A stretch of DNA of 64,000 nucleotides from Geodermatophilus marinus. Lineage in GTDB: Bacteria > Actinomycetota > Actinomycetes > Mycobacteriales > Geodermatophilaceae. This document shows positions 1 through 64,000 of the stretch, in pieces. The notes beneath the pieces were generated by a model. It ran no database searches. It was not told where the DNA came from and saw only the letters and a list, made by a program, of their open reading frames with translations. A program made the translations under genes and the position numbers. Position 1 is the stretch's first letter, and each line of letters begins with the position of its first letter. The stretch covers positions 124,001 to 188,000 of the forward strand of contig NZ_QVQH01000005.1 of assembly GCF_003428645.1 (NCBI RefSeq). The letters run 5' to 3'.

Positions 1-1398
1 AAGGTCGGTGCCTACCGCACCTGGCTGGGGCTGCGCACCGGGGAGCTGACGGCGACCTTCGGCAAGGAGGGGCGCACCGTGACGCGCGCCGTCCACGGCG
101 ACCGCCGCTACGTCGGCGCCGACGGCGGCGAGCTGACCCTGCCCGGGCGGTCGCTGCTGCTGGTGCGCAACGTCGGCCACCACATGCGGCTGGACGCCGT
201 CCGCACCGCCGGCGGCGAGCCGGTGCTCGAGGAGGTCCTCGACGCGCTGGTCTCCGCGGTCGCCGCCCTGCAGGAGTTCCGCGGCAACGGCCGGTACCCC
301 AACACCCGCACCGGCAGCGTCTACGTGGTCAAGCCGAAGATGCACGGGCCCGACGAGGTCGCGGTGTCGGTCGAGCTGCTCGCCGCCGTCGAGGAGGCGC
401 TCGGCATGGCGCCCACCACCCTCAAGATCGGCATCATGGACGAGGAGAAGCGCACCTCGGTGAACCTCGAGGCCTGCATCGCCCGCGCCGCCGACCGCGT
501 CATCTTCGTCAACACCGGCTTCCTCGACCGCACCGGCGACGAGATCCACACCGACTTCGAGGCCGGCCCCGTCGTCCGCAAGGACGACCAGAAGGCGCAG
601 ACCTGGCTGACCACGTACGAGGCCCGCAACGTCGACGTGGCGCTGCGGGCCGGCTTCGCCGGGCAGGCGCAGATCGGCAAGGGCATGTGGGCCAAGCCGG
701 CGGCGATGCGGGAGATGCTCGACACCAAGGGCGCCCACCCCCGGGCCGGGGCGAACACCGCCTGGGTGCCCTCGCCGACCGCGGCGACGCTGCACGCGCT
801 GCACTACCTGGAGACCGACGTCCTCGCCGTGCAGCGGGAGCTGGCGCAGCGGCCGCCGGCCGACCGGCGCGGCCTGCTCGTGCCCCCGGTGCTGCCCGAC
901 GGCGGCGCCGGGCTGTCCGCGGAGGAGAAGCGGCACGAGCTGGAGACCAACGCCCAGTCCATCCTCGGCTACGTCGTCCGCTGGGTCGGGCTGGGGATCG
1001 GCTGCTCGACCGTGCCCGACCTCGCCGGGGTGGGCCTGATGGAGGACCGCGCCACCCTGCGCATCTCCAGCCAGCAGATCGCCAACTGGCTGCACCACGG
1101 GCTGGTCGACGAGGCCCAGGTGCGCGAGACCTTCGCCCGGATGGCGGCCCTGGTCGACGAGCAGAACGCCGGGGAACCCGGCTACCAGCCGATGAGCGCC
1201 GACCTCGACGGCAGCCCGTCCTTCCAGGCCGCGCTGGACCTGGTGTTCTCCGGCCGGCGCGAGCCCAACGGCTACACCGAGCGGGCGCTCACCCAGTGGC
1301 GCAAGGAGGCCAAGGCCGGCCCCCGCCCTGCGGGGGGCGGGGAGCCGCGGACCCGCGAGGCCGTCCTCACCGACCAGGCACCCAGCCCGGCCTCCTGA
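1..1398 (+). CDS. glcB: Malate synthase G, C-terminal part (cut by window edge)
   Basis: This condenses glyoxylate and acetyl-CoA to malate in the cytosol (glyoxylate shunt or glycolate use). The frame is open from base 1, so the N-terminal part lies outside the window; about 465 residues of the usual ~720 are visible. Typical malate synthase G segments are readable: GRSLLLVRNVGHHM near the start, GLMEDRATLRISSQQIANW in the C-terminal domain, and SGRREPNGYTERAL close to the end. A poorly conserved tail of about 30 residues follows. A GlcG-like gene starts 23 bp downstream with its own ribosome binding site, so the two are probably one operon, as glcB and glcG are in other bacteria. Confidence 0.95.
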   Translation, partial: KVGAYRTWLGLRTGELTATFGKEGRTVTRAVHGDRRYVGADGGELTLPGRSLLLVRNVGHHMRLDAVRTAGGEPVLEEVLDALVSAVAALQEFRGNGRYPNTRTGSVYVVKPKMHGPDEVAVSVELLAAVEEALGMAPTTLKIGIMDEEKRTSVNLEACIARAADRVIFVNTGFLDRTGDEIHTDFEAGPVVRKDDQKAQTWLTTYEARNVDVALRAGFAGQAQIGKGMWAKPAAMREMLDTKGAHPRAGANTAWVPSPTAATLHALHYLETDVLAVQRELAQRPPADRRGLLVPPVLPDGGAGLSAEEKRHELETNAQSILGYVVRWVGLGIGCSTVPDLAGVGLMEDRATLRISSQQIANWLHHGLVDEAQVRETFARMAALVDEQNAGEPGYQPMSADLDGSPSFQAALDLVFSGRREPNGYTERALTQWRKEAKAGPRPAGGGEPRTREAVLTDQAPSPAS

Positions 1399-1421
1399 GC
1401 CGGCACCGAGGAAGGAGCCCC

Positions 1422-1850
1422 GTGGCCATCGACCTGGACACCGCCCGCGCGGTCGTCGCGGCGGCGCGGGCCGCCGGCCGCGACCGCGGCCTCAAGCCCC
1501 TCACCGTCGTCGTCCTCGACGCCGGGGGGCACGTGGTCGCCGCCGAGCGCGAGGACGGCTCGTCCAACGGGCGCTTCGCGATCGCGTCCGGCAAGGCGTC
1601 CGGAGCCCTGGCGCTCGGCATGGGGTCGCGGGCCCTCATGGCCCGGGCCGAGCAGCAGGCCTACTTCGTCGCCGCCGCCGGCGCGGCGCTCGGCGGCGCG
1701 CTGGTGCCGGTCCCCGGCGGCGTCCTCGTCCGGGACGCCGGCGGGGCGCTGCTGGGCGCCGTCGGCGTCTCCGGGGACACCTCCGACAACGACGAGGCCG
1801 CCGCCGTGGCCGGCATCGAGGCGGCCGGTCTGGTCGCCCAGCCGGACTGA
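1422..1850 (+). CDS. GlcG/HbpS-family (DUF336) protein
   Basis: This 142-residue protein belongs to the GlcG/HbpS family, whose members include heme-binding proteins and a protein of unknown role in glycolate operons. Typical family features are the AI-A-GKA core, GGALVPVPGGVLVRD and VGVSGDTSDNDE in the C-terminal half. The GTG start is chosen because GAAGGAG lies 5-11 bases upstream and the family homology begins there; a longer frame that runs through the malate synthase gene is a shadow. It sits between malate synthase G and an L-2-hydroxyglutarate oxidase. Its biochemical role is not shown by the sequence. Confidence 0.85.
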   Translation: MAIDLDTARAVVAAARAAGRDRGLKPLTVVVLDAGGHVVAAEREDGSSNGRFAIASGKASGALALGMGSRALMARAEQQAYFVAAAGAALGGALVPVPGGVLVRDAGGALLGAVGVSGDTSDNDEAAAVAGIEAAGLVAQPD

Positions 1851-1861
1851 CGGGGCGGCGG

Positions 1862-3070
1862 GTGAGCGCACCGTCGCGGATCGGGGTCGTCGGCGCCGGC
1901 ATCGTCGGGCTGGCGGTCGCCCGGCGGCTGGCGCAGCTGCGGCCGGACGCGCGGATCACGGTGGTGGACAAGGAGGCCGACGTCGCCGTCCACCAGACCG
2001 GGCACAACTCCGGCGTCGTCCACGCCGGGCTCTACTATGCCCCGCGGTCGCTCAAGGCGGGGCTGTGCACCCGCGGCCGGGGCCTGCTGCGGGAGTTCTG
2101 CGCCGACCACGGGCTGGCCTACGACGAGTGCGGCAAGCTGGTCGTCGCCCGCGACGAGGGCGAGGTGCCCGCCCTGCGCGAGATCGAGCGCCGCGCCACC
2201 GCCAACGGGGTCCCCGACCTGCGCTGGCTGCCCGGCGTGGCGCTGCGCGAGGTCGAACCCGAGGCCGTCGGGGCGGCCGCGCTGCACTCGCCGCGCACCG
2301 CCGTGGTCGACTTCGCCGCGATCGCCCGGGCGATGGCCGGCGAGCTGCGCGACAAGGGCCACGAGGTGCGGCTGGGCTTCGAGGTCACCGGCGTGCGCCG
2401 CAACCTCGACGGCGGGGTCGCGGTCTGCTCGGCCGAGGAGGCGTTCGCGGTCGACCGGCTGGTGGTGTGCGCCGGGCTGCACACCGACCGGGTCTCCCGG
2501 CTGGCCGGCGACGGGCCGGAGCCGGCGATCATCCCGTTCCGCGGCGAGTACTACCGCCTGGTCCCCGGACGCAGCGGCCTGGTCCGCGGGATGATCTACC
2601 CGGTGCCCGACCCCCGCTTCCCGTTCCTCGGGGTGCACTTCACCCGCCGGGTGAGCGGCAGCGTCGACATCGGGCCCAACGCCGTGCCCGCCGCGGCCCG
2701 CGAGGGCTACACCTGGGGGCGGGTGGACCTGCGCGACGTCTGGGCCACCGCCTCCTGGCCGGGCGTGCGCCCGCTGGCCCGGAGGTACTGGCGGACCGAG
2801 CTCGCGGAGATCCGCGCCTCGCTGTCGAAGCGGCGCTACCTCGCCTCCGCGCGGGAGTTCGTCCCGGCGCTGCGGGACGACGACGTCGTCCGGGCACCCG
2901 CCGGCGTCCGGGCCCAGGCCGTCGACCGGGACGGCGCGCTGGTCGACGACTTCCGCATCCACCGGGTCGGGTCCGTCGTCACCGTGCGCAACGCGCCGTC
3001 CCCGGCGGCCACGTCGGCGCTGGCCATCGGCGAGCACGTGGCCGACCTGGTCCTGGCCGACCGGGGCTGA
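1862..3070 (+). CDS. lhgO: L-2-hydroxyglutarate oxidase (FAD-dependent)
   Basis: This 402-residue flavoprotein belongs to the DAO/LhgO family, which oxidises L-2-hydroxyglutarate to 2-oxoglutarate at the membrane and passes electrons to the quinone pool. The N-terminal FAD-binding fingerprint GVVGAGIVGLAVARRL is at about residues 8-23. The LhgO-typical HNSGVVHAGLYY follows at about 48-59, and the C-terminal NAPSPAATSALAIGEH closes the FAD fold. The start is GTG, 11 bp after the previous stop, so it likely shares the malate synthase operon. Glycerol-3-phosphate dehydrogenase-like oxidases are the main alternative, but the HNSGVVHAG segment favours LhgO. Confidence 0.88.
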   Translation: MSAPSRIGVVGAGIVGLAVARRLAQLRPDARITVVDKEADVAVHQTGHNSGVVHAGLYYAPRSLKAGLCTRGRGLLREFCADHGLAYDECGKLVVARDEGEVPALREIERRATANGVPDLRWLPGVALREVEPEAVGAAALHSPRTAVVDFAAIARAMAGELRDKGHEVRLGFEVTGVRRNLDGGVAVCSAEEAFAVDRLVVCAGLHTDRVSRLAGDGPEPAIIPFRGEYYRLVPGRSGLVRGMIYPVPDPRFPFLGVHFTRRVSGSVDIGPNAVPAAAREGYTWGRVDLRDVWATASWPGVRPLARRYWRTELAEIRASLSKRRYLASAREFVPALRDDDVVRAPAGVRAQAVDRDGALVDDFRIHRVGSVVTVRNAPSPAATSALAIGEHVADLVLADRG

Positions 3071-3085
3071 CCGCCGCGGTCCCGG

Positions 3086-3697
3086 TCACCCGTCCGGCTG
3101 CCCGGCGGCGGGCTCCGGCCCGTCGGCCAGCAGCAGGTACAGCGACCGCCGCGCCTCGGCCAGCACGCGCGCGGCCTCGGCCACCTGCGCCTCCGAGCCG
3201 GTGCGGGCGACCTGGCGGACGGCGCCGTGCAGCTGGTCGAGCAGCGCGGGCAGCTCCGCCCCGGGCCCGGCCGCGGCCCGGCCGGCGAAGGGGTCGGCCC
3301 CGGAGCCCTGGCGCTCCTCGACGTGCGCCCGGCCGGCGTCGGTCAGCGTGACCAGCTTGCGGCCGGCGTCCGCGGTGACCGTCACCAGCCCCTCGTCCTC
3401 GAGCTGGCTGATGGTCGGGTAGATCGCGCCGGGGCTGGGTGTCCAGCGGCCCGCGCTGCGCTCGGCGATGGCCTGCATCAGCTGGTAGCCGTGCATCGGC
3501 TGCTCGGCGAGCAGGAGCAGGACGGCGGAGCGGACGTCGCCGCGCGGCGCCCGTCCCCGGCCACCGCGCCGGTGCGGGGGCCCCGGCGGCAGGTCGCCGG
3601 GCATCCCGAAGGGGCCGCGGCGGGGGTGGTGGTGGCGCAGGCCGGGGTGCCGGCCGTCGTGCCCGGGCACGTCGCGCCCGGGGAGGTGGTGCCTCAT
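3086..3697 (-). CDS. PadR-family transcriptional regulator
   Basis: This is a 203-residue repressor-type protein. The first ~50 residues are rich in His, Gly, Arg and Pro. A PadR winged helix follows (AVLLLLAEQPMHGYQLMQAI, then SPGAIYPTISQLEDEGLV), and a C-terminal helical dimerisation segment ends the protein. The ATG at 3697 is chosen because GGAGG sits just upstream, while a start 54 bases further out would fall inside the operator palindrome. PadR proteins usually repress their own gene and nearby transporters in response to small molecules. Here no partner gene is obvious: LhgO is convergent, ending 15 bp away, and DUF1707 lies behind on the same strand. Confidence 0.88.
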   Translation of the reverse strand: MRHHLPGRDVPGHDGRHPGLRHHHPRRGPFGMPGDLPPGPPHRRGGRGRAPRGDVRSAVLLLLAEQPMHGYQLMQAIAERSAGRWTPSPGAIYPTISQLEDEGLVTVTADAGRKLVTLTDAGRAHVEERQGSGADPFAGRAAAGPGAELPALLDQLHGAVRQVARTGSEAQVAEAARVLAEARRSLYLLLADGPEPAAGQPDG

Positions 3698-3719
3698 CGT
3701 GGTCCTCCAGTGGTGTATC

Positions 3720-3753
3720 GGATGACAGTAACGATACATCGTTACTGTCATCC
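3720..3753. promoter_or_regulatory. Perfect 16-bp inverted repeat, likely PadR autoregulatory operator
   Basis: The arms GGATGACAGTAACGAT and its reverse complement are separated by 2 bp, giving a 34-bp perfect palindrome 22 bp upstream of the padR-like ATG. A second, overlapping repeat pairs TGTATCG (3714-3720) with CGATACA (3732-3738). On the minus strand a TTGACG hexamer (3753-3758) and a TATCGT hexamer 16 bp later could be the -35 and -10, so the operator covers the core promoter. The region is much richer in A+T than its surroundings. Confidence 0.75.
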
Positions 3754-3846
3754 GTCAACGACCGTCAGCAGGAACCGCGGCCCGGGCGCCCCGGCGGCGG
3801 CGGCCGGGCTCCCGAGGAGGAGGCGACGGGTGCCGGGGCCGGCGGC

Positions 3847-4317
3847 TCAGCCGCGGCCGGGACCCCAGCGCCCCGGCCCCTCCCCGCCGACGGGGCCGCC
3901 CTCGTCGAACGGCCCGCCCCCGTCGACCAGCACCTCGGCGGCCAGCGACCCGACCGCGGCGAGCAGCAGCACCGCGACCAGCACGGCCAGCAGGACGACG
4001 GCGATCCGCGCTCCGGTCAGCCGCCACCGGGCGCCACCCAGCGAGGCCCGCAGCTGCGCGGCGGCGAGGGCCGCCACCGCCGGCCAGCCGGGCGGGGCCG
4101 GCGGCTGGGGGGCCGGCGGCAGGTCCGCCGTGAGCGGCGAGAGGTCGGCCAGGTGGACGGCGGCGAAGGCCGCCGCCATCCGCTCGCTGCCCTCGTCGGC
4201 GGTGAGCAGGCCCCGGGCGACGGCGTCCTGGAGCACCTGCACCGTCGCGGTGCGGTCGGCGTCGGAGGCCCGGAGGGCGGGCCGGGCGAGCCCGTCCCGG
4301 TCGGTCGGCGGTGGCAT
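3847..4317 (-). CDS. DUF1707 domain membrane protein
   Basis: This 156-residue protein starts with a DUF1707 module (LRASDADRTATVQVLQDAVA, then GLLTADEGSERMAAAFAA and LTADLP) over roughly residues 16-66. A Pro-rich linker follows, then one membrane helix at about 104-128 (IAVVLLAVLVAVLLLAAV) and a Gly/Pro-rich tail. DUF1707 is a short actinobacterial domain similar in size to SHOCT; its function is not established. The ATG start is in a region with GGAGGAC just upstream. It reads in the same direction as the upstream LysR gene, 81 bp away. Confidence 0.75.
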   Translation of the reverse strand: MPPPTDRDGLARPALRASDADRTATVQVLQDAVARGLLTADEGSERMAAAFAAVHLADLSPLTADLPPAPQPPAPPGWPAVAALAAAQLRASLGGARWRLTGARIAVVLLAVLVAVLLLAAVGSLAAEVLVDGGGPFDEGGPVGGEGPGRWGPGRG

Positions 4318-4398
4318 GGCGGCGTCCTCCCGGCGGTGCGCGGTGGTCGGGCCGGCAGTGTGCTCCGCCTCCCTGTGCGCGAGCTGTGGGCCGGGCGG

Positions 4399-5250
4399 TC
4401 AGCGACCGTAGAGCTCCCAGACCAGGGCGACGAACGGCTCCAGGGCCGGCGGTGGGCTGTCGGCCCACCACGCCAGCAGCACCCGGACCCGAGGGGCGTC
4501 GCGGACCGGTCGGTACACCACGCCGGGGCGGGGGTGCTGGGCCGCGGTCCCCTCCGCGCTCACCCCGACGGCCTGACCGGCGGCGATGGCGGTGAGCCAC
4601 TCGTCCACCCCGCGCACCGGGCGCCGCGCCGGCGCCTCCGGTGGCGGCCAGAGACCCTCGGTGGTGGTGCCGGTGAGGACGTCGACGGCGACGGTGCGGC
4701 CGGCGACGTCCGCGAGCCGCACGCTCCGCCGGCGGGCCAGCGGGTCGTCGGCGGGCATGGCCGCGACCCGCCCCTCGGTGCCCAGCAGCGCGGTCCGCAG
4801 CCGCGGGTCGTCGACCGGGCGGCGCACCACGCCGGCGTCGGCGGCTCCCTCCAGGAGCCCGGCGCTCGGCGTGTTCGACTGCACCAGCGTGAGCGCAGAG
4901 CCGGGGTGCTCGGCCGCCCAGCGCCGCTGCGCCGTGGTGGTGTGCCGGCCCAGTGCCGCCCAGGCGTACCCGATGCGCAGGTCGCCGCGGGCCTCGGCGG
5001 CCGCCCGGCGGACCGCGGCCACCTCCTCCAGCACCCGCCGGGCGTGCGCGGCGACGCGCCGGCCCACCGGTGTCGGTGCCACCTCCCGCGTGGTGCGGTG
5101 CAGCACCGGCGCGCCCAGGGCCCGCTCCAGTGCCGCGACCGTCCGGGACACCGACGCCTGGGAGGTGTGCAGCGCGGTCGCGGCACCGGTGAAGGTGCCG
5201 GTGTCGAGCACGGCGAGCAGGGCGCGCAGCTGCCGGATCTCGACATCCAT
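4399..5250 (-). CDS. LysR-family transcriptional regulator
   Basis: This is a 283-residue LysR-type regulator. The winged helix occupies about residues 5-62 (LRALLAVLDTGTFTGAATAL and SQASVSRTVAALERALGAPVLHRTTR), followed by a periplasmic-binding-protein-like effector domain. It is divergent from a DMT-family permease with a 53-bp gap, the usual arrangement in which a LysR protein controls the neighbouring transporter. The effector cannot be deduced. The start ATG gives a normal LysR N-terminus (MDVEIRQLRALLAV). Confidence 0.9.
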   Translation of the reverse strand: MDVEIRQLRALLAVLDTGTFTGAATALHTSQASVSRTVAALERALGAPVLHRTTREVAPTPVGRRVAAHARRVLEEVAAVRRAAAEARGDLRIGYAWAALGRHTTTAQRRWAAEHPGSALTLVQSNTPSAGLLEGAADAGVVRRPVDDPRLRTALLGTEGRVAAMPADDPLARRRSVRLADVAGRTVAVDVLTGTTTEGLWPPPEAPARRPVRGVDEWLTAIAAGQAVGVSAEGTAAQHPRPGVVYRPVRDAPRVRVLLAWWADSPPPALEPFVALVWELYGR

Positions 5251-5260
5251 GCGTCCACCG

Positions 5261-5286
5261 TATCGATGCCTGCGACATCGGCATTT
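5261..5286. promoter_or_regulatory. Candidate LysR operator between divergent genes
   Basis: The short divergent gap contains ATGCC-N9-GGCAT (5266-5284) inside an A+T-enriched stretch beginning TATCGATGCC. LysR proteins usually bind imperfect palindromes in exactly this position. The assignment rests on position and symmetry only. Confidence 0.45.
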
Positions 5287-5303
5287 CCCCTCGTGCGCCC
5301 GCG

Positions 5304-6455
5304 GTGCCGAGACTCGCTCCCGTGGAGGACAGCGGTCGGGCGGGCAGCCGCGTGCGCGGGGTGACGACGATGTCGGGCAGCGCGCTGGCCAACCAGGTCG
5401 GTGCGGCGACGGGGGCGCTGGCCTTCGACGCGGTGGGGCCCGCCGGGGTGGTGGCGGTGCGCCAGTGGGTCGCCGCCACCGTCCTGCTGCCGGTGGCCCG
5501 CCCGCCGGTGCGGCGGATGACCCGGGCCCAGTGGTGGCCGGTCCTGCTGCTCGCGGTGGCCTACGGGTGCATGAACCTGGCGCTGTACACCGCGATCGAC
5601 CGGATCGGCCTGGGCCTGGCGGTCACGCTGGAGTTCCTGGGGCCGCTGGCCGTGGCGCTGGCCGCCTCGCGCTCGGCCCGCGACGCGGCGATCGCGGCCG
5701 CCGCGGCCGCGGGGGTCTACGTGCTCGTGCTGCCCGGCCCGGCCGGCGACGTCACGGGCGTGCTCTGCGGGCTGCTGGCCGCCGGCTGCTGGGCGGCCTA
5801 CATCGTGCTCAACCGGGTCGCCGGCGCGCGGCTGCCCGGCCTGCAGGCCCCGGCGCTGGCCAGTGCGCTGTGCGCCGTGGCCTACCTGCCGGTGGCCGTC
5901 GTCCTCGCCGCGTCCGGCCGGCTGGCCGGTGCTGCGCTGGCCTGCGCCGTGGCGGCCGGGGTGCTCGCCTCCGCGGTGCCCTACGCGGCCGACCTGGTGG
6001 CGCTGCGGTCGGTCCCGCCGCGGTTCTTCGGCGTCTTCATGAGCGTGCACCCGGTGCTGGCCGCCTTGGTCGGCCTCGTGGTGCTCGGCCAGCACCTCGC
6101 CCTGCACGAGTGGGTGGGGATCACCGTGGTCGTGCTGGCCAACGCCGTCGCGGTCGGCGCCGGCCGGCGCTCAGGCGGCGGTGGCGGTGACGAAGGTGCA
6201 CACGCCCTCGCCGCTGTCGGCCCGGTGCCGGAGGCCGATGAGGGCGAGCGCGGCGATCTCGACCCGGTGGGCGACCTGGCGCAGGCCGCTGTAGTCGGTG
6301 CTGCCGCCGCTGCGGACCTCGATGTCGGTGAACCCGGCCAGCCGGACGTGCTCGGTGAGCATCCAGTCGGGGAGGATCGAGATGTGCCCGGGCTGGTAGT
6401 AGTGCTTGGGCCCGAAGATGTACGGGGCACCCCGCAGGAACATCTTCAGCCGTGA
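5304..6455 (+). CDS. EamA/RhtA-like DMT-family permease with read-through tail
   Basis: This is a polytopic inner-membrane protein of the drug/metabolite transporter superfamily, with about ten hydrophobic helices in two EamA repeats (AVGPAGVVAVRQ, LGLAVTLEFLGPLAVAL, RFFGVFMSVHPVLAALVGL). Relatives such as RhtA export amino acids; the substrate here is unknown. The family normally ends near residue 290, but this frame stays open to 383. Its last ~90 residues are low-complexity sequence antisense to the methyltransferase gene, so the native stop may be lost or a frameshift may be present; a TGA in another frame lies at 6188. GTG starts at 5304 and 5322 or the ATG at 5370 are possible. The LysR gene is divergent. 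Confidence 0.75.
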   Translation: MPRLAPVEDSGRAGSRVRGVTTMSGSALANQVGAATGALAFDAVGPAGVVAVRQWVAATVLLPVARPPVRRMTRAQWWPVLLLAVAYGCMNLALYTAIDRIGLGLAVTLEFLGPLAVALAASRSARDAAIAAAAAAGVYVLVLPGPAGDVTGVLCGLLAAGCWAAYIVLNRVAGARLPGLQAPALASALCAVAYLPVAVVLAASGRLAGAALACAVAAGVLASAVPYAADLVALRSVPPRFFGVFMSVHPVLAALVGLVVLGQHLALHEWVGITVVVLANAVAVGAGRRSGGGGGDEGAHALAAVGPVPEADEGERGDLDPVGDLAQAAVVGAAAAADLDVGEPGQPDVLGEHPVGEDRDVPGLVVVLGPEDVRGTPQEHLQP

Positions 6456-6878
6456 GTGCGGGTGGGTGATGTTGGGCGTGCTCACCAGCAGCCGGTCGCC
6501 GGGCCGCAGCAGCGACCGGATCGAGCGCAGCACCCCGCGCGGGTTCTCGACGTGCTCGAGGGTCTCCACGCAGACCACCATGTCGAACGGCCCGCGGGTG
6601 TCCTCGGTCCACTCCGGGGCGTCGAGGTCGAGCCGGTGGATCCAGTCGTGCGGCGGCTCGAGGTCGGTGGGGACGACGTCGAACCCGGCCTCCTGCAGCC
6701 GCAGGGCGAGCGCGCCGCAGCCGGCGCCGACCTCCAGCACCCGGCCGCCCCGGGGGAGCGCGGCCCGCACCAGCTCGACCGTGTACTCGTGCACGCCGGG
6801 TGCGGCGTGCACGGAGTGCCCCTTGTAGGTGTCGACGGGCTCGGTCCGCTGGACGGTGGTGCGCTCGGAGGCGGTCAC
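6171..6878 (-). CDS. Class I SAM-dependent methyltransferase
   Basis: This 235-residue protein has a Rossmann-type methyltransferase fold. Motif I is VLEVGAGCGALALRL (about residues 47-61), the acidic ribose-binding loop is PTDLEPP, and motif IV is FDMVVCVETLEHVENPRGVL, typical of UbiE/Coq-type enzymes. The substrate cannot be read from sequence. The GTG at 6878 is preferred because homology starts shortly after; the longer frame upstream runs antisense into the amidohydrolase region. Its 3' end overlaps the long tail of the convergent permease frame by 285 bp. Confidence 0.85.
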   Translation of the reverse strand: MTASERTTVQRTEPVDTYKGHSVHAAPGVHEYTVELVRAALPRGGRVLEVGAGCGALALRLQEAGFDVVPTDLEPPHDWIHRLDLDAPEWTEDTRGPFDMVVCVETLEHVENPRGVLRSIRSLLRPGDRLLVSTPNITHPHSRLKMFLRGAPYIFGPKHYYQPGHISILPDWMLTEHVRLAGFTDIEVRSGGSTDYSGLRQVAHRVEIAALALIGLRHRADSGEGVCTFVTATAA

Positions 6879-6928
6879 CGCACCAGCCTGGCACGGCGCC
6901 ACGCGGTGCGCGGCCCGGGGCGGGTCGC

Positions 6929-8569
6929 TCAGGAGACGGCGAGGTCGTCCGCGCCGTGCTCGGGGACCCCGCCCACCACCGTGGCGACGACCGGGACCCG
7001 GTCGATCGCGGCGGGGTCGACGGCGAGGAGGTCCTCGCCCAGCACCACGAGGTCGGCGAGCAGCCCCCGGGCGAGGCGGCCCTTCTCGTGCTCGGCGTGG
7101 TCGGCGTACGCCGAGCCGTACGTGTAGGCCCGCAGCGCCTGCGCGACGGTGAGCGACTCCTCCGGGGTGAACGGGACCCCGGCGGCGGTGCGGCGGTTGA
7201 CCAGGTCGTGGATGCCCAGCAGCGGCGCGCCCTCGACCACGGGGCAGTCCGAGCTGCCGGGGAGCTCGATGCCGGCGTCGAGGAAGCTCTTCTGCCGGTA
7301 GCACAGCCGGGCTCGCTCCGGCCCGAGCGCGGCGAGCATCCCGTCGCCGATCTCGCCGAGGAAGCGGCCCTGGGGCACCGGGACGACGCCGAGCGCGGCC
7401 AGCCGGGCGACCTGGGCGTCGCTCGCCACGCCGGCGTGCTCCACCCGGTGCCGGGGGTCGGGCCGGGGGAAGCGGCGCTGGGCGTCCTCGTAGGCGTCGA
7501 GCACCACGTCGAGCGCGGCGTCGCCGATGGCGTGGGTGGCCACCTGCCAGCCGTGGGCGTGCGCGGCCACGATCCGCCGGTGCAGCTCCCCGGCGTCCTC
7601 GAGCAGGAAACCGGAGCTGTCGGGCCGGTCGGCGTACGGGCAGCACATGGCCGCCGTCCGCCCGATCAGCGAGCCGTCGGAGAAGACCTTCGTCGCCCCG
7701 ATGCGGACCCACTCGTCGCCCAGCCCGGTGCGCACGCCCAGGTCCAGGCCGAACCAGGGCCGGCCCGGCTCCACCTCCCCGGCCTCGTGCAGGGCGTCGG
7801 CGCCGGGCATGAGGGTCGCCCGCACCCGCAGCAGGCCGCGCTCGCGGGCGGTCAGGAAGGCGGCCAGGTCCGCGGTGCTGTTGGCGACCAGCCCGGCCGC
7901 GATGCCCGGCTCGGTGATGCTCGTAATGCCCTCGGAGAGCGCGACGTCGACGGCCAGCCCGATCCCGCGCACCCAGTCCTCGAACGGCTCGGGACGCAGC
8001 ACGGCGAAGGCCAGCTGCTGGGCCCGCTCGGCCAGCAGCCCCTCGGGGCGGCCGTCGGCGTCGCGCGCGACGTGCCCGCCCGGCACGTCCGGCACCGCGT
8101 CCAGGTCGGCGAACCCGGCGCGGCGGAAGCCCTCCGTGCTGAGCACGCCCATGTGGCCGGAGCTGTGCTGCAGCCAGACCGGCCGCCCGCCGGCCGCCCG
8201 GTCCAGCGCCACCCGGGTGGGGTGCCCGCCCAGCCGGTTCTGGTCGTAGCCGTGCCCCAGCACCCAGGCGTCCCCGGCCAGCCCGGAGGCCCGCTCGGCC
8301 ACCCGCCGGTACAGCTCGTCGAGGTCGCCGACGCGCAGGTCGACCTGGCGCAGCCGCTGGCCGCGCATGCTCAGGTGGTGGTGCGCGTCGTGGAAGCCGG
8401 GCACCACCGGGGCGCCGCGCAGGTCGACCACCGTCGCGGCCGTGCAGCCGTCGAGGTCGTCGTCGAGCCCGGCCACCCGGCCCCCGAGCACGCCCAGCCG
8501 CCGGGCCCGGGGCCGGGCGGGGTCGCCGGTGGTGATGTCCCCGTCGACGTAGAGCACGTCCAGCCGCAC
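6929..8569 (-). CDS. Amidohydrolase family protein (YtcJ-like, Amidohydro_3)
   Basis: This 546-residue predicted metal-dependent amidohydrolase resembles YtcJ and the N-substituted formamide deformylases. The N-terminal beta domain is followed by the metal site PGFHDAHHHLSM (residues near 63), then a TIM-barrel with HAIGDAALDVVLDA and HRVEHAG, and a C-terminal SSDCPV segment carrying the conserved Asp. The GTG at 8569 follows GAGGAGGGAC, an excellent ribosome binding site. An IclR regulator gene ends its frame 31 bp upstream on the same strand, so the pair is probably a regulator-enzyme operon. The natural amide or carbamate substrate is unknown. Confidence 0.88.
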   Translation of the reverse strand: MRLDVLYVDGDITTGDPARPRARRLGVLGGRVAGLDDDLDGCTAATVVDLRGAPVVPGFHDAHHHLSMRGQRLRQVDLRVGDLDELYRRVAERASGLAGDAWVLGHGYDQNRLGGHPTRVALDRAAGGRPVWLQHSSGHMGVLSTEGFRRAGFADLDAVPDVPGGHVARDADGRPEGLLAERAQQLAFAVLRPEPFEDWVRGIGLAVDVALSEGITSITEPGIAAGLVANSTADLAAFLTARERGLLRVRATLMPGADALHEAGEVEPGRPWFGLDLGVRTGLGDEWVRIGATKVFSDGSLIGRTAAMCCPYADRPDSSGFLLEDAGELHRRIVAAHAHGWQVATHAIGDAALDVVLDAYEDAQRRFPRPDPRHRVEHAGVASDAQVARLAALGVVPVPQGRFLGEIGDGMLAALGPERARLCYRQKSFLDAGIELPGSSDCPVVEGAPLLGIHDLVNRRTAAGVPFTPEESLTVAQALRAYTYGSAYADHAEHEKGRLARGLLADLVVLGEDLLAVDPAAIDRVPVVATVVGGVPEHGADDLAVS

Positions 8570-8600
8570 GGTCGTCCCTCCTCGCGCGTCGGCCGGGCGC

Positions 8601-9296
8601 TCAGCGCAGCCCGGCGGTGACCCGGGCGGCGGCCTCGGCCACCGCCCGGCCGGTGCGGTCGGTGTCCACCGTCGCGTCGACGTAGACCACGGCGAGGGCA
8701 CCCCGGGCGCCGCCGTCCGGGCCGAGCACGGGGGCGGCCACCGACCGCATGCCGGGGATCACCTCGCCGTGGGAGGTCGCCCACCCGGTGCGCCGGGCCT
8801 CGGCGAGCTCCGGCCGGTCCCCGGGCGCGGGGGGCTCGGGCATGAGCAGGGCCAGGCCGGGGGCGCCGCGGCCCACCGGGTGGCGGGTGCCGGGCCGGTA
8901 CACCACGTGCGCGGTGGTGTCCTGCGGCTCCACGGTGGTCACGGTGACGGCGTCCCCGCCCGCGCGGACCACCAGGAAGGCCGTCATGCCCAGCTCGGCC
9001 ACCAGCGCGTGCAGCCGCGGCAGGGCCGCCGCCTGCAGCCCCGACCGCACCCCGCGGGCCAGGACCGCGACGCCCAGGCCGAGCCAGTAGTGCCCGGCGT
9101 CGTCGCGCTCCACCAGGTCGTGGTCCTCCAGCGTCCGCAGCAGCCGGTAGGCGATCGAGCGGTGCAGCGACAGCGCCGCGGCGATCTCGGCGACCGGCTG
9201 CGGCCGGCCGACGGCGGCCAGGTGCTCGAGCACCCGGATGCCGCGGTCGAGCGTCTGCGACTGCGGGGCGCCCACCGCCCCCGCGTCTGCCGCCAT
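8601..9296 (-). CDS. IclR-family transcriptional regulator
   Basis: This is a 231-residue IclR protein. The winged helix covers about residues 14-75 (TLDRGIRVLEHLAA, AEIAAALSLHRSIAYRLLRT), and the C-terminal ligand-binding domain has LGMTAFLVVR and VEPQDTTAHVVYRPGTRHPVG split over its core. The ATG at 9296 is chosen for the GGGAGGGA just upstream and the normal family length. It precedes the amidohydrolase gene on the same strand and most likely senses that enzyme's substrate or product. It is divergent from the large MalT-like regulator with a 170-bp gap. Confidence 0.9.
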   Translation of the reverse strand: MAADAGAVGAPQSQTLDRGIRVLEHLAAVGRPQPVAEIAAALSLHRSIAYRLLRTLEDHDLVERDDAGHYWLGLGVAVLARGVRSGLQAAALPRLHALVAELGMTAFLVVRAGGDAVTVTTVEPQDTTAHVVYRPGTRHPVGRGAPGLALLMPEPPAPGDRPELAEARRTGWATSHGEVIPGMRSVAAPVLGPDGGARGALAVVYVDATVDTDRTGRAVAEAAARVTAGLR

Positions 9297-9466
9297 CACG
9301 CCGTCCCTCCCCGAGACCCGCTGCCCGCCCGAGCCTACGAGAACCCCGGGCGCGGACCGGGGCACGCCGCCGCACCCGCGTGACGAGCCGGTACCGGAAC
9401 AGCCCGGTCACCCGGATGGCGGGCAATCCTGTTGAGGGCCGCTCCTGTCGCGCGCCAGGATGCCGC

Positions 9467-12202
9467 ATGGCCGTGGGGGAAGCACGCCCGCCGTCCGTGC
9501 CCCTGCCCAAGATCCAGGTGCCGCGGATCGCCCTGGCCGTGCTCGACCGGCCGAGGCTGCTGGCGGCGCTCGGCTGGTCCACCGACGACCCGGCCGCCGT
9601 CCCCACCGGGGAGGCCGGCGAGGTGGTCGAGGTGTCCGCCCCGGCGGGCTACGGCAAGACCACCCTGCTCGCCGCGCACGCGCAGGCACTGCGCGCCCGG
9701 CAGCGACCGGTCGGCTGGGTGACGTGCGACCGGTTCGACGCCGACCCGGTGCAGCTGTGGGCGGCGGTCCTCGCGACGCTCTCGGTGGGCCTCGTCCGCT
9801 CCACGGCGGACCCGGCCGCGGCCCGGGCGCTCGGGGGCCTGAGCCCGCCCCGGACGCTGGACCCGGCGTTCCTGGCCGAGTTCGCCGAGGCCGTGGACGC
9901 GGTGGGGGAGCCGGTCACGCTGGTCCTCGACGACGTCCACGTGCTCACCGGGGAGACGGTCCGCGACGACCTCGCCGAGCTGGTGCGCAACCTCCCCGAG
10001 CAGCTGCGCCTGGTGCTCGGCAGCCGGCACCGGCCCGGGCCCCTGCTGCACCGGGTCCGCCTCGCCGGGCGCCTGCGGGAGATCGGCGCCGCGGACCTCG
10101 CCTTCACCCGCGAGGAGATCGGCCGGCTGCTCCGGGACCAGCAGGTCGAGCTGGGCGGGGCGGACCTGGACACGCTGTGGCGCCGCACGGAGGGCTGGCC
10201 GGCCGCCGTGCGCCTGGCCGGGCTGGCCCTGGCCGTCGAGCCGGACCCGGCCGGGTTCGTGGCGCGCTTCGCCGGGGACGACCGCGCGATCGCCGACTAC
10301 CTCGTGTCGGAGATCCTCTCCCGCCAGCCCGAGCACGTGCAGCGGTTCCTGCTCGACACCTGCGTGGCCGAGGAGCTCACCGTCGAGCTGGCCGCGGCGC
10401 TGTCGGGGCGGGCCGACGCCGGTGCGCTGCTCGACGGCCTCGAGCGGGCGAACGCGCTGGTGAACCGGCTCGGCCGGCTGGGGACCTGGTACCGGTACCA
10501 CGCCCTGCTGCGCACGTTCCTGCTCGGCGAGCTGCGCAGCCGGGACCTCGGGGCGGCCCGGGAGCGGCACGCCCGGGCCGCGCGGTGGTTCGCCGACGCC
10601 GGGCGGCCCGGCCCGGCGCTCGAGCACGCGGTGGCCGCCGCCGACGACGTCACCGCGCGGGACCTGCTCGCCGGCCACGGCCTCACCCTCCTGCTGTCGG
10701 GTCAGGCCCAGCTCATCGCACGGGTGCTGGCGACGGCACCGCCCGCCGTGCTGGACGACCCGGACGTGGCGCTGCTCGGCGCCATCGCCGCGCTGCAGTC
10801 GGGCGACGTGGCGTCCGCCGACCGGACGCTGGCCCGGTTCCGGACGCTGCCAGCGGGAACGGGGGACCGGACCCGCCGGCTGCGGGACAGCGCGCTGCTC
10901 TACCGCGCGCGGCTGCGCGCCGACCTCGACGTCCTGGGCGACGCGCGCGTGCGGGCCGGCCCGTCGGCCACCGACGGCGGCGACATCGACGCGGACCTGC
11001 TCTTCCTGCTCAACCGCGCCACCCTGCGGGTGCCGGCCGGTGACGAGCCCGGCGCGATGGCCGATGCCCTGGCCGCGCTCGAGCTGGGCCGGCGGTACGG
11101 GCGGGACCACGTCACCCTGGACTGCCTGAACCTGCTCTCCGGGATCTGCACCGGTGCCGGGGACCTGCCGGCCGCCCGCCGGTGGGCGCAGGAGGCGATC
11201 GCGTTCGCCGGCGAGCGCGGGTGGGGGTCCTCGGCCCGGCTGGCCTACTCGCACGTCATCCTGGCGTGGGCGGCCTACCAGGAGCTCGACCTCGAGACGG
11301 CGTCCCGCGAGGCACCGGTGGCCGTGGCCCTGCTCCAGCACGCGGTCGAGCCCGAGATCGACGGGGCGGCGCGCTCCGGGGAGGCGATCATCGCCTTCGA
11401 CCGCCCGCCTGAGCGGCGCGCGGCGCTGCGCCGGCTCCGGCAGCTGTGGGACCACCTGCCCGGGGCGCACCCGTCCCCGCACCTGACCGCCTTCGCCGCG
11501 CTGGCCGAGGTGCACATGAGCCTGGCCCTCGGCGAGCGGGCCCGGGCCGGTGAGGTGGTCGCGCGGGTGGCCCGCCTGCTGGGCGGCACCGGCGACGCCG
11601 ACGTGCTCCGGGCGCTCCCGCTCCTGGAGCGCAGCCGGTACGAGCAGGCGCGGGCGGCGGTGGCGCCGGCGCTCTCCGGGGCGCGGGCGACGACCGTGAC
11701 CACCGTCGAGGTGACCGCCTGGTTGGTCGAGGCGGTGGCGACCGCGCACGCGGGCATGTCGGAGGCGGCGCACCGGGCGGTGCTGCGCGCGCTCGCGATC
11801 GCCGGCCCGCGCCGGGTCATGCGACCGTTCTACGACCTCGGCCCCCGGCTGCGGGAGCTGCTGCTGGCCACGATCGGGCGCGCGGGACCCGCCGAGCCGT
11901 TCCTGGCCGAGCTGCTCGGGGCGTGGGCGGCCGCCCGGCGGTGGCAGGACCGGGTGCAGGGAACGGCACCGTCGGCGGGGGAGGGTGCCCGCGACGGCCG
12001 GGGGTTGCGCAGCCCGCTCACCGCACGGGAGGTCGAGCTGCTGCACGACCTGCCCTCGATGCTGACCGTGGAGGAGATCGCCGCCCAGCACGTGGTCAGC
12101 GTGAACACGGTGAAGACCCACCTGCGGTCGCTCTACCGCAAGCTCGGGGTGACCACCCGGCGCGACGCCGTCGCCGCGGCGCGGCGGATGTACCTCGCCT
12201 GA
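9467..12202 (+). CDS. MalT-like STAND ATPase / LuxR-family (LAL) transcriptional activator
   Basis: This 911-residue protein has the MalT/LAL layout. Walker A SAPAGYGKTT is at residues 57-66, Walker B VTLVLDDVHVL is near 148, and a winged-helix/arm region with RTFLLGELRSR follows. A long TPR-like helical sensor domain spans about residues 400-820. The C-terminal LuxR helix-turn-helix starts at LTAREVELLHDL and contains VSVNTVKTHLRSLYRKLG. MalT (901 residues in E. coli) activates when bound to ATP and an inducer sugar. The ATG at 9467 has AGGA seven bases upstream; a GTG start 87 bases earlier is possible. The first of about ten MalT-box-like inverted repeats begins 33 bp after its stop codon, so it is the prime candidate for their regulator. 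Confidence 0.9.
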   Translation: MAVGEARPPSVPLPKIQVPRIALAVLDRPRLLAALGWSTDDPAAVPTGEAGEVVEVSAPAGYGKTTLLAAHAQALRARQRPVGWVTCDRFDADPVQLWAAVLATLSVGLVRSTADPAAARALGGLSPPRTLDPAFLAEFAEAVDAVGEPVTLVLDDVHVLTGETVRDDLAELVRNLPEQLRLVLGSRHRPGPLLHRVRLAGRLREIGAADLAFTREEIGRLLRDQQVELGGADLDTLWRRTEGWPAAVRLAGLALAVEPDPAGFVARFAGDDRAIADYLVSEILSRQPEHVQRFLLDTCVAEELTVELAAALSGRADAGALLDGLERANALVNRLGRLGTWYRYHALLRTFLLGELRSRDLGAARERHARAARWFADAGRPGPALEHAVAAADDVTARDLLAGHGLTLLLSGQAQLIARVLATAPPAVLDDPDVALLGAIAALQSGDVASADRTLARFRTLPAGTGDRTRRLRDSALLYRARLRADLDVLGDARVRAGPSATDGGDIDADLLFLLNRATLRVPAGDEPGAMADALAALELGRRYGRDHVTLDCLNLLSGICTGAGDLPAARRWAQEAIAFAGERGWGSSARLAYSHVILAWAAYQELDLETASREAPVAVALLQHAVEPEIDGAARSGEAIIAFDRPPERRAALRRLRQLWDHLPGAHPSPHLTAFAALAEVHMSLALGERARAGEVVARVARLLGGTGDADVLRALPLLERSRYEQARAAVAPALSGARATTVTTVEVTAWLVEAVATAHAGMSEAAHRAVLRALAIAGPRRVMRPFYDLGPRLRELLLATIGRAGPAEPFLAELLGAWAAARRWQDRVQGTAPSAGEGARDGRGLRSPLTAREVELLHDLPSMLTVEEIAAQHVVSVNTVKTHLRSLYRKLGVTTRRDAVAAARRMYLA

Positions 12203-12234
12203 CCGCCGCCGGCCCGCGCGGCCGCGGGTCCCGG

Positions 12235-12253
12235 CTCACCCCGCCCGGATGAG
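12235..12253. promoter_or_regulatory. MalT-box-like 19-bp inverted repeat (copy 1)
   Basis: CTCACCC-CGCCC-GGATGAG. It ends 66 bp before the YihY-family start codon and begins 33 bp after the MalT-like gene. The right arm continues as CCGGATGAGG, close to the E. coli MalT box. Confidence 0.7.
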
Positions 12254-12319
12254 GCCCCACCGGCGGGGCGGGGGAGAGGCTGGCAGGGTCCCGCGGCGAG
12301 GACAGGGAGCACGCATGGG

Positions 12320-13195
12320 GTGGCACGGGCCCCGGGGGCGCAGGTGCTGACCACCTCGCGGGCCCGCGGCGTGGAACGTCGGCTGGGGGCGACCTTCCCC
12401 GGCCGCTGCCTGGCCTCCTTCGTGGCCCTCCAGGGGGCCGACCGGGCCATGGCCATCGCCGCGCAGACGCTGACGGCGCTGGTCCCGCTGCTGCTGCTGA
12501 TCGGCGTGCTCGCACCGGCCGACGGCCGCGCGGCGTTCTCGACCTTCCTCGTCGACCGCTTCCGGCTCACGGGGACGACCGCGCAGGTCGTCGCCCACCT
12601 CTTCGCCCGCCCTCCCGACGGCTCCATCGGCGTGCTGAGCGCCCTCCTGCTGGTCTTCTCGGGCGTCACGCTCAGCCGCCGGCTGCAGCGGATGTACCTG
12701 CACGCCTGGCGGCTGGAGCCGGTCCGCGGGATCGCGGCCTCCCGGGACGCCGCGCTGGGGCTGGCCGTGCTGCTGGCCGCGGTCAGCCTGCTCGCCCTGG
12801 CCCGGTCCCTGGTCGCCGAGCTACCGCTGCACGAGGTGCTGGGCTGGGCGCTCTCCGTGGCGACCGGCCTCGTGCTGTGGACGACGGTCCCCTGGCTGCT
12901 GCTGGGCCGGCGGCTGGCCTGGGGCCGGCTGCTGCCCGCCGGCGCGCTCGCCGCGGCCTGCTGCGGTGGGTACGCCATCGCCTCGGCGGTCTACATGCCC
13001 CGGCTGATCGAGAGCTACAGCCGCCGGTACGGCATGTTCGGGGTGACCCTGGCGCTCGTCGGGTGGCTGCTGTGCATCGCGGTCATCGTCGTCGCCACCA
13101 CCGTCGTCGCCGCCGAGTGGGACCGGTCCCCGCCGTCGTGGGCGCGGCGGCCGCGGACGGCGCCGGGCCCCGACGCCGGGGCCGGCAGCGGGTGA
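12320..13195 (+). CDS. YihY/BrkB-family inner-membrane protein
   Basis: This 291-residue membrane protein belongs to the YihY family (historically called ribonuclease BN, a name now rejected for this family). About six hydrophobic segments are visible, including TALVPLLLLIGVL, ALGLAVLLAAVSLLAL, ATGLVLWTTVPWLLL, ALAAACCGGYAIASAVYMPR and TLALVGWLLCIAVIVVATTVV. It ends in a charged, Pro-rich cytosolic tail. Function is unknown. Start codons GTG 12320 and GTG 12344 are both possible; the nearby ATG at 12315 is in another frame and stops quickly. A MalT-box-like repeat lies just upstream. Confidence 0.8.
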   Translation: MARAPGAQVLTTSRARGVERRLGATFPGRCLASFVALQGADRAMAIAAQTLTALVPLLLLIGVLAPADGRAAFSTFLVDRFRLTGTTAQVVAHLFARPPDGSIGVLSALLLVFSGVTLSRRLQRMYLHAWRLEPVRGIAASRDAALGLAVLLAAVSLLALARSLVAELPLHEVLGWALSVATGLVLWTTVPWLLLGRRLAWGRLLPAGALAAACCGGYAIASAVYMPRLIESYSRRYGMFGVTLALVGWLLCIAVIVVATTVVAAEWDRSPPSWARRPRTAPGPDAGAGSG

Positions 13196-13250
13196 GGGCC
13201 AACGCGGGGACACGGGCGGCCGACCGGGTGCGGCCGGGGAGGAGGGCGCC

Positions 13251-14600
13251 GTGGACGACGCGGTGGTGGCCGTCGTCGCGGCGGCGGTCTTCGCGTGGGG
13301 GGTGCTCTCGGCGCGGCTGGAACGGGCCGACCTGACGGCGCCGATCGTCTTCCTGGGCCTCGGGGCGCTCCTGGCCGCCGCGGGGGTGGCCGACGGCGCC
13401 ACCGATCCCGGCGTCCTCCGGTCGCTGGCCGAGGTCACGCTCGTCTGGGTGCTGTTCTCCGACGCGGCGCGGGTCCGCCCCCAGGACCTGCGCGAGGACT
13501 CCGGTCGCTACCTGCGGCTGCTCCTGGTCGGGCTGCCCCTGACCGTCGGCGCGGGTTGGGCGACGGCCGCCTGGATCCTGCCCGGGGTCGACGTGTGGCT
13601 GGCGCTGCTGGTCGCCGCGGCGCTCGCGCCGACCGACGCCGCGCTGGGCCTGCCGGTGGTCTCCGACCCGGCCGTCCCCGCCCGGGTCCGCCGGATGATC
13701 ACCGTGGAGAGCGGGCTCAACGACGGCATCGCGACCCCGGTCGTCATGTTCGCCCTCGCCGGGGCCGCCTCGGCGGAGGGGCTGGCCGGGGCGCCGGGGC
13801 TGCCCGAGGCGCTGCTGGAGCTCGCGGTCGGCGCGGCCACCGGTGCCGGGCTGGGCGCCGCCGGCGGCGCCCTCCTGCGGCAGGCCCGGCGGCACGGCTG
13901 GGCCGAGGAGGGCTTCGCGGGCATCGCCGTCCTCGCCCTGGCCCTCGCCGCGTACGCCGGTGCGCTGGTCGTCGACGGCAACGGGTTCGTCGCGGCCTTC
14001 TGCGGCGGGCTGGCCTTCGGTGCGACCGCCGGCCGGCGCGGCCCCGCCGAGCTGGAGTTCACCGAGCAGGCGTCGGGCCTGGTCTCGCTGCTCGTCTGGC
14101 TCGTGTTCGGGGCGGTCGCCGTCCCGGTGGTCGTGGACGCCGCGTCGCCCGCCGCGGTGGTGTACGCGCTGGCCAGCCTGACGGTCCTGCGGCTGGTCCC
14201 GGTCGCGCTGGCGCTGCTCGGGTCGGGTCTCGACCGCGCGACGGTGCTCTTCGTCGGCTGGTTCGGCCCGCGCGGCCTGGCCTCCGTGGTCTTCGCGCTC
14301 ATCGCCCTCGAGGAGCTCGGCGCCGGCGCGGAGGCGGCGACGGTGGTCATCGCGCTGACCGTGGTGCTCAGCGTGCTGGCCCACGGCGCCACGGCCGGGC
14401 CGCTGGCCGCCCGATACGGCGCCCGGCCGCACCCCGCGCCGGCGGAGGGGCGGCCGGGACGGGGTGCGGCCGACCTGCCCCTGCGGGGACTCCACCCGCG
14501 GTCCTCGTCGCGCCCGGTCACCCGCTCCGAGGGAGGGCGGGTGCCCGGACCACCCTCATCCTGGGGACGGCGAGCGCGCCGCGGCGGAGGTGGGCGATGA
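13251..14600 (+). CDS. Cation/proton antiporter, CPA1 (NhaP) family
   Basis: This 449-residue inner-membrane antiporter would exchange Na+ or K+ for H+. It has about 12 hydrophobic helices. The CPA1 signatures are ALAPTDAALGLPV, containing the transport-site Asp, and ESGLNDGIATPVV, containing the Asn-Asp pair. Later helices include GWFGPRGLASVVFALI. A ~50-residue charged tail follows the last helix. The GTG start has GGGAGGAGGGCG upstream. It overlaps the next gene by 4 bp (ATGA), indicating translational coupling to a membrane protein of unknown function. Confidence 0.88.
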   Translation: MDDAVVAVVAAAVFAWGVLSARLERADLTAPIVFLGLGALLAAAGVADGATDPGVLRSLAEVTLVWVLFSDAARVRPQDLREDSGRYLRLLLVGLPLTVGAGWATAAWILPGVDVWLALLVAAALAPTDAALGLPVVSDPAVPARVRRMITVESGLNDGIATPVVMFALAGAASAEGLAGAPGLPEALLELAVGAATGAGLGAAGGALLRQARRHGWAEEGFAGIAVLALALAAYAGALVVDGNGFVAAFCGGLAFGATAGRRGPAELEFTEQASGLVSLLVWLVFGAVAVPVVVDAASPAAVVYALASLTVLRLVPVALALLGSGLDRATVLFVGWFGPRGLASVVFALIALEELGAGAEAATVVIALTVVLSVLAHGATAGPLAARYGARPHPAPAEGRPGRGAADLPLRGLHPRSSSRPVTRSEGGRVPGPPSSWGRRARRGGGGR

Positions 14601-15367
14601 CGCAGGCGAGGGACGACGGCGGTCAGGGGCCGGGCCCCGGCGGTGCCCCGGGCCCGATGAGCACGGCGACCCCGGCGGCCCCGCCCCCCCGGCCGGACGC
14701 CGATCGCGGCACGGGGGGCGCCGCCGGGGCGGCGCCGGCCGCGGACCGCGGCACCGCCCGCCGGTCGACGATGGAGCTGGTCGCGGTCGTCGTCCTGGCG
14801 ACCACCACCATCCTCACCGCCTGGTCGGCCTTCCAGTCCAGCAAGTGGGGCGGGGCCATGTCGATCGCCTTCAGCGAGGCGTCGTCGTCGCGGATCGAGG
14901 CCGCCCGCCTGGACGGCGCCGCGAACGTGCGGACCTCCAACCACATCGCGCTGTTCACCCAGTGGGCCGCCGCCGTGGGGGCCCAGGACGCGCAGCTCGC
15001 CGACTTCCTCGTCGCGCGGTTCCCCGAGCCGCTGGCGACCGCGCACGCGGACTGGCTGGCCACCACCCCGCCCGGCGTCGTCCCCGCGGGCTCGCCGTTC
15101 GACATGCCGTCCTACGTCCTGCCCGAGCGGGTCGAGGCCCAGGCGGCGGACGCGCGGGCCGCCGGACGCTTCGGGGCCGCCCTGGCCAACAACCAGCGCG
15201 GCGACAACTACACGATCCTGACCGTGCTGTTCGCCACCGTCCTCTTCTTCACGGCGATGTCCACCAAGGTGCAGGCGCTGCGGTCGCAGCAGGCGCTGCT
15301 CGGCGCGGCCGTCGTGCTCGGCCTGGTCGGCGTCGGCTTCCTCATCGGCTTCCCGAAGCTGGTGTGA
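14597..15367 (+). CDS. Predicted membrane protein, coupled to the CPA1 antiporter
   Basis: This is a 256-residue protein. A Pro/Ala/Gly-rich cytosolic N-terminus of about 55 residues leads to one helix (MELVAVVVLATTTILTAWSA). A ~130-residue soluble domain follows (QSSKWGGAMSIAFSEASSSR, then helices rich in Ala and acidic residues), and two closely spaced C-terminal helices end it (YTILTVLFATVLFFTAMS and LLGAAVVLGLVGVGFLIGF). The layout resembles DUF4337-type proteins but I cannot assign it firmly. Its ATG overlaps the antiporter stop, with GGAGG upstream, so it may be an accessory subunit. Confidence 0.7.
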   Translation: MTQARDDGGQGPGPGGAPGPMSTATPAAPPPRPDADRGTGGAAGAAPAADRGTARRSTMELVAVVVLATTTILTAWSAFQSSKWGGAMSIAFSEASSSRIEAARLDGAANVRTSNHIALFTQWAAAVGAQDAQLADFLVARFPEPLATAHADWLATTPPGVVPAGSPFDMPSYVLPERVEAQAADARAAGRFGAALANNQRGDNYTILTVLFATVLFFTAMSTKVQALRSQQALLGAAVVLGLVGVGFLIGFPKLV

Positions 15368-15445
15368 CGGGTGGACGGCCGGACCGTCGACGTCCGCGCC
15401 GACCACCCGGTCACCCGGTCGCCCGCCCCCGACCCCGCGGCCGGG

Positions 15446-15464
15446 GGCGCCCCCGCGGGGTGAG
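15446..15464. promoter_or_regulatory. Weak MalT-box-like inverted repeat
   Basis: GGCGCCC-CCGCG-GGGTGAG matches the right half well and the left half only 4 of 7. It ends 91 bp before the 125-residue hypothetical gene. It is listed as a doubtful member of the operator family because position and right arm fit. Confidence 0.3.
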
Positions 15465-15555
15465 CAGCCGGTGCGTTTGGCCGCCGGGCCGCGGGGAACG
15501 ACCCGGGGCAGGTGCCGAGCCACGGGCGGCCGTCGCGGTGGAGCAGGAGGACGCC

Positions 15556-15933
15556 GTGGCCGAGAACAGCCCCGACCTGCCCGGCCCGGGCCGGCCGGCC
15601 CTCCCGCCGCAGCCGGCCGTCGTCGAGTCGGTGCGGGCGGCGCTCGCGCCCTACCCGTGGCGAGGGCTCACCGGCCCCGTCGTCGCTGCCCTGGCCGTGG
15701 CGGCGGCCGACGTGGCCCGCGGAGCGGGAGCCGTCGGCCCGCCCGGTGACCCGCTCCTGCGCCGCGACCCCCGGGTCGGCGCGCTGGTCGCTGCCCTCGG
15801 TCCGGACCCGGGGTGGCGCCGGCTCACCGTGGAGGAGTTCTCGCGGCGCCTCGCCGAGGCCCTGGCCGGGGTCGAGGAGCGGGCCCTGTGGCTGGACGTC
15901 GAACTCGGGTGGCTGCTCGACCGGCCCGCGTGA
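15556..15933 (+). CDS. Hypothetical protein, 125 residues
   Basis: I do not recognise the family. The protein is soluble, mildly acidic and rich in Ala, Leu and Arg. It has a short Pro-rich N-terminus, then likely helices (VESVRAALAPYPWRGL, VVAALAVAAADVARG, LTVEEFSRRLAEALAGVEER), ending WLDVELGWLLDRPA. The GTG start is chosen because GGAGGACGCC precedes it; upstream in-frame starts lack a clear ribosome binding site. It lies alone between the antiporter pair and the convergent arylsulfatase. Confidence 0.6.
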   Translation: MAENSPDLPGPGRPALPPQPAVVESVRAALAPYPWRGLTGPVVAALAVAAADVARGAGAVGPPGDPLLRRDPRVGALVAALGPDPGWRRLTVEEFSRRLAEALAGVEERALWLDVELGWLLDRPA

Positions 15934-15996
15934 GCCGCCGTCGTCGCGGGTGGGCCGGTCGTCACCGGCGGGCCCTCCTCACTGGCGGGCCCCTCC

Positions 15997-18345
15997 TCAC
16001 TGGCGGGCCATGGCCAGCCGCATCTCGCTCTCGCCGTCGGTGATCAGGTCGCCGGAGAGGTCCACGGTGACGGTGTGCAGGACCCCGGTGAAGCGGAACG
16101 GGGCCCGGTAGTCCGGGCAGACCGGGGAGCCGGGGTCCGCCCCGCAGGTGAGGTTGCCCGGGTTGATGACGATGGGCACGGTGACGGGCAGCTCCTCGTC
16201 GGCCACCAGCTCGCCGTCGACGTAGAGCTGGCCCCGCCCGGGCGCACCCCGCCCCTGAAGCAGGTCCGGAGCCCCCGTCGGCTCGAACTCGAAGCGCAGC
16301 AGGTGGCGGCCGGCCGGCACCTGCCCGGGTGCCGCCACCCGGAAGAGGGCCCGGGAGACGTAGTTGTGCGCGTAGTGCAACCGGCCGTCCAGGACGTAGA
16401 AGGACCAGCCGCCGACGGCGGTGCCCTGGGCCAGGAGCACGCCCTCGTCCCCCTCGGCGATCTCGACGTCGGCGGTGATGCTGTGCGGGCGGTTGAGCAC
16501 GCGCGGGCCGGCGAAGAAGGGCACGGAGGACGTGCCGGGGCGCAGGACGTAGGCGTCCCGCGGCTCGGCGACCTGCGGGCGCTCGACCATGAGCCGCTGG
16601 GCGCCGCTGCCGTCGATGGGCAGGACGCCGTACCTGCCCGCCTCGACGTACCACTGGGCGATCAGCTCGATGAGCTTGTCGCGGTGCAGGTCGGCCAGGT
16701 CGTGGTTCTCGGTGGGGTCCTCGGCGACGTGGTAGAGCTCCCAGTGGTGGGCGTCCAGGTCGGCCAGGTCCGCCGCCGAGACGGGGACGCCGAACGGCTT
16801 GCCGGCCTCGCTGAACGAGGGGCCCGGCCAGGGGCAGACCGCCCGCCAGCCGTCGGAGTCGATGGCCCGGTGGCCGAGCATCTCGTAGTACTGGGTGCGG
16901 TGCCGGGTCGGGGCGTCCGGGGCGTCGAACGTGTAGGCGAGGCTGGTGCCGTGCAGGGGTGACTGGGTCACCCCGCGGATGGACCGCGGCGGCTCGACGC
17001 CGAGCACCTCCAGCACGGTGGGGACGAGGTCGATGATGTGCGCGAACTGCTGCCGCACCTCGCCCCGGGCCGCGATGCCGCGGGGCCAGTGGACCAGGAA
17101 CGGGTCGCTGACCCCGCCGCGGTAGGTCTCCCGCTTCCAGCGCCGGAACGGGGTGTTCCCGGCCCACGTCCAGCCCCAGGCGTAGTGGTTGAACGTGGTC
17201 GGGCCGCCGAGCTCGTCGAGGTGGGTGAGGACGTCGGCCAGCGGCTCGGGGGCGTTGTTGAAGAACTGCATCTCGTTGGGCGTGCCGGTCGGGCCGCCCT
17301 CGGCGCTGGCCCCGTTGTCCGAGACGACCACGACGAGGGTGTTGTCGAGCTCGTCGATCTCCCGGAGGAAGTCCAGCAGACGGCCGATGTGGTGGTCGGT
17401 GTGCGAGAGGAAACCGGCGAACACCTCCATCATGCGGGCGTACAGCCGCCGGGTCTCCGGGGTGAGGGCGTCCCAGTCCGGCACGTCCGGGTCCCGCCGG
17501 GAGAGCTCGGCCCCCGGCGGCACGATGCCCAGTTCCTTCTGCCGGGCGAAGGTCCGCTCGCGGTAGGCGTCCCAGCCGTCGTCGAAGGCGCCGGCGTAGC
17601 GGTCGGCCCACTCCTTGGGCACGTGGTGCGGCGCGTGCGTCGCCCCGGGGCAGAAGTGCAGGTAGAAGGGCTTGTGCGGGGCCACCTGCTTGGCGTCGCC
17701 GATGAAGCGGATCGCCATGTCGGCCAGGTCCTCGGTGAGGTGGTACCCCTCCTCCGGGCTCCGGGGCGCCTCGACCTGGTGGTTGTCGTACACCAGGTCG
17801 GGGTGCCACTGGCTGGTGTCGCCACCGAGGAAGCCGTAGAAGCGCTCGAAGCCGCGTCCCAGGGGCCAGCGGTCGAACGGCCCGGCGGCCGACTCCTGCT
17901 CCGACGGCATGAGGTGGTACTTGCCGACCAGGTAGGTGCTGTAGCCGTGCTGCAGCAGCATCTCCGAGAGGAAGCCGTTCTCGAACGGGATGTTGCCGTT
18001 GTAGCCGGGGTAGCCGGTGGCGATCTCGTTGATCGCCGCCATCGCGTTCGCGTGGTGGTTCCGGCCGGTGACGATGCACGAGCGCGACGGGGAGCACAGC
18101 GCCGTCGTGTGCATGTTGCTGTACAGCAGGCCGCCGGCGGCCAGGGCGTCGAGGTGCGGCGTCGCGATCGGGCTGCCGTAGCAGCCCAGCTGCCCGTAGC
18201 CGGTGTCGTCCAGCACGACGACCAGCACGTTGGGGGCGCCCGGGACGGCGCGGACCGGCCGCGGCCAGGCGGGCTCGGAGACGTCGGTCGTGCGGCCGAT
18301 GGTGCCGGGGAAGGCCGTCCCCGGTTCGTACTCGTGCACCGCCAT
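15997..18345 (-). CDS. Arylsulfatase (type I, formylglycine-dependent)
   Basis: This 782-residue sulfatase hydrolyses sulfate esters. The active-site signature CSPSRSCIVTGR begins at Cys84, the residue converted to formylglycine by the maturation enzyme. Other metal-site segments are VVVLDDTGYGQLGCYG at about 42-57, HFCPGATHAPHHVP mid-sequence and VVVVSDNGASAEGG. A C-terminal beta-rich domain of about 200 residues (from the GVLLAQGTAVGGWSFYVLDG region onward) completes the layout. No signal peptide is seen, so it is probably cytosolic. The ATG has GAGGAGGCGTCCC upstream. A MalT-box-like repeat lies 54 bp upstream. The 3' end contains a 17-bp tandem duplication around the stop codon. Confidence 0.93.
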   Translation of the reverse strand: MAVHEYEPGTAFPGTIGRTTDVSEPAWPRPVRAVPGAPNVLVVVLDDTGYGQLGCYGSPIATPHLDALAAGGLLYSNMHTTALCSPSRSCIVTGRNHHANAMAAINEIATGYPGYNGNIPFENGFLSEMLLQHGYSTYLVGKYHLMPSEQESAAGPFDRWPLGRGFERFYGFLGGDTSQWHPDLVYDNHQVEAPRSPEEGYHLTEDLADMAIRFIGDAKQVAPHKPFYLHFCPGATHAPHHVPKEWADRYAGAFDDGWDAYRERTFARQKELGIVPPGAELSRRDPDVPDWDALTPETRRLYARMMEVFAGFLSHTDHHIGRLLDFLREIDELDNTLVVVVSDNGASAEGGPTGTPNEMQFFNNAPEPLADVLTHLDELGGPTTFNHYAWGWTWAGNTPFRRWKRETYRGGVSDPFLVHWPRGIAARGEVRQQFAHIIDLVPTVLEVLGVEPPRSIRGVTQSPLHGTSLAYTFDAPDAPTRHRTQYYEMLGHRAIDSDGWRAVCPWPGPSFSEAGKPFGVPVSAADLADLDAHHWELYHVAEDPTENHDLADLHRDKLIELIAQWYVEAGRYGVLPIDGSGAQRLMVERPQVAEPRDAYVLRPGTSSVPFFAGPRVLNRPHSITADVEIAEGDEGVLLAQGTAVGGWSFYVLDGRLHYAHNYVSRALFRVAAPGQVPAGRHLLRFEFEPTGAPDLLQGRGAPGRGQLYVDGELVADEELPVTVPIVINPGNLTCGADPGSPVCPDYRAPFRFTGVLHTVTVDLSGDLITDGESEMRLAMARQ

Positions 18346-18399
18346 GGGACGCCTCCTCGGGGTCGGGGGCCCAGGACATCGGTGCCGGGGGTCGCCGCC

Positions 18400-18418
18400 A
18401 TCCCCCGCCGCGGGTGAT
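18400..18418. promoter_or_regulatory. MalT-box-like inverted repeat (copy 2)
   Basis: ATCCCCC-GCCGC-GGGTGAT; arms match 5 of 7 and 6 of 7. It lies 54 bp upstream of the arylsulfatase ATG on the minus strand, in the divergent region with copy 3. Confidence 0.5.
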
Positions 18419-18466
18419 CCCGGTGCCCACCTGCCGGTCCGCCCCGCCCCGCGGGCGGGTGGCCAC

Positions 18467-18485
18467 CTCATCCGGTGCGGACGAG
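18467..18485. promoter_or_regulatory. MalT-box-like inverted repeat (copy 3)
   Basis: CTCATCC-GGTGC-GGACGAG, a near-perfect member of the family, 127 bp before the 78-residue protein gene on the plus strand. With copy 2 it gives one site for each side of the divergent region. Confidence 0.65.
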
Positions 18486-18612
18486 GCCGGCCCGCAGCGC
18501 CGGGTGGAGGCTCGGTGGCGAGCGCCCGTCCGGGGACCGCCGGCACCCGGGAGGGCGGCACGGCCGGACCCGGTCCGGCTGCTCGACCTTCCGCACCAGA
18601 GGAGCCGCGGCC

Positions 18613-18849
18613 ATGGGCCCTTCCGTCTACGAGTTGCGCGTCCGCGGACCGGTACCCCCCGCCCTGCTCGTCGAGATCGGTGCCGCCGGGGTCTCCGAGG
18701 AGCCACCGGTCACCGTCCTGCGCACCGACCCGACGGACCAGTCCGGGCTGCACGGCCTCCTGCAGCGGTTGCAGTCCCTGGGCCTGGACCTGATCGAGGT
18801 GCGCAGCGGACCCGTGGAGGTCGACGAGCAGCCGGTGGACGGGACGTGA
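18613..18849 (+). CDS. Small conserved actinobacterial protein, 78 residues
   Basis: This 78-residue soluble protein has the pattern VYELRVRGPVPPALLVEIG, TVLRTDPTDQSGLHGLLQRL and LGLDLIEVRSG. I recognise this as a widespread small actinobacterial family without known function. The predicted fold alternates beta strands and helices, similar in size to ACT-like or ferredoxin-like small domains; that fold remark is inference. GAGGAG is 10 bases before the ATG. A second gene follows after 42 bp on the same strand. Confidence 0.75.
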   Translation: MGPSVYELRVRGPVPPALLVEIGAAGVSEEPPVTVLRTDPTDQSGLHGLLQRLQSLGLDLIEVRSGPVEVDEQPVDGT

Positions 18850-18891
18850 GCGCCACCGGGTGGCCGGGGGAGCGCGGAGGGGGGCTGCGCG

Positions 18892-19437
18892 GTGCCCTGG
18901 GCGGTTGAGCTCCTCGCGGGCGCGGCCGTGGTGGTCACCGTGCTTGGGACGGTCGCCCTGCGGGTCCGGCTCGGCACGACCCGGGACCCGCGGTGGTTCC
19001 GCTGCCGCCTGGCCGCGACGCCGCGGCGGGGCCGGCGGGCGCGGGGCGGCCGGCGGGCCTGGGGGCGCACCGCGCGGGCCACCTGGCGGCGCGACGTCCT
19101 CCTGGTGCGCTCCGGCGTGCTGCAGCTCCGGACCGCGTCGTACCGGGTCCGCACCCCGGCGGCGGGTCCCCGGCCGGTGCCGGCTCGCGACGTCCGCCGG
19201 CTCGGCGACCGACCGCTGGTCCTGCCCCTGGTCCTGACCACCGGGAAGCGGGTGGAGCTGGCCGCGCCGGCGGAGAGCCGCGACCTCCTCGTCGGCCCGT
19301 TCCTGGTCCTGGCCGTGGAGGACCTGCCCCCCGCCCCGCGGGGTGGGCTGCCGTCCGCGGGGGGTGGGGCGGGGCGGCCGCACCGGGAGGAGCCGCCCGC
19401 CGGTGGTCAGCGCGCGCCGGGCGGCGACCAGTCGTAG
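18892..19437 (+). CDS. DUF2550-like single-pass membrane protein
   Basis: This 181-residue protein has one N-terminal membrane helix (VELLAGAAVVVTVLGTVAL). A basic cytosolic domain follows (FRCRLAATPRRGRRARGG, RRDVLLVRSGVLQLRTASYRV), with C-terminal beta strands (LPLVLTTGKRVELAAPAES). The order of a helix, a short FxCxLR-type segment and a beta domain matches DUF2550 proteins of actinobacteria. The GTG start follows GGAGGGGGG. Its last 31 bp overlap the convergent RDD gene tail to tail. Confidence 0.6.
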   Translation: MPWAVELLAGAAVVVTVLGTVALRVRLGTTRDPRWFRCRLAATPRRGRRARGGRRAWGRTARATWRRDVLLVRSGVLQLRTASYRVRTPAAGPRPVPARDVRRLGDRPLVLPLVLTTGKRVELAAPAESRDLLVGPFLVLAVEDLPPAPRGGLPSAGGGAGRPHREEPPAGGQRAPGGDQS

Positions 19438-19913
19438 ACCACCGCCGTGCCCAGGACGACGTCCTGCACGGACCGGCGGGACGGGCTGACGGCGACCCAC
19501 AGCAGGCCGACGGGGAACGCCACGCACAGCGCCGCGCGCAGCGTGGCCAGGGCCCAGCCCAGGGGCCTGCCGGAGGCGGACACCGGGCGCACCCCGAGGA
19601 CGCGGGCGCCCCAGGTGCGGCCACCGGTCCAGGCGACGGTGAAGTAGGCGGCCGTGACGACGGCCCCGCACGTCAGGAGCAGGGACAGCGGCGGGGCCGG
19701 GAAGCGGAACGCGCGCGGGGCCAGCAGGAAGGCCGACACGGTGACCGCGGCGTACCCGGCGGCCAGCACGGCGAGCACCACCCCGACGTCCAGCACGTTG
19801 GCCAGGGCCCGGGTGACCAGGCCGGCCCGGCGGCCCTGGACGGCCGGCCGCCGCGGCACGGGCGGGGGCGGCAGGGTGCGCCAGGGCGGGGGCCGGCCGT
19901 CGGCGCGGGTCAC
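19407..19913 (-). CDS. RDD-family membrane protein
   Basis: This 168-residue protein has an RDD domain. A Pro-rich N-terminus leads to AGLVTRALANVLDVGVVLAV, carrying the Arg and Asp that name the family, and further helices near TCGAVVTAAYFTVAWTGG and LRAALCVAFPVGLLWVAV. RDD proteins are small polytopic membrane proteins; some act as Na+/H+ antiporters, but most are uncharacterised. Its GTG start overlaps the stop of the nonapeptide-repeat gene by 4 bp, so the two are translationally coupled. Confidence 0.85.
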   Translation of the reverse strand: MTRADGRPPPWRTLPPPPVPRRPAVQGRRAGLVTRALANVLDVGVVLAVLAAGYAAVTVSAFLLAPRAFRFPAPPLSLLLTCGAVVTAAYFTVAWTGGRTWGARVLGVRPVSASGRPLGWALATLRAALCVAFPVGLLWVAVSPSRRSVQDVVLGTAVVYDWSPPGAR

Positions 19914-20992
19914 CGGGGGCTCCCCGTGCCGTCGCCGCGGGCGCGCCGCCCGGAACGGCGCAGCAGGCGGTCGACCACCCGGTCCACCGCCTGGTCGGCG
20001 TCGGCGCCCCGGCTGCGGACGCCGGAGACGACCTCCGTCGTGAGCGTCCCCGTCGAGCTGCGGATGAGGTCGGGCAGGTCGATCGCGTCGACCACGTACC
20101 GGGCGAGCGCCACCACGTCGACCCGTTCGATGACCGCGTCGAGGTCGAGGCGGTCGGCCACCCGGTCCACGTCCAGCCGGTCGGCCACCCGGTCCAGGTC
20201 GACCCGGTCGACGACGGCGTCGAGGTCGAGGCGCGCGGCGACGCGGTCCACGTCCAGCCGGTCGGCCACCCGGTCCAGGTCGACCCGGTCGACGACGGCG
20301 TCGAGGTCGAGGCGCGCGGCGACGCGGTCCACGTCCAGCCGGTCGGCCACCCGGTCCAGGTCGACCCGGTCGACGACGGCGTCGAGGTCGAGGCGCGCGG
20401 CGACGCGGTCCACGTCCAGCCGGTCGGCCACCCGGTCCAGGTCGACCCGGTCGGCCACCCGGTCCAGGTCGACCCGGTCGACGACGGCGTCGAGGTCGAC
20501 CCGGTCGACGGCGCCCTGCAGGTCGACGAGGGCGACCACGCGGTCGAGGTCGACGAAGCGGGCGAGCAGGTCCGGGACGTCCACGCGGGCCAGGGCGGCC
20601 CGGGCCACCGCCGGGACGGCCGCGTCGGTGAGCGCACCCAGCCGGCGGGTGAGCAGGTGCCGCTCGGTCAGCCCCCGTGCCCGGAGCGCCGCTCGTGCCC
20701 GCCGCAGGGCCCGCCGGCCCGGGGCCGGGGCGGGTAGCCGGTGCGCCGCGGCGCGGGACACCCGGGCGGCCGTCCGCGCGGCGGCCAGGCCGAGCACCGC
20801 CGCGCCGAGCACGACGTCGAGGACGCCGAGGACGTCGTCGGCCGTCGGCGCCGGCCCCCGGTGGCCGGTGCCCGGCACGGTGCGGACCGGCCCGCGGGCG
20901 CTGCCCACCGGGACGGAGGCGGGCCGCGGCACCGGGAGGGCGGCGGTGACGGGCGTACCCGGAGCACCCGGGGTACCGGTGTCGGAGGCCAT
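19910..20992 (-). CDS. Nonapeptide-repeat protein of unknown function, coupled to RDD protein
   Basis: This 360-residue protein contains 17 contiguous nine-residue repeats at residues 146-298, consensus R-(V/L)-D-(L/V)-D-x-V-x-(D/A). Strictly periodic units such as RVDLDRVAD, RLDVDRVAA and RLDLDAVVD recur in a three-unit, 27-residue super-repeat. A low-complexity N-terminus precedes a hydrophobic helix (VLGVLDVVLGAAVLGLA, about 54-70) and a basic helical stretch; a helical, Arg-rich C-terminus follows. The repeat is not the RTX GGxGxD type. A regular solenoid or long amphipathic assembly is possible. The stop overlaps the RDD start (GTGA), suggesting joint action at the membrane. Confidence 0.8.
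   Translation of the reverse strand: MASDTGTPGAPGTPVTAALPVPRPASVPVGSARGPVRTVPGTGHRGPAPTADDVLGVLDVVLGAAVLGLAAARTAARVSRAAAHRLPAPAPGRRALRRARAALRARGLTERHLLTRRLGALTDAAVPAVARAALARVDVPDLLARFVDLDRVVALVDLQGAVDRVDLDAVVDRVDLDRVADRVDLDRVADRLDVDRVAARLDLDAVVDRVDLDRVADRLDVDRVAARLDLDAVVDRVDLDRVADRLDVDRVAARLDLDAVVDRVDLDRVADRLDVDRVADRLDLDAVIERVDVVALARYVVDAIDLPDLIRSSTGTLTTEVVSGVRSRGADADQAVDRVVDRLLRRSGRRARGDGTGSPR
20163..20452 (-). repeat. 81-bp tandem repeat inside the nonapeptide-repeat gene
   Basis: Units begin at 20163, 20244, 20325 and 20406: three full copies and 47 bp of a fourth, apparently identical in sequence. Each encodes three nonapeptides. Such identity at the DNA level implies recent expansion or ongoing gene conversion, not ancient protein-level repetition. 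Confidence 0.85.
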
Positions 20993-21005
20993 GGGACCGG
21001 GCGGG

Positions 21006-21137
21006 TCAGGCCGGGGCGGGCCGCAGTCGGGACCCGCCCCCCTGCCCGGGGACCGCGGCCCGCCCCGGCCCCTGGGGGGCGCCGGCCACCCCCGGCTCGT
21101 CCCGGAGCGGGTGGTGGGCCCCAGCGACCAGCGTCAT
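21006..21137 (-). CDS. Possible small ORF, 43 residues, ahead of the repeat-protein gene
   Basis: The ATG at 21137 is preceded by GGAGG at ideal spacing (ACCGGAGGACCGCC). The frame runs 43 codons and stops 14 bp before the nonapeptide-repeat gene. The product (MTLVAGAHHPLRDEPG at its start) is rich in Gly, Pro and Arg and has no recognised family. The operator copy at 21199 lies 61 bp upstream, the same spacing seen at other members, which supports translation starting here. It may equally be a leader region with a chance frame. Confidence 0.35.
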   Translation of the reverse strand: MTLVAGAHHPLRDEPGVAGAPQGPGRAAVPGQGGGSRLRPAPA

Positions 21138-21198
21138 GGCGGTCCTCCGGTCCGGGACGAGGGGTCGTCCGAGCATGGGCGCCCGCGGGGTGCCGGTC

Positions 21199-21217
21199 CT
21201 CATCCCGCGGGGGTGAG
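21199..21217. promoter_or_regulatory. MalT-box-like inverted repeat (copy 4)
   Basis: CTCATCC-CGCGG-GGGTGAG, all seven pairs symmetric apart from one T-G position. It is placed for the minus-strand operon (small ORF, nonapeptide-repeat protein, RDD protein). Confidence 0.7.
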
Positions 21218-21260
21218 CGGGCCCCCGCCGGGTGGCCCGGGCCACCGCTGCGACGGCGGA

Positions 21261-21279
21261 TTCACCCCTGCCGGACGAG
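21261..21279. promoter_or_regulatory. MalT-box-like inverted repeat (copy 5)
   Basis: TTCACCC-CTGCC-GGACGAG, ending 58 bp before the PLDc_N-SHOCT start codon. It serves the plus-strand operon in the same divergent region as copy 4. Confidence 0.6.
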
Positions 21280-21337
21280 GAAGGGACCAGCGGTCCGGCC
21301 GCACGCTCGGTGCCGACACCGCCCGAGGAGGCCTGCA

Positions 21338-21745
21338 ATGGACTACCCGCTGCTGGAAGTCATCTGGTCGATGATCGTGTTCTTCTCCTGGATCCTGTGG
21401 ATCTGGTTGCTGATCGTCGTCTACACGGACGTGTTCCGCCGCCGGGACATCGGCGCCGGGGCCAAGACCGGGTGGGTCCTGCTCACCCTGTTCCTCCCGT
21501 TCATCGGCGTCTTCGCCTACCTGGTGACCCAGGGCCGGGGGATGGGCGAGCGCGCCGAGGAGCAGGCCCGCCGGCACCAGGCGGCCATGGACGACTACAT
21601 CCGGTCGGTCGCCGCGGGCTCGTCGGGGGGCTCGGCAGCCGGGGCCAACGGCGTGGACCAGCTGGCCCGTGCCAAGCAGCTGCTGGACAGCGGGGCCCTC
21701 ACCGAGAGCGAGTTCGAGCAGATGAAGCGCAAGGTGCTCGTCTGA
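21338..21745 (+). CDS. PLDc_N and SHOCT domain membrane protein
   Basis: This 135-residue protein has two N-terminal membrane helices (VIWSMIVFFSWILWIWLLIVVYTDVF, described in two parts at about 8-33, and TGWVLLTLFLPFIGVFAYLV at about 45-64) typical of the PLDc_N module. A charged linker with EEQARRHQAAMDDYIR follows, and a C-terminal SHOCT domain (LARAKQLLDSGALTESEFEQ) ends it. SHOCT is thought to mediate oligomerisation. The start ATG has GAGGAG upstream. It heads an operon with the amphi-Trp and DUF7144 genes and carries an operator copy upstream. Confidence 0.85.
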   Translation: MDYPLLEVIWSMIVFFSWILWIWLLIVVYTDVFRRRDIGAGAKTGWVLLTLFLPFIGVFAYLVTQGRGMGERAEEQARRHQAAMDDYIRSVAAGSSGGSAAGANGVDQLARAKQLLDSGALTESEFEQMKRKVLV

Positions 21746-21793
21746 CCGCCGGTACGGGCCAGGACGCGTAACAGGACGCGGAGGAGGTCGGGC

Positions 21794-22081
21794 ATGTCCG
21801 ACGTCAAGGTGGAGCGGGAGGTCACGCTGTCCCGCCAGGAGGCCGCCCGCTGGTTCGCCGAGCTGGCCAAGGCCCTCGAGGGGACGGGGAAGGTGACGCT
21901 GCCCTCCGGACCGGGGGACGGCGGCGGGACGACCGTCGAGCTCCGGGTCCCCGACGAGGTGCGCGCCGAGGCGGAGATCGAGGTCGACGGCGACGAGGTG
22001 GAGATCGAGATCGAGCTCAGCTGGTCGACCGGGCACGCCCGCCGGCCCGCATCGGGAGCACGGTCCGGTGGGTCGACGTGA
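21794..22081 (+). CDS. Amphi-Trp domain protein
   Basis: This 95-residue protein matches the amphi-Trp domain: SDVKVEREVTLSRQEAARWF, a helix WFAELAKALEGTG, then strands TTVELRVPDEVRAEAEIEVD and EVEIEIELSW ending in the conserved Trp. The function is unknown; such proteins are common in actinobacteria and haloarchaea. A short Gly/Arg tail follows. The ATG has GAGGAGG upstream. The stop overlaps the GTG of the DUF7144 gene by 4 bp. Confidence 0.8.
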   Translation: MSDVKVEREVTLSRQEAARWFAELAKALEGTGKVTLPSGPGDGGGTTVELRVPDEVRAEAEIEVDGDEVEIEIELSWSTGHARRPASGARSGGST

Positions 22082-22515
22082 CCGGCACGTCGCAGCGCCG
22101 GGAGCCGCCGCCCTACGACCAGCCCCCCACCAGCGCCTGGACCGGCTGGGTGGTCTTCGGCGGGGTGGTGCTCGTCGTGATGGGCCTGATCCACGTCGTC
22201 CAGGGGCTCGTCGCCCTGCTCGACGACGAGTACTACCTAGTCACCGCCGAGGGCCTCGTGGTCAACGTCGACTACACGACCTGGGGCTGGGTCCACCTCG
22301 GGTTCGGCGTCATCGGGGGGCTCGTGGGGCTCGGCCTCCTGGCCGGCAACCTCGCCGCACGGATCGCCGGCGTGGTCATCGCCGGGCTCAGCATCCTGGT
22401 GAGCATCGCCTTCTCCCCGGCCTACCCGATCTGGGCACTGATCGTCATCACCCTCGACGTGCTGGTCATCTACGCGATCGTCGTGCACGGCCGCGAGTTG
22501 CAGTCGACCTACTGA
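22078..22515 (+). CDS. DUF7144-type four-helix membrane protein
   Basis: This 145-residue membrane protein has four helices (TGWVVFGGVVLVVMGLIHVV, GWVHLGFGVIGGLVGLGLLA, AARIAGVVIAGLSILVSIAF and ALIVITLDVLVIYAIVVH). The conserved loop VNVDYTTWGWVHL matches the actinobacterial DUF7144 family. The family's role is unknown. It is translationally coupled to the amphi-Trp gene and is followed by a strong hairpin terminator, so it ends the operon. Confidence 0.8.
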   Translation: MTGTSQRREPPPYDQPPTSAWTGWVVFGGVVLVVMGLIHVVQGLVALLDDEYYLVTAEGLVVNVDYTTWGWVHLGFGVIGGLVGLGLLAGNLAARIAGVVIAGLSILVSIAFSPAYPIWALIVITLDVLVIYAIVVHGRELQSTY

Positions 22516-22533
22516 CCGAGCACGTCGCAGGCC

Positions 22534-22569
22534 GGAGGGGCCCGTACGACGCGTCGTGCGGGCCCCTCC
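22534..22569 (+). terminator. Hairpin terminator after the DUF7144 gene
   Basis: A 17-bp stem, GGAGGGGCCCGTACGAC against its near-perfect complement with one G-T wobble, encloses a 2-base centre. There is no T-tract, as is common for terminators in high-GC actinobacteria. Confidence 0.75.
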
Positions 22570-22595
22570 GCACGCGCCGTGCCGTCATCGGGGCC

Positions 22596-22617
22596 GTCAT
22601 CCGGGCGGGGGGATGAC
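22596..22617. promoter_or_regulatory. MalT-box-like inverted repeat, 8-bp spacer (copy 6)
   Basis: GTCATCC-N8-GGATGAC, perfect arms but with a spacer three bases longer than the other copies. It ends 65 bp before the DAG-kinase-like start codon, matching the usual distance. Confidence 0.5.
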
Positions 22618-22682
22618 GGGCGGCGCCGCCACCGCCGAACCTGCGGGGGCGGCGCGCCCCGGGCCGGGAGAGGTGGAGTGGG

Positions 22683-24047
22683 ATGACGGAGCAGCTGGAC
22701 CCCGCGGTCTTCCCCGCCGGTCACGAGCCTCGGGTGGGCCGCGCCGAACGCTGGCTGGCCCGGCTGTCGTTCCTCTGCGCGCTGGGGGCCGCAGCCGTCC
22801 TGGTCGTCACCGGGCTGACCGACCCCCTGGCGCTGGGCGTCGCGGTGCTGGCCGGCGCCGTGCTGCTCGCCGCCCTCTGGGTGCTGCTGAGCACCCGGGG
22901 CGTGCGGCGCTGGGTCGCCGGGGCGGTCGCGGTCGCCGCACCGGTGGTCGCCGTCCTCGTCGGCGCCGCGCTCGGGGTCCTGTGGCAGGTCGTCGCCGTC
23001 GCCGTCCTGGCGGCCGCGGGGTCCGCGGCCGCCCGCGCCGCCCTCGGCCGGGCCCGCCCACCGGACCGGGTGCCCGAGCGGGACACGCCGCCCCCGGCGA
23101 ACCCCTTCCTGATCATGAACCCGCGGTCCGGCGGCGGGAAGGTGGGCCGGTTCCGGCTCGACGAGCGGGCCGCGGACCTCGGGGCGCGGGTGGCGCTGCT
23201 GGACGGCCCGGGCGAGGTGGACGTCGCGGCGCTCGCCCGGCGGGCGGTGGCCGAGGGGGCCGACCTGCTCGGCGTCGCCGGCGGCGACGGGACCCAGGCG
23301 CTGGTCGCCGGCGTCGCCGCCGAGCACGGCCTGCCGTTCCTCGTGATCTCCGCGGGAACCCGCAACCACCTCGCGATGGACCTCGGCCTCGACCGCGAGC
23401 GGCCGGATCGCGGCCTGCACGCGCTCGACGACGGCGTCGAGCTCACGCTCGACCTCGGCGACATCGGCGGCCGGACCTTCGTCAACAACGCCTCGTTCGG
23501 GGCCTACGCGGAGGTGGTGCAGAGCCCCGCCTACCGCGACGACAAGGTCGGCACCACCCTTCAGCTCCTCCCGGACCTGCTCGCCGCCCGGCGCGGACCC
23601 CGGCTGCGCGTGCACGTCGACGGCGAGCTCACCCTCGAGGCCCCCACGGCCCTCCTCGTCAGCAACAACCCCTACGGCGCCGGCGACCACGCGGGGCTCG
23701 GCCGCAGGCCCCGGCTGGACACCGGCCGGCTCGGCGTCGTCGCGGTCACCGTGTGGAGCGCGGCGCAGGCGGCCGGCCTGCTGCGGGGCAGGCACAGCAC
23801 GGGGCTGCGCAGCCTGATCGCGACCGAGGTCGTCGTGGACGCCGACGTCCCGGAGATCCCGGTGGGGGTGGACGGCGAGGCGCTGCTGCTGCCCACCCCC
23901 GTCCGGTGCACGATCCGGCCCGGCGCCCTGCGGGTCCGGGTGCCGCGCGAGCGGCCCGGTGTGCCCCCCGCGCGGCCCCAGATCGACCGGGCGCTGCTGC
24001 GCCGTCAGGCGCTCACGGTCGGGCGGCTGGCGCGGGCGGAACGCTGA
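22683..24047 (+). CDS. Diacylglycerol-kinase-catalytic-domain lipid kinase with N-terminal membrane domain
   Basis: This 454-residue protein has about four N-terminal membrane helices (residues 20-130) and a DAGK_cat domain from about residue 140. NPFLIMNPRSGGGKVG opens the ATP site and GVAGGDGTQALVAGV carries the GGDGT motif; ISAGTRNHLAMDLGL and PVGVDGEALLLP belong to the C-terminal beta domain. Family members phosphorylate diacylglycerol or sphingoid-like lipids. The membrane-anchored layout suggests action at the inner leaflet. It overlaps the convergent GH15 gene by 35 bp. An operator copy lies upstream. Confidence 0.87.
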   Translation: MTEQLDPAVFPAGHEPRVGRAERWLARLSFLCALGAAAVLVVTGLTDPLALGVAVLAGAVLLAALWVLLSTRGVRRWVAGAVAVAAPVVAVLVGAALGVLWQVVAVAVLAAAGSAAARAALGRARPPDRVPERDTPPPANPFLIMNPRSGGGKVGRFRLDERAADLGARVALLDGPGEVDVAALARRAVAEGADLLGVAGGDGTQALVAGVAAEHGLPFLVISAGTRNHLAMDLGLDRERPDRGLHALDDGVELTLDLGDIGGRTFVNNASFGAYAEVVQSPAYRDDKVGTTLQLLPDLLAARRGPRLRVHVDGELTLEAPTALLVSNNPYGAGDHAGLGRRPRLDTGRLGVVAVTVWSAAQAAGLLRGRHSTGLRSLIATEVVVDADVPEIPVGVDGEALLLPTPVRCTIRPGALRVRVPRERPGVPPARPQIDRALLRRQALTVGRLARAER

Positions 24048-25959
24048 CCGCGGGTGCCACCGTGCCCGGCCGGGGGAACGGGAGCGCGGGCGCGCTGTCG
24101 GCCGTGACCGGGGGCGTCCAGGGGGAGCCGGGCAGCGCGGCGTCCAGGGTGATCGCGGCGTCGATCAGCGAGAGGTGGGTGAACGCCTGCGGGAAGTTGC
24201 CGATCTGCTCGCCGGTCAGCGCGATCTCCTCGGAGTACAACCCGACGTGGTTGGCGTAGGTCAGCATCTTCTCGAACGCCCGACGGGCCTCGTCGACGCG
24301 GCCGGCCCGGGTGAGCGCGTCCACCCAGGCGAAGCTGCACAGCGAGAAGGTGCCCTCGTCCCCCTGCAGCCCGTCGGGGGAGGCCGCCGGGTCGTAGCGG
24401 TAGACCAGGCTGTCGGTGACCAGCTCCTCGTCCATCGCCTTCAGCGTGGTCAGCCACATCGGGTCACGGGGCGAGACGAAGCCGACGGTCGGCATCCGCA
24501 GCAGCGACGAGTCGAGCACGTCGGTCGCGTAGTGCTGGACGAAGGCCTGCCGGCGGGGGGAGAACCCGCGCTCGATGACCTGCCGGTAGATCGCGTCGCG
24601 CTGATCGGTCCAGCGGGCCAGCGGCGCCGGGCGGCCGTACTCGGTGGCCAGCCGGATGCCGCGGTCGAGGGCGACCCAGCACATCACCCGGCCGTAGGTG
24701 AACGGCTGCCGGCCGCCGCGGGTCTCCCAGATGCCCTCCTCGGGCTGGTCCCAGTGGTCGGCCACCCAGTCCAGCACCTCGCAGATCGCCGTCCAGCCGC
24801 GGTACGGGAGCTCCGCCACGCCCCGGCTGAGCGCGTAGAGGCTGTCCGCCGCCTCGCCGTAGATGTCGAGCTGCAGCTGCTCGGCCGCGCCGTTGCCGAT
24901 CCGGACCGGCGCCGACCCCCGGTAGCCCGACCAGTGCTCGAGCGCCTCCTCGCGCAGGTCCGAGGACCCGTCGATCCGGTACATGATGTTGAGCGGGCCA
25001 CCCTCGCCGCCGGCGTGCTCGCGCACCCGGTCGCCGAGCCACCGGCCGAACTGCGCCGCCTCGGCGTGCATCCCGAGCTTGAGCAGGGCGTGCACCGAGA
25101 ACGAGGCGTCCCGGACCCAGGTGTAGCGGTAGTCCCAGTTCCGCTCGCCGCCGACCTGCTCGGGCAGCGCGGCGGTCGGGGCCGCGACCAGCCCGCCGGT
25201 GGGGGCGTAGGTCATCAGCTTCAGGGTGATGGCCGAGCGCTCGACGGTCTCCCGCCACCGGCCGCGGTAGGTCGACCCGGCCAGCCACCTCCGCCAGTAG
25301 TCCTCCGTGCGGTCGAGCAGCTCCTGGATCTCCGCGCGGCGCAGCTCGCGGGGCGGGCCGTCGGCGGCCGACTCGAGCACCACGCCGCGGACCTGGCCGG
25401 CGACCAGGTCCAGGGTGGCGTGCAGGTCGCCGTCCTCGACACGCAGCCGGGTCACCCGCTCGTCGTCCGGCTCGCGGACCACGTGCAGGGTGAGCGCCAG
25501 GTCGTCGGTGCGGAAGACGGCCCCGCCGGAGCCGATCTCGGTCTCGTGCCGCCGCCGCCCGTAGTCGAACCGGGGCGCGACCTCCACCTCGAAGCTCATC
25601 CGGCCGCGGACGCACTGCACCAGCCGCACGAGGCGGTGGCGGGCGGTCGCCGCGCCGTCGGCCGGGGGCATGAAGTCCACGACCTGGCCCAGGCCCTCGG
25701 CGGTGAAGAACCGGGTGACGAGGACGGCGGTGTCGGGCAGGTACACCTGCTTGGTGGTCCAGCCCTCGCCGGCCGGGCGGATGCGGAACCGCCCGCCGCG
25801 GGCGTCGTCGAGCAGGGCACCGAACACGCTCGGCGAGTCGAACCGGGGCAGGCACAACCAGTCCACCGACCCGTCGGTGGTGACCAGCGCGGCGGTCTGC
25901 AGGTCCCCGATGATCCCGTGGTCGGCGATCGCGGTCTCGGGCACGGCGGCGTGGGGCAT
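24013..25959 (-). CDS. Glycoside hydrolase family 15 protein (trehalase/glucoamylase-like)
   Basis: This 648-residue cytosolic GH15 enzyme resembles actinobacterial trehalases and glucan 1,4-alpha-glucosidases. The N-terminal beta-sandwich begins IADHGIIGDLQTAALVTTDG with the conserved DWLCLPRFDSPSVF. The catalytic (alpha/alpha)6 barrel contains NWDYRYTWVRDASFSVHALL and, near the C-terminus, GLYSEEIALTGEQIGNFPQA with the second catalytic Glu. The ATG at 25959 has CGGAGGACGCC upstream. It would release glucose from trehalose or alpha-glucans, a link to the sugar-responsive MalT family. A perfect MalT-box-like palindrome lies 80 bp upstream. Confidence 0.9.
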   Translation of the reverse strand: MPHAAVPETAIADHGIIGDLQTAALVTTDGSVDWLCLPRFDSPSVFGALLDDARGGRFRIRPAGEGWTTKQVYLPDTAVLVTRFFTAEGLGQVVDFMPPADGAATARHRLVRLVQCVRGRMSFEVEVAPRFDYGRRRHETEIGSGGAVFRTDDLALTLHVVREPDDERVTRLRVEDGDLHATLDLVAGQVRGVVLESAADGPPRELRRAEIQELLDRTEDYWRRWLAGSTYRGRWRETVERSAITLKLMTYAPTGGLVAAPTAALPEQVGGERNWDYRYTWVRDASFSVHALLKLGMHAEAAQFGRWLGDRVREHAGGEGGPLNIMYRIDGSSDLREEALEHWSGYRGSAPVRIGNGAAEQLQLDIYGEAADSLYALSRGVAELPYRGWTAICEVLDWVADHWDQPEEGIWETRGGRQPFTYGRVMCWVALDRGIRLATEYGRPAPLARWTDQRDAIYRQVIERGFSPRRQAFVQHYATDVLDSSLLRMPTVGFVSPRDPMWLTTLKAMDEELVTDSLVYRYDPAASPDGLQGDEGTFSLCSFAWVDALTRAGRVDEARRAFEKMLTYANHVGLYSEEIALTGEQIGNFPQAFTHLSLIDAAITLDAALPGSPWTPPVTADSAPALPFPRPGTVAPAVSVPPAPAARP

Positions 25960-26039
25960 GGCGTCCTCCGGGATCCTCGGGCGGCCCGGCAGGGCGCCGG
26001 CCGGCCCCGCCACCGTGCCCGCGGCCGGGTCCGGGCTGC

Positions 26040-26058
26040 CTCACCCCCCGGGGGTGAG
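26040..26058. promoter_or_regulatory. MalT-box-like inverted repeat, perfect palindrome (copy 7)
   Basis: CTCACCC-CCCGG-GGGTGAG; the arms are perfect complements. It lies 80 bp upstream of the GH15 start on the minus strand, between that gene and the 3' end of the ion-channel gene. Confidence 0.7.
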
Positions 26059-26083
26059 GGGCCGCCGGCCGGCGTCGCGCCCC

Positions 26084-26659
26084 TCAGCCGGCCGGGTCGC
26101 GCCGCCGCGTCCCGAGGCTGCGCTGCACGGCGTCGACCAGCACCTTCACCACGAGACCGAGGACGACGAGGTTCGCGACCATCTGCACGGTCACGAGCAC
26201 CCGGGCGACCTGGCTGACCGGCGTGATGTCCCCGAACCCGACCGTGGCGAACACGGTGACGACGAAGTAGAGCGCGTCGGCGCGGGTCAACGGCTCGCTG
26301 AAGGCGTCGGGCAGGGAGTCGGACAGGACGACGTAGACCGCGGCGAAGAGGACGAGGAACAGGGGCACGGTGAGCGCCAGCGCCTCCAGCCCGCGCAGCG
26401 TCGGGAAGGGCGCGCGCAGGATCGCGCGGACCTGCCACACCACCAGGGGCCCGACCAGTCCCAGCCCGGCGAGCAGCGCGAGGACGGTGCCCGCCCCGAA
26501 CCCGCTGTCCAGCGGCAGCAGGAAGTAGCCGGCCGTGACCGCGGTGGCGGTGCCCGCCGTGCGGACCGCGGCCCGGACGAGGGCACGCCGGTGGAGCTGC
26601 GGCGCGGCGCGGGCCGGGCGCGGCGCTTCCCCGGTACCCGGGGCCGGCTCGCCGTCCAC
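26084..26659 (-). CDS. Potassium-channel-like membrane protein
   Basis: This protein of about 191 residues has four hydrophobic segments. The last two flank a pore loop with the selectivity-filter-like TVGFGD at residues 139-144 (FATVGFGDITPVSQVARV), typical of two-helix K+ channels. The N-terminus is basic and Pro-rich. The GTG at 26659 is used here, but GTG 26716 directly after the upstream stop would give 210 residues; neither has a clear ribosome binding site. It is the last gene of a minus-strand operon with the lipoprotein, DUF2252 and four-helix protein genes. Confidence 0.8.
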   Translation of the reverse strand: MDGEPAPGTGEAPRPARAAPQLHRRALVRAAVRTAGTATAVTAGYFLLPLDSGFGAGTVLALLAGLGLVGPLVVWQVRAILRAPFPTLRGLEALALTVPLFLVLFAAVYVVLSDSLPDAFSEPLTRADALYFVVTVFATVGFGDITPVSQVARVLVTVQMVANLVVLGLVVKVLVDAVQRSLGTRRRDPAG

Positions 26660-26718
26660 GCGCCGGAGGCTAGCCCGCTGCCCGTCCGGCCGGGGTCGTC
26701 CCGCGCGGGCCGGCACGG

Positions 26719-27210
26719 TCAGTGCACCAGTGCCTTGACGCCGATGACCAGGGCGCCCACGAGCGCGACGAGGGTCGCCTGCACCAGGGCCCGACCCACG
26801 GGGGCACCGGCGAACCGGGCGGCCCAGTAGCCGTAGAAGCCGATCAGGCCCAGGCCGGTCCACGTGGCGAGGTCGAAGGCGGTGCCCAGCTCGAGCAGCC
26901 CGAGCGCGGCGAGGACGAAGAACACCGCGGGGAACCCGGCGCCGAAGGCCACCGCCCCGGCGTCGCCGGTCATGTGCCGCACCTGGGCGCGGGTGACGCG
27001 GTGCCGCTGGCTGGTCTCCACGCCCACGACCTCGCTGTAGATCTCGGCCAGCCCCACGGCCACGCCGGAGGCGACGAGCCAGGCGGCCATGGCCCCGGCG
27101 CCCGGCGGGTGCGTCTCGCCGGCGACGACGAGGGCGAGGCCGATGATGGCCCCGTACACCACCCGGGCGACCCGGCGGGAACCGAGGTGGGCCTCGACGG
27201 CGGCGCGCAC
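26719..27210 (-). CDS. Predicted four-helix membrane protein
   Basis: This 163-residue protein starts with a charged helix, then VVYGAIIGLALVVAGETHPPG, AMAAWLVASGVAVGLAEIYSEVVG, a cytosolic loop with SQRHRVTRAQVRHM, and three further hydrophobic segments ending ALVQATLVALVGALVIGVKAL. The acidic residues inside helices (GE and AEIYSE) recall ion or metal transporters, distantly VIT/CCC1-like, but I cannot assign a family. The GTG start lies 7 bp after the DUF2252 stop. It sits between DUF2252 and the ion-channel gene in one operon. Confidence 0.6.
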   Translation of the reverse strand: MRAAVEAHLGSRRVARVVYGAIIGLALVVAGETHPPGAGAMAAWLVASGVAVGLAEIYSEVVGVETSQRHRVTRAQVRHMTGDAGAVAFGAGFPAVFFVLAALGLLELGTAFDLATWTGLGLIGFYGYWAARFAGAPVGRALVQATLVALVGALVIGVKALVH

Positions 27211-27217
27211 TGCGGCC

Positions 27218-28612
27218 TCACACGCCGGTGGTGGCCGTGATCCGCTCGGCGGCCACCGCGTCGGCCAGCGCGCGGTGGTCGCGCTCGGCCGTGTCCGCGT
27301 AGGTGTCGGCGTAGGCCACGAGGGCCCGGTCGAACGCCGGCGAGGAGCCGAGGTAGCCGGCGATGGCGATCCGGTCCCCGGAGCGGGCGTGCGCCCGGGC
27401 CAGGCACCAGGCGCACAGCTCGGCGTAGATCTGCATGGCCCGCGGCCGCATGCCCTCGATCTCCACCGACCCCTTCCAGTCCCACAGCTGGCGGACGTAG
27501 AAGTCGCGGTGCACGCCGTCGATCCCCTGGGTGCGTCGCCAGCCGAGGAAGAGGTCGCTGGACTGCTGCATGAGGCGCTGCCCGGCCACCACCCGCTGGC
27601 CCTCGTTGCGGTACCGGTTGGACCGGAGGAACTCGGCGTGCACGGAGGGCTCGGCCTCCTTGACCTGGAGGAGCAGCGGGTCGTCCTCGTCCCGGCCGAC
27701 GAGGAGCAGCACCCAGCACCGGGTGCCGACGCTGCCGACACCGACCACCTTGCGGGCCAGGTCGACGAGGGTGTAGCGGCCCAGGAGCACCCGGCGGTCG
27801 GACTGCAGGGTCTCGGCGTACCCGTCGACCAGTTCGCGGAGGGCGCCGGTGAGGTCCCCGGTCTGCTCCGGGGGCAGCAGGTCCTCCAGCGGCACCACCA
27901 GCGGGGGCTGCGGGCGGATCCGCAGCCGCCCGCCGGCGACGGTGGTCAGCCGGCCGAAGGCCCGCAGGTGGTCGCGGCTGCGGGCCCGCTCCAGCCCCCG
28001 CTCGAGCCGCCGGCGGCGCTTGGCGTCCAGCCGGGGCGCCACCTGCTCGCGGAGGAACTCGGTGTCGACGTGGCTGTACCAGACGTCGAGGTCGCGCATC
28101 CCGGCGAAGCGGGCCATCGCCGTGCGGTACCGGGTTGCCGCCGCGGCCACGACGGCCTCCCGCTGCTTGCGGGAGAAGCCGTTCTCCCGGCCGGCGAGAT
28201 CCAGGCTGGCCGCCAGGCGCTTGACGTCGTACTCGAACGGCCCCGGCAGGGTCTCGTCGAAGTCGTTGGCATCGAACACCAGCCGCCGTTCCGGCGAGGC
28301 GAACAGCCCGAAGTTGGCCAGGTGGGCGTCCCCGCAGATCTGGGCGGTCAGGCCCGTGTCCGGCCCGGCGGCGAGGTCGGCCGCCATCACCCGGGCCGAT
28401 CCGCGGAAGAACGCGAACGGCGAGGCCACCATCCGGCCGTAGCGGATCGGCACCAGCTCGGGCACCCGCGCCCGCCCCTGCTCCTCGAGCAGCGCCAGCG
28501 GGTCGGGGCCCTTGCGCAGGACCTCGGCGTGGGCCTCCAGCGGCACGCTGCGCCGGACCGCCCTGCCGCGCGCACGTCGGGTCGCGGGGTCGCCCGCGCC
28601 GGTGGTCAGCAC
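27218..28612 (-). CDS. DUF2252 family protein (kinase-fold-like)
   Basis: This 464-residue soluble protein has the DUF2252 landmarks: RYGRMVASPFAFFRGSARVM, ICGDAHLANFGLFASPERRL, FDANDFDETLPGPFEYDVKR and later GVGSVGTRCWVLLLVGRDED and LQVKEA. The HxD/N-like motif in GDAHLANFG and the DFDE pair resemble aminoglycoside-phosphotransferase folds. The activity is unknown. The GTG start overlaps the lipoprotein stop by 7 bases. Longer upstream frames are shadows. It belongs to the lipoprotein, DUF2252, four-helix, ion-channel operon. Confidence 0.87.
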   Translation of the reverse strand: MLTTGAGDPATRRARGRAVRRSVPLEAHAEVLRKGPDPLALLEEQGRARVPELVPIRYGRMVASPFAFFRGSARVMAADLAAGPDTGLTAQICGDAHLANFGLFASPERRLVFDANDFDETLPGPFEYDVKRLAASLDLAGRENGFSRKQREAVVAAAATRYRTAMARFAGMRDLDVWYSHVDTEFLREQVAPRLDAKRRRRLERGLERARSRDHLRAFGRLTTVAGGRLRIRPQPPLVVPLEDLLPPEQTGDLTGALRELVDGYAETLQSDRRVLLGRYTLVDLARKVVGVGSVGTRCWVLLLVGRDEDDPLLLQVKEAEPSVHAEFLRSNRYRNEGQRVVAGQRLMQQSSDLFLGWRRTQGIDGVHRDFYVRQLWDWKGSVEIEGMRPRAMQIYAELCAWCLARAHARSGDRIAIAGYLGSSPAFDRALVAYADTYADTAERDHRALADAVAAERITATTGV

Positions 28613-29103
28613 GTCGACCCCACGCTGTCGGCGAGGGCGCGCACGTCGTCCGCGAGGGTGCGCACGGCCGTCCCGACGTCGCCCAGCGCCGCGGCCGAGG
28701 GGTCGGACCGCGCGTCGTCGACGGCCGTCCGCAGCGCGTCGACGTCGGTCTCGACCCGGTCGGTCTGGTCGTCGTGCTCGTCGCGCCCGTCCGCGACGAC
28801 GGCCTGGACGTCGGCCTGGATCCGGTCGAGCTGGTCCTGCACCGCGTCGAGGCCGTCGGCCCGCAGGTCGACGTCCCGCAGGGCGGCCACCGAGCTCTGC
28901 AGCTCGTCGACCGAGCCGCACACGGCCGCCTCGCCGCCCGCCTCGCCGCCCGCCGCGGTGCTCGACCCCTCCGTCGCGGTGGCCGAGCCCTCCGTCGCGG
29001 CGGTGTCGTCGCCCTCCGAGGAGCCGCAGCCGGCGACCAGGGCGCCGGGGAGCAGGGCGCCGGCGAGCAGCAGGACGGGGACGGACCGGGGCCATCGGGT
29101 CAT
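28606..29103 (-). CDS. Small lipoprotein with helical domain
   Basis: This 165-residue predicted lipoprotein has a signal peptide (RSVPVLLLAGALLPGALVAG) and lipobox LVAG-Cys26. A Thr/Ser/Gly/Glu-rich linker (about 27-60) follows, then an acidic helical domain of Asp/Val/Ala heptads (VDELQSSVAALRDVDLRADG, VDALRTAVDDARSDPSA) with one Cys near its start and one at the C-terminus that could pair. It would be anchored outside the cytoplasmic membrane. It is first in the operon with DUF2252, the four-helix protein and the ion channel, suggesting an envelope-linked role. Confidence 0.8.
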   Translation of the reverse strand: MTRWPRSVPVLLLAGALLPGALVAGCGSSEGDDTAATEGSATATEGSSTAAGGEAGGEAAVCGSVDELQSSVAALRDVDLRADGLDAVQDQLDRIQADVQAVVADGRDEHDDQTDRVETDVDALRTAVDDARSDPSAAALGDVGTAVRTLADDVRALADSVGSTC

Positions 29104-29137
29104 GGGGACGACGATGGCCCGGCCCGCGCGCCCGGGG

Positions 29138-29156
29138 ATCCTCCGCCCCGGATGAG
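29138..29156. promoter_or_regulatory. MalT-box-like inverted repeat (copy 8)
   Basis: ATCCTCC-GCCCC-GGATGAG, right arm perfect and extending to CCGGATGAGGCGGG. It lies between the lipoprotein operon (34 bp from its start) and the DUF308 gene (64 bp from its start), and could serve both. Confidence 0.6.
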
Positions 29157-29220
29157 GCGGGCACCGGGTCGTGGCGCGACCGTCGGGTCCGCACTGCTGC
29201 CCCGCGCACCGGAGGTCGCC

Positions 29221-29793
29221 ATGTCCGCGCCCGTCTCCGACCGCACCGGCGGGTCCCCACCCGAGCGCACCACCCGGGCCGGCCGGACCGCACTGGTGGT
29301 GTGCGGTGCCGCGGCCGTCGTCGTCGGCGTCGTCCTGCTGTTCAACCCGACCGCCGCAGCCCGGACCCTCGCGCTGCTCGTGGGTCTCGCCCTGGTGCTC
29401 GGCGGCCTCCTCGAGGTCTCGGCCGCCCTCGCCGGCGGGCGGAGCCGGTGGGGCGTCCTGCTCGGCCTGGTCCTGGTCGTCGGCGGGGTGATCGCCGCGG
29501 TGTGGCCCGGTATCACGCTCTGGTCGCTCGCGGTCATCACCGGCATCTCGCTGCTCGTGCACGGCGTCGCGCGGTTCGCGCTCGCCGTCGCCGCCCGCCA
29601 CGAGGTCGCCGGCTGGGGGTGGCTGGCGGCCGCGGGCCTCCTCAACGCCGTGGTCGGCGTCCTCGCGCTGGCCTGGCCGGAGGCCACGGTGCTCGTGCTC
29701 TCCGTGCTGTTCGGCGCGCAGGTGCTCGTCTTCGGCGGCCTCCTGCTCGTCGCCGCCGCCCTGCTGCCGCGCGCGGCGCCCGCCGGGCGCTGA
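29221..29793 (+). CDS. DUF308/HdeD-family membrane protein
   Basis: This 190-residue membrane protein has six short hydrophobic helices arranged as three repeats (ALVVCGAAAVVVGVVLLFNP, LALLVGLALVLGGLLEVSAA, WGVLLGLVLVVGGVIAAVWP and so on), the HdeD/DUF308 pattern. HdeD is linked to acid-stress survival in E. coli; here the role is inferred only from family. The ATG has CCGGAGGTCGCC upstream. An MFS exporter gene follows after 12 bp with its own GAGGAGAG, so the pair is an operon. Confidence 0.85.
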   Translation: MSAPVSDRTGGSPPERTTRAGRTALVVCGAAAVVVGVVLLFNPTAAARTLALLVGLALVLGGLLEVSAALAGGRSRWGVLLGLVLVVGGVIAAVWPGITLWSLAVITGISLLVHGVARFALAVAARHEVAGWGWLAAAGLLNAVVGVLALAWPEATVLVLSVLFGAQVLVFGGLLLVAAALLPRAAPAGR

Positions 29794-29805
29794 GGAGAGC
29801 GCGCC

Positions 29806-31377
29806 ATGACCCGACCCGGGACACCGAGCCGGACGGCGACCGCCGCCCGGGGGGCGTTGCTGCCCCTGGCGCTCGCGCAGTTCATCTGCAGCTTCGCCGG
29901 CTCGAACATGAACGTGATGATCAACGACATCAGCGCCGACCTGGACACCACCGTCCAGGGCGTGCAGGTGGCGATCACGCTGTTCCTGCTGGTCATGGCC
30001 GCGCTGATGATCCCGGGCGGGAAGCTCACCGACCGCTACGGCCGCAAGCGCTGCTTCAACGTCGGCCTCGTCGTCTACGCGGTCGGCGCGCTGCTCAGCG
30101 CGGCGGCTCCGGGCCTGGGCGTGCTGATCCTCGGCAACTCGATCCTGGAGGGGATCGGCACCGCGCTGCTCATCCCGCCGGTCTACATCCTCACGACCCT
30201 GCTGTTCACCGACGTCGCCTCCCGCGCCAAGGCGTTCGGGGCGATCAGCGCGGCCGGCGGGGTGGGCGCCGCGACCGGGCCGCTGATCGGCGGGCTGATC
30301 ACCCAGACCATCAGCTGGCGGGCCTCCTTCGTCTTCCAGGCGCTGGTCATCGGCGGCATCGTGTGGCTGGGCCGGCGGATCGAGGACCCGCTGCCCGCCG
30401 ACCCGAGCCGGCACTTCGACGTCCGGGGATCGGTGCTCTCCGCGGTCGGCCTGGTCCTGCTCGTCGGGGGGATCATGGCCGCGGACGACAACGTCTGGCT
30501 CATGGTCACCCTGCTCGGCGCCGGGGCGCTGTTCCTCGTCGGGTTCTTCGCCTCCATCCGGGCCGACGAGCGGGCCGGCCGGGAGCCGCTGCTGTCGACG
30601 TCGCTGTTCCGCAACCGCACCGCCAACCTCGGCATGGTCACCCAGAACGTGCAGTGGCAGGTGCTGCTGGGCACGTCCTTCGTGGTGGCCGCCTACCTCC
30701 AGATCGTCCGCGGGTACAACGCGATCGAGACCGGCCTCATCTTCACCGCGGCCACCGTCGGCCTGCTGCTGTCGTCGCTGGCGGCCGAGCGGTTCGCGAA
30801 GCGGCGGGCGCAGCGGACGCTGATCGTGGCCGGCTTCGCGGTCACCCTGGCCGGCGTCGGGGTGCTGCTGAGCCTGGTGGCGTGGACGCCGAGCGTCTGG
30901 GCCTTCGCCCCCGGGCTGTTCCTCATCGGCTTCGGCCTCGGCGGGATGCTGACCCCCTCGGTCAACGTCGTGCAGTCGAGCTTCCCCGAGGACAAGCAGG
31001 GCGAGATCTCCGGCCTGTCGCGCAGCGTGTCCAACCTCGGCTCGTCCATCGGCACGGCGCTGGCCGGCACCGTGCTCGTGGCCGGGATCGCGGCCACGCC
31101 CGGGCGGTCGTACGCGCTGGCGATGGTGGTGCTGGCCGCGGTCGGGCTGCTCGGGCTCGGGGCCGCGCTGCTGCTGCCCCGGGACGCCGGCGTGACCGCC
31201 TCGGGGCCGGCGGAGGTCCCGAGCCCACGGCCGGGGGAGCGGGCGGCACCCGGGAGCCCGGCGGCGCACTCGTCCGCCGGGGATGACGCGGGAGCCGGAC
31301 GCCCCGCCGACGCTGGGCCGAGCAGGAGGCCGCCGGGCTCGCGGACGGCCACGGACCCGCAGGGAGAGCACCGATGA
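29806..31377 (+). CDS. MFS transporter, DHA2-like (drug:H+ antiporter)
   Basis: This 523-residue exporter has about 14 hydrophobic helices. Family motifs are GGKLTDRYGRKR (motif A, near residues 66-77), GAATGPLIGGLI (motif C, antiporter signature) and a second-half GFGLGGMLTPSVNVV. A ~65-residue Pro/Gly/Ser-rich tail follows the last helix and contains an operator copy in its DNA (31269-31287). The substrate is unknown. The stop overlaps the ATG of the DUF6325 gene by 4 bp. Confidence 0.88.
   Translation: MTRPGTPSRTATAARGALLPLALAQFICSFAGSNMNVMINDISADLDTTVQGVQVAITLFLLVMAALMIPGGKLTDRYGRKRCFNVGLVVYAVGALLSAAAPGLGVLILGNSILEGIGTALLIPPVYILTTLLFTDVASRAKAFGAISAAGGVGAATGPLIGGLITQTISWRASFVFQALVIGGIVWLGRRIEDPLPADPSRHFDVRGSVLSAVGLVLLVGGIMAADDNVWLMVTLLGAGALFLVGFFASIRADERAGREPLLSTSLFRNRTANLGMVTQNVQWQVLLGTSFVVAAYLQIVRGYNAIETGLIFTAATVGLLLSSLAAERFAKRRAQRTLIVAGFAVTLAGVGVLLSLVAWTPSVWAFAPGLFLIGFGLGGMLTPSVNVVQSSFPEDKQGEISGLSRSVSNLGSSIGTALAGTVLVAGIAATPGRSYALAMVVLAAVGLLGLGAALLLPRDAGVTASGPAEVPSPRPGERAAPGSPAAHSSAGDDAGAGRPADAGPSRRPPGSRTATDPQGEHR
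31269..31287. promoter_or_regulatory. MalT-box-like inverted repeat inside the MFS 3' end (copy 9)
   Basis: CTCGTCC-GCCGG-GGATGAC, 86 bp upstream of the DUF6325 ATG and inside the poorly conserved tail of the MFS gene. It may drive the DUF6325, SHOCT, DUF1269 genes separately from the MFS promoter. Confidence 0.5.
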
Positions 31378-31835
31378 CCGCTGACCTCGACGCCGCCGCC
31401 GTCCTCGACGAGATGGGACCGGTCGACTACCTGGTCGTGGAGTTCCCCGTCGAGGGGCTGCGCGGGGAGATCTTCCCGCTCCTGGTCGACCTCGCGGACC
31501 GCGGGATCATCCGCGTCCTGGACCTCGCCTTCGTCCGCAAGGACGAGGACGGGACGGTCAGCACGGCCAGCGTCGTCGACGTGGCCGGCATGGCGGCGCT
31601 CGACGCCGGCCTGCTCGAGGGGGTCCGGTCGGGCCTGCTCGGCCCCGACGACCTCCACGAGGCGGCCGCGGCCATGGAGCCGGGCCGCGCGGCCGGCGTG
31701 CTGCTCTACGAGAACACCTGGGCCGCCCCCTTCGCCACGGCCTGCCGGCGCGCCGGCGCGCAGCTGGTCGCCAGCGGGCGGATCCCGGTCCAGTCGCTGC
31801 TCGCGGCGCTGGAGGAGACCGAACCGGCCGGCTGA
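31374..31835 (+). CDS. DUF6325 family protein
   Basis: This 153-residue soluble protein matches the DUF6325 pattern: MGPVDYLVVEFPVEGLRGEI, LVDLADRGIIRVLDLAFVRKDEDG read across about residues 38-61, GLLGPDDLHEAAAAMEPGRA and VLLYENTWAAPFATACRRAG. Such proteins occur across actinobacteria next to SHOCT and DUF1269 genes, exactly as here, and are often assumed to be stress-related; no activity is known. The ATG overlaps the MFS stop (ATGA). Confidence 0.82.
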   Translation: MTADLDAAAVLDEMGPVDYLVVEFPVEGLRGEIFPLLVDLADRGIIRVLDLAFVRKDEDGTVSTASVVDVAGMAALDAGLLEGVRSGLLGPDDLHEAAAAMEPGRAAGVLLYENTWAAPFATACRRAGAQLVASGRIPVQSLLAALEETEPAG

Positions 31836-31851
31836 GCCCGGTCGTCCACCG

Positions 31852-31885
31852 CCCAACCCACCGATCGACCCAACCCACCGATCGA
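31852..31885. repeat. 17-bp perfect tandem duplication before the SHOCT gene
   Basis: CCCAACCCACCGATCGA occurs twice back to back, ending just before the GAGGAGG ribosome binding site of the SHOCT gene. Confidence 0.9.
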
Positions 31886-31897
31886 CGAGGAGGTCCC

Positions 31898-32251
31898 ATG
31901 CCAGGTCTGCTCCGGGGGGTCGCACGCACCGCCGTGGTCGCGGGCACCGCGACCGCCGTCTCCAACCGGGTGTCCCGGCGCCAGGCCGGCCGCTGGGCCG
32001 GCCGGGACGCCGCCCAGCAACAGGCCGCCCCGCAACCGGCCTACCAGCAGCCGGCCTACCAGCAGCCGGCCTACCAGCAGCCGGCCTACCAGCAGCCGGC
32101 CTACCAGCAGCCGGCGCCCCCGCCCCCTGCGGCGGGGACCGACACCGACACGAGACTCGCCCAGCTGCGCGAACTGGGGCAGCTGCACGAGGCCGGCGTC
32201 CTGACCGACGAGGAGTTCGCCGAGCAGAAGCGCCGGATCCTGTCCTCCTGA
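31898..32251 (+). CDS. Small SHOCT protein with QQPAY repeats
   Basis: This 117-residue protein has a basic N-terminus (LLRGVARTAVVAGTATAV), a linker of five perfect QQPAY pentapeptides at about residues 47-71, a Pro stretch, and a C-terminal SHOCT domain (RLAQLRELGQLHEAGVLTDE, then EFAEQKRRILSS). The order is common in actinobacteria and may tether or oligomerise the protein. It lies between DUF6325 and DUF1269 genes on one strand. GAGGAGG precedes the ATG. Confidence 0.85.
   Translation: MPGLLRGVARTAVVAGTATAVSNRVSRRQAGRWAGRDAAQQQAAPQPAYQQPAYQQPAYQQPAYQQPAYQQPAPPPPAAGTDTDTRLAQLRELGQLHEAGVLTDEEFAEQKRRILSS
32036..32110 (+). repeat. 15-bp tandem repeat x5 encoding QQPAY
   Basis: The unit CCGGCCTACCAGCAG is repeated five times without change, a slippage-prone array within the SHOCT gene. 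Confidence 0.95.
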
Positions 32252-32259
32252 CCCGACGA

Positions 32260-32289
32260 CCCGAGCACCGACAACCCGAGCACCGACAA
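32260..32289. repeat. 15-bp tandem duplication before the DUF1269 gene
   Basis: CCCGAGCACCGACAA occurs twice back to back, followed by the start of a third unit that merges into the GAGGAG ribosome binding site. Confidence 0.9.
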
Positions 32290-32303
32290 CCCGAGGAGAA
32301 CCG

Positions 32304-32786
32304 ATGGCCACCATGACCGTGTGGAAGTTCCCGTCCCCCGACGGCGCCGACCTGGCCGAGGGGACGCTCAAGGACCTGCAGAAGCAGGGGCTGATCACCG
32401 TCCACGACGCCGCGGTCGTCAGTTACCCCGAGGGCGCGAAGAAGCCGAGGACCCGCCAGCTCAACAGCGTGGCCGCCGCCGGCGCCCTGGGCGGGGCCTT
32501 CTGGGGGATGCTCTTCGGGCTCATCTTCTTCGTCCCGCTGCTCGGCATGGCCGTCGGCGCGGCGTCGGGAGCTCTCGCCGGCAGCCTCACCGACGTGGGC
32601 ATCGACGACGACTTCATCAAGCGGGTCCGCGCGGAGATCAAGCCGGGCACCTCCGCCCTGTTCGTGCTCACCTCCGGCGCGGTGGTCGACCGGGTCCAGG
32701 ACGCCTTCGCGGGGCAGCAGATGCTGCTCATGGAGAGCAACCTGAGCCGCGAGCAGGAGGACAAGCTCCGCGAGGTCTTCGCCTGA
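32304..32786 (+). CDS. DUF1269 family membrane protein
   Basis: This 160-residue protein has the DUF1269 layout. It begins with a basic soluble segment (VWKFPSPDGADLAEGTLKDL, then GLITVHDAAVVSYPEG). A hydrophobic glycine-rich hairpin comes next (AGALGGAFWGMLFGLIFFVP, then GMAVGAASGALAGSL). A soluble C-terminal half with DDDFIKRVRAEIKPGTSALF completes it. The function is unknown; it is a frequent neighbour of SHOCT and DUF6325 genes. A strong hairpin follows, ending this operon. Confidence 0.88.
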   Translation: MATMTVWKFPSPDGADLAEGTLKDLQKQGLITVHDAAVVSYPEGAKKPRTRQLNSVAAAGALGGAFWGMLFGLIFFVPLLGMAVGAASGALAGSLTDVGIDDDFIKRVRAEIKPGTSALFVLTSGAVVDRVQDAFAGQQMLLMESNLSREQEDKLREVFA

Positions 32787-32823
32787 GGCTCCCGCTCGGG
32801 ATCCCCGCGTCCCCGAGGACGCG

Positions 32824-32865
32824 AGCGGTGCCCACGCCCCGGGTCCCCGGGACGTGGGCACCGCT
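32824..32865. terminator. Bidirectional hairpin terminator
   Basis: Perfect 13-bp arms (AGCGGTGCCCACG and its complement) enclose a GC-rich centre that itself is palindromic. It lies between the convergent DUF1269 gene and the STAS/SpoIIAA-like gene. Confidence 0.85.
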
Positions 32866-32874
32866 GCCGTGCGG

Positions 32875-33288
32875 TCAGCCCGCCGGCGCCGCGCCGGCCG
32901 TCGCCTGCTCGCCCGCCGTCTCCTCGTCGGCGGCGACCCACGCCTTGGCCCGGTCCAGCTCACGGACGGGGAAGGCGCGCATCCGGCCGGGCAGCAGCAC
33001 GGAGAGGACCCGCATCGCCGGGCGGAGCCACTCCTCGTCGCTGACCACCGCGACGCGCTCCCACGCGGTCGGGTGCCGCGCGGCGAAGCCGAGCTCGGCA
33101 CCGGTCGCGTCACCCTCGTGCTCCCGGACCTCGGGGCCCAGGACGTACAGCAGCCGGATCTTGCGGCCCTCGGCCACCTCGCGACGCAGGACCGGGGCGA
33201 CCACCTCGTCGAAGTCGTCGTCGTCGACCTCCCCGCCGGCGGTGAAGCCGAGGGTGCCCGGTGGCATGTCGTGCATTCTCCTGAGCAT
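32875..33288 (-). CDS. STAS/SpoIIAA-like (SEC14-type fold) small protein
   Basis: This 137-residue protein resembles the SpoIIAA-like family (DUF3478-type): GTLGFTAGGEVDDDDFDEVV, VLRREVAEGRKIRLLYVLGP, VAVVSDEEWLRPAMRVLSVL and PGRMRAFPVRELDRAKAWV. These proteins have an alpha/beta fold related to anti-sigma-factor antagonists, but most have no known partner. The ATG at 33288 has CAGGAGGACGCG upstream. The three-helix-bundle gene lies 60 bp upstream on the same strand and may be co-transcribed. Confidence 0.8.
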   Translation of the reverse strand: MLRRMHDMPPGTLGFTAGGEVDDDDFDEVVAPVLRREVAEGRKIRLLYVLGPEVREHEGDATGAELGFAARHPTAWERVAVVSDEEWLRPAMRVLSVLLPGRMRAFPVRELDRAKAWVAADEETAGEQATAGAAPAG

Positions 33289-33348
33289 CGCGTCCTCCTG
33301 GTCGCATCGTGTCCTGACCTGCCCGCCGGCCACCTCCGCCGGCGCAGC

Positions 33349-33645
33349 TCACCGGCTCGCGACGAGTCGTGCGGGTTCCGCGCGGGGGCGCGGGACGGTC
33401 CCGGCGTCCGCGGGTGCCGCCGCCTCCCGGGCACGCTGCCGGTAGGCCGCCCGCAGCTCCTTCTCCACCAGGACGGGGACGAAGGTCTGCACCCGGGCCC
33501 CGGCGAAGCGCGCGACCACCAGTGCGGCCCGGGCCTCGACCTCCGGCCGGGGGACGCCGTACGCCTCGCTGATCCGCTCCACCAGCGGCCCGACGAAGTC
33601 GGCCCCGGGTGATCCGGCCGGATGGCGGGTCGGCCTGTCGGTCAC
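33349..33645 (-). CDS. Three-helix-bundle dimerisation-domain protein
   Basis: This 98-residue protein contains the pattern GPLVERISEAYGVPRPEVEA, ALVVARFAGARVQTFVPVLV and EKELRAAYRQRARE. It matches a small actinobacterial three-helix-bundle dimerisation domain whose role is unknown. The GTG start has GAGGGGAGCGGGCACC upstream. A MalT-box-like repeat ends 62 bp upstream, consistent with this gene heading a two-gene operon with the STAS-like gene. Confidence 0.7.
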   Translation of the reverse strand: MTDRPTRHPAGSPGADFVGPLVERISEAYGVPRPEVEARAALVVARFAGARVQTFVPVLVEKELRAAYRQRAREAAAPADAGTVPRPRAEPARLVASR

Positions 33646-33707
33646 GGTGCCCGCTCCCCTCGCCGGTGGTGCCGGACGCAGGGTGGCCCACCCCGGTCCC
33701 ACCGGGG

Positions 33708-33726
33708 ATCACCCCGGCCGGATGAC
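33708..33726. promoter_or_regulatory. MalT-box-like inverted repeat (copy 10)
   Basis: ATCACCC-CGGCC-GGATGAC, 62 bp upstream of the three-helix-bundle gene on the minus strand. It is the last copy found; none was seen in the catabolic region to the right. Confidence 0.6.
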
Positions 33727-33772
33727 CGGCGCGGGAGGCGCTCCCGGTCGCGGGCCCGCCCCCGGCCGCCGC

Positions 33773-34981
33773 TCACCGGGCGGGTTCGACCCGCCCGGTG
33801 ACCTCGCCGAGGGCGATCCGGCCGCCGCCGGCGCCCGGGGCGGTGGCGGTGATGGTGACCTCGTCGCCGTCGGCGAGGAAGGTGCGGGTGGTGCCCTCGG
33901 CGAGCGACAGCGGCTCCTTCCCGCCCCAGGACAGCTCGATGAGCGAGCCGCGCTGGTCGCGGTCGGGGCCGGAGACGGTGCCCGAGGCGTAGAGGTCGCC
34001 GGTGCGCAGGGAGGCGCCGTTGGCGGTCAGATGCGCCAGCTGCTGGGCCGGGGTCCAGTACATGCCGCCGAACGGCGGGCGGGAGACGACCTCCCCGTTG
34101 AGCCGCACCTCCAGGGTGAGGTCCAGGCCCCACGGCTCGGCGCCGGTGTCGTCGAGGTAGGGCTGCAGCGGCACGTCGCGGGCCGGCGGGGCGACCCGGG
34201 CGGCCTGCAGGGCGGCCAGCGGCACCACCCAGGGGGAGACCGAGGTGAGGAAGGACTTGCCGAGGAAGGGCCCGAGCGGCACGTACTCCCAGGCCTGCAG
34301 GTCGCGCGCCGACCAGTCGTTGACCAGGCAGACGCCGAAGACGTGGTCGGCGAAGGCGCCGATCGGCACCGGGGTGCCCAGCTCGGAGCCGGCGCCGACG
34401 ACGAACCCGACCTCGGCCTCGATGTCCAGGCGCTGCGAGGGCCCGGACGTCGGGGCGTCGTCGGCCGGGGCCTTGCGCTGCCCGGCCGGGCGGACGACGG
34501 GGGTGCCGGAGACGGCCACGGTGCCGGCGCGGCCGTGGTAGCCGATCGGCAGGTGCGTCCAGTTCGGCGTCAGCGGCTCGGAGTCGGGGCGGAACATCCG
34601 GCCGAGGTTCTCCGCGTGGTGCCGGGAGGAGTAGAAGTCGACGTAGTCGGCGACCTCGACCGGCAGGTGCATCCGCACCCGGTCGCGGGGGAGCAGGTGC
34701 GGCTGCACCCGGGCCCGGAGGGCCCCGTCGGTGAGCCACCCGGTGATCCGCTCGCGCAGGTCGGCCCAGGCCCGCGGCCCGCGGGCCAGGAAGGCGTTGA
34801 GCGAGCCGGTGCCGTGCAGCGGGTCGCCGGTGACCGCCGCGAGGTCGAGGACGGCGTCCCCGACCGCGACCCCGGTGCGCCGGCGGCCCGAGGCGTCGGA
34901 GAAGACCCCGTAGGGCAGGTTGTCGAGGCCGTAGCCGGTGCCGGCGGGGAGGTCCAGCCAGGTCGCTCCCGGATCGCTCAT
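33773..34981 (-). CDS. fahA: Fumarylacetoacetase
   Basis: This 402-residue enzyme hydrolyses fumarylacetoacetate to fumarate and acetoacetate, the last step of homogentisate breakdown. An N-terminal SH3-like domain (NLPYGVFSDASGRRRTGVAV) precedes the catalytic domain with DFYSSRHHAENLGRMFRPDS, YHGRAGTVAVSGTPVVRP, the metal ligands in LDIEAEVGFVVG, and NDWSARDLQAWEYVPLGPFL with FLGKSF. Length matches the family. Its ATG overlaps the HmgA stop by 4 bp. Fumarylacetoacetate is made from maleylacetoacetate by an isomerase that is not in the window. Confidence 0.95.
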   Translation of the reverse strand: MSDPGATWLDLPAGTGYGLDNLPYGVFSDASGRRRTGVAVGDAVLDLAAVTGDPLHGTGSLNAFLARGPRAWADLRERITGWLTDGALRARVQPHLLPRDRVRMHLPVEVADYVDFYSSRHHAENLGRMFRPDSEPLTPNWTHLPIGYHGRAGTVAVSGTPVVRPAGQRKAPADDAPTSGPSQRLDIEAEVGFVVGAGSELGTPVPIGAFADHVFGVCLVNDWSARDLQAWEYVPLGPFLGKSFLTSVSPWVVPLAALQAARVAPPARDVPLQPYLDDTGAEPWGLDLTLEVRLNGEVVSRPPFGGMYWTPAQQLAHLTANGASLRTGDLYASGTVSGPDRDQRGSLIELSWGGKEPLSLAEGTTRTFLADGDEVTITATAPGAGGGRIALGEVTGRVEPAR

Positions 34982-36183
34982 GCGCCCGGCCCCCGGCCGG
35001 ACCAGGTCCAGGCGTACTTCCCGTCGTCGGCAGCGGTGCCGGCCTCGCCGAGGTCCAGCGGGCGGAAGGTGTCGACCATGACCGCGGTCTCGTCGAAGTA
35101 CTCGACGCCCAGGGCGTTCTCGATCGCGCCCGGCTGCGGGCCGTGGGAGTGCCCGCCGGGGTGCAGGCTGATCGAGCCCTTGCCGATGCCCGAGCCCTTG
35201 CGGGCCTCGTAGTCGCCGTCGACGTAGAACATGACCTCATCGGAGTCGACGTTGGAGTGGTAGTAGGGCACCGGTACGGCCAGCGGGTGGTAGTCGACCT
35301 TGCGGGGCACGAAGTTGCAGATGACGAAGTTCTGCCCCTCGAAGACCTGGTGCACCGGCGGCGGCTGGTGCACGCGACCGGTGATCGGCTCGAAGTCGGC
35401 GATGTTGAAGGCGTAGGGGTAGAGGTGCCCGTCCCAGCCGACCACGTCGAAGGGGTGCCCGGGCAGCACGTGGACGGTGCCGGCCAGCCCGCCGGGGCCG
35501 CGCCCGCGGTGCTTGACGTAGACCTCGACGTCGCTGCCCTCCCGCACGAGGGGCTCGGCGGGGGCGCGCAGGTCCCGCTCGCAGTAGGGGGAGTGCTCGA
35601 GGAACTGCCCGTACCTCGACAGGTAGCGCTTGGGCGGGGCGATGTGGCTGTTGGCCTCGACCGCGTAGGTGCGCAGCGGCTCGGTCCCGGTGGGGATCCA
35701 GCGGTGCGTGGTGGTGCGCGGCAGGATGACGTAGTCGCCGCGGCCGACCTCCAGCGCGCCGAAGACGGTCTCCACGGTGGCCGACCCGCGCTCGACGTAG
35801 ACGCACTCGTCGCCGGTGGCGTTGCGGTAGTACGGGCTGGGCAGCGACGAGACCGCGTAGGAGATGCGGACGTCGGCGTTGCCCAACACCAGCCGCCGGC
35901 CGGTGACCGGGTCGACGGCCTTGTGCTCCTCGCCCGGGAACAGGTCGTGCAGCTTCAGGTGCCGCGGCACCAGGGGTGCGTTCGGGGTCAGCGACTGGTC
36001 GGGCAGCTCCCAGGGGCGGGCGTCGACGATCGCCGAGGGCACGCCCGCGTGGTAGAGCAGCGCCGAGTCGGACGAGAAGCCCTCCTCGCCGACCAGCTCC
36101 TCGTGGTAGAGCCGGCCGTCGGGACGGCGGAACTGGGTGTGCCGCTTCGGCGGGACCTCGCCCACCTGCCGGTAGAACGCCAT
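34978..36183 (-). CDS. hmgA: Homogentisate 1,2-dioxygenase
   Basis: This 401-residue cupin-type iron dioxygenase opens the ring of homogentisate to maleylacetoacetate. Recognisable parts are QVGEVPPKRHTQFRRPDGRL at the start, the central DYVILPRTTTHRWIPTG and the iron site YYHSNVDSDEVMFYVDGDYE, with the third ligand region HPGGHSHGPQPGAIE. The ATG has AAGGAGG at 10 bases, an excellent ribosome binding site. It is followed by fahA in overlap. A 131-bp gap with a palindromic repeat separates it from the FAD hydroxylase gene on the same strand. Confidence 0.95.
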   Translation of the reverse strand: MAFYRQVGEVPPKRHTQFRRPDGRLYHEELVGEEGFSSDSALLYHAGVPSAIVDARPWELPDQSLTPNAPLVPRHLKLHDLFPGEEHKAVDPVTGRRLVLGNADVRISYAVSSLPSPYYRNATGDECVYVERGSATVETVFGALEVGRGDYVILPRTTTHRWIPTGTEPLRTYAVEANSHIAPPKRYLSRYGQFLEHSPYCERDLRAPAEPLVREGSDVEVYVKHRGRGPGGLAGTVHVLPGHPFDVVGWDGHLYPYAFNIADFEPITGRVHQPPPVHQVFEGQNFVICNFVPRKVDYHPLAVPVPYYHSNVDSDEVMFYVDGDYEARKGSGIGKGSISLHPGGHSHGPQPGAIENALGVEYFDETAVMVDTFRPLDLGEAGTAADDGKYAWTWSGRGPGA

Positions 36184-36227
36184 CGGGCATTACCTCCTTC
36201 GGCCCCCGTGCGGGGTCCCGCCGCCGG

Positions 36228-36279
36228 CCCTCCTGCAGGGTCCCGCCACGAGCGTGCGAGTGGTGGGGAGGCAGGAGGG
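36228..36279. repeat. ACCACTCGC-type palindromic element (intergenic copy)
   Basis: CCCTCCTGC at the left and GCAGGAGGG at the right close a hairpin whose centre reads CGCCACGAGCGTGCGAGTGG. On the other strand the core is CCACTCGCACGCTCGTGG, related to the in-gene copy at 36515 and the elements at 53976 and 60911. It lies between two co-directional genes of the homogentisate cluster. Confidence 0.75.
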
Positions 36280-36314
36280 TCCTTCTCCGGCGGGGGGCAC
36301 GGGGGTCCTCTTCT

Positions 36315-37946
36315 CTAGGCCGGGACGGGGGAGGGGATCGGGCAGGCCAGGGACCGCGCCACCGCGCCGGCCACCGCGGCCGGGTCGGTGAGGACGGCGG
36401 CGACGTGCGCGTCGGGGCGCAGCACCCAGAGCTCGCCGGGGCGGGCGCCCAGCGCCTCGGCGAGCAGCCCGCTCGGGTCGAGGTCGCCGATGCGGTGCAC
36501 GGCCACGGGGGGAGGGCCTCCCTGCCCCCCACCACTCGCGAGCTCGCGGTGGGCCCCTGCCGGGAGGCCGGACGAGTCGGGCACCGAGGCGCCGTCCCCG
36601 AGCAGGACGGTGACGCCCTCGCGGGCCAGCCGGCGCAGCCGGACGACGTCCGGCCGGCCCGGCACCGTCACCGGGCAGTCGGGCACCAGCACCCCGGGGG
36701 CGGGCACCGGGACCTCGCCGCGGGCCGGGCGGCCGGGGAACGGGCGCTGCGGGTCGGGGGTGGTGAGGGGGGAGTCGACGTACCAGAACGGTTCGGCCAG
36801 CCGGCCGGAGTCGACCTGCGCCCGCGCGGCCGGGTCCGTCGCCGCCCGCTCGAGCACGTCGAGCCGGTGCGCGGCCTCCTCGGGCGTGCCGGGGACCAGG
36901 AAGCGCATCGTCGCCCCGGTGACGTCGAGGTTCTCCAGGGCCGCGGCGTGCCGCTCGGCGTGGTAGCTCTCCAGCAGTTCCTCCGGCGCCCACCCGTGGC
37001 GCACGAAGGCGATCTTCCAGGCGGCGTTCTCCGCGTCCAGGACCCCCGAGTTCAGCCCGCGCGCCCCGAAGGGGCTGACCAGGTGGGCGGCATCGCCGGC
37101 GACCAGCACCCGCCCGACCCGCATCCGGTCGACCACGCGGGAGTGGAACCGGTAGACCGACTTCCACACGATCTCGTAGCCGCGGTCGCCGATGACCTGC
37201 CGGATCCGCCGGTCCAGCGCCCCGGAGGCCTCTTCGGCGGCCAGGTCGAACTCCGGCGGCACCTGCCAGTCGATCCGGAAGGTCGAGTCGGGGCAGGGGT
37301 GGATGAGCACCTGGCGGCCCGGGTTCCACACCGGGTCGAAGTAGAAGCGCCGCTCGGTCTCCCAGCCGGGCAGGTCGGTGCGGATGTCGCAGATGAGGAA
37401 CTGGTCGCCGAAGGTCTGCCCGTCGAAGTCCAGCCCCAGCACCCGGCGGACGGCGTCCCCCCGGGCGCCGGCGCAGGCGACGAGGTGGCTGCCGCGGACC
37501 TCCGTGCCGTCCGCGCACGCCACGGTGACCCCGCTGCCGTCCTGCGCGATGCCGACCGCCTCCGCGCCCCAGCGCACCTCGATGCGGGGCTCGGCGGCGA
37601 TCCGCTCGTCGAGCAGCTCCTCGGTCTCGCACTGGGAGATGTTGACGAACGGCGGGAAGGGGGAGCGGCCGCGGTCGGCGAAGGCGAAGGAGAACAGCTC
37701 GCGGTCGCGGTGGAAGGTGCGCGCCGTCGTCCACGTGACGCCGCGGCGGGCGACCTCCGCGCCGACGCCGACGGCGTCCCACACGTCGAGGACGTCGCGC
37801 TGCTGGCAGATCGCCTTGCTGCCGACCGGGTCGCGCTCGGGGCGGGCGTCGAGGACGACGACCGGCAGCCCCCAGCGCGCCAGCAGCAGCGCGGCGGTCT
37901 GCCCGACGGGGCCGCAGCCCAGCACGAGGACGGGGAGGTCGCCCAC
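36315..37946 (-). CDS. FAD-dependent aromatic hydroxylase (MhpA/PheA-like)
   Basis: This 543-residue flavoprotein monooxygenase has the FAD fingerprint LVLGCGPVGQTAALLLARWG (about 7-26), the SKAICQQRDVLDVWDAVGVG segment typical of MhpA-like hydroxylases, the DG-type motif near CADGTEVRGSHLVACAGARG, and the second FAD motif RVLVAGDAAHLVSPFGARGLN. A thioredoxin-like C-terminal domain is expected in such proteins. Placed before hmgA, it probably makes homogentisate or a precursor from a monohydroxylated phenylacetate; that is inference. The GTG start lies 3 bp after the MBL-protein stop. A palindromic repeat interrupts the region for residues 460-478. Confidence 0.85.
   Translation of the reverse strand: MGDLPVLVLGCGPVGQTAALLLARWGLPVVVLDARPERDPVGSKAICQQRDVLDVWDAVGVGAEVARRGVTWTTARTFHRDRELFSFAFADRGRSPFPPFVNISQCETEELLDERIAAEPRIEVRWGAEAVGIAQDGSGVTVACADGTEVRGSHLVACAGARGDAVRRVLGLDFDGQTFGDQFLICDIRTDLPGWETERRFYFDPVWNPGRQVLIHPCPDSTFRIDWQVPPEFDLAAEEASGALDRRIRQVIGDRGYEIVWKSVYRFHSRVVDRMRVGRVLVAGDAAHLVSPFGARGLNSGVLDAENAAWKIAFVRHGWAPEELLESYHAERHAAALENLDVTGATMRFLVPGTPEEAAHRLDVLERAATDPAARAQVDSGRLAEPFWYVDSPLTTPDPQRPFPGRPARGEVPVPAPGVLVPDCPVTVPGRPDVVRLRRLAREGVTVLLGDGASVPDSSGLPAGAHRELASGGGQGGPPPVAVHRIGDLDPSGLLAEALGARPGELWVLRPDAHVAAVLTDPAAVAGAVARSLACPIPSPVPA
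36515..36569. repeat. ACCACTCGC-type palindromic element inside the FAD hydroxylase gene
   Basis: GGCCTCCC and GGGAGGCC close a hairpin with the centre CCACCACTCGCGAGCTCGCG. It resembles the intergenic copy at 36228 and is translated as a Gly/Ala/Pro-rich loop (residues 460-478, LPAGAHRELASGGGQGGPP). Confidence 0.7.
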
Positions 37947-37949
37947 GGC

Positions 37950-38912
37950 TCAGCCCTGCAGCTCGGCCCAGACGGCACGGTCGCGCTCGGCGGTCCAGAT
38001 GACGGGCCGCTCGACGCCGGCGAACTCGTCCCACAGCCGGGAGACGTCGAAGGGCAGGCAGTGCTCGAAGATCGGCCAGGCGCCGTACTGCGGGGCCAGC
38101 GCGGCGTGGGTGGCCTCGAACGCCTCCTTGAGCGTGCCGCCGGCGCGGTGCACGTCGCCCACCGTGCGCTGCATGGTGAGCAGGAAGTCGCGGGTCTGCT
38201 CGATGGCGGCGTCGACCTCGCCGCGGCCGCGGGCGATCTTCCCGCGGCCGCCGACCAGCTGCTCGGCCCCGAGGGCCTTGACCCGGTCGAGGGTGCCGGC
38301 GGCCCAGTCGAAGTGGAAGGCGTCGCCGGTGTAGAGCGCGGCCTGGGACTCCACCAGGTCGCCGGCGAACACGATCTCCTGCTCCGGCAGCCAGGCGACG
38401 ATGTCGCCCTCGGTGTGGCCGCGGCCGAGGTGCTCGAGCACCAGCTCGCCGCGGTCCCCGCCGAGCTCGATGGTGAGCCGGTCGCGGAAGGTCATCGTCG
38501 GCCAGGTAAGGCCGGGGATGGACTCGGGCTCCTCGAACAGCCGGGGCATCCGGCCGTACTCGCTCTCCCAGTCCTCCTTCCCGCGCTCGGCGATCAGGTG
38601 CTTGGTCTGCTCGGAGCTGACGACCACCTCGGCGTCGAAGGCGCTGGCGCCCAGCACGCGGACGGCGTGGTAGTGCGACAGCACCAGGTAGCGCACCGGC
38701 TTGTCGGTGTGCTCGCGCAGCCTGGCCAGCCAGCGGCGGGCGGCGACCGGGGTGGCCAGGGCCTCGAAGCAGACGAGGAAGTCCTCGCCCTCGATCGCGC
38801 CGAGGTTCGGGTCGCCCTCGGCGGTCAGCGCGTACACGCCGTCGGCGAGCACCTCGAGGGTCTGCTCCTTGACGCCCAGGTCGGCGGAGGAGGCGAAGGG
38901 CTTGGCGGCCAT
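37950..38912 (-). CDS. MBL-fold metallo-hydrolase with altered metal motif
   Basis: This 320-residue metallo-beta-lactamase-fold protein begins MAAKPFASSADLGVKEQTLE. The first metal motif, usually HxHxDH, reads HYHAVR (in LVLSHYHAVRVLGASAFDA), so the Asp and third His are missing. The second-half motifs GRGHTEGDIVAWLPEQEIVF and AGDLVESQAAL are intact, with a later HFDW. It is first in an operon with the FAD hydroxylase, HmgA and FahA, and has a clear promoter. Its reaction is unknown; a lactone or thioester hydrolase step of aromatic breakdown would fit but is inference. Confidence 0.82.
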   Translation of the reverse strand: MAAKPFASSADLGVKEQTLEVLADGVYALTAEGDPNLGAIEGEDFLVCFEALATPVAARRWLARLREHTDKPVRYLVLSHYHAVRVLGASAFDAEVVVSSEQTKHLIAERGKEDWESEYGRMPRLFEEPESIPGLTWPTMTFRDRLTIELGGDRGELVLEHLGRGHTEGDIVAWLPEQEIVFAGDLVESQAALYTGDAFHFDWAAGTLDRVKALGAEQLVGGRGKIARGRGEVDAAIEQTRDFLLTMQRTVGDVHRAGGTLKEAFEATHAALAPQYGAWPIFEHCLPFDVSRLWDEFAGVERPVIWTAERDRAVWAELQG

Positions 38913-38975
38913 GGAGAACTCCCGGTGCGTGTTCTATATGCGAGCGATGCATCCGCTTTCCGCAACAACCGTACG
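38913..38975 (-). promoter_or_regulatory. Promoter of the homogentisate operon
   Basis: This is one of the few A+T-rich stretches in the region. On the minus strand TATAGA (38933-38938) is a good -10, about 20 bases before the MBL-protein ATG. Upstream, TTGTTGCGGAAAG and the symmetric ATGCGAGCGATGCAT could bind an activator or repressor, perhaps IclR-type. No regulator gene lies next to it in the window. Confidence 0.55.
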
Positions 38976-39051
38976 TCGCTGTGGTCGCGGGCACAACACC
39001 CCCGATGCTGCTCCGCCGGGCCGGTCCGCGCGACGCCCCCGCGTGCCGGGG

Positions 39052-39621
39052 TCAGGCCCGGCGGCGCTGCCGGTCGATCGCCTCGAGGACCGTCTTGCGG
39101 CCCGTGCCGAGCTCGCGCTCGGCCCGCTCCGCACGGTCGAGCTGGCTGTCGCCGTCCATCCGGGCGATGCGCCCGCGGGCCTCGGGAGCGGTGAGGTCGA
39201 GCAGCTCGGCGGCCGCACGGGCCTCCTTCGCCGCGTCGGTGTTCGGCACGTGCTGGCCGTCACCGGACTCCTTGGCGCGCTCGGTGGCCCGCCGCTCGTC
39301 CTCGTCGAGCAGCTGCCACGCCGCGTCGGGCAGGTAGCGCCGGGTGCGGTCGCCCGCGCGGGCCCGGTCGCCGCCGTCGGCGGTGTGCCAGTCCTGCTCG
39401 CCCCACTGCTCGAGGTGCCGCTGCGACTCCGTGCGCTCGCCGGCATGCCGGTAGCCGCCGCCGGCCTTCTCGTACCCGGTGGTGAGCAGCTGGCTCTTGC
39501 GGGCGCTCCACTGCCCCGGCCGGCCGCCCCGGTCCCCGGCCTTGATCTCCTCCTTGAGCCGCTCGCGCAGCTCCGGCTCGGTGTAGTCCCGCTCGTACTC
39601 CTCGGCCGACTTCCCGCTCAT
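39052..39621 (-). CDS. DUF5872 domain protein
   Basis: This 189-residue hydrophilic protein has the DUF5872 pattern: YTEPELRERLKEEIKAGDRG, GRPGQWSARKSQLLTTGYEK, ESQRHLEQWGEQDWHTADGG and RRYLPDAAWQLLDEDERRAT. It is strongly charged and probably largely helical. Such proteins are found in actinobacteria, sometimes with plasmids or phage, but the role is unknown. The ATG at 39621 opens the conserved region. It is divergent from an aldehyde dehydrogenase gene with a 153-bp gap in which nothing clear was seen. Confidence 0.82.
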   Translation of the reverse strand: MSGKSAEEYERDYTEPELRERLKEEIKAGDRGGRPGQWSARKSQLLTTGYEKAGGGYRHAGERTESQRHLEQWGEQDWHTADGGDRARAGDRTRRYLPDAAWQLLDEDERRATERAKESGDGQHVPNTDAAKEARAAAELLDLTAPEARGRIARMDGDSQLDRAERAERELGTGRKTVLEAIDRQRRRA

Positions 39622-39774
39622 GCGGGGCGCTGTACCCCGCCCGGCCGGCGGTGACGCGGGGTGCCGGGACGGCGCGTCGTGCGCCCGCCGGTGTCCGGAC
39701 CGGCGCTCGCCCGCGGCGGCCGGCGTCCGCAGACTTCGGCGCGCAGAGCCCCGCCCGTCCGTCGAGGAGGACGC

Positions 39775-41211
39775 ATGACCACCCCGTACTGGGTCGCCGG
39801 CCGGCCGGCCACCGGCACCGAGCCCCTGGAGGTGCGCTCGCCGTGGGACGGCGCCCGCGCCGGCCGGACCACCCTGGCCACGCCCGCGGACGTGGAGGCC
39901 GCGGTCGCCGCGGCGGCCGCCGCCCGGCCCGCCTGCGCCGCGCTGCCCGCCGCCGCCCGGGCCGCCGCGCTGGACGCGGTCTCCCGGCAGCTGGCCGAGC
40001 GGGCCGAGGAGGTGGCCGCGCTCATCACCGCGGAGTCGGGCAAGCCGCTGAAGTGGGCCCGGCTGGAGGTCACCCGCGCGGTCTCGACCTTCCGCTGGGG
40101 TGCCGAGGAGGCGCGCCGCTGGTCGGGCACCCTGCAGCGGCTGGACACCGACCCGGCCGCCACCGGGCGCCTGGCGCTGGTCCGCCGCGCGCCCCGCGGC
40201 CCGGTGCTCGGCATCGCGCCGTTCAACTTCCCGCTCAACCTGGTCGCCCACAAGGTCGCCCCCGCGATCGCGGCTGGTGCGCCGATCGTGCTCAAGCCGG
40301 CACCGGCGACCCCGCTGTCGGCGCTGCTGCTCGGCGAGCTGTTGGCCGGGACCGACCTGCCGGCCGGCGCCTGGTCGGTGCTGCCCACGACCAACGAGGT
40401 CGCCGCCGGGCTGGTCGGCGACCCGCGGCTGCCGGTCGTCTCCTTCACCGGGTCGGTGCCGGTGGGCTGGTCGATCCGCGAGTCGGCGCCGCGCAAGCAC
40501 GTCACCCTCGAGCTCGGCGGCAACGCGGCCGTCGTCGTCGGTCCGGACCAGGGCGACGAGAAGTCCCTCGGCTGGGCGGCCTCGCGCATCGCCACCTTCG
40601 CGATGTACCAGGGCGGGCAGTCCTGCATCTCGGTGCAGCGGGTCTACGCCCACCGCGACGTGGCCGGCGCGCTCACCGAGCGGGTCGTCGCCGCGGTGCG
40701 GGTCCTCGGCACCGGCGACCCGGCCGACCCGGCGACCGACGTCGGCCCGCTGGTCGACGAGCAGGCCGCCCGCCGGGTGGAGAGCTGGGTGGACGAGGCG
40801 GTGGCCGCGGGCGCGACCGTGCTCACCGGCGGCACCCGGGACGGCGCCACCTACGCACCGACCGTGCTCACCGGGGTGCCCTCGACCGCGCGGGTCTCCT
40901 GCGAGGAGGTGTTCGGCCCGGTCGTCGTCCTCGAGGCCGTCGACTCGCTCGACGAGGCCTTCGCGCGGGTCAACGACAGCCGCTTCGGGCTGCAGGCCGG
41001 CGTCTTCACCCGCGACCTGCAGGTGGCGTTCCGGGCCGCGCAGGTGCTCGACGTGGGCGGCGTGGTGATCGGCGACGTGCCCAGCTTCCGCGCCGACCAG
41101 GTGCCCTACGGCGGGGTCAAGGACTCGGGCACCGGCCGGGAGGGTGTGCGCGCCGCGATGGAGGACCTCACCGAGGAGCGGGTGCTCGTCCTCACCGGCA
41201 TCGACCTGTAG
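39775..41211 (+). CDS. Aldehyde dehydrogenase (succinate-semialdehyde dehydrogenase-like)
   Basis: This 478-residue NAD(P)-dependent aldehyde dehydrogenase has the catalytic residues Asn151 (in APFNFPLNLV), Glu246 (LELGGN) and Cys284 (GGQSCIS). The coenzyme-binding IVLKPAPATPLSALLL and SFTGSVPVGWS lie between them. A step from succinic semialdehyde to succinate would complete the GABA route of this region, but the substrate is not proven. The ATG has GAGGAGGACGC upstream. It is convergent with the second aldehyde dehydrogenase gene, separated by a palindromic terminator-like repeat. Confidence 0.85.
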   Translation: MTTPYWVAGRPATGTEPLEVRSPWDGARAGRTTLATPADVEAAVAAAAAARPACAALPAAARAAALDAVSRQLAERAEEVAALITAESGKPLKWARLEVTRAVSTFRWGAEEARRWSGTLQRLDTDPAATGRLALVRRAPRGPVLGIAPFNFPLNLVAHKVAPAIAAGAPIVLKPAPATPLSALLLGELLAGTDLPAGAWSVLPTTNEVAAGLVGDPRLPVVSFTGSVPVGWSIRESAPRKHVTLELGGNAAVVVGPDQGDEKSLGWAASRIATFAMYQGGQSCISVQRVYAHRDVAGALTERVVAAVRVLGTGDPADPATDVGPLVDEQAARRVESWVDEAVAAGATVLTGGTRDGATYAPTVLTGVPSTARVSCEEVFGPVVVLEAVDSLDEAFARVNDSRFGLQAGVFTRDLQVAFRAAQVLDVGGVVIGDVPSFRADQVPYGGVKDSGTGREGVRAAMEDLTEERVLVLTGIDL

Positions 41212-41276
41212 CCGCCGCGCGCCTCGTCCCTGGCCCGCTCCTCCGCGCCCCCGCCCCCGCCCCCGCCCCCGCCCCC

Positions 41277-41346
41277 GTGATCATGGGCTTCTTGCCGGCG
41301 ACACGCGCCGGCACGCCGGGCGGGCCGGCAAGAAGCCCATGATCAC
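41277..41346. repeat. GATCATGGGC-type palindromic element (copy 1), likely bidirectional terminator
   Basis: Perfect 22-bp arms begin GTGATCATGGGCTTCTTGCC and are separated by 26 bp. It lies between two convergent aldehyde dehydrogenase genes. The outer arm matches the element at 58777-58860, also between convergent genes. CCCCCG repeats precede it and GGGAGGGGGCC repeats follow. Confidence 0.85.
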
Positions 41347-41348
41347 CC

Positions 41349-41427
41349 CGGGAGGGGGCCGGGAGGGGGCCGGGAGGGGGCCGGGAGGGGGCCGGGAGGA
41401 GGCCGGGAGGAGGCCGGGAGAGGGCCG
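41349..41427. repeat. 11-bp G-rich microsatellite
   Basis: About seven tandem units of CGGGAGGGGGC and slight variants (CGGGAGGAGGC) run up to the 3' end of the second aldehyde dehydrogenase gene. One strand is a G-run array that could form G-quadruplexes. Confidence 0.85.
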
Positions 41428-41434
41428 GGGCGGC

Positions 41435-42880
41435 TCAGCTCTCGATGTTGGCCATGACGTGCTTGACGCGGGTGTAGTCCTCGAACCCGTACATCGAGAG
41501 GTCCTTGCCGTAGCCGGAGTGCTTGAACCCGCCGTGCGGCATCTCGGCGACCAGCGGGATGTGGGTGTTGATCCACACGCAGCCGAACTCGAGCGCCCGG
41601 CTCATCCGCATGGCCCGGCCGAAGTCCTTCGTCCAGACGCTGGAGGCCAGGCCGTACTCGACGCCGTTGGCCCAGGCCAGGGCCTGCTCCTCGTCGCTGA
41701 ACCGCTGCACGGTGATCACCGGGCCGAAGATCTCCCGCTGCACCATCTCGTCGTCCTGGCGCAGGCCGGCGACGACGGTCGGCTCGACGAAGAAGCCGCG
41801 GTCGCCCTGCCGGCGCCCGCCGGTGGTGACCTCGGCGTGGTCCGGCGCCCGGTCGAGGAACCCGGTGACGTGCGCCAGCTGGGCGGCGTTGTTCACCGGC
41901 GGGACCAGCGCGTCCTCGTCCCCGGCGCCCCCGTCGAAGGTGGTCCGCGTGCCGCGGGCCTGCTCGGTGAGCGCGGCGACGAAGTCGTCGTGGATGCCCG
42001 GCCCGGCCAGCACCCGGGTGGCGGCGGTGCAGTCCTGGCCGGCGTTGAAGTAGCCGGCCACCGCGATGGCCTCCGCCGCGGCCTCGAGGTCGGCGTCGTC
42101 GAACACCACGACCGGCGCCTTGCCGCCGAGCTCGAGGTGCACCCGCTTGACGTCGCGGGCCGCGGTCTCGGCCACCTGCATCCCGGCCCGGACCGACCCG
42201 GTGATCGACACCATCTGCGGGGTGCGGTGCTCGACCAGCGCGCGGCCGGTGTCCCGGTCGCCGCAGATCACGTTGAACACGCCCGGGGGCAGGAACTCCG
42301 CGGCCAGCTCGGCCATCCGCAGCGTGGTCGCCGGGGTGGTGTCGCTGGGCTTGAGGACGACGGCGTTCCCGGCGGCGATCGCCGGGGCGAACTTCCAGAC
42401 CGCCATCATCATCGGGTAGTTCCACGGCGTGACCTGGCCGATGACGCCGACCGGCTCGCGGCGGATGAACGAGGTGTGCCCGGCCATGTACTCCGCGGCG
42501 GCCCTGCCCTCCAGGTGGCGGGCCGCACCGGCGAAGAACCGGATCTGGTCGACCATCGGCGGGATCTCCTCCGACGCGGTCAGCCCCAGCGGCTTGCCGG
42601 TGTTGCGGCTCTCCAGTGCCACCAGCTCCTCGCCGTGCGCCTCGATGGCGTCGGCGAGGCGGAACAGCGCCAGCGACCGCTCCGAGGGGGTGGCGTCCCG
42701 CCAGGTCTCGAAAGCGCCCGCGGCCGCCCGGTACGCGCGGTCGACGTCCTCGGGGGAGGACACCGGCGCGGATGCGAAGACCTCACCGGTCGAGGGGTCC
42801 ACCAGGTCCATCCGGCGGCCGTCGGTGGTGTCCACGTGCTCGCCACCGACGAAGTTGCGCAGTTCGAGCTTCTCGCTCAC
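41435..42880 (-). CDS. Gamma-aminobutyraldehyde dehydrogenase-like
   Basis: This 481-residue aldehyde dehydrogenase resembles PatD/YdcW, which oxidises 4-aminobutanal to GABA. The catalytic residues are Asn154 ([10 protein letters not shown]), Glu250 (LELGGK) and Cys284 (GQDCTAATR). Other typical parts are [15 protein letters not shown] and [20 protein letters not shown]. The GTG start lies 6 bp after AGAGGGATC. It reads in the same direction as the small 127-residue gene and the FAD/Fe-S pair upstream, so these four genes form one operon. Their GntR regulator is divergent. Confidence 0.87.
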
Positions 42881-42920
42881 GGGAGATCCCTCTCGTCCGA
42901 CTCCACGACTGATCCGGTCG

Positions 42921-43304
42921 TCATGATCCTGCGGGACCACCGATCGGTCCAGCCGCAGGGCCGTCAGCCTGCGGATCCGTGGCCCCGGGCTCGGCGGCTC
43001 CCGCCTCGAGCTCCGCCTCGACCTCCGCCAGCAGCGCCGACCCGGTGACCACCCGGCCGGCGAAGTGCCGGTGCATCCACTCCAGGTGGTCGTGCCGGCT
43101 GCGCATGATCCGCAGCGTGTCCCAGTTGGGGAACACCTGCTGCAGCACGTGGGTCTGCATCAGCCGCGGGTCGACCTCGTAGACGTGCTCGAAGGTCGTC
43201 TGCGCCACCTCGCTGACCCGCAGCGGCGCCGGCGGCGTGTGCTGCTCGGCGAACCGGTAGGGCGCCGTCGCGGCCGGGCCGCCGGGCTGCTCATCGGTTC
43301 TCAT
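42921..43304 (-). CDS. Hypothetical protein between aldehyde dehydrogenase and FAD oxidoreductase
   Basis: I do not recognise this 127-residue protein. It is soluble, with a Pro-rich start and tail and a central helical part ([59 protein letters not shown]). The His/Arg-rich [15 protein letters not shown] could bind metal or cofactor. Its ATG overlaps the FAD-oxidoreductase stop by 14 bp, which implies translational coupling and a protein partner. A third subunit of that enzyme is a reasonable guess, not shown. Confidence 0.65.
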
Positions 43305-44871
43305 CGGTGGTGTCCCTCCCGTAGGCCCGGTCGAGCAGGTACTTGCCCGGGTTCATGACGTTGTTCGGGTCCAGGGCGCGCTTGACCTCGAGCATCACGT
43401 CGAAGCCCTTGCCGAGCTCCTGCGGCAGGAGGTCGACCTCGCCCTCGCGGCAGGAGCCGTGGCAGGCGCTCATCGAGCCGCCGTGGGCGATCGCGACCGC
43501 GGCGATGTCGCGCTTGGCCTGCACCCAGGCCGCCCAGGCCACGTCGTCCAGGCGCTGCTCCCAGATGCCCACGTCGATCTCGGTGAGGTAGTCGACGCCG
43601 GTGGCGGCCGAGGTGTAGGCGAACATCCCCCAGTCGTCGAAGACGTCGGTCTTCCGGCGCAGGTCGGCGACGATCTCGTGCCAGGCGCGGCTGACGGCGG
43701 GGACGGCGGAGTAGTTCACCGCGGCGTCCTCGCAGTGCCAGGACATCGGGATGACCTGGCCGTCCTTGGTGCGGCCGTGCAGCGGGGTGGCGTACCGGTC
43801 GTGCCGGGCCGCCCAGTCGCCCTCGCTGATCTCGTCGCCGAGGTAGCGGGCGCGGTGCTCCCTGGCGATGCGGAACAGCCGCCGCCCGCCGGCCCGGACC
43901 TCGTCCTCGTAGCCGTACATGACCGCGCAGACCAGCGCGCGGACGTCGGTGGGCTGCGGGATGTAGGCCTCGTCGTCCCGCCGCAGGTAGGCGACCTTGT
44001 GCTCGTCGAAGAGGACGGCGCCGGCGAAGGTGGCCACGCCGGCCCGCGCGAGCGCGCCCACGCAGGCGTAGGCGTCGTCGTAGCTGTCGAACGCCCAGAA
44101 CGGCGAGAGCTCGGCCTCGGGCTTGGGGAACAGCTTGAGCGTCGCCTTCGTGGCAATGCCCAGCGTGCCCTGGTGGCCCATGAACAGGTGCTTGAGCTGG
44201 TACCCGCTGGAGCTCTTGCTGATCTTGCCGCCGATGCCGTCGCCGACGTGCAGGACCTCGCCCGTCGGCAGCACGTGGTCGAAGCTGAGCACCAGGTCGC
44301 GGGTGTGCCCGTAGCGGGAGCCGATGAGCGACCAGCCGCTGGTGCCGATCCGGCCGCCGACCAGCGAGCACGGGTAGGACGCCGGGTCGTCGGGGTAGAA
44401 CAGCCCGTGCCGCGCCAGCCGCTCGTTGAGCTTGAGCATGTTGATGCCGGTGCCGACGGTGACGGTCCGGTTGACCAGGTCCAGCTCGTGGACCTGGTTC
44501 ATCCTCTTGACGTCGACGACGATCCCCCGGCGGTGCGGGACGGCGCCGTCGGTGAGCCCGGTGCCGCCGTCCCGCGGGACGACGGGGATCCGCAGGTCGT
44601 TGGCGATCTTCACGACCTCGGCCACCTGCTCGGTGGAGGTGGGCAGCACGACCGCGTCGGGCACCCGCTCGGACCAGCGGTGCACCGGGAACGGCGCGGG
44701 CACCCGCGCGCGGTTCCAGCGGTCGGTCTTGGCCAGCAGGACCTGGTCGTCGGCGAGCACCCGCCGCAGCGCGGTGACCAGGGTGGTCAGCGCCGCGTCG
44801 TCCAGCGGCTCGCGGGTGAACGGCGCGGTGCCGATCGGCTCGGCCCCCAGGGTCGGTTCGGTCGTCGTCAT
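43291..44871 (-). CDS. FAD-binding oxidoreductase (GlcD/D-lactate dehydrogenase-like)
   Basis: This 526-residue flavoprotein belongs to the FAD_binding_4/FAD-oxidase_C group (vanillyl-alcohol oxidase fold), with glycolate oxidase GlcD and D-2-hydroxyacid dehydrogenases. The PP-loop region reads VVPRDGGTGLTDGAVPHRRG. NRTVTVGTGINMLKLNERLA and GGRIGTSGWSLIGSRYGHTR follow, and the C-terminal PNNVMNPGKYLLDRAYG is typical. It lies two bases after the stop of an Fe-S protein gene. The pair likely oxidises a hydroxyacid or amine-derived acid and delivers electrons to quinone. The substrate is unknown. Confidence 0.85.
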   Translation of the reverse strand: MTTTEPTLGAEPIGTAPFTREPLDDAALTTLVTALRRVLADDQVLLAKTDRWNRARVPAPFPVHRWSERVPDAVVLPTSTEQVAEVVKIANDLRIPVVPRDGGTGLTDGAVPHRRGIVVDVKRMNQVHELDLVNRTVTVGTGINMLKLNERLARHGLFYPDDPASYPCSLVGGRIGTSGWSLIGSRYGHTRDLVLSFDHVLPTGEVLHVGDGIGGKISKSSSGYQLKHLFMGHQGTLGIATKATLKLFPKPEAELSPFWAFDSYDDAYACVGALARAGVATFAGAVLFDEHKVAYLRRDDEAYIPQPTDVRALVCAVMYGYEDEVRAGGRRLFRIAREHRARYLGDEISEGDWAARHDRYATPLHGRTKDGQVIPMSWHCEDAAVNYSAVPAVSRAWHEIVADLRRKTDVFDDWGMFAYTSAATGVDYLTEIDVGIWEQRLDDVAWAAWVQAKRDIAAVAIAHGGSMSACHGSCREGEVDLLPQELGKGFDVMLEVKRALDPNNVMNPGKYLLDRAYGRDTTDENR

Positions 44872-44873
44872 GG

Positions 44874-46403
44874 TCAGTGCCCCCCGCACCCGCAGCCGGA
44901 ACCGGAACCGCAGCCACCGCCGCCGCAGCCGCCGGAGCTGCCCCGGGTGCGGCGTGCCCGCCCGGGGACGCCGGTGCGCTCCTGCGCCAGCCGCCGGTCG
45001 CCGACGTCCCCGCGGGAGCCGCCGACGGAGATGCCGAGCGACTGGGCGAACAGCTCGTGCAGGTCGACGACGTCGATGTCCTCGGCGTCGCCGGCCTCCG
45101 ACAGCGGCCGCTCCGACCACGGGCAGGCGCTGACGAGGGTGTCGACGTCGAGCTCGGCGGCCCGCTCCAGCCGCAGCGCGCTGATCTTGCGCGTCAGCTC
45201 GGGCTTCTCGATGGGCAGGCCACCGCCGCCACCGGAGCAGTAGGACCACTGGGTGACCCGGTCGACGTCCTCGAACCGCAGCCCGGGGATGGCCCGGAGC
45301 AGCTCGCGGGGCTCCTGCCAGATGCCCTTGCGCTTGTTGAGCCGGCAGGGGTCGTGGTACGTGATCGCGCGGTCGACCGGGACGGACGGGGTCAGCCGGC
45401 CCTCGCGGAGCAGCTGGGCCAGGACCTCGATCACGAGCACGACCTCGATGTCGAACTCCTCGCCGAAGTACTTCGGGTAGTCCTCGGTGAAGCTGATGTA
45501 GTCGTGCGGGTCGAGCACCAGCACCCGCCGGGTGCCGGTGGCCCGCCAGTTGTCCAGGTTGTGGCGGGCGAAGCGCTGCGCCTGCTCGGCGTAGCCCATC
45601 TCCGCGGCGGGGCCGCCGCAGCACCACTGCTCGCCCATGAGCCCGAACTCGTAGCCGGCCATCTGCAGCACCTGGGCCACCGCCCGGGGCACCGACGTCC
45701 GGTAGAACGCCGCCTCGCAGTCGACGAACAGCACCGTCTCGCCGCCGACCGGGATGTCCAGGCCCTCGGCCCAGTCGCGGACCGACTCCTGGCCGACCGG
45801 CGTCTCGCCGAGCACCGGCTCGTGGGTGCGCAGGTCGGTGCGCTCGTTCCAGATCTGCCAGTTCGGCTGGTGGACGCCGCTCTCGACGGCCAGCGAGCGC
45901 ACCGCCTTCACGACGTCGACCGTGCGGGTGCGGAAGCGGTAGAAGTCGCCGGTGAACAGGGTATTCGGGCAGCGCAGCTCGCAGGCGCCGCACTGGGTGC
46001 AGTTGACGTAGTCGGCGGCGATGTCGGCGATGTCGAGCTCGCCGCGCTCCATCGCGATGACGTTGGCGTGGAAGGCGGTGGGCGTCCAGGACTCGTTGCG
46101 TTCGACCTGGGTGACCGGGCAGACCTCGCGGCAGAACTTGTGGCCCGACGAGAAGCAGTTGTAGGAGGCGTTGCGCCACTGCTCGACGAAGGCGGCCGTC
46201 CGTGGGTCCTCCCGCGGCGGGGGGACCGGGCCGGCGAGCGTCTCGGGGAAGTCCGCCAGCTCCGGCGGGTTGGACGGGGCCCCCGGCGTGAACGGCTCGG
46301 ACAGGGCGTCGATCTGCCGGGGGGCGTCGACCGGCGGGGCGCCGTCGCCCGCGGCGGTGCGGGGGGTGGCCCCGGGCGCCCGGTCGGGCTGGACCTGTGT
46401 CAC
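44874..46403 (-). CDS. (Fe-S)-binding CCG-domain protein with Cys/Gly-rich tail
   Basis: This 509-residue protein resembles GlcF/GlpC/HdrD. A ferredoxin-like region has an atypical first motif (Cys83, Cys91, Cys95 in NCFSSGHKFCREVCP) and a classic CxxCxxCxxxCP (CTQCGACELRCP, Cys135-145). Two CCG domains follow (EQWCCGGPAAEMGY and WSYCSGGGGGLP with YHDPCRLN before it). The last ~20 residues are Gly/Cys/Ser only, with four cysteines and a final His, which is unusual. The GTG start has CGAGGAGC upstream. It heads the operon with the FAD enzyme and a 127-residue protein, and is divergent from GntR. Confidence 0.85.
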   Translation of the reverse strand: MTQVQPDRAPGATPRTAAGDGAPPVDAPRQIDALSEPFTPGAPSNPPELADFPETLAGPVPPPREDPRTAAFVEQWRNASYNCFSSGHKFCREVCPVTQVERNESWTPTAFHANVIAMERGELDIADIAADYVNCTQCGACELRCPNTLFTGDFYRFRTRTVDVVKAVRSLAVESGVHQPNWQIWNERTDLRTHEPVLGETPVGQESVRDWAEGLDIPVGGETVLFVDCEAAFYRTSVPRAVAQVLQMAGYEFGLMGEQWCCGGPAAEMGYAEQAQRFARHNLDNWRATGTRRVLVLDPHDYISFTEDYPKYFGEEFDIEVVLVIEVLAQLLREGRLTPSVPVDRAITYHDPCRLNKRKGIWQEPRELLRAIPGLRFEDVDRVTQWSYCSGGGGGLPIEKPELTRKISALRLERAAELDVDTLVSACPWSERPLSEAGDAEDIDVVDLHELFAQSLGISVGGSRGDVGDRRLAQERTGVPGRARRTRGSSGGCGGGGCGSGSGCGCGGH

Positions 46404-46451
46404 TGCGTGCTCCTCGTCACAGGGGGGCTGGGGTGAGCGCCACGCTAACCG

Positions 46452-46479
46452 GCTTAACCTATGGATTCAACGGTTAAGC
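46452..46479. promoter_or_regulatory. Candidate GntR operator in the divergent region
   Basis: GCTTAACC-N12-GGTTAAGC, perfect 8-bp arms in an A+T-rich island between the Fe-S protein gene and the GntR gene. The position suits repression of both. The sequence is longer and wider-spaced than the classic FadR-type site TGGTNNNACCA, so assignment rests on position and symmetry. Confidence 0.6.
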
Positions 46480-46531
46480 TCCCGCTGCCGGGGTGTCACA
46501 CTTCGTGGCAGGACCCTTCCAGGAGGCGACC

Positions 46532-47314
46532 GTGCAGCTGCTCAGCGGTGACGCCCGGCGCGCCGTCTTCGCCCCGCTGGACGACGGCGCGCTGCGCAGC
46601 GAGGCGGTGGTGCGCCGCGTCGGCAGCGCCATCGCCCTGGGCCTGCTGGCCGACGGCGAGCAGCTGCCCACCGAGACCGACCTCGCCACCATGCTCAAGG
46701 TCTCCACGGTGACCCTCCGGGAGGCGCTGGCCGAGCTGCGCAAGCTCGGGCTGGTGGAGACCCGCCGCGGGCGCGGCGGCGGCAGCTTCGTGCGGGCCCG
46801 CGACGACGTCCTGGCCGAGCTGGCCGAGGCCCGCCTGGTCGAGCTGGGCACCACCGACCTGCGCGAGCTCGGCGACGTGCACGCCGCCGTGGCCGCGGCG
46901 GCCGCCCGGCTGGCCGCGGTGCGTGCCTCCCGCACCGAGATCGCCCGGCTGCGCGACATCGTCGACCGGCTGGCGTCGGCCGGGTCGGTCACCGGCCAGC
47001 GGCGGATCGACGGCCGGTACTACATCGAGCTGGCGGCCTGCGCCCAGTCGGTGCGGCTGACCATGCAGGAGATGGACCTGCACCTGGAGCTGGGCCAGCT
47101 GCCGTGGCCGCCGGCGCACTCGCCCGGCCTCCTCGACGTCATCGTCGCCGGGCACCGGGCCGTCGTCGACGCGATCGAGCACCGGGACGCGGCCTCGGCG
47201 CGCGCCCTCACCGAGGCGCACATCGAGACCCGCACGCTCTGGTCGGTCGAGCTGCGGCTGCAGCGGCTCGGCGGCGCCGCCCCCGCGGCGGGCAGCCGCC
47301 GGGAGGTGTCGTGA
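46532..47314 (+). CDS. FadR/GntR-family transcriptional regulator
   Basis: This 260-residue regulator has an N-terminal winged helix (AIALGLLADGEQLPTETDLA, VSTVTLREALAELRKLGLVE, TRRGRGGGSFV) and a C-terminal FCD-type helical effector domain (LRELGDVHAAVAAAAARLAA, RRIDGRYYIELAACAQSVRL, HRAVVDAIEHRDAASARALT). The GTG at 46532 is chosen because AGGAGG lies 5 bases upstream. It is divergent from the Fe-S/FAD operon and overlaps a cache-domain gene by 4 bp. It probably controls both sides in response to a carboxylate or amine intermediate. Confidence 0.88.
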   Translation: MQLLSGDARRAVFAPLDDGALRSEAVVRRVGSAIALGLLADGEQLPTETDLATMLKVSTVTLREALAELRKLGLVETRRGRGGGSFVRARDDVLAELAEARLVELGTTDLRELGDVHAAVAAAAARLAAVRASRTEIARLRDIVDRLASAGSVTGQRRIDGRYYIELAACAQSVRLTMQEMDLHLELGQLPWPPAHSPGLLDVIVAGHRAVVDAIEHRDAASARALTEAHIETRTLWSVELRLQRLGGAAPAAGSRREVS

Positions 47315-48030
47315 CGTCCGGGCGGGCGGGGGAGGCGGCGCGGGTGGCGGCCGCGGTCTCCGGACTCGTCGAGCAGGTCTTCGCCACCGTCGACCGGGTG
47401 CACGAGGCGGTGCTGCGCTCGGTCGAGCGCTCGGGGCTGCCGGCCACGCGCTGGGTGCTCCCCGAGGGGGTGCAGCTCCTGCTGCGGGCACCCGGGCAGC
47501 TCGCCGTCGGGCTGGGGCTGGTCGTCGCGCCGCGGGCCGAGGAGGGGCTGCCGCTGCGCCTGGAGTGGTGGCAGGCCGACCCGGACGGCGGCGAGGTGCA
47601 CACCCTGGAACCGGACCTGCGCCCCAGCAGCCTGGGCTACTACGACTACACGACCGCCCCGTGGTTCGACGTCCCGCGCCGGACCGGGCGGCGCCACGTC
47701 TTCGGCCCCCACGTCGACGTGCACGGCACCGGCCGCTACGTGCTCACGCTGACCGAGCCGGTGCTGGCCGGCTGCGGGTTCGTGGGCGTGGCCGGCGCCG
47801 ACGTCCCGGTGCGCCGGTTCGAGACCTCCGTGCTGCGGCGGCTCGGCGGGGCGGTGGCGCCCTTCCTGCTGCTCAACGACGAGGACCGCGTCGTCCTCTC
47901 GACCTCGCCGGGGTGGCTGGTCGGCGACCTGCTCGCGGCGGACGCCGTCCCGGAGGGGCCGGTGGCCGGGATCGGCGGCACCCCGTGGCGGCTGGTCCTC
48001 GTCGACGCGCGGAGCCGGCTCGACGCCTGA
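47311..48030 (+). CDS. Stand-alone cache-domain protein
   Basis: This 239-residue protein lacks membrane helices and signal peptide, yet has a cache-like sensor pattern: an N-terminal helix (ARVAAAVSGLVEQVFATVDR), PSSLGYYDYTTAPWFDVPRR, FGPHVDVHGTGRYVLTLTEP and GVAGADVPVRRFETSVLRRL. Cache domains usually sit outside the membrane in receptors, so a cytosolic form translationally coupled to a GntR regulator (GTGA overlap) suggests a small-molecule binding partner. An APC permease gene follows on the same strand after 154 bp. Confidence 0.75.
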   Translation: MTSGRAGEAARVAAAVSGLVEQVFATVDRVHEAVLRSVERSGLPATRWVLPEGVQLLLRAPGQLAVGLGLVVAPRAEEGLPLRLEWWQADPDGGEVHTLEPDLRPSSLGYYDYTTAPWFDVPRRTGRRHVFGPHVDVHGTGRYVLTLTEPVLAGCGFVGVAGADVPVRRFETSVLRRLGGAVAPFLLLNDEDRVVLSTSPGWLVGDLLAADAVPEGPVAGIGGTPWRLVLVDARSRLDA

Positions 48031-48097
48031 CCGGCCGGCGCCGCGAGGGCTGCGGGCGGGTCTGCGCCGGCGGCGACCGGACGCGGGCGCAAGTCCC

Positions 48098-48137
48098 TTG
48101 TCCTCTGAACTCTGCATCTATAGGTTTTCGGGAACCT
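48098..48137 (+). promoter_or_regulatory. Promoter and possible operator of the APC permease gene
   Basis: TTGTCC (48098-48103) and TAGGTT (48121-48126) are 17 bp apart in an A+T-rich stretch. An inverted repeat AGGTT-N6-AACCT (48122-48137) overlaps the -10. The GTG of the permease is about 50 bp downstream. Confidence 0.55.
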
Positions 48138-48184
48138 GTGGCCTGCGGCACACCGCTGCCGCCCCCTGCTCCCGAGGAGACCTC

Positions 48185-49714
48185 GTGACCCCACCCGGCG
48201 CCCACAGCGCGGACGACGCCCAGCTCGCCGCCCTCGGTTACACCAGCGCGTTCCACCGCAGGATGGGCCTGTGGGCCAACATGGCCCTCGGGTTCACCTA
48301 CCTGTCGCCGCTGGTCGGCGTCTACTCGCTGTTCGCCTACAGCCTCTCCATCGGCGGGCCGCCGGCGATCTGGTGGATCGTCATCGTGGGGGCCGGGCAG
48401 CTGCTGGTCGCGCTCGTCTTCGGGGAGGTGGTCTCCCAGTACCCCCTGGCCGGTGGCATCTACCCGTGGACCCGGCGGCTGTGGAACCGGCGCTACGCCT
48501 GGATCGTCTCGTGGGTCTACATCTGGGCGATCATCGTGACCGTCACCGCGGTCGCCGAGTTCGGCGGCGGCTTCGTGGCGGCGCTGTTCGGTGTCACCGC
48601 CACGCCCGCGGTCGTGCTGCTCACCGCGGTGGGGCTGCTGGTCATCGCCTTCGTCGTCAACTACAGCGGCACCCGGATGCTGGCCCGCATCGCCAAGATC
48701 GGCCTGGCCGCCGAGCTGGTCGGTGTCATCGCGCTCGGCCTGTTCCTGCTGCTGTTCCGCCGCGAGCAGCCGTTCACCGTCTTCTTCGGCACCCTCGGGG
48801 CCGGCGGTGGGGACGCCTACCTCGGGGTCTTCCTGGCCGCGGCGCTGTCCGGGTTGTTCCTGTTCTACGGCTTCGAGGCCTGCGGCGACGTCGCCGAGGA
48901 GGTCAACGACCCGACCCGCCAGATCCCGCGCGCGATGATCCTCACCATCCTGGTCGGCGGGGTGTCCGGCTTCCTCTCCTACGCCGGGTACGTGCTGGCC
49001 GCGCCGGACGCGCAGCTGTCGGCCGTCATCGCCGGCGAGGACACCGACCCGATCCCCACGATCCTGGAGAGCTCGCTCGGCACCGCCGGGTCCAAGGTCT
49101 TCCTGGTCGTGACCGTCGTCGCCTTCATCTCCTGCGTGCTCTCGCTGCAGGCGGCCGGCAGCCGGTTGCTCTACGCCTTCGCCCGCGACCGGATGCTGCC
49201 GGCCAGCGGCTGGCTGTCGCACGTGTCCAGCCGGCACGCCGTCCCCACCAACGCCCTGCTGGTCGTGTGCGTGGTGCCGGTGCTCATCTGCCTGTTCGTG
49301 TACTTCCAGCCCGACTCGCTCGCGCGCGTCACCGCCTTCGCCGTCTGCGGGATCTACGTGTCCTTCCAGGCCGTCGTCCTCGCCGCGCTGCGCCAGCGGC
49401 TGCTGGGCTGGCGTCCCGCCGGGCTGTGGAACCTCGGCTCCGCCGGCCTGGCGGTCAACGTGCTCGCCCTGGCCTACGGGGTCTTCGCCCTCGTCCTGCT
49501 GATCAAGCCGGCGCCCGGCACGGAGACCTTCCTCGACCGCTGGATCGTGGCCATCGGTCTGGCCTTCGTCATGGGCAGCGGCCTTCTCTACCTCCTTCTC
49601 GCGCGGCCGGACCGGCACTCCGCCCACATCCCCGAGGGCGATGCCCGGGAGGTGGCCGCACAGCTCCAGCAGATCCGGCGCGACAGCCGCGCCGCGGTGA
49701 GTGAGGAGATCTGA
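48185..49714 (+). CDS. APC-superfamily amino acid/amine permease
   Basis: This 509-residue inner-membrane transporter has 12 predicted helices. Typical parts are HRRMGLWANMALGFTYLSPL in helix 1, FGEVVSQYPLAGGIYPWTRR, YGFEACGDVAEEVNDPTRQI and RLLYAFARDRMLPASGWLSH. It resembles GABA/choline-type APC permeases. GAGGAG precedes the GTG. The stop and the ATG of the F420-type oxidoreductase share one base (TGATG), so the two are coupled. The substrate is probably an amine or amino acid linked to GABA metabolism. Confidence 0.87.
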   Translation: MTPPGAHSADDAQLAALGYTSAFHRRMGLWANMALGFTYLSPLVGVYSLFAYSLSIGGPPAIWWIVIVGAGQLLVALVFGEVVSQYPLAGGIYPWTRRLWNRRYAWIVSWVYIWAIIVTVTAVAEFGGGFVAALFGVTATPAVVLLTAVGLLVIAFVVNYSGTRMLARIAKIGLAAELVGVIALGLFLLLFRREQPFTVFFGTLGAGGGDAYLGVFLAAALSGLFLFYGFEACGDVAEEVNDPTRQIPRAMILTILVGGVSGFLSYAGYVLAAPDAQLSAVIAGEDTDPIPTILESSLGTAGSKVFLVVTVVAFISCVLSLQAAGSRLLYAFARDRMLPASGWLSHVSSRHAVPTNALLVVCVVPVLICLFVYFQPDSLARVTAFAVCGIYVSFQAVVLAALRQRLLGWRPAGLWNLGSAGLAVNVLALAYGVFALVLLIKPAPGTETFLDRWIVAIGLAFVMGSGLLYLLLARPDRHSAHIPEGDAREVAAQLQQIRRDSRAAVSEEI

Positions 49715-50760
49715 TGAAGTTCAGCTACGCGATGCTGCCCGACTACCCCCTCGAGGAGTCGTTGCGGGCGATCAAGCTGGCCGACGAGCTCGGCTTCCAC
49801 GCGGTCTACGCCGCCGACGAGACGTGGCACAAGGACCTCTGGCTGCTGTTCGCCGCCGCGTCGCAGCAGACGTCCCGGGTCCGGATGGGCCCCAGCGTCT
49901 CGGCGGTGACCCTCCGGGAGCCGACCCTCATCGCCCAGGCCGCGGCGACGCTCGACGAGCTGACCGGGGGGCGCGCCGAGGTGGTGCTCTCCAGCGGCAA
50001 CTTCGGCCTGCTCGCCCAGTACAAGACGGACTGGACGAAGACCAAGCCGCTGTCGCGCGTCGTCGAGGGCGTGACGGTGATGCGGACCTTCCTCGACGAG
50101 GGCGCCATCACCTTCGACGGCGAGTTCTTCTCCTACGAGGGGCTGTTCACCTTCGCCCGCCCGGTGCAGGACCACCTGCCGGTCAAGATGGGCGCCATGC
50201 GCGGGCCGCGCTCGTTCCAGGCGGCGGCCGAGCACTCCGACGGCTGCCACCACGCCCTCAGCTACACCCGCGAGGCCTACGAGTACGCCGCCGAGAACCT
50301 GCGCATCGGGGCCGAGCGGGCCGGCAAGGACTGGACGACGCTGGACTTCGGCGCGTGGGTGGTCGTCTCTGTGGGGCGGGACTCCGCCGCGGCGAAGGAC
50401 GCCGCCCGCAGCATGGTGGGCATCTACGCCTCCTCGATGCCGGCCGAGCAGCTCGAGCGCAACGGCGTCGACCCGGTCAGCCTCCAGCCGATCATCGAGG
50501 CGATCGCCGGCGGGGACCTCGCCCGCGGCATCGAGCTGACCACCCCGGAGATCGCCGAGAAGCTCTCCTTCTCCGGCACCCCGGAGGAGGTCACCGCGAA
50601 GATCAAGGAGATCCAGCCGACCGGGGTCAACCACCTCGTCGCGGCCATCACCGACGCCTCGCTGGTCAAGGCCTTCACCGGCCGGGAGCTGGCCGGGGTC
50701 GCCACGGTGGAGGAGCAGCTCCGGCTGATCCACGACGAGGTGATGCCCGCCTTCGCGTGA
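49714..50760 (+). CDS. LLM-class F420-dependent oxidoreductase
   Basis: This 348-residue luciferase-like TIM-barrel protein resembles F420-dependent methylene-tetrahydromethanopterin reductases: FSYAMLPDYPLEESLRAIKL, FHAVYAADETWHKDLWLLFA, GPSVSAVTLREPTLIAQAAA and PVKMGAMRGPRSFQAAAEHS. Actinobacteria use coenzyme F420 widely, so a redox step on an amine- or aldehyde-containing substrate is plausible. The substrate is not known. It is coupled to the APC permease and followed by a hairpin terminator. Confidence 0.85.
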   Translation: MKFSYAMLPDYPLEESLRAIKLADELGFHAVYAADETWHKDLWLLFAAASQQTSRVRMGPSVSAVTLREPTLIAQAAATLDELTGGRAEVVLSSGNFGLLAQYKTDWTKTKPLSRVVEGVTVMRTFLDEGAITFDGEFFSYEGLFTFARPVQDHLPVKMGAMRGPRSFQAAAEHSDGCHHALSYTREAYEYAAENLRIGAERAGKDWTTLDFGAWVVVSVGRDSAAAKDAARSMVGIYASSMPAEQLERNGVDPVSLQPIIEAIAGGDLARGIELTTPEIAEKLSFSGTPEEVTAKIKEIQPTGVNHLVAAITDASLVKAFTGRELAGVATVEEQLRLIHDEVMPAFA

Positions 50761-50795
50761 GGCCCCGTCGCCCGCGGGACGTCGCCCGCGGAACA

Positions 50796-50856
50796 GGGAG
50801 CCATGCCTGCGTCAGGGGCCCTCCGACAGGGCCCCTCCGACAGGGGCATGGCTTCC
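50796..50856. terminator. Hairpin terminator between convergent genes
   Basis: GGGAGCCATGCC pairs with GGCATGGCTTCC (12 bp, one G-T wobble), followed by TTTCC. The loop contains a duplicated CCCTCCGACAGGG. It separates the F420-type oxidoreductase from the convergent PucR gene. Confidence 0.75.
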
Positions 50857-50887
50857 TTTCCCGCGGCTCCGGAGGCCGTGCGACCGC

Positions 50888-52447
50888 CTATCCCGCCCGG
50901 CCGCCCGGCGGGTGCAGGGCCAGCCACAGCTCGGCCCGGACGCCGGGGGACCCCAGGTCCCGCCCGAGCAGCTGCTCCGCCCGCCGGATCCGCTTGCGCA
51001 GCGTGTGGCGGTGCACCCCCAGGGCGGCCGCGGCCGGCTCCCACTGGCCGTGGGCGGCCAGCCAGGCCCGCAGCGACTCCACCAGGTCGCCGGGGCCGGC
51101 GCGGTCGGCGGCCACCAGCGGGGCGAGCACGGCCCCGGCGAAGGCAGCGGTCGCGCCGGGGTCCAGCAGCGCAGCGAGCCCGCGACCGGCCAGGTCGGCG
51201 AAGGCGGTCACCGGCCGGCCGGTCGCCCGGCCGTGCTCGGCCGCCTGCCGGGCCTGCCGCACCGCCTCGGCCAGCCCGGCCCACGGGGCCGGCGGCGCGA
51301 TCCCGAGGACGGCGCCGGGCACCCGGCCGGGGAGGTCGGACAGCCGCCCGGCGGGTTCCGCGCCGGAGCCGGTCAGGAGGACGAGCGCGCCGTCGGACTC
51401 CGCGGCGAACACCGGGGAACCCGCGTGCGCCGCGGCGTCGGCCGCGACGTCGACGGCGGCCGCCCGCTGCTCCGGCCCGCCCAGCACGACGTGCGCGCGC
51501 ACCGGCGCGGCCGGCAGCCGCTCCCCGAGCGCGGCGAGGACCGGGGCGACGTCGTCCTGCCCGCCGGCCAGCAGCAGCCGCAGCAGCGCGGCCCGCAGTG
51601 CAGCGGTCGCCCCCTCCAGGGCCCGCGACTGCTCCAGCCGGAGGGTGAGCAGCAGTGCGGCGGCGTCCACGACGTGCCGGTCGGCCGCGGGGAAGCGGTC
51701 GGGGCGGCCGACGGCGAGGAAGCCCCGGGAGCGCGGCCCGGTGCCCAGCGACTGCAGCAGCACCGTCTCGCCGGGGTCGGTGAGCGCCGCACCGGCCGGG
51801 GGGCGCACCCCGCGCAGCCGCTCCACCGCGGGGGCGAGGTCCGCCGCCCGTCGGCGCGCGTCGCGGGGGGCGGCCTCCAGCGGTGTCCCCGCGGCGTCCA
51901 CCAGCAGCGCCCAGCCGCCGAGGTGCCGGGCGAGGCGGTCGACGACCGCCCGGGCCGCGCCGGCCGTCGCCGCCGCGCGGGTGAGCTCCTGCTGCACGGC
52001 CGAGGCGCGGGCCACCGCCGCGTACTCCTCCGCGGCCAGCGCCGCCGACACGGCCCGGGAGATCGCGATGAACGGCGTCCGCCGGGGGACCTCGAGGACG
52101 GCGAGGCCGCGGGCGTCGGCCGCCGCCACGAGCTCGGCGGGCACCTCCGGCAGCCCCAGCCCCGTGCCCAGGCCCAGGCCGACCACCCCGGCATCGGCCA
52201 GCCGGTGCACGTAGGCCGCCGGGTCGGCGCCCCGGTCGCCCGCCGGGCCGGCTCCGCGATCGTGACCGCCGCGGACCAGCGGCAACCCGGTGCTGAGCAG
52301 CAGCTCGCCGCCCTCCAGGAACGGCGCCGGGTCGGCCAGCTCGCTGACGTGCACCCAGGAGACCGGGCGGTCCACCGGGGCGCGGCGGGTGTGCAGGACC
52401 AGCCCCAGGGACCGGTTGTCCCGGAGCGAGGCCACGGTGACCGGCAC
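50888..52447 (-). CDS. PucR-family transcriptional regulator
   Basis: This 519-residue regulator begins with a PucR N-terminal domain (VTVASLRDNRSLGLVLHTRR, DPAPFLEGGELLLSTGLPLV), has a GAF-like middle region, and ends in the PucR helix-turn-helix (LRAWLAAHGQWEPAAAALGV, HRHTLRKRIRRAEQLLGRDL). PucR-type proteins often activate divergent nitrogen-compound genes; here the GabT-like transaminase gene is divergent with a 141-bp gap. The GTG at 52447 follows GAGAGGGGG. Longer frames that run into the gabT antisense strand are shadows. Confidence 0.9.
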   Translation of the reverse strand: MPVTVASLRDNRSLGLVLHTRRAPVDRPVSWVHVSELADPAPFLEGGELLLSTGLPLVRGGHDRGAGPAGDRGADPAAYVHRLADAGVVGLGLGTGLGLPEVPAELVAAADARGLAVLEVPRRTPFIAISRAVSAALAAEEYAAVARASAVQQELTRAAATAGAARAVVDRLARHLGGWALLVDAAGTPLEAAPRDARRRAADLAPAVERLRGVRPPAGAALTDPGETVLLQSLGTGPRSRGFLAVGRPDRFPAADRHVVDAAALLLTLRLEQSRALEGATAALRAALLRLLLAGGQDDVAPVLAALGERLPAAPVRAHVVLGGPEQRAAAVDVAADAAAHAGSPVFAAESDGALVLLTGSGAEPAGRLSDLPGRVPGAVLGIAPPAPWAGLAEAVRQARQAAEHGRATGRPVTAFADLAGRGLAALLDPGATAAFAGAVLAPLVAADRAGPGDLVESLRAWLAAHGQWEPAAAALGVHRHTLRKRIRRAEQLLGRDLGSPGVRAELWLALHPPGGRAG

Positions 52448-52588
52448 CCGGCCCCCTCTCGACGATGTGGACACCCGGACGTCCACGGCGCGCCGGGGTG
52501 GACGGTACCGCCGACCGGGGTAGGGGTCCCAGGCTGGAACCCGCCCCGTCCCCTGGGCGGGGGAACCCGTGTCCCGCGAGGAGAAGCG

Positions 52589-53947
52589 ATGACCGACCTG
52601 CTCACCGGCCCCGACACGCTGCCCCAGGAGCGCCGCCTGGTCACCGAGGTGCCCGGCCCGCGGTCCCGCGAGCTGGGCGCGCGGCGCGCCGCGACCGTCT
52701 CCTCCGCGGTCGGCAGCACCCTGCCCGTCTACGTCGAGCGCGCCGGCGGCGGCGTCCTGGTGGACGTCGACGGCAACTCGTTCATCGACCTCGGCTCGGG
52801 CATCGCGGTGACCGGCGTCGGCAACGCCGCGCCGGCGGTCGTGGCCGCGGTGCAGGAGCAGGTCGCGGCCTTCACCCACACCTGCTTCATGGTGGCCCCC
52901 TACGAGGGCTACGTCGCGGTCTGCGAGGAGCTCGCCCGCCTCACGCCCGGCGACCACGAGAAGCGCTCCGCGCTGTTCAACTCCGGCGCCGAGGCGGTCG
53001 AGAACGCGGTGAAGGTGGCCCGGCACGCCACCGGGCGCCAGGCGGTCGTCGTCTTCGACCACGCCTACCACGGGCGGACCAACCTCACGATGGCCCTCAC
53101 CGCGAAGAACATGCCGTACAAGCACGGCTTCGGGCCCTTCGCCGGCGAGGTGTACCGCGTCCCTATGTCCTACCCCTTCCGCGACCCGGAGGGGATGACC
53201 GGCGAGCAGGCCGCGGCCCGCGCGCTGGCGCTGGTCGAGACCCAGGTCGGGGCCGGGAACGTCGCCGCGGTGCTCATCGAGCCGATCCAGGGCGAGGGCG
53301 GCTTCGTCGTCCCGGCCCCGGGCTTCCTGCCGGCGCTGGCCGACTGGTGCCGGCGCTCGGGCGCGGTGTTCATCGCCGACGAGATCCAGACCGGGTTCTG
53401 CCGCACCGGCGACTGGTTCGCCTGCGAGCACGAGCAGGTCGTCCCCGACCTGGTCACCACCGCCAAGGGCATCGCCGGAGGGCTGCCGCTGGCCGGGCTC
53501 ACCGGTCGGGCCGACCTCATGGACGCCTGCCACACCGGCGGCCTGGGCGGCACCTACGGCGGCAACCCGGTCGCCTGCGCCGCCGCGCTGGCCACCATCC
53601 GGACCATGCGGGAGCGGGAGCTGGCCGGGGCGGCGCGGGCCCTCGAGGCCGCCATGCTGCCGCGGCTGCGCGGGCTGCAGGAGCGGTCCGGTGCCGTGGG
53701 CGACGTGCGCGGCCGGGGCGCGATGCTGGCCGTCGAGCTGGTCCGGCCCGGGACGACGGAGCCCGACGCCGAGCTGACCGCCCGCATCTCGAAGGCCTGC
53801 CACGCGCAGGGCGTGGTGACGCTGACCGCCGGGACCTTCGGCAACGTGCTGCGCTTCCTGCCGCCGCTGGTCATCGGCCAGGAGCTGCTCGGCGAGGCGC
53901 TCGACGTCCTCGACGCCGCCTTCGACGAGCACGCCCCCGCACGGTGA
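52589..53947 (+). CDS. gabT: 4-aminobutyrate aminotransferase (GabT-like)
   Basis: This 452-residue class III PLP transaminase would convert GABA and 2-oxoglutarate to succinic semialdehyde and glutamate. Landmarks are NSGAEAVENAVKVARHATGR, the aromatic HAYHGRTN, the cofactor Asp264 in IADEIQTGF and the Schiff-base Lys293 in TTAKGIAGGLPLAG, with GGTYGGNPVACAAALATI. The ATG has GAGGAGAAGCG upstream. It is divergent from the PucR regulator, its likely activator. Closely related activities such as beta-alanine or 5-aminovalerate transamination cannot be excluded. Confidence 0.88.
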   Translation: MTDLLTGPDTLPQERRLVTEVPGPRSRELGARRAATVSSAVGSTLPVYVERAGGGVLVDVDGNSFIDLGSGIAVTGVGNAAPAVVAAVQEQVAAFTHTCFMVAPYEGYVAVCEELARLTPGDHEKRSALFNSGAEAVENAVKVARHATGRQAVVVFDHAYHGRTNLTMALTAKNMPYKHGFGPFAGEVYRVPMSYPFRDPEGMTGEQAAARALALVETQVGAGNVAAVLIEPIQGEGGFVVPAPGFLPALADWCRRSGAVFIADEIQTGFCRTGDWFACEHEQVVPDLVTTAKGIAGGLPLAGLTGRADLMDACHTGGLGGTYGGNPVACAAALATIRTMRERELAGAARALEAAMLPRLRGLQERSGAVGDVRGRGAMLAVELVRPGTTEPDAELTARISKACHAQGVVTLTAGTFGNVLRFLPPLVIGQELLGEALDVLDAAFDEHAPAR

Positions 53948-53975
53948 CGTGACCGGTCGGCCGGGGCCCCGCGCC

Positions 53976-54029
53976 GGCCCCGTCCAGCGGCTCGCCCCGA
54001 GCCTGCGAGGGGTGAGGAGGACGGGGTCC
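53976..54029. repeat. Palindromic element, ACCCCTCGCAGGCTCGGGG family (convergent copy)
   Basis: CCCCGTCC and GGACGGGG close the hairpin, with GGCTCGCCCCGAGCCTGCGA in the centre. The reverse complement matches the 67-bp repeats at 60911-61097. It lies between the convergent gabT-like and saccharopine-dehydrogenase-like genes and probably ends transcription of both. Confidence 0.8.
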
Positions 54030-54045
54030 TTCCACGGCGCCGGCC

Positions 54046-55254
54046 TCAGCCCCCTTCGCGCATCCCCCAGGGGGAGCCGTAGGCGGTCAGCAGGTCGAGG
54101 AAGGGCACCGCGTCGAAGGCCTCCGGGCCGAGCACGCCCGACCCGGACCACCGGCCGGTGGCCAGCAGCTCCAGCGCGACCACCGGGTTGACGGCGGTCT
54201 GCCACACGACCGCCTGGGCGCCGTACTCCGCCATCGACCAGGCGTTGTCGACCACGTGGTACAGGTACACCTGCCGGGGGGTGCCGTCGGTGCCGGTGCC
54301 GCTGACCCACAGGCCGGCGCAGGTCCTGCCGGTCATCAGCTCGCCGAGCCCGGCCGGGTCGGGCAGCACGGCGGCGACGACGTCGCGCGGGGAGACCTCG
54401 ACGTCGCCGACGCGCACCGGCTCGGTGCGGTCCAGCCCGAGCTTGTGCAGCGTCTTGAGGACGTCGACGAACTCGGCGCCGAGGCCGTACTTGAAGGTGA
54501 CCCGCTTCGCGTCCACCCAGCGCGGCATGAGGAGCACCTCCTCGTGCTCGACGTTGACGCACTCCACCGGCCCGATGCCCTCGGGGAAGTCGAAGACCTC
54601 CGGCTCGCTGAACGGCGGGGTGGTGAACCAGCCCCGGTCGCGCTCCCACACCACGGGCGGGTTGAGGCACTCCTCGATCGTCGTCCAGATGCTGAAGGAC
54701 GGCGCGAAGTCGTGGCCGCGGACGGCGAGGTCCGCCCCGTCGCGGACGCCGAGTTCGTCGATCTCGGCGAACAGGTGGTCGGCGGCGTAGCGGGCGAACA
54801 CGTCCGAGAGCCCGGGCTCCACGCCGATGCCGACCAGCGCCAGCCGTCCGGCGGCCTCCCACTCGCCGGCCAGGGCGAACTGCTCGTCACCGAGCTTCAC
54901 GCCGGTCTCCTCGTAGGGCCGTTCCGGGTGCGGCCGCGACAGCGACATCGCCATGTCCAGGTAGTCGACGCCCGCGGCGAGCGCGGCCCGGAACAGCGGC
55001 ATCACGAAGCGCGGGTCGGTCGCGTTGAGCAGCACCTGGCAGGAGTGCTCGGCCAGCAGCGCGCGCACGCCGGCCTCGTCGGAGGCGTCGACGCGGGCGG
55101 CCACCAGCCGGGGGTCGCCGGTCACCGCCACCGCCTTCTCGGCGCGGGCGGGGTCGAAGTCGGCCACGACCAGGCGGTCGACGAAGGGTCTGCGGGCCGC
55201 GATCGCGGCGACCGCACTGCCGACGCCACCGGCGCCGACGAGCAGGATGCGCAT
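54046..55254 (-). CDS. Saccharopine dehydrogenase-like (Rossmann) protein
   Basis: This 402-residue protein starts with a Rossmann nucleotide site (MRILLVGAGGVGSAVAAIAA) followed by FDPARAEKAVAV and LLNATDPRFVMPLFRAALAA, the layout of the saccharopine dehydrogenase/carboxynorspermidine synthase family. The central segment GIGVEPGLSDVFARYAADHL is typical. Members reduce imines between an amino compound and an oxo acid or aldehyde. In a polyamine region, a role with amino-aldehyde or carboxyspermidine-type intermediates is possible but not shown. GTGGAGGTGGAC precedes the ATG. It is divergent from an APC permease gene. Confidence 0.82.
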   Translation of the reverse strand: MRILLVGAGGVGSAVAAIAARRPFVDRLVVADFDPARAEKAVAVTGDPRLVAARVDASDEAGVRALLAEHSCQVLLNATDPRFVMPLFRAALAAGVDYLDMAMSLSRPHPERPYEETGVKLGDEQFALAGEWEAAGRLALVGIGVEPGLSDVFARYAADHLFAEIDELGVRDGADLAVRGHDFAPSFSIWTTIEECLNPPVVWERDRGWFTTPPFSEPEVFDFPEGIGPVECVNVEHEEVLLMPRWVDAKRVTFKYGLGAEFVDVLKTLHKLGLDRTEPVRVGDVEVSPRDVVAAVLPDPAGLGELMTGRTCAGLWVSGTGTDGTPRQVYLYHVVDNAWSMAEYGAQAVVWQTAVNPVVALELLATGRWSGSGVLGPEAFDAVPFLDLLTAYGSPWGMREGG

Positions 55255-55328
55255 GTCCACCTCCACAGGTGACCGGCAGCCTAGCGACGACTTCCGTCGC
55301 GTCGACAGGGGTCGCGCCGACCAAACCC

Positions 55329-55364
55329 TTGCCGAAAGCCGTTCCGGCTGCGATAACCGTCGGA
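55329..55364 (+). promoter_or_regulatory. Leaderless promoter of the second APC permease gene
   Basis: TTGCCG (55329-55334), 17 bp, then GATAAC (55352-55357); the ATG begins 6 bp later, where transcription should start. No ribosome binding site is present, so the transcript is probably leaderless. Confidence 0.6.
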
Positions 55365-56893
55365 TGAGCCAGCAGCAGCCGCCGGCGGAGGCGCCCGCCG
55401 AGCTCCGGCACAACGCCATCGGGTTCCTCGACGCCCTCGTCATCGGCCTCGCCTCGACCTCACCGGCCTACTCGATGGCGGCCGTCATCGGCCCCGTCGT
55501 CGCCCTGGTCGGCGTCTACGCGCCGGGCGTGTTCCTGGCGTCCTTCGTGCCGATGCTGCTCATCGCGTCGGCCTTCTACTACCTGAACCGGGCCGACCAG
55601 GACTGCGGCACCACCTTCTCCTGGGTCACCCGGGCGATGGGCCCCTGGGTGGGCTGGCTCGGCGGGTGGGCCATCGCCATGACCGGCGTCCTGGTCATCG
55701 GCTCGCTGGCCGACGTCGCCGTGCGGTTCGGCCTGCTGGCCCTGCAGCTGGACGGCCTCGCCGAGAACACCGTGGTGATCCGGGTGCTCACCGTGCTGGT
55801 CATCGTTCTGATGACGGCCGTCTGCGTGCTCGGCACCGAGCTGTCCGCCCGGCTGCAGGACGTGCTCATCATCGCCCAGGTCGTGGCGCTGCTGGTGTTC
55901 GCCGTGGTGGCGATCGTGCGCGGCCTCGGCGGGGACGCCGTCGAGGGCGGCGGGCTGACGCCCGAGTGGTCGTGGCTCAACCCGTTCGGCGCCGGCGGGG
56001 CGGCCCTCACCGGCGGCCTGCTGCTGGGCGTCTTCATCTACTGGGGCTGGGAGTCGGCGGTCAACCTCACCGAGGAGACCAAGGACTCCGCCTCGGCACC
56101 GGGCCGGGCCGCGATCGTCTCGACCGTGCTGCTGCTGGTCACCTACCTGGCGGTGGCCTACGCCGTCCTCGTCTTCTCCGGGACCGGGTACCTCGAGGCC
56201 AACGCCGGCGAGGAGGAGTTCATCTTCGCCCTGCTGGCCGGTGACGTCCTCGGCGGCTGGGACTGGGTGCTGCTGCTGTCCGTGGCGACCGCGGCCCTGG
56301 CCTCCACCCAGACGACGATCCTCCCGGCGTCCCGGACCGGGCTCTCGATGGCCCGCCGGCACGCGCTGCCGCACGGCCTGGCCCGCATCCACCCGCGGTA
56401 CCGCACCCCCGACGTCTCGACGTGGTGGGTCGCCGGCATCGCCATCGCCTGGTACCTGCTGGTGAGTGCCATCAGCGAGAACGCCCTGTTCGACTCGCTC
56501 ACCGCGCTGTCGCTGCTCATCGCGTTCTACTACGCCCTCACCGGCATCGCGTGCGCGGTGTTCTACCGGCAGCGGCTGACCCGCAGCGCCAAGGACCTGC
56601 TGCTCATCGGCGTCGGCCCGGTGGTCGGGGCGCTGCTGCTGCTGTGGCTGCTGGTGGAGTCGCTGGCCGACCTGGCCGACCCGGCCAACTCCTACAGCGG
56701 CCAGGCCTGGCTCGGTGTCGGCCCGCCGCTGGTCATCGGGGTCGGGATCTTCGTGCTCGGCCTCGTCGTGATGTTCGTCTGGCGGGTGCGCGACGGCCGG
56801 TTCTGGCAGGAGCGCACCACCACCGCCGAGCGGCTGGAGAGCGACATCGCCGCAGGTCGCAGCGCAGCGGCGGTCGAGGACCCCGCGCCGTGA
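55364..56893 (+). CDS. APC-family permease
   Basis: This 509-residue transporter has about 12 helices: IGFLDALVIGLASTSPAYSM at the first, TTFSWVTRAMGPWVGWLGGW, FIYWGWESAVNLTEETKDSA and TTILPASRTGLSMARRHALP. It belongs to the amino acid/polyamine APC group; the location suggests putrescine, GABA or another amine as substrate. The ATG has no ribosome binding site and seems to start a leaderless transcript. It is followed by a UspA-type gene that starts 41 bp after its stop. Confidence 0.88.
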   Translation: MSQQQPPAEAPAELRHNAIGFLDALVIGLASTSPAYSMAAVIGPVVALVGVYAPGVFLASFVPMLLIASAFYYLNRADQDCGTTFSWVTRAMGPWVGWLGGWAIAMTGVLVIGSLADVAVRFGLLALQLDGLAENTVVIRVLTVLVIVLMTAVCVLGTELSARLQDVLIIAQVVALLVFAVVAIVRGLGGDAVEGGGLTPEWSWLNPFGAGGAALTGGLLLGVFIYWGWESAVNLTEETKDSASAPGRAAIVSTVLLLVTYLAVAYAVLVFSGTGYLEANAGEEEFIFALLAGDVLGGWDWVLLLSVATAALASTQTTILPASRTGLSMARRHALPHGLARIHPRYRTPDVSTWWVAGIAIAWYLLVSAISENALFDSLTALSLLIAFYYALTGIACAVFYRQRLTRSAKDLLLIGVGPVVGALLLLWLLVESLADLADPANSYSGQAWLGVGPPLVIGVGIFVLGLVVMFVWRVRDGRFWQERTTTAERLESDIAAGRSAAAVEDPAP

Positions 56894-56934
56894 CCGCGCA
56901 GCAGGAAGCAGGCCGGCCGACCGGAGGGAAGACG

Positions 56935-57354
56935 ATGAGCATCGTCCTGGGCTACGACGAGTCCCCGGGAGCGCGCAGCGCGCTGGAGCTGGCGATCGAC
57001 CTGGCCGCCCGGCTCGGCGAGCCGCTGGTCCTGGTCTTCGGGGCCGCGCCCCCCGGCTCGGTGGGCGAGGAGGCCGGCGAGCACTACCAGGCGATCGCCG
57101 AGATGGGCCGGACCGCGACCGCGCACGCCGTCCAGGCGGCCCGGGCCGCCGGGGTGGCGACGGTGGTCGAGGTGCTGCCCGACAAGCCGGTCGACGCGCT
57201 GCTCGACGCCGCCGAGCGGCACGACGCCCGGGTCGTCGTCGTCGGCACGTACGGGGAGACCCCGTTGCGCGGGGCGATCCTGGGCTCGGTGCCGCACAAG
57301 CTGCTGCACCTCTCCCGCCGCCCGGTGCTCTGCGTCCCCGCCGTGGAGGGCTGA
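56935..57354 (+). CDS. Universal stress protein (UspA) family
   Basis: This 139-residue single-domain Usp has SIVLGYDESPGARSALELAI at the N-terminus and the ATP-site segment VVVGTYGETPLRGAILGSVP, with HKLLHLSRRPVLCVP. The usual motif is G-2x-G-9x-G-(S/T); here GTYGETPLRGAILGSVP fits. The ATG at 56935 is preferred because CGGAGGGAAGACG precedes it; a GTG at 56890 would overlap the permease stop. Usp proteins often follow APC permease genes in actinobacteria. Confidence 0.85.
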   Translation: MSIVLGYDESPGARSALELAIDLAARLGEPLVLVFGAAPPGSVGEEAGEHYQAIAEMGRTATAHAVQAARAAGVATVVEVLPDKPVDALLDAAERHDARVVVVGTYGETPLRGAILGSVPHKLLHLSRRPVLCVPAVEG

Positions 57355-57388
57355 CCGCCCACCCGGGGATCCGGCGTGGCGATCACCG

Positions 57389-57417
57389 TTGACCGGGGGC
57401 GGGGCGGGTTGAAGACT
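57389..57417 (+). promoter_or_regulatory. Possible leaderless promoter of the alpha/beta hydrolase gene
   Basis: TTGACC, 17 bp, AAGACT, with GTG 57424 six bases after the -10. The geometry is the same as at 55329, but the -10 is weak. Confidence 0.4.
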
Positions 57418-57423
57418 CCCGTC

Positions 57424-58227
57424 GTGCCCGCACCGCAGAGCGGATACGCCCACGTCGACGGCCTGGAGATGTACTACGAGGTCCACGGTGCGGGCGGGAC
57501 CCCGCTGGTCCTGCTGCACGGCGGGCTGTTCGACATCGACCAGCAGTTCGGCGCGCTGATCCCCGGGCTGGCCGCCACCCGCCAGGTGATCGCCGCCGAC
57601 CTCCAGGGGCACGGGCGGACCAACGACGTCGACCGGCCGCTGCGGAGCGCGCACCTGGCCTCCGACGTCGTGGGGCTGCTCCGGCACCTGGGCGTCGCGC
57701 GGGCCGACGTCCTCGGCTTCAGCGTGGGCGGCGCGACCGCCCTCCACCTGGCGATCGAGCACCCGGAGCTCGTGCGCCGGCTCGTCATCTCCTCCGCCTC
57801 GTTCCACCCGGACGGGGACCGCCCGGAGAACCGCGAGGCGGTGGGCGGCATGACGGTGGAGATGATCGCGGGCACGCCGATGGAGCAGGCCTACCGTGCC
57901 AGGTCGCCGCACCCCGACCGGCTGCAGACCCTGCTGGACAAGCTCGGCTCGTTCGACGAGGGCGTCCCCGGCTGGTCCGACGCGGACATCCGGGGGATCG
58001 CCGCGCCGACCCTCATCACCGTGGGGGATTGCGATGCGGTCACGCTCGACCACGCGGTCCGGTTCCTGCGCCTGCGGGGCGGGGACGTCAACGGCGACTT
58101 CGTCGGCGTCCCGGCCTCGCAGCTGGCGGTGTTCCCGGGGACGACGCACTTCCACGGGCTGGCCAGGACCGACCTGGTCCTCGACGTGGTCCTGCCGTTC
58201 ATCGACGCCCCGCCGCCCGCGTCGTGA
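57424..58227 (+). CDS. Alpha/beta-fold hydrolase
   Basis: This 267-residue hydrolase has the oxyanion-hole segment LVLLHGGLFD, the nucleophile elbow GFSVGG (Ser), the acid near TLITVGDCDAVTLDHAV and the catalytic His in FPGTTHFHGL. Esterase, lactonase or haloperoxidase-like activity is possible. The GTG at 57424 is used because a promoter-like element overlaps the longer GTG 57376 start (283 residues), which would have no ribosome binding site. A VOC-family gene follows after 81 bp. Confidence 0.82.
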   Translation: MPAPQSGYAHVDGLEMYYEVHGAGGTPLVLLHGGLFDIDQQFGALIPGLAATRQVIAADLQGHGRTNDVDRPLRSAHLASDVVGLLRHLGVARADVLGFSVGGATALHLAIEHPELVRRLVISSASFHPDGDRPENREAVGGMTVEMIAGTPMEQAYRARSPHPDRLQTLLDKLGSFDEGVPGWSDADIRGIAAPTLITVGDCDAVTLDHAVRFLRLRGGDVNGDFVGVPASQLAVFPGTTHFHGLARTDLVLDVVLPFIDAPPPAS

Positions 58228-58308
58228 CCCCAGCTTCCCCGGTCGGCTGCCACGCCGACCGCCCGCACCGCGTCGGCGGTGCCCGTCACCCGGCACCCGG
58301 AGGAAGTC

Positions 58309-58722
58309 GTGACCTCTCGCCTCAACCCGTACATCAGCTTCGCGGACACGGCCCGGCCGGCCCTCGAGTTCTACTGGGAGGTGTTCGGCGGGGAGGTCTC
58401 GCTGAGCACCTTCGGTGAGGCGGGCGGGGCCCAGGGCCCCGACGCCGACAAGATCATGCACGGCCAGCTCGAGACGCCGGCCGGGTACACCCTGATGGTC
58501 TCCGACACCCCCGCCGGCATGGAGCGCAGGGAGGGCAGCTCGATCTCGATCAGCCTCAGCGGGGACGACGCCGACGAGCTGCGCCGCTACTTCGCCGGGC
58601 TCTCCGAGGGCGGGGCGGTCACCATGCCGCTCGAGAAGCAGGTGTGGGGTGACGAGTTCGGCATGTGCGTCGACCGGTTCGGGGTGGCCTGGATGGTCAA
58701 CATCGCGCAGCCGGCCGGCTGA
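58309..58722 (+). CDS. VOC-family (PhnB/glyoxalase-like) protein
   Basis: This 137-residue protein has the PhnB-type VOC pattern: RLNPYISFADTARPALEFYW, FGGEVSLSTFGEAGG, HGQLETPAGYTLMVSDTPAG and WGDEFGMCVDRFGVAWMVNI. It probably forms a domain-swapped dimer with a metal site or binds a small ligand; its reaction is unknown. The GTG has CGGAGGAAGTC upstream. It is convergent with the SpuC-like transaminase gene, separated by a palindromic element. Confidence 0.85.
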   Translation: MTSRLNPYISFADTARPALEFYWEVFGGEVSLSTFGEAGGAQGPDADKIMHGQLETPAGYTLMVSDTPAGMERREGSSISISLSGDDADELRRYFAGLSEGGAVTMPLEKQVWGDEFGMCVDRFGVAWMVNIAQPAG

Positions 58723-58776
58723 CCGGCGCCCGTCCCCGCTGGCCTCCCCGCCGTCCCCGCGGTGTGCCCCCGCCGT

Positions 58777-58860
58777 CCCCGCGGTGATCATGGGCTTCCC
58801 GCCGGGCCGGTCGGCGTGTCCCGCCGTGTCGCGTGCCAGACGCCCATGATCACCGCGGGG
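58777..58860. repeat. GATCATGGGC-type palindromic element (copy 2)
   Basis: Perfect 19-bp arms, CCCCGCGGTGATCATGGGC and complement, with a 46-bp centre. The outer GTGATCATGGGC is shared with the element at 41277. Both lie between convergent genes and next to G-rich short tandem repeats. Confidence 0.85.
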
Positions 58861-58909
58861 AGCGGGGAGCGGGGAGCGGGGAGCGGGGAGCGGGGAGCGG
58901 GGAGCGGGG
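58861..58909. repeat. 7-bp microsatellite AGCGGGG
   Basis: About seven tandem units of AGCGGGG lie directly after the palindromic element and before the transaminase stop codon. Confidence 0.9.
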
Positions 58910-58916
58910 TGCGCCC

Positions 58917-60308
58917 CTACAGCCGCGTCCAGGCCTCGGTGAGGACGTCGCGCAGCACCTGCTCCATGAGGTCGAACTCGGCCTGGCCGCAGACCAGCGG
59001 CGGGGCGAGCTGGACGACCGGGTCGCCGCGGTCGTCGGCGCGGCAGTACAGGCCGGCCTCGAACAGCGCGCCGGAGAGGAAGCCGCGCAGCAGCCGCTCG
59101 GACTCCGCGTCGTCGAAGGTCTCCTTGGTGGCCTTGTCCTTGACCAGCTCGATGCCGTAGAAGAACCCGTCGCCGCGGACGTCCCCGACGATCGGCAGGT
59201 CCAGCAACCGCTCCAGGGTGGCCCGGAAGGCGTCCTCGGTGGCCAGCACGTGAGCGTTGAGCCCCTCCTCCTCGAAGATGTCGAGGTTGGCCATCGCCAC
59301 CGCCGCGCTGACCGGGTGGCCGCCGAAGGTGTAGCCGTGCGGGAAGGACGTCGTCCCCCGCAGGAACGGTTCCACGACCCGGTCGGAGGCGATCATCGCG
59401 CCGATGGGGGAGTACCCCGAGGTCATCCCCTTGGCGCAGGTGATCATGTCGGGGACGTAGCCGAACTTGTCGCAGGCGAAGGTCGTGCCCAGCCGGCCGA
59501 AGGCGCAGATGACCTCGTCGCTGACCAGCAGGACGTCGTGGCGGTCGCAGATCTCCCGGACCCGTGCGAAGTACCCGGGCGGTGGCGGGAAGCAGCCGCC
59601 GGCGTTCTGCACCGGCTCCAGGAAGACCGCGGCCACGGTCTCGGGGCCCTCGAACAGGATCTGCTGCTCGATCTGGTCGGCCGCCCACCGGCCGAAGGCC
59701 GCGGGGTCGTCGGCGAAGACCGGTGCCCGGTACAGGTTGGTGTTGGGCACCCGGAACGTGCCCGGCACCAGCGGCTCGAAGTCGGCCTTGAGCGCGGGCA
59801 GGCCGGTGATGGACAGCGCGCCCTGGGTGGTGCCGTGGTAGGCCACGGCGCGGCTGATGACCTTGGTCTTGCCCGGCTTGCCGGTCAGCTTGAAGTACTG
59901 CTTGGCGGCCTTCCACGCGGTCTCGACGGCCTCGCCGCCGCCGGTGGTGAAGAAGACCCGGTTGAGGTCGCCGGGGGCCGCGGCGGCCAGCCGCTGCGAG
60001 AGCTCGACGGCCGCCGGGTGGGCGTAGGACCACAGCGGGAAGAACGCCAGGGTCTCGGCCTGGCGGGCCGCGGCCTCGGCCAGCACCCGGCGCCCGTGCC
60101 CGGCCTGCACGACGAACAGCCCGGCCAGCCCGTCGAGGTAGCGCCGGCCGCGGTCGTCGTAGATCCACGGCCCCTCCCCGCGCACGATGACCGGGGGCGG
60201 GGTGTCCCGGTAGGCGCCCATGCGCGAGAAGTGCAGCCAGAGGTTGGCCGTCGCCTCGGGGCCGATCGGCCGGGCCGGGGCTGCGACGTCCTGCTCGGTG
60301 GTGGTCAT
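58917..60308 (-). CDS. Class III aminotransferase (putrescine/diamine, SpuC-like)
   Basis: This 463-residue PLP transaminase has TTGGGEAVETAWKAAKQYFK, AVAYHGTTQGALSITG, the cofactor Asp264 in LVSDEVICAFGRLG and Lys293 in TCAKGMTSGYSPIGAM, with TSFPHGYTFGGHPVSAAVAM. The N-terminus and FxxxFPLWSYAHP fit the putrescine-pyruvate / beta-alanine-pyruvate group. It would turn putrescine into 4-aminobutanal. The ATG lies 105 bp from the divergent Lrp gene, its likely regulator. Confidence 0.87.
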   Translation of the reverse strand: MTTTEQDVAAPARPIGPEATANLWLHFSRMGAYRDTPPPVIVRGEGPWIYDDRGRRYLDGLAGLFVVQAGHGRRVLAEAAARQAETLAFFPLWSYAHPAAVELSQRLAAAAPGDLNRVFFTTGGGEAVETAWKAAKQYFKLTGKPGKTKVISRAVAYHGTTQGALSITGLPALKADFEPLVPGTFRVPNTNLYRAPVFADDPAAFGRWAADQIEQQILFEGPETVAAVFLEPVQNAGGCFPPPPGYFARVREICDRHDVLLVSDEVICAFGRLGTTFACDKFGYVPDMITCAKGMTSGYSPIGAMIASDRVVEPFLRGTTSFPHGYTFGGHPVSAAVAMANLDIFEEEGLNAHVLATEDAFRATLERLLDLPIVGDVRGDGFFYGIELVKDKATKETFDDAESERLLRGFLSGALFEAGLYCRADDRGDPVVQLAPPLVCGQAEFDLMEQVLRDVLTEAWTRL

Positions 60309-60401
60309 GACCACGGATCCCGTCGTCGTCGGAGGGTGACAGTGGGGTGAATCGTAGCCTTCGGGCTCCCGGACCGACGACACCGTCCGTGCGGCGGCCG
60401 G

Positions 60402-60414
60402 TAGGATCACGTGA
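60402..60414 (+). promoter_or_regulatory. Leaderless promoter of the Lrp gene
   Basis: TAGGAT (60402-60407) is a good -10, and the ATG is 6 bases downstream with no ribosome binding site. A matching -35 is not clear. Confidence 0.45.
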
Positions 60415-60905
60415 TGACGATGCGGGGGCAGTTCGTGCTGGACGACGTCTCGCGCGCGATCATCGAGCAGCTGCAGGAGGACGGCCGGCGGCCCTACGCC
60501 CGCATCGCCGCCGCGGTCGGCCTGTCGGAGGCGGCGGTGCGCCAGCGGGTGCAGCGACTGCTGGACGCCGGGGTCATGCAGATCGTGGCGGTGACCGATC
60601 CCCTCCAGGTCGGGTTCTCCCGGCAGGCGATGGTGGCGATCCGCACGAAGGGGGACCTGCGGGCGGTGGCCGACCGGGTCGCCGAGTTCCCCGAGGTCGA
60701 CTACGTCGTTGTCACCGCCGGGTCGGTCGACCTGCTCGTCGAGGTGGTCTGCGAGGACGACGACCAGCTGCTGGAGATGATCGCCCGGCTGCGGGCCGTC
60801 GAGGGCGTGGAGTCCACCGAGACCCACCTCTACCTGGGCCTGCGCAAGCAGACCTACGCCTGGGGCACCCGCCGCCCGCAGCTCCCGGCGGCCGCCGAGG
60901 ACTGA
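60414..60905 (+). CDS. Lrp/AsnC-family transcriptional regulator
   Basis: This 163-residue regulator has an N-terminal helix-turn-helix (FVLDDVSRAIIEQLQEDGRR, ARIAAAVGLSEAAVRQRVQR) and a C-terminal RAM/AsnC effector domain (AIRTKGDLRAVADRVAEFPE, VVTAGSVDLLVEVVCEDDDQ, THLYLGLRKQTYAWGTR). GTG 60411 directly precedes the ATG, and either may be used. It is divergent from the SpuC-like transaminase and convergent with the amine oxidase gene across a repeat array. It probably senses an amino acid or amine and controls the transaminase. Confidence 0.9.
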   Translation: MTMRGQFVLDDVSRAIIEQLQEDGRRPYARIAAAVGLSEAAVRQRVQRLLDAGVMQIVAVTDPLQVGFSRQAMVAIRTKGDLRAVADRVAEFPEVDYVVVTAGSVDLLVEVVCEDDDQLLEMIARLRAVEGVESTETHLYLGLRKQTYAWGTRRPQLPAAAED

Positions 60906-60910
60906 GAAAG

Positions 60911-61097
60911 GACCCCGTCCTCCTCACCCCTCGCAGGCTCGGGGCGAGCCTCGGGACGGGGCCAGGAGCCGAGGCGCGACCCCGTCCTCCTCACCCCTCG
61001 CAGGCTCGGGGCGAGCCTCGGGACGGGGCCAGGAGCCGAGGCGCGACCCCGTCCTCCTCACCCCTCGCAGGCTCGGGGCGAGCCTCGGGACGGGGCC
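60911..61097. repeat. Three tandem 67-bp palindromic repeats
   Basis: Units start at 60911, 60978 and 61045; the third lacks its last part. Each contains GACCCCGTCCTCCTCACCCC, CTCGCAGGCTCGGGGCGAGC and GGGACGGGG, giving a hairpin (CCCCGTCC with GGACGGGG). The unit is also found once, inverted, at 53976. The array lies between the convergent Lrp and amine oxidase genes. Confidence 0.9.
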
Positions 61098-61099
61098 TG

Positions 61100-62980
61100 T
61101 CAGTGGCAGCGCGACGGGCTGGGTGGCAGGTCGAGGGCCGGGTTGCGGTCGAAGAAGCCGACCGGCCGCAGCTGGAAGGACACGACGTCCACGGGCATGA
61201 CCGGCCAGTCCTCGGGCCGGGTGATGTGGTGGATGCCGAAGACGTGCCACAGCACGATGTCGGTGTCGGCGATCGACCGGTCCGCCCGCGTCCAGGCGGG
61301 CAGGCCGTCGTCCTCGCGGCTCTGGTTGCAGAACTCGCCGGAGGGCCAGCGCTCGTCCTCCGCGTACGGGGTGACCCACAGGGCGTGGTCGACGACCCGG
61401 GCGCGCCGCCGGAACGGTGCGGCCGGGTCGGCGATGACCGGGAACGCCGACGAGGGGACGAGCTTGTAGGCCGGCGGCGTCCCCAGCCGGGTGCGGCGGC
61501 CGCGGTTGACCACCTTCCAGCTGCGCTGGGTGGCGTAGTCCGGGTCCTGCCGGCCCTCGGACTCGGTGGTCAGGGCCCGGCTGCGCTGCACCAGCGCCAG
61601 GCCGTGGGGGTTCTCCTCCGACACCGGCAGCGCCTCGCTCTCGGAGACCACGACGGTGTTCTCCGGGCCGTCGACCTCCATGTCGAGCCGGGCGACGATG
61701 AAGTGCTGGTGGTGCGGGGCGTACGTGCGCTCGTCGACCACGGTGCCGTACGGCGGGGCGTCGCCGTCGAAGGCGCTGGTCACCATGATCCCGGTGGCCC
61801 GCACCTCGCACTGGATCGTGCCGTCGGAGTAGAAGCGCCAGTAGACGAGGTACTCGTAGTTGGCCACGGTGGCGTGGAAGGACACGACCATCCGCCGTGA
61901 GCGGCGCACCTCGGCGCCGGCCTGCTCGTCGACGTGCTTCCACAGCACGCCGTCGTCCTCCTCGTGCAGGCAGATCGCGTTGCGGATCGGGTAGGGCTCG
62001 CCGCGGCTGTCGTGCAGGACGGCGTCGACGTAGGTGATCTCGCCGAGGCAGTCGCAGCCGAGCTCCAGCGAGGTGGTCATGAAGCCCAGGCCCCACTCGC
62101 CGATGTCGAAGGCGGTGCGCCGGTGGTGGTCGGGGCTGGGGTCGCGGTAGGGGACGACCATCTCGGCGAAGGACATGCGGTGCGCGATCGGGCGCCCGTC
62201 GTAGGCCACCCGGTGCAGCACCAACCCCTCGCGGTGGTTGAAGCCCAGCCGCAGCGTCCAGTTCTGCCAGCGCAGCTCGTGCCCGTCGAGGGTGAAGGAG
62301 ACGCCCTCGGGCTGGGTGATCTCCAGCGGCCGGACGTCGGTGCGCTGGGTCAGCCCCGGCACCAGCGAGGGCACGTACTCGCCCATGACCGCCGGGCGGG
62401 CCGGCGGCGGGGTGTCCTCGATGCGCAGCAGCTCCATCCGGTCGAGGTCCACGACGAGGTGCAGGCCCATCACCGGGTTGGCGTAGGGGTTGGCGCCGGG
62501 GGCCGAGCGCTGCCAGACGTCGGTCCACCCGACCCGGCGGTCCTGCAGCCCCTCGGGGATCAGCGAGTGCCCGTAGGCCCAGGTGTCGATGAGGACGAGG
62601 TCGAGGTCGGTGATGCCGCGCCGGGCGAGGGCCGCGACGACGTCCGGGTGGGCGATCAGCGTCTCGTGCGCCTCGTGCCACTCGTCGAGGGTCATGTTCG
62701 CCTGCCGGCCCGGCTGGGCCTCCCAGGACAGGACGGCGTCGTCGGTGAGGGAGACCAGCGCCTTGTACGGCGTCCCCTCGTCGCGGCTCCAGCAGGTCAC
62801 CCGGGCCTCGCGGCGGATCGGGTCGCCGGGGCGGAAGGCGCGGACGACGTCCTTGGCCGGCTCGCGCAGCTCGACGGAGGCGAACCGCCAGCGCTCGTCC
62901 ACGCCCCTGTCCCGGCGCAGGATGCCGGCCGCGGCGCGGAACTCGTCGGCGGTGAGCGGGTCGAGCGGGTGGGCGGTCAC
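61100..62980 (-). CDS. Copper amine oxidase (primary-amine oxidase)
   Basis: This 626-residue quinoprotein oxidises primary amines to aldehydes with release of ammonia and peroxide. The cofactor Tyr375 lies in ANYEY (self-processed to topaquinone), the catalytic base is Asp292 in AFDIGEWGLGF, and copper ligands are His424 and His426 in HHQHF, with the third in GIHHITRPEDWPVMPVD near 584. No signal peptide is seen, as in cytosolic actinobacterial enzymes such as Arthrobacter's. The GTG overlaps the agmatinase stop by 4 bp, so the two act in sequence: agmatinase makes putrescine, and the oxidase makes 4-aminobutanal. Confidence 0.93.
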   Translation of the reverse strand: MTAHPLDPLTADEFRAAAGILRRDRGVDERWRFASVELREPAKDVVRAFRPGDPIRREARVTCWSRDEGTPYKALVSLTDDAVLSWEAQPGRQANMTLDEWHEAHETLIAHPDVVAALARRGITDLDLVLIDTWAYGHSLIPEGLQDRRVGWTDVWQRSAPGANPYANPVMGLHLVVDLDRMELLRIEDTPPPARPAVMGEYVPSLVPGLTQRTDVRPLEITQPEGVSFTLDGHELRWQNWTLRLGFNHREGLVLHRVAYDGRPIAHRMSFAEMVVPYRDPSPDHHRRTAFDIGEWGLGFMTTSLELGCDCLGEITYVDAVLHDSRGEPYPIRNAICLHEEDDGVLWKHVDEQAGAEVRRSRRMVVSFHATVANYEYLVYWRFYSDGTIQCEVRATGIMVTSAFDGDAPPYGTVVDERTYAPHHQHFIVARLDMEVDGPENTVVVSESEALPVSEENPHGLALVQRSRALTTESEGRQDPDYATQRSWKVVNRGRRTRLGTPPAYKLVPSSAFPVIADPAAPFRRRARVVDHALWVTPYAEDERWPSGEFCNQSREDDGLPAWTRADRSIADTDIVLWHVFGIHHITRPEDWPVMPVDVVSFQLRPVGFFDRNPALDLPPSPSRCH

Positions 62981-64000
62981 GGGGTGTCCTCTCGGGGGCG
63001 GCGGTCGGCGAGCAGGGGGAGGGCGGGGTCCCACCGGGTGCCGTCCCGGGCGTCCCGGCGGCGCCGGGCGATCGCCGACAGGGCCTCGAGGACGACGCGG
63101 TTGGCCAGGGCGGCGGTGATGTCGGCGGGGTCGTAGGGCGGGCTGACCTCGACGACGTCGATCCCGACGACCGGCAGCTCGAAGCAGAGCCGGCGGACCG
63201 CGTCCAGCAGCTGGCGGGCGGTCAGCCCGCCGGGCTCCGGGGTGCCGGTGCCGGGCGCGTGCCCGGGGTCGCAGACGTCGATGTCGACCGAGAGGAACAC
63301 GCCGTCGCAGTCGTCGGTGGCGATCGCCGACGCCTCCGTGAGGCACGCGTCGAGCCCGCGGTGCCCGATCTCGGTCATCTCGTAGGAGCGCATCCGCTGC
63401 GCGGCCATCCAGTCCAGCGTCTCCGCCCCCGGCCAGTAGCCGCGCAGCCCGATCTGCAGGAACCGGTCCCCGCGCAGGGCGCCGGACTCGATGAGCCGGC
63501 GCATCGGCTGCCCGTGGCCCCACAGCGAGCCGAACTCGATGTCGCCGGTGTCGGCGTGCGCGTCGAAGTGGACCATCGACACCCGCCCGTGGCCGAGCAC
63601 GTCGGCGACCCCGCCGGCGTCGGCGAAGGCGATGGAGTGGTCCCCGCCCAGGACGACGGGGACCGCGCCCGCGCGGACGACCGCGGCGACGGCCTCCCGC
63701 AGGGCGGGCAGGGCGGTCTCGATGTCCCCGGAGTACATCTCCACGTCCCCGGCGTCGAGCACGCGCAGGTCGCGCAGCCCGTCGGTGCGCAGCGCCAGGC
63801 TCGGCCGGGAGCCGTCGTGCGGCAGGTAGTCGGTCATCCGGATCGCCTGCGGGCCGAAGCGGGTGCCGGGCCGGTGCGAGGTGCCTCCGTCGAAGGGGGC
63901 CCCGACGACGACGACGTCCGCGCCGGCGAGGGAGGCCGGGTCGCCGAGGTCGCAGCGGTCGACGCCGAGGAAGGTGATGTCCGGGCCGAACTGGGCCCCG
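62977..64000 (-). CDS. speB: Agmatinase/ureohydrolase, N-terminus cut by window edge
   Basis: This Mn-dependent ureohydrolase hydrolyses agmatine or a related guanidino compound to an amine and urea. About 340 residues are visible; the frame continues past the window edge, and the Met at 63837 is internal because APFDGGTSHRPGTRFGPQAI lies upstream of it. Metal-site motifs are VVLGGDHSIAF, VHFDAHADTGD and SVDIDVCDPGHAPGTGTPEP. Substrate choice (agmatine, guanidinobutyrate or guanidinopropionate) cannot be read from sequence. It is the first visible gene of the operon with the amine oxidase. Confidence 0.92.
   Translation of the reverse strand, partial: GAQFGPDITFLGVDRCDLGDPASLAGADVVVVGAPFDGGTSHRPGTRFGPQAIRMTDYLPHDGSRPSLALRTDGLRDLRVLDAGDVEMYSGDIETALPALREAVAAVVRAGAVPVVLGGDHSIAFADAGGVADVLGHGRVSMVHFDAHADTGDIEFGSLWGHGQPMRRLIESGALRGDRFLQIGLRGYWPGAETLDWMAAQRMRSYEMTEIGHRGLDACLTEASAIATDDCDGVFLSVDIDVCDPGHAPGTGTPEPGGLTARQLLDAVRRLCFELPVVGIDVVEVSPPYDPADITAALANRVVLEALSAIARRRRDARDGTRWDPALPLLADRRPREDTP

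What the first reader, a model, noticed from the sequence alone, without database searches (positions are those of the whole stretch)
41435..46403. Four-gene FAD/Fe-S/aldehyde dehydrogenase operon with an unknown small protein
A GlcF-like protein, a GlcD-like flavoenzyme, an unrecognised 127-residue protein overlapping it by 14 bp, and a PatD-like aldehyde dehydrogenase are in one operon. A membrane-linked oxidation that feeds an aldehyde or acid step is implied, but no described pathway known to me has this set.
Basis: partly seen in the sequence, partly recalled or inferred. Interest (0 to 1): 0.55.

Follow-up and report, generated by a model that had tools for sequence, protein, structure and literature searches.

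The report
Predicted amine-oxidation cluster with unnamed protein
A soil bacterium carries two back-to-back gene sets that look like a machine for taking up and oxidising an amine, and one of its parts is a small protein of an apparently unnamed family that was found beside one particular kind of flavin enzyme every time we looked.

Summary
The 127-aa protein (p127) is a genuine family without a convincing database match. Searches with the flavoenzyme (E<=1e-100) found 26 genomes, and p127 lay beside it in 26 of 26. The aldehyde dehydrogenase is dispensable (18 of 25 named loci). The GlcD-like protein lacks the metal-ligand motifs of D-lactate/glycolate dehydrogenases. An amine substrate is suggested by three things. 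The ALDH passes the aminobutyraldehyde-DH subfamily cut-off. Two distant clusters (2 of 38 loci scanned) add native amine dehydrogenases, one also an ammonium transporter. The dCache protein matches the amine receptor TlpQ best, the amino-acid receptor PctA nearly as well, keeps the amine-binding Asp residues and lacks the carboxylate-binding Arg (0 of 13). My reading: GlcD-GlcF-p127 is a three-part FAD/Fe-S dehydrogenase for an amine or amino alcohol. Substrate and p127's role are inferred, not shown. New variant of a known kind.

The parts
44874..46403 (-). GlcF-like Fe-S protein (509 aa): N-terminal 4Fe-4S motifs, two CCG-type stretches, Cys/Gly-rich tail
   Evidence: Pfam CCG 2.8e-21 (two stretches), Fer4_8; below the cut-off of each of the 10 NCBIfam models listed; in 25 of 25 named loci
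43291..44871 (-). GlcD-like FAD dehydrogenase (526 aa), divergent subfamily without the metal-ligand motifs
   Evidence: FAD_binding_4 4.7e-37, FAD-oxidase_C 1.6e-14; family alignment A3; comparison with motif-bearing GlcD copies; model nearest to mLDHD
42921..43304 (-). p127, small protein without a named family, found beside this GlcD subfamily in every genome checked; overlaps GlcD by 14 bp
   Evidence: No convincing Pfam/NCBIfam/PDB match; beside GlcD in 26 of 26 genomes; model pLDDT 75, pTM 0.34, no PDB match
41435..42880 (-). Aldehyde dehydrogenase of the aminobutyraldehyde-DH (PatD-like) subfamily, 481 aa; non-core member
   Evidence: NF010000 719.4 bits vs cut-off 615; 4dal, 1wnb and 6c43 best in PDB; in 18 of 25 named loci, one of them cut by the contig end
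46456..46477 (.). Conserved AACC-N12-GGTT inverted repeat, possible regulator operator between the two operons
   Evidence: Only match in the window with up to 3 mismatches; exact form in 16 of 19 loci L016-L034; alignment
46493..47314 (+). FadR/GntR-type regulator with FCD domain
   Evidence: FCD 7.5e-16, GntR 5.1e-13; in 24 of 25 named loci
47311..48030 (+). Stand-alone dCache-like protein (239 aa), predicted intracellular amine sensor / co-regulator
   Evidence: dCache_1 4.5e-8, 33.4 bits, below gathering score 45; family profile A4 hits 6fu4, PctA, 6f9g McpU; in 24 of 25 named loci
48185..49714 (+). APC-superfamily permease
   Evidence: AA_permease_2 3.9e-45; best NCBIfam TIGR03428 and TIGR00907, both under cut-off; in 22 of 25 named loci
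49714..50760 (+). LLM (luciferase-like, Mer-like) enzyme
   Evidence: Bac_luciferase 4.6e-52; PDB Mer 8qpl/8qq8 9.5e-43; in 23 of 25 named loci, one of them (L017) a remnant of 109 of 348 residues; in 10 of 15 GlcD-bearing genomes tested

Best explanation
Two divergent four-gene operons form one regulated amine-oxidation module. The APC permease brings in an amine or amino alcohol (inferred). The FadR-type regulator, probably with the stand-alone dCache protein as amine-binding co-sensor, controls both operons through the AACC-N12-GGTT site (site conserved; its use is inferred). GlcD (FAD), GlcF (Fe-S clusters) and p127 work together as a dehydrogenase. The flavin takes a hydride at a carbon next to N or OH and the Fe-S protein passes the electrons on, in some lineages perhaps to ETF and a membrane protein, elsewhere perhaps directly to quinone (inferred). 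p127 is most likely a third subunit or obligate partner of GlcD/GlcF (association shown by genomics, contact not shown). The aldehyde product is oxidised by the aminobutyraldehyde-type ALDH where present. The LLM enzyme, or in two distant clusters native amine dehydrogenases, handles a further C-N redox step (inferred).
For: p127 with GlcD: the same 8 of 296 phylum genomes have both; 26 of 26 GlcD-found genomes have p127 beside it. GlcD: E of EHG is Cys and HxGDGNxH is absent in 13 of 13, so not the usual 2-hydroxyacid site. Amine side: ALDH passes NF010000 aminobutyraldehyde DH, and so does the ALDH of cluster L091 (684.4 vs 615). Clusters L091 and L112 hold an amine dehydrogenase related to 6iaq (L091: 1.1e-156) and a second, AmDH4-like gene (L112: 6g1m 9.1e-58; a 61% copy in L091), L112 also an ammonium transporter. 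dCache profile hits TlpQ 6fu4 (1.4e-9) and McpU 6f9g (3.7e-7); the Asp equivalents of TlpQ D210/D239 are invariant in 13 of 13 and the PctA R126 position is never Arg, 0 of 13 (residues from PMC6234866 and PMC10104139, passages read). ETF beta/alpha and a hydrophobic protein follow p127 in L088.
Against: No substrate is shown. The amine dehydrogenases are in only 2 of 38 loci scanned and not in the window's own cluster; ETF was seen in one. PctA, an amino-acid receptor, scores nearly as well as TlpQ (1.8e-9); the Asp residues serve both receptor kinds, so the dCache argument rests on one missing Arg, and TlpQ Y158 is Tyr in 0 of 13 here. APC models fit amino acids too; one cluster (L059) has an NCS1-type permease instead, and L091 has a PucR regulator. 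ALDH, LLM and amine dehydrogenase are each absent from some clusters; L117 and L057 have none of the three within the 19 kb held, and L087 has neither LLM nor amine dehydrogenase within 12 kb (its only ALDH hit is 38%). None of the structure hits listed is named as an amine dehydrogenase. p127 has no confident stand-alone fold.
Confidence: 0.45

Rival explanations
1. A 2-hydroxyacid or polyol route: GlcD-GlcF is a divergent quinone-linked 2-hydroxyacid (or alcohol) dehydrogenase, the ALDH handles a hydroxy-aldehyde upstream of it, and p127 is an assembly factor.
For: Fold and best PDB relatives are D-lactate/2-hydroxyacid dehydrogenases (mLDHD, LctD, 3pm9); FCD regulators often bind carboxylates (recalled).
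Against: Both metal-ligand motifs changed (His to Tyr in the FAH/FAY stretch, EHG to CHG); two GlcD-like copies with intact motifs are in the same genome, one with a GlcE-like gene after it; amine dehydrogenases and an ammonium transporter in two related clusters do not fit. The NCBIfam GlcD cut-off is no strong argument: 213.6 vs 567.9 here, but the motif-bearing copy also misses it (503.7).
Confidence: 0.17
2. A nitrogen-heterocycle or secondary-amine route (pyrrolidine-, piperidine- or hydantoin-like, or N-alkyl side chains): the flavin enzyme makes a cyclic imine or splits an N-alkyl bond, LLM or AmDH works on the imine, and the ALDH takes the ring-opened amino-aldehyde.
For: 1-Pyrroline and 4-aminobutanal interconvert (recalled); LLM and AmDH are both candidate C-N redox enzymes and did not occur together in the clusters seen; NCS1 permease in L059.
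Against: No ring-opening or hydrolytic enzyme was seen in the conserved set; clusters with neither LLM nor AmDH exist (L057, L087, L117).
Confidence: 0.18
3. A one-carbon route: the LLM enzyme is a Mer-like methylene-pterin reductase and the module takes methyl groups off an N-methyl compound.
For: LLM is closest in the PDB to Mer (9.5e-43).
Against: LLM is far below the Mer equivalog cut-off (178.9 vs 348.7); two LLM-bearing genomes, G133 and G326, show no CofH match, so F420 is doubtful there; no folate-binding demethylase was seen in the conserved set; five of 15 GlcD genomes tested show no LLM (two of them only 78% and 89% complete).
Confidence: 0.08
4. p127 is a regulator, chaperone or separate enzyme rather than a subunit, and its co-occurrence reflects maturation or control of GlcD/GlcF (a question apart from the three routes above).
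For: The predicted model is a hairpin and helices with pTM 0.34 and no structural match; small adjacent proteins can be chaperones.
Against: Strict pairing (26 of 26) with tight gene coupling (14-bp overlap here) and an invariant core fit a subunit as well; this cannot be decided here.
Confidence: 0.3

Closest known systems
GlcD/GlcF of glycolate oxidase and D-lactate/D-2-hydroxyacid dehydrogenases (mLDHD, LctD, 3pm9)
   Same: FAD_binding_4 plus FAD-oxidase_C fold beside a CCG Fe-S protein
   Different: Metal-ligand motifs replaced, conserved (R)VPAPFPVHRW, WHCEDA and ACHG blocks, a constant small partner, no GlcE in the operon
PatD/YdcW-type gamma-aminobutyraldehyde dehydrogenase
   Same: ALDH passes the NF010000 subfamily cut-off; 4dal, 1wnb and 6c43 are the three PDB hits at E<=1e-130
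   Different: Below the TIGR03374 equivalog cut-off (565 vs 909.3); partners differ from putrescine routes known to me
Native amine dehydrogenases (MsmeAmDH 6IAQ, AmDH4 6G1M)
   Same: Relatives of both kinds sit inside two distant versions of the cluster (L091, L112)
   Different: Not in the window's own cluster, and in 2 of 38 loci scanned; elsewhere they occur without it (L111, L113, L114)
Mer-type LLM enzymes (F420-dependent methylene-pterin reductase)
   Same: LLM fold and best PDB match
   Different: Far below the Mer cut-off; found in two genomes without a CofH match
TlpQ/McpU amine receptors (dCache)
   Same: TlpQ (6fu4) is the best profile match of the dCache family; amine-binding Asp residues kept
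   Different: Stand-alone protein beside a GntR regulator, not a chemoreceptor; the amino-acid receptor PctA scores nearly as well; binding untested

Membership tests
GlcD glycolate oxidase / D-2-hydroxyacid dehydrogenase | FAD_binding_4 and FAD-oxidase_C domains | tested here: met
   127.2 and 54.7 bits, both over gathering score
GlcD glycolate oxidase / D-2-hydroxyacid dehydrogenase | Metal-ligand motifs HxGDGNxH and EHG (role of the motifs recalled) | tested here: not met
   13 of 13 have CHG, and Tyr where motif-bearing copies of the same genome have the His of FAH
GlcD glycolate oxidase / D-2-hydroxyacid dehydrogenase | NCBIfam equivalog cut-off | tested here: inconclusive
   TIGR00387 213.6 vs 567.9, but the motif-bearing copies of the genome miss it too: 503.7 and 376.5
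GlcF glycolate oxidase Fe-S subunit | CCG domain and 4Fe-4S motifs; GlcF equivalog score | tested here: inconclusive
   Domains present; PRK11274 42.4 vs 333 not met
Aminobutyraldehyde dehydrogenase (PatD-like) | NF010000 subfamily cut-off | tested here: met
   719.4 vs 615
Aminobutyraldehyde dehydrogenase (PatD-like) | TIGR03374 equivalog cut-off | tested here: not met
   565 vs 909.3; activity itself not testable here
Mer (F420-dependent methylene-pterin reductase) | TIGR03555 equivalog cut-off | tested here: not met
   178.9 vs 348.7
Mer (F420-dependent methylene-pterin reductase) | Host makes F420 | tested here: inconclusive
   CofH in 13 of 15 genomes at E<=1e-30 (12 over cut-off); no match in G133 and G326, which carry the LLM
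TlpQ/McpU-type dCache amine receptors | Asp equivalents of TlpQ D210 and D239, and no carboxylate-binding Arg at PctA R126 | tested here: met
   D136 and D164 in 13 of 13; R126 position A, T, Q or M, 0 of 13 Arg; mapping is mine
TlpQ/McpU-type dCache amine receptors | Tyr equivalents of TlpQ Y208 and Y158 | tested here: inconclusive
   Y208 position Tyr in 11 of 13 (His in the window and L016); Y158 position Tyr in 0 of 13
dCache_1AM | Complete published AM motif | not tested
   Motif residues seen in passages of PMC10104139 only; not mapped in full
dCache amine sensors | Amine binding | not testable with these tools
   Needs calorimetry or thermal shift
Any named family for p127 | Pfam, NCBIfam or PDB match | tested here: not met
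   No convincing match for 20 members; Foldseek none at E<=10 with a low-confidence model

The most novel reading that the evidence does not exclude
GlcD-GlcF-p127 is a new three-part class of flavin/Fe-S amine (or amino-alcohol) dehydrogenase: a GlcD-fold enzyme that lost its 2-hydroxyacid metal site, works on a C-N substrate, and needs a small subunit of a previously unnamed family, under an intracellular dCache amine sensor paired with a FadR-type regulator.
Probability: 0.33. Interest if true: 0.7.

Novelty: new variant of a known kind. Interest (0 to 1): 0.52.

Why it matters
This subfamily lost the motifs that go with that reading and has a constant small partner that the family databases searched do not name. 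If it oxidises amines, it would add a GlcD-fold enzyme to amine catabolism, and could offer a physiological setting for some native amine dehydrogenases, enzymes of interest in biocatalysis. It also suggests a cytosolic dCache protein acting with a GntR-family regulator, which can be tested directly.

Tried and rejected
p127 as a chance ORF or frame artefact: rejected. p127 as part of a known family: single sequence and 20-member profile against the PDB, 20 members each scanned against Pfam and NCBIfam, and Foldseek gave nothing convincing. HI0074 at 0.0039 in 3 of 20 members, next to other scattered weak hits, was taken as chance. Plasmid search with p127: no match; with GlcD at E<=1e-60: one Georgenia record in which GlcD is cut at the record end, so p127 cannot be judged there. 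Plain glycolate/lactate oxidase: set aside on residues, not on the NCBIfam cut-off, which motif-bearing copies of the same genome also miss. Conserved perfect palindromes in intergenic regions: my first script was crude, did not scan the window and found no common one; the AACC-N12-GGTT site came from the alignment, is exact in 16 of 19 loci L016-L034 and was not found in the 10 more distant loci scanned. Paper searches for the gene set: no paper; three listed, seen only as listing and abstract start, not read. Native AmDH paper PMC11164908: passages read; it reports that a genomic-context analysis gave no clear evidence of metabolic function for the enzymes it was discussing there. Amine dehydrogenases in L111, L113 and L114 lie outside this cluster and were not used as support. 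Rows not counted as independent: L090 is taken as the same contig as L034 and L092 as L028 (equal contig lengths); one search hit G011 (three in-frame stops) was dropped. In one search the G455 match was found with its own p127 as query; the independent match is 38% over 47 aa. The GlcD model is middling (pLDDT 67) and was used only for fold. Only 15 of the 26 GlcD-bearing genomes were searched for LLM and CofH.
Full report
The observation. On the minus strand the window holds a GlcF-like protein (46403-44874), a GlcD-like flavoprotein (44871-43291), p127 (43304-42921) and an aldehyde dehydrogenase (preferred start 42880, end 41435). GlcF and GlcD are 2 bp apart, GlcD and p127 overlap by 14 bp, and 40 bp separate p127 from the ALDH. 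Domain searches give CCG/Fer4, FAD_binding_4 with FAD-oxidase_C, nothing, and Aldedh. The finding is confirmed as described. It is half of the unit: a divergent operon follows on the plus strand with a FadR/GntR-type regulator (46493-47314), a stand-alone dCache-like protein (47311-48030), an APC permease (48185-49714) and an LLM enzyme (49714-50760). An AACC-N12-GGTT repeat at 46456-46477 lies between the operons. The longer pattern built around it has one match in the window at up to 3 mismatches, with a shuffle mean of 0.00, and the repeat is exact in 16 of 19 loci L016-L034.

p127 is a real family without a name that I could find. Among 61 genomes, mostly the same genus and family, 15 were listed; one (G011) has three stops in frame and I dropped it, leaving 14. 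By genus, the window's genome and 12 of 25 other genomes of its genus have it, so the cluster is accessory even there. A collection scan gave 25 named loci, also in Tamaricihabitans, Nonomuraea, Streptomyces abyssalis, Prauserella and two MAG records labelled Pseudonocardiaceae bacterium and uncultured actinobacterium. The core is about 85 residues; 10 columns are invariant among 20 diverse members. No member has a convincing match in Pfam, NCBIfam or the PDB. The model (pLDDT 75, pTM 0.34) is a hairpin followed by helices, without a structural match, which fits a protein that folds on a partner (inference).

p127 follows one flavoenzyme. A p127 profile (E<=0.001) and the GlcD protein (E<=1e-100) picked the same 8 of 296 phylum genomes, own genome included. 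Pooling the GlcD searches (8 of 296, 17 of 298 and 2 of 248) gives 26 different genomes; two smaller searches (1 of 36, 2 of 16) added none. p127 lies beside GlcD in 26 of 26. In G128 the pair is read across a contig break (L061, L062). In G455 p127 is weak: 38% over 47 aa to the window's copy, found only with its own sequence as query. More distant GlcD relatives, below that limit, were not surveyed. In the own genome the next GlcD copy is 39% identical.

Core and optional members. In the 25 named loci, which were selected by p127 and so cannot test p127 itself: GlcF-GlcD-p127 25 of 25, FadR 24, dCache 24, LLM 23, APC 22, ALDH of this type (at least 50% identity) 18. One LLM (L017) is a remnant covering 109 of 348 residues, and one ALDH (L032) is cut by the contig end. 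In the eight distant loci compared, I saw no further shared gene apart from other ALDH-family hits. Versions from other lineages differ. L058, L060 and L063 have GlcF, GlcD, p127 and LLM. L059 has the same with an NCS1 permease. L057 and L117 have only the core with permease, regulator and dCache in the 19 kb held; L087 has the same in 12 kb, its only ALDH hit being 38%. The LLM was found in 10 of 15 GlcD-bearing genomes tested, out of the 26; G455 and G465, two of the five without it, are 78% and 89% complete.

The flavoenzyme is probably not a glycolate or lactate dehydrogenase. The nearest solved relatives by sequence and by fold are mostly D-2-hydroxyacid dehydrogenases, then alkyl-DHAP synthases (model pLDDT 67, best hit mLDHD at 25% identity). 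In that family HxGDGNxH and EHG carry the metal ligands (recalled; titles name H405A as a variant of mLDHD). In 13 of 13 members of A3 the EHG motif is CHG, and Tyr stands where two motif-bearing GlcD copies of the same genome have the His of FAH. One of these copies (L067/L068) lies on the window's contig about 3-5 kb before the window start and is followed by a GlcE-like gene (183.8 bits, below the 284 cut-off). The NCBIfam GlcD cut-off does not separate them: the window's protein scores 213.6, the motif-bearing copies 503.7 and 376.5, all under 567.9. Conserved blocks (RVPAPFPVHRW in 12 of 13, WHCEDA in 13, ACHG in 13) suggest changed chemistry. Activity was not assayed.

Evidence for an amine. 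First, the ALDH passes the NCBIfam aminobutyraldehyde dehydrogenase subfamily cut-off (719.4 vs 615), although not the stricter equivalog (565 vs 909.3); the L091 ALDH passes too (684.4). Second, in L091 the run is AMP-ligase, ALDH, GlcF, GlcD, p127, APC, amine dehydrogenase, PucR, FadR, dCache, all on one strand. The amine dehydrogenase matches 6iaq at 1.1e-156, the entry that PMC11164908 (passages read) names MsmeAmDH. In L112 a homologue (74%) sits between p127 and an ammonium transporter, and beyond GlcF lie ALDH, AMP-ligase and an AmDH4-type gene (6g1m, 9.1e-58); L091 has a 61% copy of that gene too. Against this, the amine dehydrogenases are in 2 of 38 loci scanned. Third, the dCache family profile hits 6fu4 (1.4e-9), PctA (1.8e-9) and McpU 6f9g (3.7e-7). 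PMC6234866 (passages read) gives 6fu4 as TlpQ, whose Y208, D210 and D239 hold the primary amine of histamine, and 6F9G as McpU with putrescine. Mapped through the printed alignment, D210 and D239 are D136 and D164, invariant in 13 of 13; Y208 is Tyr in 11 and His in 2; Y158 is Tyr in 0 of 13. PMC10104139 (passages read) states that R126 of PctA binds the carboxylate of amino acids; that position is never Arg here, 0 of 13. The mapping is mine and rests on offset counting, not on a solved structure.

Evidence that weakens it. PctA scores almost as well as TlpQ, and the Asp residues serve both kinds of receptor. Permease models fit amino acids as well as amines. NCS1 and PucR hint at heterocyclic nitrogen in some lineages. 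ALDH, LLM and AmDH are each dispensable. The LLM, nearest to Mer, could be taken for F420-dependent, but G133 (98% complete) and G326 (93%) carry it without a CofH match, while 13 of 15 genomes have one, so the cofactor is open.

Electron path. L088 has ETF beta, ETF alpha and a protein with hydrophobic stretches (by eye; only sub-threshold hits to membrane subunits) directly after p127. By analogy with ETF-linked dehydrogenases (recalled) this suggests electrons leave through ETF to the membrane. In the window no such genes are adjacent among those examined, so direct quinone reduction or an ETF encoded elsewhere remain possible.

Verdict. Shown: the eight-gene unit, the strict p127-GlcD pairing within the genomes searched, the loss of the classical motifs. 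Inferred with moderate support: amine or amino-alcohol oxidation. Inferred with weak support: p127 as structural subunit, dCache as co-sensor, LLM/AmDH as alternative C-N enzymes. I file GlcD and GlcF by fold only, not as glycolate oxidase members. No paper with this gene set was found in searches, which cover open-licence PMC papers only.

Noticed in passing
window 41348-41429: 11-bp tandem repeat, 7.5 copies, unit CCGGGAGGGGG, right after the ALDH stop, with a 6-bp repeat CGCCCC at 41246-41277.
   Followed up: no
window 39775-41211: A second aldehyde dehydrogenase convergent with the operon; a close copy (over 80% identity) stands near the cluster in 13 of the 25 named loci. Its role is unknown.
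   Followed up: partly
window 33773-38912: Fumarylacetoacetase-like, homogentisate-dioxygenase-like, FAD monooxygenase and metallo-beta-lactamase-fold genes in a row: an aromatic (homogentisate-type) catabolic group.
   Followed up: no
window 44874-44960: The GlcF-like protein ends in a Gly/Cys-rich tail (GGCGGGGCGSGSGCGCGGH), a possible metal-binding extension; in loci L016-L033 the tblastn match to GlcF stops at residue 485-487, before this tail.
   Followed up: no
L017 3332-3646: In the Geodermatophilus sp. TF02-6 locus the LLM gene is a remnant: only residues 1-85 and 325-348 of 348 match, while the rest of the cluster is kept.
   Followed up: no
L059 8931-9152: A 73-aa unknown protein sits between the NCS1 permease and p127 in G133; no Pfam match.
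   Followed up: no
L070 1-3967: Georgenia plasmid NZ_CP094291.1 carries the GlcF, GntR and cache genes with GlcD cut at the record end: a version of the cluster on a replicon deposited as a plasmid.
   Followed up: partly
L111 9109-14325: An amine dehydrogenase gene, opposite strand, beside a class-III aminotransferase and another ALDH, outside this cluster: perhaps another amine setting.
   Followed up: no
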